Below, piece after piece: positions 1 to 32,255 of a stretch of DNA of 32,255 nt. Below the pieces are notes generated by a model. That model did no database searches and was not told the origin of the DNA. It saw only the letters and a program-made list of their open reading frames with translations. Within the stretch, counting starts at the first letter, position 1. Every line of letters begins with the position of its first letter. The DNA comes from Limisphaerales bacterium (GTDB taxonomy: Bacteria > Verrucomicrobiota > Verrucomicrobiia > Limisphaerales > UBA11358), in the NCBI GenBank assembly GCA_003161635.1, contig PMOA01000133.1, positions 175 through 32,429 on the forward strand. Direction: 5' to 3'. The position numbers were made by a program, and so were the translations under genes.

Positions 1-117
1 CGGGGCCGCTTCAGCTTTCGCCACGAATAGATTTCTGGTGAAATCCGCGCTTGAAATTTTTGAGAATTGAAGCGGGCGGAAGCCCACACTCCGGCTGAAT
101 ACGAAATCAAGCTTACG

Positions 118-1608
118 ATGCCATTACCAAAAATTCGTTGGGCAATCTTTATCGGGATCGCCGTGCTTGCGCTGGCCGTCCGGCTGCCGCAACTCGGCGA
201 ACGGCCGATGCACACCGACGAAGCGATCAACGCCTATATTATCGGCCAATTGCTCGCGGGTGAGAATTTCCATTACGACCCGCAGGACCGCCATGGCCCC
301 GCGCTCGCCGCCGAAACCCTGCCGGTGCTAAAATTGCTCGGCGCAAAAAAATTCGCCAGCCTGACCGAATCGCAACTGCGCCTGGTTCCCGCCCTCACCG
401 GGGCCGCCACCGTTTTGTTGTTTGGCGCGGGCGTGGAAATGTTCGGATTCACCGCCTGCCTGGTCGCCGCGCTGCTGTTCGCTTTCGCACCGTTGCCCGT
501 TTATTACAGCCGTTATTTTATCCACGAAACGTTGTTCGTCGCCGCGACGCTGGGATTGATTCTATCCGGCGGGCGCGCATTGCAAAAACAATCCCTTTTG
601 GCGGCTGCGCTCTCCGGATTCTGCGCCGCGCTGATGCTTGCGTGCAAGGAAACCGCCGTCCTTCATTTTTTTGCCCTGGTGGTGGCTGGATGGGTGTGTT
701 GGATTTTCAGTTCACACAAAACATCCGCCGTTGGGTTTCCGCGGCTAAAGCTCGTGCTTACGGGGTTCGTGGTTTTTCTTTTTGTGGTGATCCTGCTGTT
801 CACGTGGTTCGGCCGGAACTGGCAGGCGTTCGCCAGCCTGTCCCGCACGGTTTCGTACCTGGCTGCGCGTGCCGGTGGCGAGGGACACGAAACCCCCTTT
901 TGGTATTACCTGCTTTTGCTGGGCGGCGGTTGGTCCGGAGGAATCATTCTTGGGCTGGCCGCGCTGGGAATGTTTGGAATTCTGCGAAAGTGCTTCAGCC
1001 AGCCAAAATCCGATCGGCCCGATCCGCTTTTATTTCTGGCAATTTATGCGCCGGCCATCTTTGTCACTTACAGCGCCATTCCCTACAAAACGCCGTGGCT
1101 GGCGCTAAATTTCTGGCTGCCGCTGGCCGTTTTTGCGGGCCTCGGCGGCGGATGGATTTGGCAAAAGGCAAAAAAAGTTCGCTGGGTATTGGGGATTTCT
1201 GTCGTTGCGGTCGGAATCTTGCTGGTGAACGACACTTGGAATCGCGCATTTGCAAGTCCGGCGGACGAAAAAAATCCTTACGCCTATGCTCACACGTCGG
1301 AAGATCTGTTGCGGCTGCCCGCGCGGCTGGAGGAACTGGCACGGCAAAATCAATTGTCGGAACCGCGAATTGCCGTGGTCGCGGCCGATGCGTGGCCGCT
1401 GCCGTGGTATCTGCGCCAATATTCACAGGTCGGATTCTGGCAGCCGGGACAGGAAACCGGCGCGGCGGATTTTTTCATCACCACGACGGACGTGTCCGGC
1501 AGGCTGGCGGACCGGTTGAAAAACTTCCATCCCGAATACTTTGGCGTCCGCCCGAATGTCCTGCTGGTTCTGTGGTCGCCGCTGAAAAATGCCCCAAGTC
1601 ATGAGTGA
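118..1608 (+). CDS. TIGR03663/Agl23-like multi-pass membrane protein, likely glycosyltransferase-fold
   Basis: A polytopic inner-membrane protein of about 496 residues with many hydrophobic segments. The first hydrophobic segment (about residues 7-21) is followed by the loop motif MHTDEAINAY (residues 31-40), whose Asp34-Glu35 pair sits where the acidic residues of dolichyl-phosphate-mannose-mannosyltransferase/ArnT-type (GT-C) enzymes lie. The motif, the following HYDPQDRHGP and the length fit the TIGR03663 (flippase activity-associated Agl23) family, whose role in bacteria is not settled. The TTG at 67 would add 17 polar residues. I prefer the ATG at 118 because it puts a short tail before the first membrane segment; neither start has a strong ribosome binding site. 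The 3' end overlaps the next gene, so the two are probably co-transcribed. Family call fairly sure, substrate unknown. Confidence 0.8.
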   Translation: MPLPKIRWAIFIGIAVLALAVRLPQLGERPMHTDEAINAYIIGQLLAGENFHYDPQDRHGPALAAETLPVLKLLGAKKFASLTESQLRLVPALTGAATVLLFGAGVEMFGFTACLVAALLFAFAPLPVYYSRYFIHETLFVAATLGLILSGGRALQKQSLLAAALSGFCAALMLACKETAVLHFFALVVAGWVCWIFSSHKTSAVGFPRLKLVLTGFVVFLFVVILLFTWFGRNWQAFASLSRTVSYLAARAGGEGHETPFWYYLLLLGGGWSGGIILGLAALGMFGILRKCFSQPKSDRPDPLLFLAIYAPAIFVTYSAIPYKTPWLALNFWLPLAVFAGLGGGWIWQKAKKVRWVLGISVVAVGILLVNDTWNRAFASPADEKNPYAYAHTSEDLLRLPARLEELARQNQLSEPRIAVVAADAWPLPWYLRQYSQVGFWQPGQETGAADFFITTTDVSGRLADRLKNFHPEYFGVRPNVLLVLWSPLKNAPSHE

Positions 1609-2506
1609 TCCGATCATCCATGTTTTCAACCAGCACGCGATGGCCACGCAGTTTCAGGCGCGCATTGCGGGCGAGGAAAAGAATTACGCGGCGCAGGCAG
1701 CGCAGGCGGCATTTGCCCTGGCCGATAGACTGGAATCGCATTTGAGCCGCTTCCGTGCGAACAGCGAAATCTCCCAAATCGCGCAACTGGCGCCCGGCGA
1801 AAAATTGCGGGTGAGTGAGCCGGTTTTTGCCTGTCTTGAAATTGCAAAAACGATGGAACTGGCCACGCGCGGCGCCTTTTCCATCACGGCCGCCGCACTG
1901 AAAACACAATCCGCCCGGCCACAGTGGAGCCTGGCGAAGGAACAATTTTCCATCCGCTGCGACTGTGGCAACCTGGAGTTTGACCTTGGCGCCATCGGCA
2001 AGGGTTTTGCGCTCGACCGCATGGCGGAGGTTTTGCGGGAATGGGACTGTCCGGCGTTTCTGCTCGTGGCGGGCGGCAGCAGCATTTTGGCGGGCGAACC
2101 ACCCCCGGGAACTGCCGGTTGGTCCTGTGGCTTGGGCGATGACAATTCGCCGCAGCGATTCTGGCTGAAAAATGGTTCGCTGAGCGGTTCGGGCCTGGCG
2201 GTGAAGGGACGGCACATTTTTGATCCGCGCACGGGCGAACCGGCAGCCCGAAAAAATCGAGCCTGGGCGTTGTGCCCAACCGCCGCCGAGTCGGACGCGC
2301 TTTCAACGGCCGCCATGGTTCTGGACGAGGCGAATGTTGCCAGCGTCATCTTGAGCTTGAACAAATCCATGGTGTGGTTGTATGATGGGCGCGAGTGGAA
2401 GCAATTCGGCAATCGGAAAGGGCTTGAAGACGCGCATTCGAGTTTGAACGCCGCTGCGGACAATATGGGCAGCGGGCAACTTTCTCCGCATAAACAAATC
2501 CACTGA
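1601..2506 (+). CDS. apbE: FAD:protein FMN transferase (ApbE-like)
   Basis: ApbE enzymes attach FMN covalently to Ser/Thr of partner flavoproteins such as Nqr/Rnf subunits, using FAD and Mg2+, outside the cytoplasmic membrane. The protein opens with the family-like stretch HVFNQHAMATQFQARI. It carries DRLESHLSRFRANSEIS, matching the usual 'D..LS.f..dSeis' region, and the signature DLGAIGKGFALDRM, matching DLGGIAKGyavD. Near the C-terminus it has HIFDPRTGEPA and ESDALSTAAMVLD, which correspond to the HIIDPrTG and AD.lsTa motifs that bind Mg2+ and FAD. I see no obvious lipobox or signal peptide, which is unusual for periplasmic ApbE. The ATG at 1601 overlaps the upstream stop by 8 nt; an in-frame ATG at 1589 is an alternative. 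About 302 residues, normal for the family. No flavoprotein target is in the window. Confidence 0.85.
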   Translation: MSDPIIHVFNQHAMATQFQARIAGEEKNYAAQAAQAAFALADRLESHLSRFRANSEISQIAQLAPGEKLRVSEPVFACLEIAKTMELATRGAFSITAAALKTQSARPQWSLAKEQFSIRCDCGNLEFDLGAIGKGFALDRMAEVLREWDCPAFLLVAGGSSILAGEPPPGTAGWSCGLGDDNSPQRFWLKNGSLSGSGLAVKGRHIFDPRTGEPAARKNRAWALCPTAAESDALSTAAMVLDEANVASVILSLNKSMVWLYDGREWKQFGNRKGLEDAHSSLNAAADNMGSGQLSPHKQIH

Positions 2507-2529
2507 TTGGCCAACCTGATTACATCAAT

Positions 2530-3933
2530 ATGAAAAATACATCCTCACGGAACTTCAGCCGGCGCCGTTTTATCGCCACCGCCGGTGCGGCGCTCGCTTT
2601 GCCGCTGATTCTCCCCGGCTGTGCCACCGGCTTGACCCGGCGTTCCCGGCCTTCCAACCGCATCACGCTGGGTGTCGTCGGTTGGGGCATGCAGGGACCG
2701 GGCAACACCAAGTCCTTTCTTTACGAGGATGATTGCCAGGTTATCGCCGCTTGCGACCTGAGCAAAACCCATCTGCAACAGGCGGTGGACACCATCAACG
2801 ACCACTACCAAAACAAAAACTGCGCGGCCTATCATGATTACCGCGAAATGATGGCACGGAGCGACCTTGACGCCGTGATGCTGGCGGTGCCGGATCACTG
2901 GCATGCCTTGGTCGCCACCGAAGCGGCCCGGCGCGGGAAGGACATTTACGGCGAGAAGCCGCTGGCCCACACGATTGCCGAGCAGCAGGCCATCGTCCGC
3001 GCCGTTCAAGGGTACAAAATTGTCTGGCAAACCGGCTCCTGGCAGCGATCGGTTTCCACGTTCCGCAAGGCGGCGGAAATTGTCCGGAACGGTCTCATCG
3101 GCAAAGTGACCCACGTTGAAGTCGGCCTGCCCTCCGGCCATCATGATTTTGCCGGCACCGAACCGGCGCTGCTGGAGAAACTGGCTTCGCTGCCGGAGAA
3201 AATTGACAGTCCGGACCAGGTGGTGCCGGGGACTCCGGCGTGGGATCTGGCGGTGACGCCGCCCCCACCCGAATTGGACTACGATATGTGGATAGGCCCG
3301 GCGCAAATAGAGCCGTATATCGAGTCGCGTGTGAACATGAATTGGCGCTGGAATTACAACACCGGCGGGGGCCAGTTGCTCGACTGGATCGGGCATCATT
3401 GCGACATTGCGCATTGGGGATTGGGGTTTGACCGGTCCGGCCCCTCGGAGATTGAAGGCCATGGGGATTTTCCGCCCGCCAACGCGATTTGGAACACCTG
3501 TACGAAATACCGGATTGAATTGAAATACCCGCAAGACATCACCATGACCATTGCCGGGGGTTATCCCGACATTCGCGACGGCACCAAATGGATCGGCACC
3601 GATGGCTGGGTATGGGTGAATCGCGGCGGTTTTGAGGGTTCCAATCCCGAATGGAAGCGCTACAAAGATTTGCCGGGGAGTCTCGCCAAGGTGAAGTTGT
3701 ATAAATCGCGGAATCACTACCGAAACTTTCTGGATTGCGTGAAATCGCGTCAGCCCACCATCGCGCCGGTGGAAACGGCGCATCATTCGGCCATTCCGGG
3801 GCATATGGGACTCATTTCCATGCTTACGGGCCGGAAAATCCGGTGGAGTGTTGAACAGGAGGAAATCATCGGCGATCCAGAGGCGAGCAAGCTGCTAACG
3901 CGCGAATACCGTGCACCGTGGAAGTTGAGCTGA
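2530..3933 (+). CDS. Tat-exported Gfo/Idh/MocA family oxidoreductase (lipoprotein)
   Basis: A 467-residue NAD(P)-dependent sugar oxidoreductase-like protein. The N-terminus has a twin-arginine motif (SRRRFIA, residues 10-16), a hydrophobic stretch and a lipobox-like LPGC ending at Cys31, so it is probably folded in the cytoplasm with its cofactor, exported by Tat and lipid-anchored. The Rossmann start is ITLGVVGWGMQGPGN (about 45-59), followed by VMLAVPDHWHA and the family signature GEKPLAHT (Glu142-Lys143-Pro144), whose Lys is usually catalytic. The C-terminal half carries NTGGGQLLDWIGHHCDIAHW, typical of the secreted verrucomicrobial/planctomycete subgroup. The ATG at 2530 follows apbE by 23 nt, so it may be co-transcribed. 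The substrate cannot be told from sequence. Family call is secure. Confidence 0.9.
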   Translation: MKNTSSRNFSRRRFIATAGAALALPLILPGCATGLTRRSRPSNRITLGVVGWGMQGPGNTKSFLYEDDCQVIAACDLSKTHLQQAVDTINDHYQNKNCAAYHDYREMMARSDLDAVMLAVPDHWHALVATEAARRGKDIYGEKPLAHTIAEQQAIVRAVQGYKIVWQTGSWQRSVSTFRKAAEIVRNGLIGKVTHVEVGLPSGHHDFAGTEPALLEKLASLPEKIDSPDQVVPGTPAWDLAVTPPPPELDYDMWIGPAQIEPYIESRVNMNWRWNYNTGGGQLLDWIGHHCDIAHWGLGFDRSGPSEIEGHGDFPPANAIWNTCTKYRIELKYPQDITMTIAGGYPDIRDGTKWIGTDGWVWVNRGGFEGSNPEWKRYKDLPGSLAKVKLYKSRNHYRNFLDCVKSRQPTIAPVETAHHSAIPGHMGLISMLTGRKIRWSVEQEEIIGDPEASKLLTREYRAPWKLS

Positions 3934-3957
3934 ACCTCTTGTATTCACAAGGTTTTT
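3933..3957 (+). terminator. Weak hairpin plus T-run after the oxidoreductase gene
   Basis: AACC and TTGT arms (a two-base TC bulge between them) pair with ACAA and GGTT across a 4-nt loop, followed by three further T. The hairpin begins at the last base of the stop codon of the oxidoreductase gene. The stem is short and bulged, so this is a modest intrinsic terminator candidate. Confidence 0.4.
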
Positions 3958-3965
3958 ACGACTCG

Positions 3966-4170
3966 CTAATAGCTCGCCGATGATTCAGCGGTATCGCGCG
4001 AGACGGTCGCGCAACATCCACGCAACGTCCGGCAAGACATCCGGCGAGATGTCTCGCGCAAAATCCGCACAATTGCCGGGCAATGGCAAACGCAATGCCG
4101 ACGAATCTCTGCGGGGCAACTTGCAAGACAACTCGCAACGTGTCGCGCAACGGACAATGCGCCCTTGGGC
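3966..4170. repeat. GC-rich pseudo-periodic stretch, about 12-nt units built on GCAA
   Basis: The stretch reads as degenerate units of roughly 11-13 nt, most containing GCAA or GCGA followed by a TCC-like end (GCAACATCC, GCAACGTCC, GGCAAGACATCC and so on). In one frame this gives a basic repeating peptide of the form VRQD-IRRD-VSRK-IRTI. A perfect 7-bp hairpin is embedded: AGACATC at 4035-4041 and GATGTCT at 4048-4054 with a 6-nt loop. It runs directly into the truncated transposase, so it may be the decayed 5' end of that element or an independent satellite. I see no intact gene. Confidence 0.45.
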
Positions 4171-4184
4171 GTCCGCCCACTCCC

Positions 4185-4547
4185 AAGTCCCTCGAAAATT
4201 TAGTGTTACAATTGGCCCGGGAAAACCGGAGCTGGGGCTACAAACGCATTGTGGGCGCGCTCGACAATGTGGGACACCAGGTCAGCCGAGAAACGGTGGC
4301 CAACATCTTGAAGCGGCACGGGATGGCGCCAGCACCGGAACGAGACAAGAGAATGCTCTGGAAAGATTTTATCCGATCGCATCTGGAAGTGTTGGCCGCA
4401 GCCGATTTCTTCACGGCCGAAGTGTGGGCGGCTGGGGGTTTAACCACCTATTACGTTTTGGTTTTTATGCGCATCGCCCCAAGGCAGATCTCGCTCGCCC
4501 GCAAGCCGGACCGGCCTAGGCCGCCTCGAAAGGAGCCAACCGGGTGA
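4185..4547 (+). pseudogene. Truncated integrase-core transposase fragment
   Basis: An open frame from about 4083 to 4547 contains a recognisable transposase segment from about 4185: LENLVLQLARENRSWGYKRI, then VGALDNVGHQVSRETVANIL, then KRHGMAP, WKDFIRSHLEVLAAADFF and TAEVWAAGGLTTYYVLVF. This is the 'RENP.WGYRRI.GEL..LG..vS..TV..IL' helix-turn-helix-like region plus the first Asp-bearing strand (AAADFF) of an rve integrase core, as in IS3/IS481-type enzymes. The homology stops at VFMRIAPRQI and the frame then runs into proline/arginine-rich sequence. The second Asp and the Glu of the DDE triad are missing. The 5' part is the pseudo-periodic stretch, not a normal N-terminus. It is therefore a decayed remnant and cannot be active. 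Confidence 0.75.
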
Positions 4548-4607
4548 GGCGCTGCTGAAGAATTCTCGGTTTTATTTGACGCAACAATCCTCATTTTTTC
4601 TTAAACA

Positions 4608-5180
4608 CTAACTTTTTGACTGTGTAAAACCCAACAAACGACCCCTGTGAGGTATTGGGAAATCAACTCCGGAATCGAACGACAACAAGTCGCTCAACAG
4701 CTGCCATTGTTTCTCATCGGGTGTGCGGGTGCCACTCTCCCAAGCTAAAACCAGCGCCGTTTCAATCCCCATTTTACCCGCTAATTGATAGGGATGAAGC
4801 CCCTTTTCGTAGCGCTTGGCCTGAATGTAATCACCAGGCGTTTTTATGACAGTCGGGATGTGCTTTCGGCGGTTGCGATTCGGAGTAATGTGGGCGCGGG
4901 ATACGCGAATTTGCCGTTGTGCAAAAGCCAACAGGGCTATTAACTCTTGTGATGGCGAGCGCGAAGCCCGCCTGGTTCGAACTGTTCCGCTTCGCGCGTT
5001 CAAGGTAAACAGATTTGCATTTGCATCGAAATCCCGGACACAGCGGCCAAATAGATGCCGTCCCACAAATGGCAGCGTATCTGTGAAACAAGGGGAACAC
5101 TCATGAACTGGATGCTTCTTCAGGAGGTCCATTTCAGCAGGCTTATGGTCCGATCCAGCGGACTCGATAGTAACGTCCAT
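4608..5180 (-). CDS. XRE-like helix-turn-helix protein, possibly decayed at its 5' end
   Basis: Residues about 111-168 (nucleotides 4677-4850) form an XRE-type helix-turn-helix: IKTPGDYIQAKRYEKGL, then PYQLAGKMGIETALVLAWES, then GTRTPDEKQWQLLSDLL. This fits the 'R...gLsQ.eLA..lGvs...vs.WE.G...P' pattern of DNA-binding repressors. The first ~110 residues show no recognisable fold, and the frame's ATG at 5180 lies 38 nt inside the 3' end of the upstream same-strand gene. The real start is probably further in, or the gene is a remnant with its original 5' end lost. The neighbouring transposase fragment supports decay. The target is unknown. Confidence 0.5.
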   Translation of the reverse strand: MDVTIESAGSDHKPAEMDLLKKHPVHECSPCFTDTLPFVGRHLFGRCVRDFDANANLFTLNARSGTVRTRRASRSPSQELIALLAFAQRQIRVSRAHITPNRNRRKHIPTVIKTPGDYIQAKRYEKGLHPYQLAGKMGIETALVLAWESGTRTPDEKQWQLLSDLLSFDSGVDFPIPHRGRLLGFTQSKS

Positions 5181-7707
5181 TCAGGCCCGGCGGGCCGCCA
5201 GTGAGGGTGAAAGTGTCCACAAACATTAGTTTGCTTTCGACACCTGCAGGCACGTTGGTCTCGGTCATGGACAGTGCCTGGGTGAATGCGGTGGGTGAAG
5301 CGAGGCTGTTGGCGTACTCCACGGCATAGGTCTTTCCCCCGATCGAATTCCAGGAAATCTGCGGGTAGCCGGTGCCGGGCTGGCGGGCGGCCTGCACTTT
5401 GAAGGTGGAGTTTGGATCGCTCGGATTCAGGCCGAGCCAGTAGCATTGGAGGTTGCTGAATCCATTGGCTGCGATCGCTTGGGGCGATGCGTTGGTGGCG
5501 TTGCCGTAGTATCGGCTTTCCCACCAGTCGGGCAGGCCGTCGCCATCGGTGTCATTGGTGGCGTTCCAATAGTCAATCACAATGCCGGAGACGAGCAGTT
5601 TTTGGCCGGCCTGGCTGATGACGCCGGTCGCCGGGCACTGCGCCAGAACAACCGCGGCGTCCGACGGGATGGTGACGCTGACATTTCCGGTCACGTTGGT
5701 GGCGACGAAAACGCCGGCGACCGCATCATACAAGTGATTTGTGTTTGATCCGATATTGATGGTCACTTGTTCCGCAACGGCATAGGGGTTGTAGAGGAGG
5801 GAAGTCGGATTGGAGGGTGGCGGAAAGGCTTCCGTGACCAGACAGTCAACTTGCAATATGCCCGGCACGTTCGAGGTTTCAAACAACGCCGCCATCCAAC
5901 CGCTCCCCCAAGTGCCGTAGGGATTTAGATCCTGGATGGGAGGCGTGGCATCGCCCGTCGCGTAAGGCGTCGTGGTGCCGAGGTGGCGCACGCCTTCGTA
6001 GGAGATGCTTTGCACGCCGGTTTGTTGCACCCAGGCCGCGCTTGACTGCATGTTCGTAGGGAGGGTGTCCGGGTAAAAGAGGTTTGCGTTGGCAGCGACG
6101 TGCAACAGCCAGCGCCCCAGCAATCGCGCATACTGCGGCTGGTAACGAGCCACAGGGGCCATGATGCCGGCGGCGGCGTAGGAGTTCATCGAGAAGGCGT
6201 AGCCGCTCGAGTCAGTGGTGCTGCCCATGAGGCCGTAAGCGTCATAGTTTCCCCAGCGTGCGTTCTCGCAGCCCCAACCGGGTCGGGCATCGGAGGTGGA
6301 AGCAAAAATCCAATTGAGATGTTTAGTCGTGGAGTAGTTGCGACCCAACTCTGCGTTCATGCGAGCGGCCAGTGGCGGGCCGTAAAATCCCAACACCTCG
6401 TAGAACGGATTGGAAGTGCGGGTGTTCATCTGGGTCATGCAGGTGTCGGCGGCGGCGAGATAGTTCGTGTTGTGAAATTGCACGTAAGCCATGTATTCGA
6501 GCCACGCGATGCCGATGGCCATGTCCGGTTCATCCCAGGCGTAGTCCGTCGGCGTCATGGTCGTGAAATTGAAGCCGGTGTGCTCCCAATTATTGCTCAA
6601 CACCGGCAGCGCCGTGAGCCAACTGTCCGCAATGGCGGCCATCTTCGTTTGCAACGAAGCGCGACCCGGATAGCGCGAGCCGATTTCATAAAAGAGCGCG
6701 CTTGGGAAAATGTCATACCAGGCCGAGCCAGAGCCTTGCGAGTTGACGTTGTTAAAGACCAGGCCGTGGCCATTGACGACGCAATAGAATACCTCGCCTT
6801 GATGAACGCGGTCTGTACCGTTGAGCGAAGCCATGTTCAATCCCGCGAGCGTGCCGCCCAGCACCGCGCCGAGCGCGGTGAGCGCCTCCCCGCTATCGCG
6901 CGGGTTGCCGACGTAACTCGGCAGACCGAAGGCCGGCCCCGAATAACCCGCCGCGGTATTCGCGGTGTATTCGTAGAGCAGTGGCAGATATTGGCCAGTG
7001 ATCGATGGGTTGAACGCGAGCTGATGATAATCGCTGGCGGTTTGCTTCCAGTCGCGGATAACGATCGGATTTGGCAGCGGCGGAAAGTTCTCAATATACG
7101 GCACGAGCGAGTTGGTGAGAGTCACCGCGGCCAGGGAAATATCGTCCAACCATGCCTGGCCGGTGACGTCCGAACCACCGCCGGAGGTGAACGTGAGGCC
7201 CAGCTTCGCTGCGCTGGCCGGAGCGGTGAACTGCTGCATCATTTCCTCCCAGTCGTGCGTCCCGGCAAACGTATAGCTATAGCTTACCCCGGGGAGGTAG
7301 GCGTCGGCGGCATTGTAGAAGTTCACCGTCACGCGCATCGGCCCGATATTGATATTGATATTGGTGTAGCGAAGGTTGTAGCGGAGTTTGTAGTTCGTGC
7401 CGCCGGTGATGTTAAGGTGATCAGAATACCATTCGCCATAATCAGTGGTGCTGGTGTCGTTGAGTTGGAAGGAATGTGTGGGGCTGACTGACAGCGAGGT
7501 CGTCCAAAGGTCGATCGCTGCGCTGCTCCCGCCTTTGTGCCAGAAATCCGGCACCCCGTCGCTATTGGCGTCGGTTTCGAGAGTCGGGTTGGGCCAGAAG
7601 TTGCCGGGCAGGAGTCCCGCCTGGAGGAGCGCGGGCGCCAGGATCAGCGAAAGTATCGCTGTCAAAAGACAAAAGAACCGCCGGGGAACATGAAACGACC
7701 GGGACAT
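5143..7707 (-). CDS. Secreted putative six-hairpin glycosidase with N-terminal NFW/GEW module
   Basis: An 854-residue secreted protein. A signal peptide (residues 1-30) is followed by one NFW/GEW module (about 31-195; LLPGNFWPNPTLE, SVSPTHSF, YGEWYSD, GQAWLDDISL), probably carbohydrate-binding. Residues about 203-610 are an alpha-helical region reminiscent of (alpha/alpha)6 glycosidases or lyases, with HTGFNFTTM, GIAWLEYMAY, PFYEVLGFYGPPLAARMNAE and GYAFSMNSY. A beta domain (about 636-712), a DTDGDGLPDWWE calcium-type motif (719-730) and a ~95-residue C-terminal beta domain follow. It is a paralogue of the gene at 21929-24106, which lacks the module and the calcium motif. I cannot assign a CAZy family or catalytic residues. 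A GTG at 7725 could add six residues; I prefer the ATG at 7707. It follows a pilin-like gene on the same strand, with about 290 nt of apparently gene-free DNA between. Confidence 0.75.
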   Translation of the reverse strand: MSRSFHVPRRFFCLLTAILSLILAPALLQAGLLPGNFWPNPTLETDANSDGVPDFWHKGGSSAAIDLWTTSLSVSPTHSFQLNDTSTTDYGEWYSDHLNITGGTNYKLRYNLRYTNININIGPMRVTVNFYNAADAYLPGVSYSYTFAGTHDWEEMMQQFTAPASAAKLGLTFTSGGGSDVTGQAWLDDISLAAVTLTNSLVPYIENFPPLPNPIVIRDWKQTASDYHQLAFNPSITGQYLPLLYEYTANTAAGYSGPAFGLPSYVGNPRDSGEALTALGAVLGGTLAGLNMASLNGTDRVHQGEVFYCVVNGHGLVFNNVNSQGSGSAWYDIFPSALFYEIGSRYPGRASLQTKMAAIADSWLTALPVLSNNWEHTGFNFTTMTPTDYAWDEPDMAIGIAWLEYMAYVQFHNTNYLAAADTCMTQMNTRTSNPFYEVLGFYGPPLAARMNAELGRNYSTTKHLNWIFASTSDARPGWGCENARWGNYDAYGLMGSTTDSSGYAFSMNSYAAAGIMAPVARYQPQYARLLGRWLLHVAANANLFYPDTLPTNMQSSAAWVQQTGVQSISYEGVRHLGTTTPYATGDATPPIQDLNPYGTWGSGWMAALFETSNVPGILQVDCLVTEAFPPPSNPTSLLYNPYAVAEQVTINIGSNTNHLYDAVAGVFVATNVTGNVSVTIPSDAAVVLAQCPATGVISQAGQKLLVSGIVIDYWNATNDTDGDGLPDWWESRYYGNATNASPQAIAANGFSNLQCYWLGLNPSDPNSTFKVQAARQPGTGYPQISWNSIGGKTYAVEYANSLASPTAFTQALSMTETNVPAGVESKLMFVDTFTLTGGPPGLNGRYYRVRWIGP

Positions 7708-8000
7708 GGTTAAATTAAAAATCACAACATTAAATCATAACATACATTCGAGTTCACAGCCATGGCTCATTCCGCTAAAGCCGGGATTGGGATCGGCGTT
7801 CCCGCTGGCGTGACCATTCCCGCTTGCGCAGTGGCGGCGCCTCGTCCCGAAAAATGGCAGGATGCGCAAAATAAAAAAAGGATGTTTCATAATGCGACTA
7901 AGTGCCGGCCACGACATAATCGAGGTCTTCGCTCGCGCTGAATACAGCGGCTGCACAGATTGGGGCAGTTTACGGGAGTGGTTTGGCGGGCCGTCACTCG

Positions 8001-8879
8001 CTAAAACAGCACGGCCGTGCGCTGCATAAGCCAACGATAATCCTGAAGGCCCGAGGCATCGAATGAGGGTGCGTTGACCATGGGGATCAACAGGACGGGA
8101 ATTTTCGTGGTGCCGCTTTGCCACTTGTGGATTTCGGCATGGCCATCAGCAAAAGAAATTCCGCAGGCACCATCGTGATAAGAGGCTGGCGGATCCCCCC
8201 AGTTACTGATGTTATCCGGATTATTCTGGAAGTAGCCATCGTTGATCCTGTCAGCATGTTCATCAATGATCACAAAGAAGTTGGCCGGCTGGCCGACCTC
8301 CGTGGTCTTCAGCCATTGACGGTATTTCTGGTTAGTGGTGCTGTGTCCTGAAGCCCAGACGCCATTGGGATTAGAGTTTTCCGGGCCGAAAAAACAGTTC
8401 ATGGACATGCTCCGTGTCCGCCTGGACCACCCGAGGGCGCTCTGCGATGGGCTGACGTAGTTGTCGGCCGGGCACTTGTAAACGCCGAAACTGCCGACGT
8501 AAGGGGACAAAATGCCGTTCTGGATCAGGAGCGTGTTGGTGTTCATCTGGTCGGTATCCCAACTCATCACATTGTTGACCCAGGTTCGGAAGGTATTGCC
8601 AGTGACTTCGGTAATCGTCGCGGCCACTGTGAAGTTGTTGGGGACCCGATTTTGATTGTCGTCCGCGTACATGATCCAGCCGAGCAACAATTGCTTGCCG
8701 TTGCTCATGCACATAGTCGCCTGGGCTCTGACCTTGGCTTTACTGAGCACGGGCAGCAGCAGGGCAGCCAGGATGGCGATGATGGCGATGACGACCAGGA
8801 GTTCAATCAGGGTGAAAGCTGAGCCTTCCACTGGACGTTTCTCGAGGGAGTAACTTTGCTTCTGCATTAATATTTTCAT
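8001..8879 (-). CDS. Prepilin-type N-terminal cleavage/methylation protein (pseudopilin-like), copy 1
   Basis: A 292-residue protein with a type IV prepilin signature at about residues 22-45: [21 protein letters not shown] prepilin peptidase would cut before the Phe and methylate it. The residue before the cut is Ala rather than the usual Gly, which the enzyme often tolerates. The remainder is a globular periplasmic or extracellular domain with conserved [18 protein letters not shown] and the late motif [11 protein letters not shown]. This matches the large verrucomicrobial/planctomycete family of secreted proteins with an H-X9-DG-type C-terminus. Their function is unknown; they often lie beside carbohydrate-active enzymes. 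The closely related copy 2 at 24184-25116 also precedes a six-hairpin gene. An 18-bp inverted repeat sits 21 nt upstream of the start. Start taken at the ATG at 8879; an ATG four codons on is an alternative. Confidence 0.85.
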
Positions 8880-8899
8880 AGAATATTTCCGGCTACGTG

Positions 8900-8917
8900 G
8901 TTCGGTTCATTCCGAAC
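8900..8917 (-). promoter_or_regulatory. 18-bp inverted repeat next to the pilin copy 1 start
   Basis: Perfect 6-bp arms, GTTCGG and CCGAAC, around a 6-nt centre (TTCATT), lying 21 nt upstream of the ATG at 8879. It could be an operator or a 5'-leader hairpin. Its sequence is unrelated to the GTCRRCAG-type palindrome found elsewhere in the window, so it would be recognised by something else. Confidence 0.35.
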
Positions 8918-9189
8918 TCCAGACACCCCCCCAGAGTGCCCGGTGACATCCCGGTCGCCAGCGTTCGGCAAACCCATCGGCAGCAGTCTCATAACGACCA
9001 ATGTAACCCAAACCCACCATCAATGCTGCCCGCCAGAATACTAGAACGGTTGCCAGAAGTCATTTCCAGAAAGCACAATTCCCAACCCACCCCTAACCCC
9101 TCCCAAGAAGGGCGGGGGGGGAGTTCCCGCTTCCGGAAATTATTTTTGGCAATCACTCTAAATGTGCGCGCTGCCCTGTTGTTTTCTTG

Positions 9190-9214
9190 CCCGGCGAGGA
9201 TTTTCCTCGCCGGG
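9190..9214 (-). terminator. Hairpin after the four-repeat secreted protein gene
   Basis: A perfect 10-bp stem, CCCGGCGAGG and CCTCGCCGGG, extended to 11 bp by an A-T pair around a TTT loop. It lies 21 nt past the stop codon at 9236. No long T-run follows on the minus strand, so it may terminate poorly or act as an mRNA 3'-end stabiliser. Confidence 0.5.
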
Positions 9215-9235
9215 AAGAAGTGTTCGATTCTGCCG

Positions 9236-11767
9236 TTACTCCTGAACGACTCGGTAGAAGCCGGTGTTGCCAGCATGGATGACCGTGTCCGGATACGAAT
9301 TCGTGAGCGAGAGATCGCCCGCCACGCCGTTGATGAGCGATGTCCAGACCGTGGGCGAACTCAGTTTAGTGGCGAACTGCACCGTGTAGAACTTGCTGGG
9401 CATGCTGAGCCAAGTGATGGTGTTGGTGCCGCCAACGGCTGTTATACTCGTGATGACCGGAATGCTGATCCGCACGGACAGGTCGTCAATCACCATGGTC
9501 CCCGTCACGGTCTCGGGACCGCCGGAGGCAAATTTAACCGAGAGTTGCCCGGTGCCCGCGGGCACGACGAAGCGGCCCGTAACCCGCTCGAAGGGTGATG
9601 CGGCGACGCTGCCCAGCCAGCCTGGGCTTTGGCCACCCACCTCGAAATTGTATTCCGGCCCAAAACTAACGCCCCCGGCATCGCGGAATCCGAAGGTCAA
9701 ACGCATACTCCCGCTCGTCAGATCGTCGGTGTTCGTCGTGTTGTAGATTCGGAAGAATTGCACGTCGAGCACGTCGTTGGCCGCCACGCCGGACAGGGTC
9801 AGGTACTGATACCATTCGCCGTAAGTGGCGCCCAGGCCGCCGGAATTATCCACCAGGGAGAGCGAGTGGGTGGGGCTGACGGAGTTACTCGTGGTGACCT
9901 GATCCATCGTGATATCACTTCCGCCGCGCGTCCAACCCGCCGGAGACGCGGACGCAGGATCGTCCAACAGAGATCCCACCTCAAACGTCGGGTTCGGGAA
10001 AAAGTTCCCTGCCAGGATGGTCGGGGGCACTGCTGGCGCTGCTGAATTGAGGGCCACTGACAGGTCGTCAATGACCATTACCCCGGTGGGTTCTCCGGAG
10101 CCGCCGGAGACCAGGGAACAGCGCATCCTCACCGCGCCGATCGGCACTATTAACGACCCATTCCGCTTCGTAAACGTCGAATCCGCGATCGTGCTCACCC
10201 ATCCAGCGCTACTCGTGCCGGCGGTGACAAAGTGGGTTTCTCCGACGAGGGCGTCGGTGGCATTAAAGAACTGCGCGGTCAAGCGCATCTCATGTTGGAT
10301 ACCGGGACTGACGTTATACATTTCAAACCACTGGATATTCAACACCTGGCCGTTGGTGGCGTTGCCGATGAGGCTGACATCGGAGTACCACTCGCCGTAA
10401 CCGCTACTAACGTCTGAATTGTCATCTATGACGGCCAAGGAATGACTTGGACTGACAGAGTTGCTGGTCGTCACCTGATCGATAGTCGGGTCACCGCCGC
10501 CGCGAGTCCAATTTGCGGGGGTGCCATTGGTTTGGTCGAGGTCAGTGCCGAGCTCGAAAGTCGAGTTCACCCAGAAGTTACCTGGCAGCAGCATCGGCGT
10601 GCGCGCCACGGATAAGTCGTCAATGACCATTACACCGGTGATGCCTTGGTAACCGCCGGAGACCAGGGAACAGCGCATCGTCACCGCGCCGGGCGGCACC
10701 ACCAACGTCTCCTTCCGCTTCGTAAACGTCGAACTCGCGATGGTACCCGTCCATCCGGGGCTATTCGTCGTACCGATGGTGGTAAAGTCGGTTGTTCCGA
10801 CGACGACGCTGCTGGCGTTAAAGAACTGCACGGTCAAGCGCATAATGTTGGCCGGATTGAGAACGGCGGCGTTCATGTGATACATTTGAAACCACTGGAT
10901 ATCCAACATGTCGCCGGGATTGGCATTGCCGGTGAGGCTGACATCGGAATCCCACTCGCCGTAACCGGTAATCGTGTTGACGTTGTTATCAATGACGGCC
11001 AACGAATGACTTGAGCTTACGGAGTTATTCGTGGTCACCTGACAGATATTCGTGTCACCGCCGCCGCGAGTCCAATTTGTGGGAGTGCCGTTGGTCTGGT
11101 TGAGGCTGGTGCCGCTCTCGAAAGTCGAGTTCACCCAGAAATTGCCGGGCAGCAAGTTAACGCGGGCCACAGATAAATCATCAATGACCATCACCCCGGT
11201 GATGGCTGGGTCTCCGCCGGAGGCCAGGGCACAGCGCATCGTCACCGCGCCGACCGGCACCACCAACGTCGCATTCCGCTTCGTGAACGACGAATTCGCG
11301 ATGGTGCTCACCCATCCGGCGCTACTCGTGCCGGAGGTGGCAAAGTCGGTTTTTCCGACGACGTTGGTGGCGGCGTCAAAGAATTGCACGGTTAAGCGCA
11401 TCTCGGGGGCGCTGAGGTTATACATTTCAAACCACTGGATATTCAACACGTCGCCGTTGGTGGCATTGCCGATAAGGCTGACATCGGAGTGCCACTCGCC
11501 GTAACCGTTAATAGTGTCTGTATTGTTATCTATGACGGCCAACGAATGACTTGAACTGACAGAGTTGTTGTTGATCACCTCACAGATGGTGGTGTCACCG
11601 CCGTCACGAGTCCAGTTGTCGGGCGTGCCAGTCGGCAAGCCGAGGCCTGTGCCGGATTCGAAGGTTGGATTGATCCAGAAATTGTTGGGCAGCAAATCAG
11701 CGCGGGCTGAACCGGTCACTATTAACAGAAGCGTGGCTGCGCCAAGCACTGCGATTTTATGATTCAT
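9236..11767 (-). CDS. Secreted protein with four tandem NFW/GEW modules
   Basis: An 843-residue secreted protein with a signal peptide (about 1-23) and four tandem ~180-residue modules at about 25-203, 205-389, 393-573 and 584-767. Each has LLPGNFW-NPTFE-like, W-TRGG, NSVS-SHSLAVID, GYGEW-SDVSL, MRLTVQFF, a middle GW, VVP-GAV-MRC and GVMVIDDLSV. The first three are very alike at both protein and DNA level; the fourth is more diverged. The fold is most likely a beta-sandwich of the CBM4/9 type, so glycan or surface binding is a reasonable inference. The C-terminal ~75 residues (YTVQFATKL, GFYRVV) form the short beta domain often ending verrucomicrobial secreted proteins. No catalytic domain is visible, so it is likely a binding or structural surface protein. 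The start ATG at 11767 has only a weak ribosome binding site. One clear and one degenerate GTCRRCAG-type palindrome lie upstream. Confidence 0.8.
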   Translation of the reverse strand: MNHKIAVLGAATLLLIVTGSARADLLPNNFWINPTFESGTGLGLPTGTPDNWTRDGGDTTICEVINNNSVSSSHSLAVIDNNTDTINGYGEWHSDVSLIGNATNGDVLNIQWFEMYNLSAPEMRLTVQFFDAATNVVGKTDFATSGTSSAGWVSTIANSSFTKRNATLVVPVGAVTMRCALASGGDPAITGVMVIDDLSVARVNLLPGNFWVNSTFESGTSLNQTNGTPTNWTRGGGDTNICQVTTNNSVSSSHSLAVIDNNVNTITGYGEWDSDVSLTGNANPGDMLDIQWFQMYHMNAAVLNPANIMRLTVQFFNASSVVVGTTDFTTIGTTNSPGWTGTIASSTFTKRKETLVVPPGAVTMRCSLVSGGYQGITGVMVIDDLSVARTPMLLPGNFWVNSTFELGTDLDQTNGTPANWTRGGGDPTIDQVTTSNSVSPSHSLAVIDDNSDVSSGYGEWYSDVSLIGNATNGQVLNIQWFEMYNVSPGIQHEMRLTAQFFNATDALVGETHFVTAGTSSAGWVSTIADSTFTKRNGSLIVPIGAVRMRCSLVSGGSGEPTGVMVIDDLSVALNSAAPAVPPTILAGNFFPNPTFEVGSLLDDPASASPAGWTRGGSDITMDQVTTSNSVSPTHSLSLVDNSGGLGATYGEWYQYLTLSGVAANDVLDVQFFRIYNTTNTDDLTSGSMRLTFGFRDAGGVSFGPEYNFEVGGQSPGWLGSVAASPFERVTGRFVVPAGTGQLSVKFASGGPETVTGTMVIDDLSVRISIPVITSITAVGGTNTITWLSMPSKFYTVQFATKLSSPTVWTSLINGVAGDLSLTNSYPDTVIHAGNTGFYRVVQE
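9467..11695 (-). repeat. Four tandem coding repeats (NFW/GEW module array)
   Basis: Direct repeats of about 540-555 nt at 11159-11695, 10601-11155, 10049-10591 and 9467-10018. Adjacent copies share long near-identical DNA runs, for example around the GATGTCAGCCTC(A/C)- and GTCATTGACGAC-type blocks. This implies recent duplication or gene conversion and makes the array prone to unequal recombination. Confidence 0.85.
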
Positions 11768-11881
11768 AGTGTTTCTATTGTTGCATTATTGTTAATTTCT
11801 TCATTGCCGCACTGGATCCCGCGAATCGGGGAATACGGGGTTCGTTGCAAGCATCCTAGAGCCAGATGTGGATTCTGGCGA

Positions 11882-11899
11882 GTCGGCTATTCTGCCGAC
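11882..11899. promoter_or_regulatory. GTCRRCAG-type 18-bp palindrome, candidate operator
   Basis: The sequence is GTCGGCTATTCTGCCGAC: outer 6-bp arms GTCGGC and GCCGAC are perfect, and the right half TTCTGCYGAC matches the site at 25322-25339. Its centre is about 123 nt upstream of the four-repeat gene's start codon. See the finding on the shared palindrome. Confidence 0.5.
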
Positions 11900-12030
11900 A
11901 GACCGGAAGGACGGCGCGAACGTCAGAAGAGCTTCAACCACTAAGCGCTAAAACCCCTCCCAAGCCGGCCTGATACCGCTGCCGCCTGAAGGCGGGACCG
12001 CCCGTATGGTCTCGGTCCAATTCGCAAGGG

Positions 12031-12048
12031 ATCAGCAGTTCTGTGCCG
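12031..12048. promoter_or_regulatory. Degenerate second copy of the 18-bp palindrome
   Basis: The core TCAGCAGTTCTG at 12032-12043 is identical over 12 nt to the core of the perfect site at 25322-25339, but the right outer arm (TGCCG instead of CTGAC) has diverged. It could be a weaker auxiliary site about 270 nt upstream of the four-repeat gene, or chance. Confidence 0.3.
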
Positions 12049-12152
12049 CCAGTCTGCCTGCCCCGCCAATGCGGCGATGCTTTGTGACATCGCCTGGCAT
12101 TCGCGCGCCGCGCCCAAGGCGGGCTGCGGACGCGCACGGGCTTGGTCTGGCG

Positions 12153-12821
12153 TTAACGCGCGACCTGACGGCGACGAAGCAACCCACCTAATCCGACCAG
12201 TCCGCCCACGGAAAGCAGCGCGATGGTCGAGGGTTCCGGCACGACGTAGGCGGAGAGATCATCGATGATATATTGGCCGGTCCCGCTCGCCGGGCCGCCG
12301 GACGTCAATTGGATGCGCATCGTCACGGCGCCCGCAGGTACCACCAATGTTTGGTTCCGCACGTCGAAGGTAGAGTTTGCGAGGGTGCTGACCCAACCGG
12401 AGCTATTGCCTGACACGACGAAATTGTTGTCCCCCCCGTTGCCGAAGGCATCCAGGAAGCGCACGTCCACGCGCATCTCATTGTTGGTACCAATGTTGTA
12501 AATCTCAGACCATTGAAAGCCGATGGTGTCGCCAGGGCTGGCTACGCCCGTGAGGCTGACGTCAGAATACCATTCGCCGTAGCCCGTGGTGCTGTTGTCG
12601 ATCACGGCCAGCGAGTGCGTGGGGCTCACCGAGTTTAACGTCGTCACTTGATCGATGGTCCCGTCACTACCGCCGAGGTTCCAGTTGTCGGGCACGCCAG
12701 CCGTCAGGGATTCGAAGGTTGGATTGATCCAGAAATTGCCGGGAACGATAGCCGCTCGCAGCGAGGCGGGAACGAATAACAGAGAGATGCCTATGGAGAA
12801 TAGTACTAGTTTGGTTTTCAT
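12153..12821 (-). CDS. PEP-CTERM protein with one NFW/GEW module
   Basis: A 222-residue exported protein. A signal peptide (about 1-23) is followed by one module (about 25-195: IVPGNFWINPTFE, NSVSPTHSLAVID, TGYGEWYSDVSL, NEMRVDVRFLD, YIIDDLSAYV). It ends with a PEP-CTERM sorting signal: VPEPSTIALL, a hydrophobic helix and the basic tail RRRQ. In this system an exosortase recognises the PEP motif and fixes the protein to, or releases it at, the cell surface. No exosortase gene is in the window. The module is closest to those of the four-repeat protein, so this may be the single-unit, surface-anchored member of the set. GGAAG about 10 nt before the ATG at 12821 is a good ribosome binding site. 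The ligand is unknown. Confidence 0.85.
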   Translation of the reverse strand: MKTKLVLFSIGISLLFVPASLRAAIVPGNFWINPTFESLTAGVPDNWNLGGSDGTIDQVTTLNSVSPTHSLAVIDNSTTGYGEWYSDVSLTGVASPGDTIGFQWSEIYNIGTNNEMRVDVRFLDAFGNGGDNNFVVSGNSSGWVSTLANSTFDVRNQTLVVPAGAVTMRIQLTSGGPASGTGQYIIDDLSAYVVPEPSTIALLSVGGLVGLGGLLRRRQVAR

Positions 12822-12968
12822 GAGTTTTTACTTCCTTATACGGTTTTTGGTTAACTGTTCTGTACGCGTAGTATAATTCGCACTACAGCGAGAGCAAGTT
12901 CAATCGGCATTTAGTTATTCACAGCTTGTTCACATTTTACGGACCATCTCCAATTTGACCGGTTCGAA

Positions 12969-13055
12969 CGTAGTCGTGAAGGTCGCGGGTTGCTTGAAGG
13001 CTTTCACCACTTTGCGCGCGATGGCGCTCGTCATGGGCGTGCCGCCAGCATTGGC
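12969..13055 (-). pseudogene. Response-regulator linker fragment (second copy)
   Basis: The minus-strand reading AGGTPMTSAIARKVVKAFKQ closely matches AGGAPMTSNIVRKVVQTFKQ of the intact regulator (residues about 128-147). Nothing recognisable as a receiver or LuxR-type helix-turn-helix flanks it, and the reading frame upstream is unrelated. It is a remnant of a duplicated or neighbouring regulator, not a gene. Confidence 0.65.
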
Positions 13056-13229
13056 CTCAACGTGGCGGGTGTGCCGCTGAAATCTGCCTTGGCGGAATTC
13101 TCGGTCAGAACACCGTCGCCATCGTGCTGTCGTTGCCTGTCGAAAAGCCAAAGCATCAATTCCGGGTCCGGCATGGGCAGGAATCCACGAAGCGTGCCCG
13201 ATACCCAGGCTGACCTGACTCCCTCCGGA

Positions 13230-13342
13230 TTCAACTGGGCACTCCCGGAAACTCCTTTTTTGAAAACAAAACACGCACAAAGGCCAATAAAATCATGTTT
13301 GTTTCTTCGTGGAATTGGAGTTTTCGGGAGTGCCCAACTGAA
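13230..13342. mobile_element. Small MITE-like element with about 26-nt terminal inverted repeats
   Basis: The arms at 13230-13255 and 13317-13342 are inverted repeats matching at 23 of 26 positions (core GGGCACTCCCG). They enclose a 61-nt A/T-rich centre with no coding capacity. An 8-nt direct repeat GGATTCAA occurs at 13227-13234 and 13343-13350; it overlaps the left arm by a few bases, so whether it is a true target duplication is uncertain. The element begins right at the stop codon of the response regulator. It could instead act as a long-loop transcription terminator for that gene. Confidence 0.5.
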
Positions 13343-13346
13343 GGAT

Positions 13347-13994
13347 TCAAGCCCCGAGGTATTTTGCCACCGCTTGCGCCCGGGAGCGGACGTGGAGCTT
13401 TTTAAAAACCCGCTCGATATAGGTATGAACGGTGCCATAGCTGATGCTCAACTGGTCAGCGATTTCCTTATACAGGTAGCCTTTGGCCAGATAATCGAGC
13501 ACCTCCTGTTCGCGCGCGGACAGATTCTCGGTCTCATGCGCGGTCGCGACAGGTTGTTTGAAAGTCTGCACCACTTTGCGCACGATATTGCTCGTCATCG
13601 GCGCGCCACCGGCGTAAACGTCCTTCACGGCTGCGAGCAATTGGACCGCGCTGACCGGCTTGAGCAGGTAGCCAGAGGCGCCGGCGGCCAGCGAATTAAA
13701 GATGGCGTCGGTATCATCATAGACCGTCAGCATCACCATCTGCATTTGTGGCAACAACCCGCTAAGCTTCTGAACGCATTCAACACCGTCAATGCCTGGC
13801 AGATTGATATCCATCAGGGCGACCTGCGGTTGCAGTCGTGGCAATTCACGCAAGGCTTCTTCGGCGTCGCCGAACGCACCAACACACAGCACACCCGAGC
13901 CTCGCTTCAAAATGCCCACCAAGCTGTGCCGCACCTGAGAATCATCTTCCACGATGGCGACGGTTATCGGATCATCCTTGGGAAGTGACATCAT
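13347..13994 (-). CDS. NarL/LuxR-type two-component response regulator
   Basis: A 215-residue regulator. The receiver domain (about 10-125) has the acidic pocket Glu16-Asp17-Asp18, phospho-acceptor Asp62 in LMDINLPGIDG, the switch Thr90 and Lys112 in LLKPVS. The C-terminal LuxR-type helix-turn-helix (about 156-213) reads LSAREQEVLDYLAKGYLYKE, IADQLSISYGTVHTYIERVF and KKLHVRSR, all expected for NarL/FixJ regulators that bind inverted half-sites as dimers. It lies 82 nt after the histidine kinase on the same strand and is its obvious partner. A GTCRRCAG-type palindrome in that gap centres 42 nt before its start, suggesting a separate, perhaps autoregulated promoter. The start is at one of two adjacent ATG codons (13994 or 13991). 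Confidence 0.93.
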   Translation of the reverse strand: MMSLPKDDPITVAIVEDDSQVRHSLVGILKRGSGVLCVGAFGDAEEALRELPRLQPQVALMDINLPGIDGVECVQKLSGLLPQMQMVMLTVYDDTDAIFNSLAAGASGYLLKPVSAVQLLAAVKDVYAGGAPMTSNIVRKVVQTFKQPVATAHETENLSAREQEVLDYLAKGYLYKEIADQLSISYGTVHTYIERVFKKLHVRSRAQAVAKYLGA

Positions 13995-14027
13995 TCAAAT
14001 CTTCGTTGCTCGGACGTGTCTGCACAA

Positions 14028-14045
14028 GTCAACAGTACTGCCGAC
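14028..14045. promoter_or_regulatory. GTCRRCAG-type 18-bp palindrome in the kinase-regulator gap
   Basis: The sequence is GTCAACAGTACTGCCGAC: 8-bp half-sites around a TA centre, arms pairing at 7 of 8 positions, 34 nt from the response regulator's start codon. It is one of three clear copies in the window and is placed where it could give autoregulation of the regulator gene. Confidence 0.5.
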
Positions 14046-14076
14046 AAGGATAATAGCAAAGACAATGCTTGGGCCT

Positions 14077-15903
14077 TCACCGCCGTTTCAAAGGCAGCAC
14101 CAACCGCACGCTGGTGCCCAAACCAACCTCGCTCTGTTGCTCGAACGTCCCGCCGACATAGTTTAGACGGTCCCGCATGTTCTCCAGACCGTGCCCGGTC
14201 TTGACTGTGCCGACGGGTTCACGGAACCCCTTGCCATTGTCTTCGATTACGAGCACCAGCGCGCCTTCCTGGACTTTCAGGCGGAGCCAGACTTGGTCGG
14301 CATGGGCGTGCTTGACGACATTGTGCAAAGTTTCCTTTGCCGCCAGGAACAGATCGTGCCGCTCAGCGGAAGACATGGGGTATTCCGGCAGTGACTCCGG
14401 AACTTCCAGCCGGCAACGAATCCCAGCCACCCTCAGATAATCCTGCGCATACTTGCTCATGTAGCTGACGAACTGTTCAAGATTGTCGTTGGCGGGGGTG
14501 ATGGCCCACACGATTTCATTCAATTGACGCGCCACCGCACCGGCGGTGGTGAAGATTTGCCGCAGATGGGATCGGGCCTGTGCCGGTTGGTCCAAGTCAG
14601 TCTGCGCCAACTCGCTGAGCAGTGCTATTTGGGTGAGGTTGGCGCCCAGATCATCGTGAATATCCCGGGCGATGCGCGTGCGTTCAAGCTCGAAGGCGCG
14701 CTGTTGATCGAGGAGTTTTATCCGCAACCGCATTTTGCGCCAGCTCGCGTAACGCACAGCTGTCACCAGCGCGCCAACGACGAGCACAAGAACACTGCTC
14801 CGAAACCATGGCGTCTGCCAGAACGGCGGCACCACGGTGATCGGCAACGAAACTATCGCGCCCGTCCACTCGCCCGTCTCGGTTACGGCCTGGACGCGGA
14901 ACTGGTATTGGCCGGGCGGCAGGTACGAATAACCAGCCTCCCCCGGGCCACCCCAACCGATGCTGTACATCTCGTTCCATTGCAGGATAAGCGAGTCGTG
15001 CGGGTGAACGGCAACGGATGAATTTGGATCGGTGCGCCAGGACCCCCAAGTGGTTGGATCGGTGTCCTTAACTGCCAGGAAGTGCAGGGACGGGTAATCA
15101 TCAGAGCGGAGCAACAGGGCGGTGGCGGGTTTGGAACCGTCCCGCATCCAGCCGCGCGGAACGGCCAGCGGCTGGTCGAGGTCATGATTTCCACTCAAAT
15201 GTGAACTGAACAGCAACGTTTCTGGATTCCCGTTCGTTGCCGCCGCAACCGAAACGGTGAGGTCGTCAATAACCATTATTCCCACAGTCTGTTCTGATCC
15301 GCCTGAGAACAACTCAAGCTGCATCTTAACCGCCCGATCTGGTGCCTGCACCTCCTCCCGGCGGCGGTCAAATCGTGAACGGAATACACTGCCGTTCCAC
15401 CCCATGCTTTCGCCCTTCACCAGAAAATCCTGCGCGCTCACGGTGTTGGCAGCCGAGTCCAGGAACCGCACATTCAGCCGCATCTCACCGCCAGCTTCCC
15501 GCCACTCCTTGTCATATCCTTCCAGTTGATAGCGCAACCGCACTGCGGAGGTGGGCAAGGCCGTATTAGGCCCAAACCGAAATTCCAGGCGCACCGCTGA
15601 TGAAGGAATACGCAACCTGTCAGTTCCGGTGTTCTCACCCGGAGCGATTCCCCGTGGCGATTTGGAGGATGACAGCATTCGCTCAGAAATTTGCCGCGGC
15701 TGTCCGTCAACCAGCACCTTTTGAATGACGACGATTGTCGAAGAGGTACCATTGGTTGAAGCCTCAGCTGAAACTCCATTCGGCAGCCACCCAACCGCCA
15801 GCCATAAGGTGAACGCCAGCAGGGGGCGCGTCTTCAGCCTGCGCCGGATCGCCGATAGGGCCGAATCCTCGCAAACCAATTGCGGTTGCTGGGCCATAGT
15901 CAT
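14077..15903 (-). CDS. NarX/DesK-type sensor histidine kinase with a module inserted in its Y_Y_Y domain
   Basis: Residue numbers are from the ATG at 15903. A signal peptide or anchor ends near residue 47. The periplasmic part is a Y_Y_Y domain, split: its first half runs to YQLEGYDKEWREAGG (about 98-139) and its second half starts at YSYLPPGQYQFRV (about 325-360). Between them, residues about 140-324 are an NFW/GEW module in permuted order. A membrane helix (about 367-383) leads to a HisKA_3 domain with phospho-acceptor His416 (ARDIHDDLGANL) and an ATPase domain with N box (ETLHNVVKHAHA), DNGKGF (from 555) and GHGLENMRDR (from 570). It phosphorylates the downstream NarL-type regulator. The open frame extends to 16053, but the extra 50 residues look non-coding. 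It lacks the two-component beta-propeller repeats that usually precede Y_Y_Y in hybrid sensors. Confidence 0.9.
   Translation of the reverse strand: MTMAQQPQLVCEDSALSAIRRRLKTRPLLAFTLWLAVGWLPNGVSAEASTNGTSSTIVVIQKVLVDGQPRQISERMLSSSKSPRGIAPGENTGTDRLRIPSSAVRLEFRFGPNTALPTSAVRLRYQLEGYDKEWREAGGEMRLNVRFLDSAANTVSAQDFLVKGESMGWNGSVFRSRFDRRREEVQAPDRAVKMQLELFSGGSEQTVGIMVIDDLTVSVAAATNGNPETLLFSSHLSGNHDLDQPLAVPRGWMRDGSKPATALLLRSDDYPSLHFLAVKDTDPTTWGSWRTDPNSSVAVHPHDSLILQWNEMYSIGWGGPGEAGYSYLPPGQYQFRVQAVTETGEWTGAIVSLPITVVPPFWQTPWFRSSVLVLVVGALVTAVRYASWRKMRLRIKLLDQQRAFELERTRIARDIHDDLGANLTQIALLSELAQTDLDQPAQARSHLRQIFTTAGAVARQLNEIVWAITPANDNLEQFVSYMSKYAQDYLRVAGIRCRLEVPESLPEYPMSSAERHDLFLAAKETLHNVVKHAHADQVWLRLKVQEGALVLVIEDNGKGFREPVGTVKTGHGLENMRDRLNYVGGTFEQQSEVGLGTSVRLVLPLKRR
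14932..15486 (-). repeat. Permuted NFW/GEW module inside the histidine kinase gene
   Basis: This 555-nt segment encodes, in order, the C-terminal half of a module (EMRLNVRFLD, MGWNGSVF, GIMVIDDLTVSV) and then the N-terminal half (GWMRDGS, SLHFLAVKD, WGSWRTDPNS, SLILQWNEMYSIG). In the secreted proteins the order is the reverse. Its length equals one repeat unit, and both boundaries fall at the same phase of the unit, just after the EMY motif and just before EMRL. Confidence 0.75.
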
Positions 15904-16430
15904 TGTTGGCTTGGGATGCACTTCTTCGCCATGACTATTCCATGGCCTCTGGGTGGAGCGAATGTCCCAGTTGCTGCCAGTTGGCGCCCAGACCCGCACC
16001 CCGCCTGGCGAGTTCGTAGGCGGCGCCGAAACGTTTCCTTTGCCGCGTCTCATCTGTGTTGATCCGCGTTCATCTGCGGTCGAATTGGATCGTTGTCTGA
16101 GTGGAATGCGCTTAATATGGCCCAGCTTAGGTAAGAACGCCAGATCTGAGTTGGTTTTAATCCTGCTGGGAAGTGATTTCTAAAGTCATTCGAGCAGAAA
16201 GCGTAAGGTAATCAAGGCACAGGCGATAGGAAGAAAGAAAGGGCGCTATCTTCTCAAGCGCCGGTCATAACGGCCGGCCCACGCGGCGCGTCTGAGTTTG
16301 CGGAGAAACGTTTCGATCTTTTGCCGCGGCGCTTCGGAAAGCGATGGATGTTGCAAAACCACTTGCTCTCAAAGTGGCCAGGTTGGAACAAGTCCACAAT
16401 GCGCCTGAGCAGCGTGTTACAAAAGTGAAT
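15904..16430. other. 527-nt gap between MFS gene and histidine kinase gene
   Basis: It holds a short dispersed-repeat motif at 16051-16080 (CATCTGTGTTGATCCGCG, then TTCATCTGCGG), commonly seen as a noncoding repeat in this kind of genome, and the terminator-like hairpin at 16242-16262. A minus-strand ORF tail of about 40 codons ending near 16252 is basic and unrecognised. No GTCRRCAG palindrome was found upstream of the kinase. Confidence 0.45.
16242..16262 (-). terminator. Hairpin with T-rich tail downstream of the MFS gene
   Basis: GGCGCT and AGCGCC form a 6-bp stem around a 9-nt loop. On the minus strand it is followed by a pyrimidine-rich tail CTTTCTTTCTTCC. It is about 170 nt past the MFS stop and could end the pilin-to-MFS operon. 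Confidence 0.4.
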
Positions 16431-17750
16431 TTAGACATCAGTCGCAATAATCCCGGGCTGAACGGCGGGCAAACGTCGAACCCCGGTCCCGACTTCGCCA
16501 TCCAGCGTGGTTGGCGGCACGGTGACGGCGCAGCCCTTGAGAATTGTTTTGGCCACGAACACCGAGAGAAGTTGTAGCACGGCGACGATGAGCAACGCGA
16601 AACGCAAGGCAAACGTGTTTGACACTAGAGTTGCCAGCAGGATGAACAACCCGCATCCGGCGAACCGCCCAATGTAGAATCCGAATTCCTGAACAAAGAT
16701 GTAGGCGTATTGATTGCGTTTCTCGAGCGCGGAGACGGTGTCGATTACTAACAGTTGAATCGTGAAATAAGCGATGTCGGCCAAGGGACGTCCCAGGACC
16801 AGAAGCACCATGAACAGCAGCACGCCGAGTTTGTTGAAGAGGATTCCATTCGCCAGTGCGCCCAAGGCGAACAACGACAGGCCGACGGCGAAGAGGTAAA
16901 TGCGGTGTTTCGGTTTGGTAGTCCGCCCGAGGATGTAGAGCAGGATGGCCGACAGGACACTGCCGACCGAAAGGATCGTGCCCAGCGAGCCTTCCTTGCC
17001 AACATGCGTCATAATCAGCATGGCCGGCGCCGTGACAATATAGCCCTGAGCCAACCCCTTGAGGATGGCGAGCAGTTGCATCCGGTTCCAAATCCAGTGA
17101 TAGCGGAAATACAGGAACTGGCTCCGGGAAGGATTCTTGAATTGACCTTGATGCACAATGACCGAAGCCGCGATGGTTATGACGAACACCACCGCCGTGA
17201 CCACCTGATACGCGCGGGAGACCTGGCCGGCAACTTCGCCGCCATACCAGCCAATGAATGCTCCCACCGCGAACGGCACCACAATGCCAACGTTGGTGGC
17301 GAAGAAAGTCTCCAGGCCGTAGTAATAGTTTCGGTTGCCGTCGCTCGTGCTAGACAGGGCCAGATAATCGCGGTTGGACCAATAAAGCCCGAAGGACATG
17401 CCCATCAGCAATCCGGCCACACCCAATCCCACCAGGCTCAACTCGTTCAAGGACATCATGACCACCATCGAAACCCCGCTGAGCAACATGCCGACGGAGT
17501 AAAGGCGCTTGACGCTCACGAGTTGCAGCAGCCAGCCGTTGACCAGAAAGGTGAAGGGTATTCCCGTGTAAACAGCCAACTGGTAGATGACGACCATTTT
17601 CACGTCGTTCGATTTCCGCATGACGTAGGCGCCGATGAACATCTCGATCACCGGCATCACCAGCCCATAGACCAGGTTGGTGATCAGGAGAACCCGCATG
17701 TCGCGCGGATACGAAAGGAAGTGCCGGTATTCGTGTAAAAACTTTTTCAT
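16431..17750 (-). CDS. MFS-type sugar/glycoside transporter
   Basis: A polytopic protein of about 439 residues with roughly twelve hydrophobic helices. It starts MKKFLHEYRHFLSYPRDMRV and shows a charged loop with GLYWSNRDYLAL near helices 4-5. Position after GH130 and glycosidase genes suggests import of the oligosaccharide released outside or passed to GH130; this is inferred from context, since MFS substrate cannot be read from sequence. The ATG at 17750 overlaps the stop of the preceding GH130 fragment as ATGA. This coupled start suggests that the ancestral neighbour was an intact GH130 gene ending exactly there. The frame could extend 19 codons upstream, but the overlap and a short N-terminal tail favour 17750. 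Confidence 0.8.
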   Translation of the reverse strand: MKKFLHEYRHFLSYPRDMRVLLITNLVYGLVMPVIEMFIGAYVMRKSNDVKMVVIYQLAVYTGIPFTFLVNGWLLQLVSVKRLYSVGMLLSGVSMVVMMSLNELSLVGLGVAGLLMGMSFGLYWSNRDYLALSSTSDGNRNYYYGLETFFATNVGIVVPFAVGAFIGWYGGEVAGQVSRAYQVVTAVVFVITIAASVIVHQGQFKNPSRSQFLYFRYHWIWNRMQLLAILKGLAQGYIVTAPAMLIMTHVGKEGSLGTILSVGSVLSAILLYILGRTTKPKHRIYLFAVGLSLFALGALANGILFNKLGVLLFMVLLVLGRPLADIAYFTIQLLVIDTVSALEKRNQYAYIFVQEFGFYIGRFAGCGLFILLATLVSNTFALRFALLIVAVLQLLSVFVAKTILKGCAVTVPPTTLDGEVGTGVRRLPAVQPGIIATDV

Positions 17751-18178
17751 GAAGCGGGTGAATGGAGGGTTTGGAGAATTTCCTGAATCGAGAATCGCGC
17801 CCCGCAAATGACGCTATCGGAGGCACCGTAGTAAAGAGTCGCGGTGTCACCGTGTATCAGGTGGCCGTTGGTAAACACGACGTTCCCGAAAAAACCGGTT
17901 TGTTCATAAGCAGCGACCGTTTCCATGATTGGCTCTGTTGATCGGGCAATTACTTTCCACGGCTCTTCCAGATCAAGCAATAGTGCGCCCAGACAATAAC
18001 GATGCTTCTCGTCGGCGCCATGGTAGATTTCCAGCCAGCCTGCCGGAGTTCGAATCGGGGCTGCGCCAGCACCGACGCGGGCGCTGTCCCACATGCCCGG
18101 TCGCGTCCGCGCGAGGCAGGCGTGCCTGCCCCAGTGCAACAGGTCGGGCGACTGCGCGAGCCAGATGTAGTTGCCGCC
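17747..18178 (-). pseudogene. GH130 3' fragment (truncated duplicate)
   Basis: Reading from about 18178 the frame gives GGNYIWLAQSPDLLHWG, then RPGMWDSARVGAGAAPIRTP, AGWLEIYHGADEKHRYCLGA and TLYYGASDSVICGARFSI. This is nearly the same as residues about 210-353 of the intact GH130 at 20856-21917, and DNA identity is also high. The catalytic Asp region and the N-terminal two-thirds are absent, and there is no convincing start codon or ribosome binding site. The frame continues upstream to the stop codon of the preceding glycosidase gene. Just before the homology, QIGG joins directly to NYIW. In the intact gene QIGG and the GGNY motif are 14 codons apart, so the fragment may also carry a deletion between the two GGCGGC motifs. 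Confidence 0.85.
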
Positions 18179-18238
18179 AATCTGCCTTTGAGATAACTCC
18201 TCTGTTCCATGCGCTTCATGATTGTATCGTTCCTGCGG

Positions 18239-20779
18239 TTATTTCTTGTAATCGGGGTCCATATCAGGCGTTCGCAGGCCTGCCAGTTCTAACGCGGAAA
18301 GCACGAAAGCATTCCACGCAAATACGCGATGGCCGCCAAATTCCGGGTTCCCCGGAACGGTCGCCAGGTATTCCTGGCTGGTCGGGAAATCGGGAGCGGT
18401 GTTGATTTCGGCCCATAGGCGATTGGCGATGGCTTTGTCAGCCCGCTTCCAGCCGTGGAGTTTTCCAGCGACATACCCGCAAATTTCGATCTGCATCCAA
18501 CTGCCGCCGTTGTAGTACACCCCGTCTTTGCGATGGTCGCTATAGGACGAAGCGAAGTCATCGCTGCTCATCGGGTGGAATTTTTCGGTAAAGTATTTCC
18601 ACCCTGGAGATTGCTCCTGCATACCCATCAAGATCGGTCGAACGGTTCCGCCCTCTTCGGGATGCGGTGCCGCCGCATTGGGCAGCATCACCGGCATGCG
18701 GTCGAGCTGATTGCACATCATCTCATCGCTGAGGATTTTGTGGTTGAACAGCCACAGGGAGAGGAACTCCGGCCAAATCGCATCGAAGCTAATTGCGTTC
18801 GTCTCGCCCCGGACGGAAGTCATGCGATTGAGCGCCGGATCGTAATAGCTGCGGTAGGCGTCCTCGGCCTTGCGGATGTGCTCCTCGCTGATCGTCTCGC
18901 TGATGCCCGGAATCGCAAGCTCCTTGATGACCCGCAGCGTGACCGCCCACACGCCCTGGTTGTTGCAGATATCCTTTGTGCCTTTGGGGTAAGAAATCAC
19001 ATCATCTTGCCCCATGACGAATTCCGCCCAGCATACGCCGTCGCGATCTTTGTCGTAGGTGTTCAGGCAATACTCGGCGGCCTTGCGAATTTTGTCCATC
19101 GGCAGTTGCGTACCGAACCGCTGGCGGTTCTTGAGCGCCCACATCAGCCACTGCGGCGTGGAGTCGTTGCTCTTGCGCTCGCGCTGCCCCACGTTGGCCG
19201 GGATCAGCGTGCCGATAGAGCCGTCGTTGCCCTGATTATCGCCCCACGAGTTGAACAGTTCCTCGTTGAGCTCGCGATTGTGCAGCCCGCTCATCGAGTA
19301 GAAGCTGTCACGCAAGTACATCTCGCCGGCCGCCGAGTAGAAAATGCTCGGGGCGCACATCGCGCGGGCCACGTGCGGCTCAGCCTGCCAGCAGAGGCTC
19401 ATCGTGTCGGCCCAGACGATCTTCTCGGTCGGACCACCTCTAAAGTTCAAGGCGTCAGCGAAGTGCAACTGGCTGGCCAAACGGTACTCGCGAAGCGTGT
19501 CCTTCACACCGTTGTCCGCGAAGATGAAAACAGTCTTTTCCTGCGGCTGGCCCATTTCGAGGCGATGGTAGGGTTCAAGTTGCGATGGACGCTGCTCGAC
19601 CACGATGTTCCGCAGTTCGATTCTGACCGGCTGATCGTCCTGATTATAGCCCGGCCCGATCACCAGCGCCCCGCTGTTACCCTTGAGGCTAGGCACGTAC
19701 ACCTGACCCTCGAACTTCCGCCACTTGTCGGGCGACGCCGCCAGATTGTCCTCGAAAAGCCCCAAGTCGCCGCAAGTTGACTTGTCATCCTTCACATCCC
19801 AAAATCGCGTGCCGAGAGCGTGGGGCGAACGATACTCGAAACTCACGCGATAGGTATGAAGCGGCTCTACGGCCACTGGAATGACCATGCCGCTGAAATT
19901 CATCCGCCGATGCTGGCCGGTTATCACCATCTGTCCGTCGGGCTTCTGGATCGCCACATCGCCGCCAGTAGCCCACCACGACTCCGTCGGAGGCAAAGCG
20001 ACCAACTTGCCGCTCTGCGATTCCTCACCCTGAACGAGCAATTCGCCGAACGTCTGTTGAACATAGTATTGCCCGGCGGAACACTCCTCGCGGGTGGCCA
20101 CTTTGTAGAGGTTGACGTCTGGCGTTTCGCGAGTCGCCACCATTGTTGACGGACCGGCGACGCGATTGATGCGCTGAATAATCTGCGACCAGCCGTTGCG
20201 AAACCCCGCGTCCGTCAGTAACCCCACCGTCCACCCGTCCTTCGTCCGAAATCCCGCCGCCGGGAAGTACTCCCGCAGCGGCCCGCCTTGGCAGTCCGCC
20301 TGGTCGAAACTCCAGAGCTTTTGTGGAGGCTCGGTTGGCACGAGGCGATTGCTCACCTGGTAATACAAGAGGTACGCATCCGGCTGATAGAGCCGGATTT
20401 TCTTGCGAACGATTTGAGGACTCAGCACGTCGTACTGCACCTGAACGTCGATGACGGTCTCAAAGTCTCTGGACTGTATCTGGCCGCGAAGAATAACCTG
20501 CCGCTCGTCGCCCGTCCACGATGCTGCCCGCCAGTCGTCCTGCCGCAGTGTCAGGCTGCGGTCGCCGTTGGCAAAGATGGCTGAGAACTCCCCGCCACCG
20601 TTGTGCATCGCGATCGGTTTGCCGTTATTCAGGATCACCACACCATAGCCCTGTTTAGCGTCCCCCTGAACCTTGAGTGTCAGCCCGCCAGTGTCATCCG
20701 CCGCCCACACGGCAGAGCACGTCACCAGAATAAGTGCAGTCACCATCTCTCGCAGACAGTTCATTCGCCTGTTATTCAT
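18239..20779 (-). CDS. Secreted six-hairpin glycosidase-like protein
   Basis: An 846-residue exported protein: signal peptide to about residue 26 (VTCSAVWAA), an N-terminal beta-sandwich (about 30-265), an inserted jelly-roll-like stretch (about 270-405; WWATGGDVAIQKPDG, HTYRVSFEYRSP, KWRKFEGQVYVPSL, IELRNIVVEQRP), and an alpha-helical domain (about 430-835) of the six-hairpin glycosidase type. The helical domain has YLRDSFYSMSGLHN, WGDNQGNDGSIGTLIPANVG, TYDKDRDGVCWAEF, YNGGSWMQIEICGYVAGK and FAWNAFVLSALELAG. GH63/GH78/GH127-like families share this layout, but I cannot pick one. AGGAAAGGA ahead of the ATG at 20779 is a strong ribosome binding site. It sits between the intact GH130 and its fragment, so it may have entered an older GH130-MFS unit together with the duplication. 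It likely attacks an extracellular glycan. Confidence 0.75.
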   Translation of the reverse strand: MNNRRMNCLREMVTALILVTCSAVWAADDTGGLTLKVQGDAKQGYGVVILNNGKPIAMHNGGGEFSAIFANGDRSLTLRQDDWRAASWTGDERQVILRGQIQSRDFETVIDVQVQYDVLSPQIVRKKIRLYQPDAYLLYYQVSNRLVPTEPPQKLWSFDQADCQGGPLREYFPAAGFRTKDGWTVGLLTDAGFRNGWSQIIQRINRVAGPSTMVATRETPDVNLYKVATREECSAGQYYVQQTFGELLVQGEESQSGKLVALPPTESWWATGGDVAIQKPDGQMVITGQHRRMNFSGMVIPVAVEPLHTYRVSFEYRSPHALGTRFWDVKDDKSTCGDLGLFEDNLAASPDKWRKFEGQVYVPSLKGNSGALVIGPGYNQDDQPVRIELRNIVVEQRPSQLEPYHRLEMGQPQEKTVFIFADNGVKDTLREYRLASQLHFADALNFRGGPTEKIVWADTMSLCWQAEPHVARAMCAPSIFYSAAGEMYLRDSFYSMSGLHNRELNEELFNSWGDNQGNDGSIGTLIPANVGQRERKSNDSTPQWLMWALKNRQRFGTQLPMDKIRKAAEYCLNTYDKDRDGVCWAEFVMGQDDVISYPKGTKDICNNQGVWAVTLRVIKELAIPGISETISEEHIRKAEDAYRSYYDPALNRMTSVRGETNAISFDAIWPEFLSLWLFNHKILSDEMMCNQLDRMPVMLPNAAAPHPEEGGTVRPILMGMQEQSPGWKYFTEKFHPMSSDDFASSYSDHRKDGVYYNGGSWMQIEICGYVAGKLHGWKRADKAIANRLWAEINTAPDFPTSQEYLATVPGNPEFGGHRVFAWNAFVLSALELAGLRTPDMDPDYKK

Positions 20780-20855
20780 ACATAATTCCTTTCCTGTAAA
20801 ATCAAGTTATCGCGATCAGTCAAACAACTCTTGAAGCGGCCGGATTTCATGATTT

Positions 20856-21917
20856 TCAGCATTGCCCACCGGTCTTTAGGGTCGAAAGAATTTCGACTAT
20901 GGAGAACCTCGCAGCGCAGATGACGCTGTCCGAGGCCCCATAGTAAATCGTCACCATATCCCCATCCACCAGATGTCCATTTGTGAACACCACATTGCCG
21001 AAGAAACCTTTTTGTTCGTAATCGGCAAGCGGTTCCATGATCGGCTCCGTTGAGCGGGCAATTACTTTCCACGGCTCTTCCAGATCGAGCAACAGTGCGC
21101 CCAGACAATAACGATGCTTCTCGTCAGCGCCATGATAAATCTCCAGCCAGCCTGCTGGCGTGCGAATGGGCGCCGCACCGGCGCCAATGCGAATACTGTC
21201 CCACATGCCCGGACGCGAGTGCGCGAGGCAGCGATGGTTGCCCCAATGTATCAGGTCAGGCGATTCCGCCAGCCACAGGTAATTGCCGCCAAGGGCCGGA
21301 CTGCTGGGACGATGGAGGGCGTAGTAGCGGCCGCCAATTTGCCCGTCAAAGATGGCGCAATCTTTGTTGTGCGGCGCGAAGATCATGCCATGTGAAGTGA
21401 TTCTCTTCCAATCGCTGGTGCTGCGCAAGCCCACGCCCACGCCGTGGGGGGATACTTCGGTGAAAGTCAGGTAGTAGGTGGAACCCAGTTGGGTCACGCG
21501 ACAATCTTCAATGCCATAGGCCTCCAGTTCGCCGCGGCCCACCAAAGGCTCGTGCCCGGGATCTTCCTTGAAGCGCACCCCGTCCTCGCTGGAGACGAGC
21601 CGCAGGTGCGAAAGCGTGGTCAGGTAATCAACGCCATCATAGCGCAGCACACGCGGATCGGAGAGGTCAAGCTTCGGATCAGAATTATCGAACTCCAAAA
21701 GTTTCAGTTCGCCGTTCTCGGCGAACATCGGCAACGTTGTCTTCCCCGACTTTTGTTCGGGCCGTTCCGCTACGCGCAACAGCAGCCAGCTCTTGCCTTG
21801 GAAACGGAATGCACCCGGGTTAAGCAGGCACTCCACCTTCATGCCGAATCTGCTCGGCCGGATCTCGGAGGGCCTGAGAATTGGATTTTCTGCGAAGCGC
21901 TTTGCGATGTCGGCCAT
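20856..21917 (-). CDS. GH130 family beta-mannoside phosphorylase or hydrolase
   Basis: A 353-residue, signal-peptide-free protein with the five-bladed beta-propeller motifs of GH130: CLLNPGAF (N33-P34-G35), YGIEDCRVT (136-142, with Asp138 as the likely proton donor, as in EDPR of characterised members), KDCAIFDGQIGGRYYALHRP (185-203), IGAGAAPIRTPAGWLEIYHG (244-263) and IYYGASDSVI (324-333). GH130 enzymes phosphorolyse or hydrolyse beta-1,2- or beta-1,4-mannosides in the cytoplasm, giving mannose-1-phosphate or mannose. Phosphorylase versus hydrolase and linkage cannot be fixed here. The upstream six-hairpin gene ends 11 nt before its ATG, and another secreted glycosidase follows after 76 nt, so all are likely one operon. 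A 3' copy of this gene lies at 17747-18178. Confidence 0.9.
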   Translation of the reverse strand: MADIAKRFAENPILRPSEIRPSRFGMKVECLLNPGAFRFQGKSWLLLRVAERPEQKSGKTTLPMFAENGELKLLEFDNSDPKLDLSDPRVLRYDGVDYLTTLSHLRLVSSEDGVRFKEDPGHEPLVGRGELEAYGIEDCRVTQLGSTYYLTFTEVSPHGVGVGLRSTSDWKRITSHGMIFAPHNKDCAIFDGQIGGRYYALHRPSSPALGGNYLWLAESPDLIHWGNHRCLAHSRPGMWDSIRIGAGAAPIRTPAGWLEIYHGADEKHRYCLGALLLDLEEPWKVIARSTEPIMEPLADYEQKGFFGNVVFTNGHLVDGDMVTIYYGASDSVICAARFSIVEILSTLKTGGQC

Positions 21918-21928
21918 GGCTGGGGTCG

Positions 21929-24106
21929 CTAGTTCCGGTAGTCCACGATGACGCCACCAATAAGGGTATGCGTTCCGTCGCGGGTTAGCTTCTCGTCCGC
22001 CGGGGCCAGGACCACCACTCTGGCGGTGTCGGGCGGAATGGTGATTCGCGCCTTGCCGGAGGTTTTGCGCAGCACGAAATCTTTGCTGACCACGTCGTAA
22101 ACGTCCTTCGGTTCCGGACCAACGTCGAGTTCCACTTGCTTGGACGTGGGGTAGGGATTGTAGTAAAGAAATGTTGGATAGGCCGGGCCGTGAAAGTAAT
22201 CCGTTTTCAGGAGATCCAGGCGGAGGATCTTCTCAATGTTCGTGGGTTTGAGGATCCCGCCGAGGTTGCCTACATGCGCGCTCCCGTAAAGACCCAGATC
22301 CGTCACGACTGACGCCGGCCGGTACAGCACGATGGGCACGGTGTAGCTCTTGACCAGATCAATGAAAGACACAATCAGGTCGCCTTGGGCGTAAGGACCG
22401 ATCTCCGAGCGGTAGGAAATGGCCATGGCGTCCACGCGCAGTTGATCGCAAGCGACCTGGCCTTTTGAACGATCCGTACTCTGCACCTTCACATAAAGCT
22501 TCCCGCCCAGGAACGCAGGGAGTTCCTTCACCAGAGGCGAACCGTCGCGCTTGAGGCTAAAGGCTTCCGTAAAGGGACCCTCCAGATTAGTCGCGTAGGA
22601 GAATCGAAAGGCATTGTCCCGGTGACCTTGGTCCACGCGCTCAGCAGCGACGACCAGGAAGCGCTCCGGACAATCAGGCAGATCGAATTCCCAGGTGTGC
22701 TCCAGACGGGCGCAGTCGCCATCGAGGGTCTCCTCCAATATTTCGACTTCCGGCGGCTCTTCCCGGTAATAGCGGGTGGAAATGAAACTGCCTTTCAAAA
22801 TTTTTCCGCCCGCGGTGCGGTAGTCGGCCCGGGCCGTGTTTGCATCGCTGCGCTTCCATTTGCGAAGACCTTCGTAGGCGATGACCGACTTGGGATCGTA
22901 GGCTGAGTCCCAAGCATAACTGGATTGGTGTTCGGCATCGAGCGCATTCGCGTAGAAAAGGCGCGCGGCGTTCGCCAGATTCAAAATCCATTTGCCGAGA
23001 TCATGGGCATATCGGGAGTCATAACGCGCCAATGGCGCAAGGGTTCCGGCATATTGAAACGTGTTCATCGCAAATGCATAGCCTCCACCATCGGTGGCAC
23101 TACCAACGAGGCCACCAACATCCAAGCCATTCCAGTTGCCGGTAATCACACCCCATTGGGGGCGAGCCTGCGGGCTGGGTCCGGGATCGAAACACCAGTT
23201 CACCAATTTACTCACATCATAGCTGCGGCCGAGTTCTGCGTTCATGCGGGCTGCGGTTATAGCCGCGTAGGGCAGCAGCACCTCGTAAAGCGGATTGGCT
23301 TCAATCGGTTTCTGCTCGAGGGCACGGATGGTCCAATCCGCCGCCGTCAGGAAACGCGGGTCTTTGGAGTTCTCCCATGCCATGTATTCCAGCCACGCGA
23401 TGCCTGCCGCTCCCTCGGGTTCGATGCGCTTGCCGTTGTCGAACGGCTTCATCGTGCGGAGATTAAATCCAGTATGATCAAAATTTGGCAACCGGGGCGG
23501 ATCCTGGCTCCCCCCCAAGACGACACAGGCCTGATACCAACGCTCCGCCACGCTCTGCCTGCGCCGCTCCTGCGCCGGGTCGCCCGGATAAAGTTCAGTC
23601 AACTGAAAGAAAAGCACATTTGGCAATACATCATACCAAAAGGAACCACCAGACTGACCGTTCGGCGAGTCGAGGAAAACGCCGTCGGCGGGATTGTAGA
23701 AGTTCGTCCCGATCGCCACCCAATCGTGGCCCCGATAGGTCCGCATGTCGAGGCCGACGAGCGACCCGCTTACGATGGCGGCGAGATAGTTGATGCTTTC
23801 CGGCCCATCCTTGTTACCGACGTAGGCGGGCATCCAGATCATGGTCTTGCTTTTGTTCTCCCAGCGCACCAGCGGCAGGTGCGGGCCCCGTTTCTCGAAA
23901 TCAAAGGCGAAGTCCAGGTAGTTCATCGTCACCTGCCACCAATCTCGCAAGGCAAAAGGCTGTGGATAATTTGGCATCTGTTCGACCCGTGAAATTGCGG
24001 CTGACGAAGCGCCCATCGCTTCAGCCGCGTAAGCCGCTGAGCCGCTGGAAGCTGTCGCTACAACAAACAATACGCATTGGAGAATCGAGGAAAGCGTAGA
24101 GTTCAT
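21929..24106 (-). CDS. Secreted putative six-hairpin glycosidase, paralogue of the gene at 5143-7707
   Basis: A 725-residue exported protein with a signal peptide (about 1-28). It shares most of its helical domain with the 5143-7707 protein: FALRDWWQVTMNYLDFAF, SFWYDVLPNVLFFQLTELYP, DHTGFNLRTMKPF, GAAGIAWLEYMAW, ANPLYEVLLPYAAITAARMN and GYAFAMNTFQYAGTLAPLAR. It then has its own beta-sandwich insertion (about 420-560; VEILEETLDGDCARLEHTWE, CDQLRVDAMAISY) and a C-terminal beta domain (YYNPYPTSKQVELDVG, ARITIPPDTARVVVLA). Unlike the paralogue it has no NFW/GEW module and no calcium motif. The open frame runs back to 24385, but that part lies inside the pilin gene. The ATG at 24106, with AGAGGGAAG upstream and a clear signal peptide, is the likely start. 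No CAZy family assigned. Confidence 0.78.
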   Translation of the reverse strand: MNSTLSSILQCVLFVVATASSGSAAYAAEAMGASSAAISRVEQMPNYPQPFALRDWWQVTMNYLDFAFDFEKRGPHLPLVRWENKSKTMIWMPAYVGNKDGPESINYLAAIVSGSLVGLDMRTYRGHDWVAIGTNFYNPADGVFLDSPNGQSGGSFWYDVLPNVLFFQLTELYPGDPAQERRRQSVAERWYQACVVLGGSQDPPRLPNFDHTGFNLRTMKPFDNGKRIEPEGAAGIAWLEYMAWENSKDPRFLTAADWTIRALEQKPIEANPLYEVLLPYAAITAARMNAELGRSYDVSKLVNWCFDPGPSPQARPQWGVITGNWNGLDVGGLVGSATDGGGYAFAMNTFQYAGTLAPLARYDSRYAHDLGKWILNLANAARLFYANALDAEHQSSYAWDSAYDPKSVIAYEGLRKWKRSDANTARADYRTAGGKILKGSFISTRYYREEPPEVEILEETLDGDCARLEHTWEFDLPDCPERFLVVAAERVDQGHRDNAFRFSYATNLEGPFTEAFSLKRDGSPLVKELPAFLGGKLYVKVQSTDRSKGQVACDQLRVDAMAISYRSEIGPYAQGDLIVSFIDLVKSYTVPIVLYRPASVVTDLGLYGSAHVGNLGGILKPTNIEKILRLDLLKTDYFHGPAYPTFLYYNPYPTSKQVELDVGPEPKDVYDVVSKDFVLRKTSGKARITIPPDTARVVVLAPADEKLTRDGTHTLIGGVIVDYRN

Positions 24107-24183
24107 AGTTATCAAAGCTTCCCTCTCGGTGCGTTGGAGGCCTGGAACCGGTTGCCGGGGAATCCGCATCGTCGTTCTTTCGT

Positions 24184-25116
24184 TCAGTCTCGACCTGGTT
24201 CGACCGGGTCGCTTTTGCCGGGCCGGCAGAAGCTTCCAGCCCGACGCGGTGAGATATCCAGATTTACTTCCCAGACGTCCTTTGTTGCAGCCACACACAC
24301 CACGTTTGGATTGCCGCCGGGAATCGTGGGCCCGGTTCCGTTCGGCCCGTAGAGCACCGGCGGTATGCCAGTTGTGCCCAGCCATTTGTGAATCTCGGCG
24401 TGGCCGTCGGCAAAGGAAAAACCGGTGGCGTTATTATTGTGGTAGGGCGCCGGCAAATCTACCCACTGCGCAACTTCCATATCGACCGCGAACCCGCTGT
24501 CATTAATAGAATCCGGATGTTCGTCCGTGGTCACCCAAAGCTCTGATGGCGACGGATTAAAGATGATTTCCGATTCCTTTATATAAACCCGCCAACCTTT
24601 TGATTGTGGCAGGTGTGTCCCTTGGCCGTTGGCGGTCCCATCATTGTCCGGACCGACGGCCTGGTTCATGGAAACACTGCGCACCCGGGGCAAACCAGAA
24701 GATCCAAACTGCATGCTCCTGTCTGCCGGACATTTGAAGATACCGGCATTGATCGTGTACCTCCCCATAGCCGAGTATTTTTCACTAACCAGATAGGCGG
24801 TGTTCGTATCGGCTCCTGCCGGGCCGCCGCCGCTGTAATCCATTATGCCAAAAGTAAAACCGTTGACGGACTCCGTGATGTAGTCATTCTTGACAAGCCT
24901 GCCGTTGTTGTCGTCTGCATAAAACTTCCAAGCAAGTACCAGTTGTTTGCCATTGCTCAGGCAGCTGATGCTTTGGGCCTTGACCTTTGCCATAGACAGG
25001 GCAGGGAGAAGTAATGCCGCTAGAATCGCGATAATGGCGATCACGACCAACAACTCAATCAAGGTAAAACCGGAGCGCCCCCGACCGCCTTTGGATTGCC
25101 CTTGAGCTGTTGTCAT
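24184..25116 (-). CDS. Prepilin-type N-terminal cleavage/methylation protein (pseudopilin-like), copy 2
   Basis: A 310-residue protein with a basic leader and the prepilin motif [20 protein letters not shown] at about residues 16-35, cut after Gly16. The body has [41 protein letters not shown] and the late [11 protein letters not shown] motif. It is a clear paralogue of the 8001-8879 protein, and like it is followed by a six-hairpin gene. It is the first gene of a same-strand run reaching the MFS transporter at 16431, so it may lead that operon. The last ~45 residues (after KWLGTT) do not resemble copy 1. Function unknown; it may be a minor pseudopilin of a type II secretion-like machine or a surface fibre component. 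Confidence 0.85.
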
Positions 25117-25321
25117 AGTGATTCTTTGGATGGTCTCGCTGTCCGCTATTTAAGCAAACTCTTCGGTCATCGATTCCGTGCAAGTTCTTTGTCTGAACGG
25201 TCGGGCAAAAGTGGCACCACCATTCCCCTCGCATCCGCCAAAACCAGCGTGCTGGCGACCAGCACATAATTTAATTGTCACAATATAAAAGTACTGTATT
25301 ACTCAATTTAACCGGAACAAA

Positions 25322-25339
25322 GTCAGCAGTTCTGCTGAC
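25322..25339. promoter_or_regulatory. Perfect GTCAGCAG-TT-CTGCTGAC palindrome, candidate operator of the pilin/GH130 operon
   Basis: Two perfect 8-bp half-sites around a 2-bp centre, 206 nt upstream of the pilin start codon. It lies about 45 nt upstream of the candidate -10 TATATT, which is a usual distance for an activator site. The 8-2-8 arrangement resembles the 7-2-7 inverted heptamers bound by NarL-type regulators. Confidence 0.55.
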
Positions 25340-25607
25340 AGAGTTTCCGGGCAATGCTCTATCACTTTGGAACTGAAATTCAGCCCTAAACACGGTGAAA
25401 CGTCAATAAAAACGGGCATTTGCCATGAAAATTGAGCCAATCCTTGCAATCACAGCCCGTTTGTAAACGGCGGCTGAAAAGTGTAGCGGGTGGCGGTCCA
25501 ATAGTGTGGCACGGCAGGGTAGAGCATTTCCATAAATCATATAGTGTATTGGGCGTGTAAAAAGAACCCGTGGCAGTCGGCTGGAGTGATGGCGTTGAAA
25601 CCGTCTT

Positions 25608-25787
25608 TCAACCGATGATTTTCCCGCCAGTTTTAAGAAAATCCAAGCCAACACCGCAAAAAATGGGCTTTTCCCGGAGAAAACGGACATGCTGCTGCCA
25701 TTTCTGCCAATACACCTGATCAAGAAAAACAACAATTCCGATCCCGGTCAAAGAAAGTAGCAACAACCAGAGGAGCTTTTTTTTCAT
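25608..25787 (-). CDS. Possible small single-pass membrane protein
   Basis: A 59-codon frame starting MKKKLLWLLLLSLTGIGIVV: a short basic start, one convincing membrane helix, then a hydrophilic tail (YWQKWQQHVRFLREKPIF). The frame is open for another 39 codons upstream, but those look non-coding. No clear ribosome binding site precedes the ATG at 25787 and no family is recognised. It may be a chance ORF in the intergenic region. Confidence 0.3.
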   Translation of the reverse strand: MKKKLLWLLLLSLTGIGIVVFLDQVYWQKWQQHVRFLREKPIFCGVGLDFLKTGGKIIG

Positions 25788-25955
25788 AGCCACAGGGACA
25801 TGCGAATGACGCCTGCTAAATAATGAAAAGCGGCATCCTGCCGCCTGTTCAGTTTCATTTTTCGACTGTATTTTGCCATCCTGTTTCTGTCCAGCGTTCT
25901 TCATTTGAGCTTTCCCGGGCTTGACGAACGGGCCGCGAAGTTTATTTGATTAGTC

Positions 25956-28643
25956 ATGCAACCGGAGAAATTGACCCTCAAATCGCAGGAGGCGCTGTCG
26001 GAGGCGCAACGCCTCGCGCGCGAATCGTCACACCAGGAAATGGACGGCGAACATCTGCTGCTGGCCCTGCTCGGCCAGTCGGAAAGCCTCGTCCCCGAAC
26101 TGCTCCAGAAAATCGGCGTCGCATCCGCGAAATTGCAGGCCGAACTGGAGCGCGATTTGTCCCGCCGCCACAAGGTTGAAGGCGGCGCGGAGGTTTATGC
26201 CAGCCCGACTCTGCGCAAGGCGCTCGATGCCGCGCAGTCCGAGGCGACGAAGCTCAAGGACGATTACGTCAGCACCGAACATCTGCTGCTCGGCCTGCTG
26301 GCCGATGGTGGTTCGTCGTTGAAGAAAATGCTCTCGGCCGCGGGTCTCAAGCGCGACACGGTTTTGAAGGCGATGGCCGACCTGCGCGGCAACCAGCGCG
26401 TGACCGACCCGAATCCCGAGGACAAATTCCAGGCGCTCGAAAAATACGGGCGCGACCTTACCGCGCTGGCGCGGCAGGGGAAGATTGACCCGGTCATCGG
26501 CCGCGACGAGGAAATCCGCCGCGTGATGCAGGTACTGACGCGCCGCACGAAAAACAATCCGGTGCTCATCGGCGAACCCGGCGTGGGCAAGACGGCCATT
26601 GCCGAAGGCCTGGCCCGGCGCATCGTGAGCGGCGACGTGCCGGAGTCGCTCAAGAACAAGCGGCTGGTGGCGATGGATCTGAGCGCGATGATTGCCGGCG
26701 CGAAATATCGCGGCGAATTCGAGGATAGGTTGAAGGCGTTCCTCAAGGAAATTTCCGCCAGCGAAGGCAAAATCATTTTGTTCATTGACGAACTGCACAC
26801 GATCGTCGGCGCGGGCGCGGCGGAGGGCGCGACGGACGCGGCGAACATCATGAAACCGCAGCTCGCGCGTGGCGAACTCCGCTGCGTCGGGGCGACGACG
26901 CTCGACGAATATCGCAAGTACATCGAAAAAGACCCGGCGCTGGAACGGCGTTTCCAGCCGGTCCAGGTCGCCGAGCCGACGGTGGAGGCGACCATCGCGA
27001 TTTTGCGCGGATTGAAGGAACGCTACGAAGTCCATCACGGCGTGCGCATCCAGGATTCCGCGCTCGTCGCGGCGGCGACGCTGTCGCATCGCTACATCAC
27101 CGACCGGTTTCTGCCGGACAAGGCGATTGACCTGGTGGACGAGGCGGCGTCGCGCATCAAGATGGAACTGGATTCCAAACCGACGGAGTTGGACCAGCTC
27201 GACCGGCAGATTTTGCAGTTGGAAATCGAGCGCACGTCGCTGGCCAAGGAAAAGGACGCCGCGAGCAAGGAACGGCTCAAGCTCATTGACAAGGAAACTG
27301 CCAACCTCAAGGACAAATCCAAGGCGCTTACCGCGCAATGGCAGAATGAGAAGGCCGCCGTCAATGCTGTCAGCGTGGTTCAATCCCAGCTCGAGCAGGC
27401 AAAGCTGGAACTGGAACAAGCACAGCGTCGCGGTGATTTGACCAAGTCCGCCGAAATCCAGTACGGCAAAATTCCCAACCTGGAAAAGAAACTCGTGACG
27501 ATGGAACGTGCTGCCGGCGTCCCGCCGGCAGGCAAAGTCGGGCAAGATGCCCGACCCACGTTGCTACGTCAGGAAGTCACGGATGAGGACATCGCCAAGG
27601 TCGTGGCGGCGTGGACGCACATTCCCGTGAGCCGGATGCTGGAAGGCGAACGGCAGAAACTGGTGAAAATGGAGGAACGCCTCGCGCAGCGCGTGGTCGG
27701 CCAGAAAGAGGCGATCAAGGCCGTGTCCGACGCCGTGCGCCGCGCCCGCAGCGGTTTGCAAGATCCGAACCGGCCCATTGGCTCATTTATCTTCCTCGGT
27801 CCGACCGGCGTGGGTAAAACCGAGACCGCCCGGGCGCTGGCGGAATTTTTGTTCGACGACGAAAACGCGATGATTCGCATCGATATGAGCGAATACATGG
27901 AGAAACACACCGTGGCGCGGCTCATCGGCGCGCCGCCGGGCTACGTCGGTTATGAGGAAGGCGGGCAATTGAGCGAGGCCGTGCGTCGTCGGCCGTATTC
28001 GGTGATTTTGTTCGACGAAATCGAGAAGGCGCATCACGACGTGTTCAACGTGCTGTTGCAGGTGCTCGACGATGGGCGGCTCACGGACGGGCAGGGGAGG
28101 ACGGTGGATTTCAAGAACACCATCGTTATCATGACCAGCAACCTCGGCTCGCCCATCATCCAGGAGTATGTTCTGAAGGCTGAAGGCGAAAGGCTGAAGG
28201 CTGAAGGGAAGTCAGGGTCTCGTGAGGATGCGGACAAATCAGACCGCGCTCTTACGAGGCGCGGCTACGAAGAATTGGAAAAGGAAATTATGGCGGAGTT
28301 GAAACGGCATTTCCGCCCGGAATTTCTGAACCGCGTGGACGACGTGATCATTTTCCAGAGCCTCGACGAGGAGGAACTGTCGCGTATCGTGGACATCCAA
28401 CTGGAGAAGCTGAAGAAACGCCTCGCACAACAGCAACTCACGCTGGACGTGGACGCCGCTGCGAAGAAGCTGCTGGCCAAGGAAGGCTACGACCCGCAAT
28501 TCGGCGCGCGCCCGCTCAAACGCGCCATTCAGGAACAAGTGCTCAACCCGCTTTCGATGCGCCTGCTCGAAGGTGACTTTAAGCCCGGCGATAAAATAAA
28601 AGTCACGGCCAAAGGTGATGAACTGGTTTTTGAGAAGAAATAA
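25956..28643 (+). CDS. clpB: ATP-dependent disaggregase ClpB with two in-frame repeat-derived insertions
   Basis: ClpB is the hexameric AAA+ chaperone that extracts proteins from aggregates with DnaK. It has an N-domain with two Clp repeats, NBD1 with Walker A GEPGVGKT (206-213) and FIDELHT, an M coiled coil (about 405-515), NBD2 with Walker A GPTGVGKT (615-622), LFDEIEKAH and [20 protein letters not shown], and a C-terminal small domain ([17 protein letters not shown]). All catalytic motifs are intact. At 895 residues it is about 38 longer than E. coli ClpB. The excess lies in two stretches: residues about 519-535 ([17 protein letters not shown]) at the end of the M domain, and about 740-769 ([19 protein letters not shown] and on) in NBD2. 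Both look like intruded noncoding repeats read in frame. No GrpE/DnaK neighbour is present. Confidence 0.95.
27512..27555. repeat. Double-hairpin dispersed repeat inserted in clpB
   Basis: Two adjacent perfect hairpins: TGCCGGC (27512-27518) with GCCGGCA (27524-27530), then GTCGGGCA (27537-27544) with TGCCCGAC (27548-27555). The encoded peptide [17 protein letters not shown] has the look of a translated REP-like element, not ClpB sequence. The flanking LVTMER and [15 protein letters not shown] rejoin the normal ClpB alignment. Confidence 0.7.
28173..28258. repeat. Second in-frame insertion in clpB, CTGAAGG-rich
   Basis: It starts with the doubled unit CTGAAGGCTGAAGG, repeated after seven bases (28173-28207), giving the peptide [12 protein letters not shown]. 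An Asp/Arg/Ser-rich stretch up to about residue 769 follows. Canonical ClpB goes from the SNLGS sensor region to the 'v....FRPEFLNR' segment with a much shorter link. Confidence 0.55.
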
Positions 28644-28653
28644 ATGCAGAGAG

Positions 28654-28709
28654 AAATACCCTCTCCGCCTCGACCGGGGAAAGGGACAGGGTGAGGTGTC
28701 GAATCAAGA
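28654..28709. repeat. 56-bp direct repeat, copy 1 (after clpB)
   Basis: This 56-nt sequence, beginning AAATACCCTCTCCGCC and ending in TCGAATCAAGA, is identical to 32122-32177. It contains the CCCTCTCC/GGACAGGGTGAGG imperfect dyad familiar from dispersed repeats in this type of genome and may act as the clpB transcript end. Confidence 0.85.
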
Positions 28710-28896
28710 CATCGAAATAAACCAACCACGCGAAATTTCCAGCCGCAAAATGCGCAGAGGGCGCAAACCCTGATCACTACGACGCGACAGGGAAGGAAGA
28801 AAGGCCAATCAAGGTGGGCAAACTGTGCGCGGTTGCATTTGCTGAAAGCGCTGCTAAATTAGCCGCGTGCATGGTGTGCATTCCATTATCTGGTCA

Positions 28897-31671
28897 ATGT
28901 TCCTATCTGCAACCTGCCGCCGCTTGAGGCAGGTGCTCCTTGCGGTTGTGCTGGCCGGAGTCACCAGCGTGAACGTGTCGGCGGAGGTTGTGTTCCAGGA
29001 TTTTTTCGCGCAGCCGGCAACGAACATCACCAACAGCGTGCCCTGGATTGATGTGGAGGGGAATGGATGGCAGTCGGGCGTGGCGAATTCGCTGCTGGCC
29101 CTGGACGGCAGCGGCCACATCTACAATGTTGCCGCCAGCGCCGGGGCGGCGGCGGATGTTCAGCTCGTGCCCATCGGGCCGCATGGCTCGCTGACGGCCT
29201 CGGCGACGATGCAATTGCCGCCGGGTTTCAACGAGTGGATCGGCATGGGGTTCGGTGACACCAACCAGTTTCTGACGGCTCCGGCCAGCGGCAGCGGTCC
29301 GTGGATTCAGGTGTTTGGGACAGGAACCGTCAATCTCTATGGTGGCGTTGCCTTGAACAATCAGGCCAGCGTTCCCAACGCCTTCACCAACACCGGCAGT
29401 CCCGTCCAGATTTTCCTGACCTACGACGCGTTCCATGCTACGGCGAGCGTGGGGACCGTCAGCAGCGGCGTGACGAACCTGATTTTCAACCAGTGGCCGG
29501 TCACGAACTCGCTGAATGCCATCGCGGCGAAGTATTTGATCTTCCAGTTCTCGACGAACCTGACCACTCCGACCGCGCGTTGGGCCACCGCCGCCACCGT
29601 GGATTGGCTGTCCCGGCCACCGCCCAGGTTGACGCTGCCGGTGCCCGTCCAACAAACGAATTTAGTCGGTTCGCCAAGCGGCACCAACGATGTGCCGCTC
29701 ATCCAGACAGCGTTCAACCACGTCACCAACTCGACCATGGCAACGGAAATCCGTTTCACAGCGGGCGCAACTTACATCATCACGAACGGTTCACTGATCC
29801 AAAACATCCCGCTCCTGCTGTCGAACGCGACCAACGTGGTGGTCAACGGCAATGGCTGCAAAATTCTGATCACCAATCCGCGCATCGGGTTCCTCGGCGT
29901 CAACTCCTGTTCCAACGTCATTGTCGAGGGCTTTTCGGTGGATTACAACCCGCTGCCATACACGCAGGGGATCGTGACGCATAACTTCTTTACCAATACG
30001 CCGAAGGAACTGGCCATCGAGTTTCAAGTGGACGCCGGATACCCGGCTCCCACTAATGCAAACTACACTGATGCGGATGCGCTCAGCACCGCGCGCCGCT
30101 GGGGCACGGTCATGGACCCGACCCGCCTGGGACGCGGGGCCGATGCCAGCTACGCGGCCTGCATCTACACCAACGTGGTCCAGACCAACAGCAATGGCGT
30201 GTTCAAGGTGTACCTGCAGTTCACCGTCCAGGCGAAGTCCATCCAGCCGGGCGCTCTCTGGAACATGATTTCGCGTTGGAACGGTTCACCGGTGTTCAAC
30301 GTCTTCCAGTCGTATCAGGTCACGTTTCTGAACAACACCAACTACGCCGGCGCAGGTGCGAGCTATTCGGGGAAGTATTCGCCGCTGGTGTGTGAATTCA
30401 ACGACCAGGTCCGGCTCGGCCCGCTCCCGCCGGGCGCCACCGCGCTGCGCCTGCGGACTTCCAACGCCGATGGGGGTTATTTCGTTGATTCCCGGATTGG
30501 CCCGTGGGTGCAAGGGTGCAACTTCAACGCCCTGAGCGACGACGCGGCCAACCCCTGCATCACCCCGTTCATCATTACCAACGCGCCTGTCCAGCCGACG
30601 AACATCTTTGCCGTGTATCAGAATGGCGAGGCCACCACCACCCCGACCAGCTTGATTCCGTATGAAGCCCAGGTGGGCGACATGGTCCTCTTTTTCAATG
30701 CGACCAACGGGGACGTCTTCGACCGCGCCACCATCACCGCCGTCAATCTGCCCAACATCACCTTTGACCACGCGATTTCAAACGTCGTGGCTGGCACTTA
30801 CGACACCAACACCCTGCTGGTGGACCAAAACCTCAACACCTCGGCGGTCTATCTGGACAACCAGTTCAGCAACAGTCGGCAGCACGGTATTTATTGCCGG
30901 GCGGACAACACGCTCATCGCCCACAACACCATCAGCGGCATGGAATTGAGCGCCATCTGCGCCTTCCCCGCCATGACCTCGACGTTTCTCAATCTTTTTG
31001 TGCCCACGAATGTGGTCATCATGGACAACGTGCTGTCCGATTGCAGTTTTTCCGAGGAAGCCCTGAGCAACAACATTCCCACGCAGGAACCCGCCTTCGC
31101 GCTGGTGGAATTCCACAACGCCACCATCAATTCGGATTACGTCACCAACGGCCTGGAAATTTCCGGCATCCGGATTCTTTACAACGCGTTTCTCAACTGG
31201 CGTCGCGCCCCAATCTCAATTCACAACGCCACCGACGTGAATGTGATTGGCAACTATTTCGGCCCGCCGTTGACGAATGATGGTTACGTGCCGCTGAGCA
31301 ACGACGTGATCGCGGACCTGTGGGCTTCCGATTATCCCAATCTCCGCTTCACCAACAACGTGAACGCCACGACCCTGCCGGACAACGCGACCATCAACGA
31401 GGACGGAACACCGGTTGCCGCGCCCGCGAACGCATTTCAATTGCCCGTTGGTCCCCGGCTGGCGGCGAACCGCTCCGGCACCAACATCGTGGTCAGCTGG
31501 GTGAGTCCGGGACCGGGCTTCGTGCTGCAACAGGTCAACCAGTTGAACGGCGGCATCAACGGCTGGGTGGACGCCACCAACACCCCGTGGCTGGCGGGCG
31601 CGTCCAACATCGTCACCCTGCCGCTCGCGCCGGGAATGATCAGCCAGTTCTACCGGACACGGCAACGGTGA
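28897..31671 (+). CDS. Secreted right-handed beta-helix protein, GH110/pectate-lyase-like
   Basis: An exported protein of about 924 residues with a basic N-terminus and signal peptide ending near VNVSA-EVV. An N-terminal beta domain (about 30-255) precedes a parallel beta-helix (about 275-860). Its turns show as repeated 'N.(V/I).(V/I).(G/N)N' strings such as SNATNVVVNGNG, CSNVIVEGFSVDYNPLPYTQ, TLIAHNTISGM, NVVIMDNVLSDC and DVNVIGNYFGPP. VDYNPLPYTQG resembles the 'DYdPLPFTQG' turn seen in GH110-type alpha-galactosidases and related beta-helix enzymes, but I cannot confirm catalytic residues. The C-terminal ~75 residues (VVSWVSPGPGFVLQQVNQL, ISQFYRTRQR) are the common secretion-associated beta domain. 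The frame opens at a GTG at 28867; the ATG at 28897 gives the better signal peptide. It is flanked by copies of the clpB tail and the 56-bp repeat. Confidence 0.75.
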   Translation: MFLSATCRRLRQVLLAVVLAGVTSVNVSAEVVFQDFFAQPATNITNSVPWIDVEGNGWQSGVANSLLALDGSGHIYNVAASAGAAADVQLVPIGPHGSLTASATMQLPPGFNEWIGMGFGDTNQFLTAPASGSGPWIQVFGTGTVNLYGGVALNNQASVPNAFTNTGSPVQIFLTYDAFHATASVGTVSSGVTNLIFNQWPVTNSLNAIAAKYLIFQFSTNLTTPTARWATAATVDWLSRPPPRLTLPVPVQQTNLVGSPSGTNDVPLIQTAFNHVTNSTMATEIRFTAGATYIITNGSLIQNIPLLLSNATNVVVNGNGCKILITNPRIGFLGVNSCSNVIVEGFSVDYNPLPYTQGIVTHNFFTNTPKELAIEFQVDAGYPAPTNANYTDADALSTARRWGTVMDPTRLGRGADASYAACIYTNVVQTNSNGVFKVYLQFTVQAKSIQPGALWNMISRWNGSPVFNVFQSYQVTFLNNTNYAGAGASYSGKYSPLVCEFNDQVRLGPLPPGATALRLRTSNADGGYFVDSRIGPWVQGCNFNALSDDAANPCITPFIITNAPVQPTNIFAVYQNGEATTTPTSLIPYEAQVGDMVLFFNATNGDVFDRATITAVNLPNITFDHAISNVVAGTYDTNTLLVDQNLNTSAVYLDNQFSNSRQHGIYCRADNTLIAHNTISGMELSAICAFPAMTSTFLNLFVPTNVVIMDNVLSDCSFSEEALSNNIPTQEPAFALVEFHNATINSDYVTNGLEISGIRILYNAFLNWRRAPISIHNATDVNVIGNYFGPPLTNDGYVPLSNDVIADLWASDYPNLRFTNNVNATTLPDNATINEDGTPVAAPANAFQLPVGPRLAANRSGTNIVVSWVSPGPGFVLQQVNQLNGGINGWVDATNTPWLAGASNIVTLPLAPGMISQFYRTRQR

Positions 31672-31702
31672 ATCTGGCTCGTGAAGGTCGAAACGAAGAA
31701 AT

Positions 31703-32068
31703 CCGCTTTCCCTGCGCCTGCTCGAAGGCGACTTGAGCGGCTTGGGATTTGAGCCGTTTGGGAAATGGCGAAAAGGATTTGTCCCGCGCTGCGGGACAAA
31801 GGCCGCGAGGCCGACTGAATGGGCACGAAGGAGCCCACTGGCGAAAGGTTTGCGAGTTGCGAAGCAACAATCCTTCACTTGGGCAACAATTGGCAAGAGC
31901 GGGAGCTCCATTTGTCCCGCTTTGCGGGACGAAGGCCGCTAGGCCGAGCGAGCGGGCGCGAGCGAGTCCATTCAAGCCCGGCTTGTCGCGCCGTAACGTT
32001 CGCGAAGGCGGAGCGATAAAATCAAAGTCACGGCAAAAGGTGATGGATTGGTTTTTAAGAAGAAATGA
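31703..32068 (+). pseudogene. Duplicated clpB 3' end, split by insertions
   Basis: Three blocks match the clpB tail in order: 31703-31735 with 28549-28581 (GCGCCTGCTCGAAGG-containing), 31971-31982 with 28578-28589 (AAGCCCGGC), and 32015-32068 with 28590-28643 (encoding [17 protein letters not shown] then stop). Between them lie a ~235-nt insert (31736-31970) and a ~32-nt insert (31983-32014). Only the last ~30 codons of clpB are represented, so this is a broken duplicate. Confidence 0.8.
31736..31970. repeat. Repeat insert with paired TTTGTCCCGC hairpins
   Basis: Two related units, about 31776-31840 and 31909-31970. Each begins with a hairpin TTTGTCCCGC-nnn-GCGGGAC(A/G)AA (31778-31800 is a perfect 10-bp stem; 31911-31933 has one wobble pair). 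Each continues AGGCCGCnAGGCCGA and ends in GAGTCCA- or GAGCCCA-like sequence. This is a REP/MITE-like dispersed element. The 32-nt neighbour at 31983-32014 (CTTGTCGCGCCGTAACG, then GAAGGCGGAGC) resembles another short unit, repeated at about 32199-32232. Confidence 0.65.
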
Positions 32069-32121
32069 AATTGAATTCATGCTGGCGGATTTGAACCGCA
32101 AAGGCGTGGAGACGCAGAGGA

Positions 32122-32177
32122 AAATACCCTCTCCGCCTCGACCGGGGAAAGGGACAGGGTGAGGTGTCGAATCAAGA
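32122..32177. repeat. 56-bp direct repeat, copy 2
   Basis: Identical to 28654-28709. It follows the duplicated clpB stop codon at a similar position, so it belongs to the same duplication. The sequence after 32177 diverges from copy 1. No gene is seen from here to the window end. Confidence 0.85.
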
Positions 32178-32255
32178 TCGCGAATCACACGCCTGTCGCG
32201 CCGGCTTGTCACGACGAAGCTGGCGAAGGCGCAAATCCGACATGACAAAACTTTG

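Follow-up and report, generated by a model that had tools for sequence, protein, structure and literature searches.

The window, the whole 32,255-nucleotide stretch of DNA analyzed here, carries the gene of a histidine kinase, P0001, in a glycan-type cassette with GH130 and other putative glycan genes (Table 1). By eye, the true start of P0001 is probably internal, at about residue 51. The protein consists of a signal or anchor sequence, a Y_Y_Y domain with an insert, a transmembrane helix, HisKA_3, and HATPase_c, with the signal and the membrane helix assigned by eye. HisKA_3 (48.4 bits) and HATPase_c (43.4 bits) both score above their cut-offs, and P0001 is a sensor kinase of the NarL/HisKA_3 type. 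Pfam found no propeller or receiver family in the chain at E values up to 1, and P0001 is therefore not an HTCS. NCBIfam has no model specific to the kinase or to the module it carries.

Table 1. Features of the kinase gene and its neighbors (window coordinates)
Feature	Position	Strand	Remark
Histidine kinase P0001	14077..16053	-	ORF of 658 aa
Periplasmic N-terminal part, including the first Y_Y_Y part up to LEGYDKEWREAGG	15487..15765	-	
Insert, a circularly permuted CBM-like module	14947..15486	-	Order B-linker-A
Half B (EMRL...IDDLTV), C-terminal in the secreted module	15247..15486	-	Approximate edge
Half A (LLFSSHLSG...WMRDG...LQWNEMYSIG), N-terminal in the secreted module	14947..15216	-	Approximate edge
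Second Y_Y_Y part, YSYLPPGQYQFRVQAV...	14818..14946	-	
Response regulator, downstream partner	13347..13994	-	Receiver and LuxR-type GerE (Pfam)
Secreted protein, one linear module (A-B)	12153..12821	-	PEP-CTERM motif
Secreted four-repeat array	9236..11767	-	Linear modules, (A-B)x4
Large secreted protein	5143..7725	-	One N-terminal linear module

In 54 of the 59 insert-bearing kinases, the next gene downstream, on the same strand, encodes a homologue of this regulator; three of the remaining loci leave no room to tell, and two have a regulator nearby on the opposite strand. Array ORFs occur in 13 other genomes of the order (one is cut by a contig end, and one is broken). An insert-bearing kinase lies near an array on the same contig in 3 of the 14 genomes in which an array was observed, window included, and a number of the remaining array contigs are short. 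At the G151 locus, the kinase, regulator, array, and module protein are found together. The G114 locus has the array, GHy, GH130, MFS, module protein, kinase, and regulator. Seven wide kinase loci without arrays had no other module gene present. L157:6959-9619 and L157:9623-10099 form a broken array, in which a stop splits the first module and leaves half A in a separate ORF.

Homologues of the large secreted protein were found in 6 of the 13 array loci read. This protein and the product of 21929-24385 are similar, have no significant Pfam or NCBIfam match, and are conserved in the cassettes of other genomes; both are candidate new glycan-active enzymes. The GH130 gene reaches the Pfam GH130 cut-off with 163 bits, and its nearest NCBIfam models are mannobiose phosphorylases, below their cut-offs (NF050092, 410 of 550 bits; NF052550, 198 of 450). 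GH130 occurs twice in the window, whole at 20856-21917 and as a 3' fragment at 17747-18139. Between the copies lies an 846-aa protein (18239-20779) with a weak CBM_4_9 match (E 0.0032). The stretch 16517-18178, which holds the MFS gene and the 3' fragment of the second GH130, is 88-90% identical in DNA to L150 and L151, from other families of the order. Other stretches shared with these two loci are about 66-77% identical, apart from one of 61 bp. To judge from these identities, 16517-18178 looks like a recent horizontal recombination.

The Y_Y_Y domain (PF07495) of P0001 scores 40.2 bits in Pfam, against a curated cut-off of 26.6, in two stretches. The better stretch covers residues 369-407 and positions 28-64 of the 65 in the profile. 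The domain breaks after LEGYDKEWREAGG and restarts at AGYSYLPPGQYQF, with about 180 residues intervening, and its fold closes across the insert. The insert begins at residue 190 (EMRLN; window 15486) and ends at about residue 369 (MYSIGWGG; window 14947). The span first given for it, 14932..15486, was right except that 14932 lies five residues into the Y_Y_Y tail. A search of related genomes for kinases with and without the insert, as proposed in the initial annotation, found both kinds: 59 that bear it, and insert-less relatives whose Y_Y_Y is uninterrupted. The latter include four sister kinases in the window's own genome (L226-L229) with a continuous Y_Y_Y loop, for example, LEGHETAWTEAGDTRVAYYNKLPPGNYRF in the paralogue L226. 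In eight loci (L175-L179, L182, L183, and L186), a region that looks LamG-like by eye precedes the interrupted Y_Y_Y at the N terminus.

In the neighboring secreted proteins, the module runs from half A (NFW...GEW...EMYN) to half B (EMRL...IDDLSV). The insert has the same two halves in the opposite order. It aligned co-linearly with the array across the repeat junctions (E 1.2e-23, 4.6e-22, and 1.6e-16), at 34-35% identity to the array repeats of its own locus, and its match to one out-of-phase repeat is far beyond chance. When the linear single-module protein was searched against its own genome, it matched the kinase in two pieces of swapped order (E 3.0e-12 and 1.4e-5). A linear model of the six window modules likewise matched kinases of many genomes with positions ~100-183 first and ~12-98 second, although for some kinases only the first piece was above threshold. 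We then rotated the linear model. The score climbed smoothly to a peak at the EMYN/EMRL cut, where the mean best-domain score of 54 distinct kinases was 72.3 bits versus 44.3 bits unrotated, and the score of the window kinase rose from 68.4 to 109.2 bits. An hhalign comparison of the linear profile A5 with the kinase-insert profile A1, which includes three array rows, aligned half B alone.

Sorting ORFs by separate half models gave the order B-A in 54 ORFs with a kinase motif and in 5 further kinase ORFs that a contig end truncates, that are broken, or that the motif search missed. The 36 other ORFs with at least two halves show A-B alternation; many of them are window genes present as overlapping copies. 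Of the 36, two begin with B, that of L157 because the stop splits its first module and that of L159 because the contig ends. L203, with its halves on two ORFs, and the lone half-A ORF of L157 were omitted from this count. The linker from B to A has a median of 9 residues both in the 59 kinases and at 43 array junctions. The median span is 178 residues for the kinase inserts (n = 59) and 181 for an array repeat read out of phase (43 junctions); 2 of the 59 kinases, with short flanks, were omitted from the table of insert edges.

The kinase arrangement itself is widespread and constant, and the insert might accordingly come from a normal domain family without any permutation, one with no more than a resemblance to the secreted module. 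However, the rotation scan and the swapped-order matches of the linear model run counter to this reading, and it is the secreted form that has the canonical CBM order. We therefore rejected it as very improbable. The insert and the secreted module are the same sequence family with relocated ends, that is, a circular permutation. The proposal that a single module lies permuted inside Y_Y_Y, cut in the EMYN/EMRL hairpin, is supported by the swapped-piece matches and the rotation scan, and the equal linkers and near-equal spans bear out that the insert is one array unit long.

By fold and strand order, a predicted model of the secreted linear module compared with the PDB is a CBM4/CBM16-like jelly roll, with about 6-15% identity to CBM4, CBM16, and CBM61 chains. 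Many of the nearest folds, though not all, are glycan-binding domains. The best match of the insert region was 1ajk, ranked after four Bacteroides sensor ectodomains that match the Y_Y_Y. A Foldseek search with the kinase model gave no match at E values up to 0.001. A profile search of PDB sequences found nothing for the module; for the insert, it yielded nothing beyond aminotransferases at chance level (E 0.036). CBM_4_9 (PF02018) was found in 1 of 38 modules, with a best E value of 0.0028 that falls short of the Pfam cut-off, and the three module proteins of the window had no CBM_4_9 match in Pfam. A whole-kinase scan of genome contigs gave 80 loci among the matches listed, with titles mostly of Bacteroidetes and others, and nine Y_Y_Y rows of the structure job were taken from it.

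We then looked at how widely the two forms occur. The kinase-insert profile A1 matched 50 of 320 genomes of the order and 12 of 387 genomes drawn from the phylum, and the 38-row linear profile A5 matched 35 of 384 genomes of the class; the window's genome is counted in each, and the three samples overlap. All 21 phylum-sample matches outside the window's genome were read, and all lie in kinases, one of them broken over two ORFs. Many of the order- and class-sample matches were sorted into kinases and arrays by ORF length and match order. Other orders and classes of the phylum have the permuted arrangement too. Because A1 was built in the B-A order and could favor permuted kinases, linear profiles were searched as well (A4 in the 387 phylum genomes and A5 in the 384 class genomes). 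Outside the order, near full-length linear matches came from just two ORFs, in G828 (327 aa) and G889 (645 aa), neither of which is a kinase. The G828 match (L302:9545-10525) is a stand-alone linear module protein adjoining a GHy homologue, from another family within the class. The G889 match is, by eye, a sulfatase-like protein with a divergent linear module at its end.

In an unrooted tree of 122 rows, one branch (99/97) has the 59 kinase inserts on one side and 63 secreted modules on the other. Among the kinase inserts, that of the window falls together with those of G151 and G114, and it is 76% identical to that of G151. A clade of the window insert and the four window array repeats was rejected (lnL 261 lower, p-AU 5e-64); the test is strict, because all four repeats are forced together. 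These results bear on the origin suggested in the initial annotation, an excision of the insert from a tandem array such as the four-repeat gene lying 3 kb from it. The shared module, its length of one unit, the equal linker, and the three genomes in which kinase and array are still together are consistent with such an event. However, the insert is far closer to the G151 insert than to its own array, the array clade is rejected, and the arrangement extends to other orders and classes. The tree placement and the clade test led us to reject the local array as the source, and we give a recent local excision almost no credence. The linear secreted modules are cousins of the kinase insert, not its recent source.

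Among the kinase cores, a single insert-bearing clade was not rejected (p 0.72 and 0.41). A first quick core tree needed 5 changes, and a later one had a single change in 53% of bootstrap trees. The L203 kinase ORF is absent from all core trees, and L145 (a broken ORF), L262, and L268, then also L230-L233, were removed from the later ones. When L302 was added to a quick insert tree, its long branch fell on the kinase side (2 changes); a tree constrained to keep the kinases as one group scored higher, by 44.6 lnL units (p 0.93). Most likely, the permuted insert arose once, long ago, with horizontal spread possible. Given the linker match, one out-of-phase unit may have been cut out of a tandem array in some remote ancestor.

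The direction could also be the reverse. The permuted insert would then be the older form here, and the secreted arrays would be its descendants, duplicated in tandem and cut anew at the canonical CBM ends. In keeping with this, every phylum-sample match outside the window's genome is a permuted kinase, the insert tree is unrooted, and, in the free quick tree, the distant linear module sits on the side of the kinases. However, the linear order is that of canonical CBMs, linear modules exist beside the GHy homologue of G828 and at the end of the G889 protein, and two extra cuts would be required. We consider this direction improbable.

The insert is constrained. Its dN/dS is 0.16 against both G151 and G114, versus 0.22 and 0.16 for the catalytic part. 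Conservation is 75/58% in the insert, 55/44% in the N-terminal Y_Y_Y flank, and 78/58% in the C-terminal flank. Homology, permutation, a fixed insertion site, wide distribution, constraint, and pairing with a LuxR-type regulator characterize the kinase family. The swap moves the module ends from the CBM termini to the tips of neighboring strands (EMYS and EMRL), and the module is therefore an extension of the Y_Y_Y hairpin, not a bead on a linker. We think it likely that in this HisKA_3-type family the Y_Y_Y hairpin loop hosts a permuted CBM4/CBM16-like jelly roll through which glycan binding would drive signaling.

A 'scissor blade-like' model is reportedly how the BT4663 study describes Y_Y_Y dimer signaling. 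From the geometry of the joint and the use of Y_Y_Y in BT4663, we suggest that a glycan bound by the insert module would shift the Y_Y_Y hairpin. This shift would alter Y_Y_Y dimer packing, as in that model, and the altered packing would turn the kinase on. The LuxR-type regulator would then control the nearby glycan-use genes. It is plausible that, at the window locus, the kinase senses through the same module that its neighbors secrete, as was originally proposed.

Jelly rolls are frequent mediators of protein contacts. The insert may have the permuted CBM fold and yet bind no glycan, its role being to mediate contacts in the dimer or to bind the secreted module proteins themselves. It is better conserved than the N-terminal Y_Y_Y flank and about equal to the C-terminal one, and the seven wide kinase loci without module neighbors also fit this role. 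However, GH130 and other putative glycan genes lie at the locus, and many of the nearest folds bind glycans. We regard a non-glycan role as unlikely, and we favor glycan sensing. A fuller scenario is offered tentatively, as somewhat short of an even chance. In an ancestor of several classes, one out-of-phase tandem-CBM unit would have been set into the Y_Y_Y hairpin, and the hairpin-to-hairpin joint would have coupled glycan binding mechanically to the sensor and founded a family of kinases that sense polysaccharides directly. Here, the kinase and the secreted proteins would read the same glycan, through a permuted and a linear module. Since the swap is old and common to many related bacteria, it points away from a recent mishap in this genome and toward a kinase family whose members are probably polysaccharide sensors.

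To our knowledge, it is rare to find a natural circular permutation combined with domain insertion while the linear tandem form is encoded at the same locus. With the two forms, a cut point that does not change, and sister kinases lacking the insert at hand, the question of why a module must be re-cut to serve as an inserted sensor can be put to a direct test. The permuted insert is also a sequence handle on periplasmic polysaccharide sensors in the phylum Verrucomicrobiota. Searches of the open-licence PMC literature found no account of a permuted CBM-like module within a kinase Y_Y_Y among the matches listed.

Several known systems resemble parts of this arrangement. The BT4663 sensor (4a2l/4a2m) is a hybrid two-component sensor; its use of Y_Y_Y is listed in PMC8534201. 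P0001 differs in having no detected beta-propeller or fused regulator and in a Y_Y_Y interrupted by a second domain. The Clostridium thermocellum RsgI anti-sigma factors use an extracytoplasmic CBM as a polysaccharide sensor, and RsgI6 has a GH10 domain like that of a secreted enzyme (PMC4711584, in the sections covered). A CBM-type sensor outside the cytoplasm is what we propose for the kinase insert. However, the RsgI module is C-terminal and its output is an anti-sigma domain, whereas the cytoplasmic part of P0001 is HisKA_3/HATPase_c; permutation is absent from the covered text of that paper (PMC4711584). In the GH10 xylanases Pm25/Xyn10C, CBM4-type domains sit in a loop of another domain, and this is conserved through the family; the host there is an enzyme, and 'permut' occurs 0 times in the main text (PMC7848910). 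The engineered circularly permuted beta-glucanase 1ajk is, like the insert, a jelly roll with relocated ends, but it is a laboratory construct, a glucanase, and has no host domain. The CBM4, CBM16, and CBM61 structures in the PDB share the fold and strand order of the secreted linear module, whereas the kinase insert has its halves swapped.
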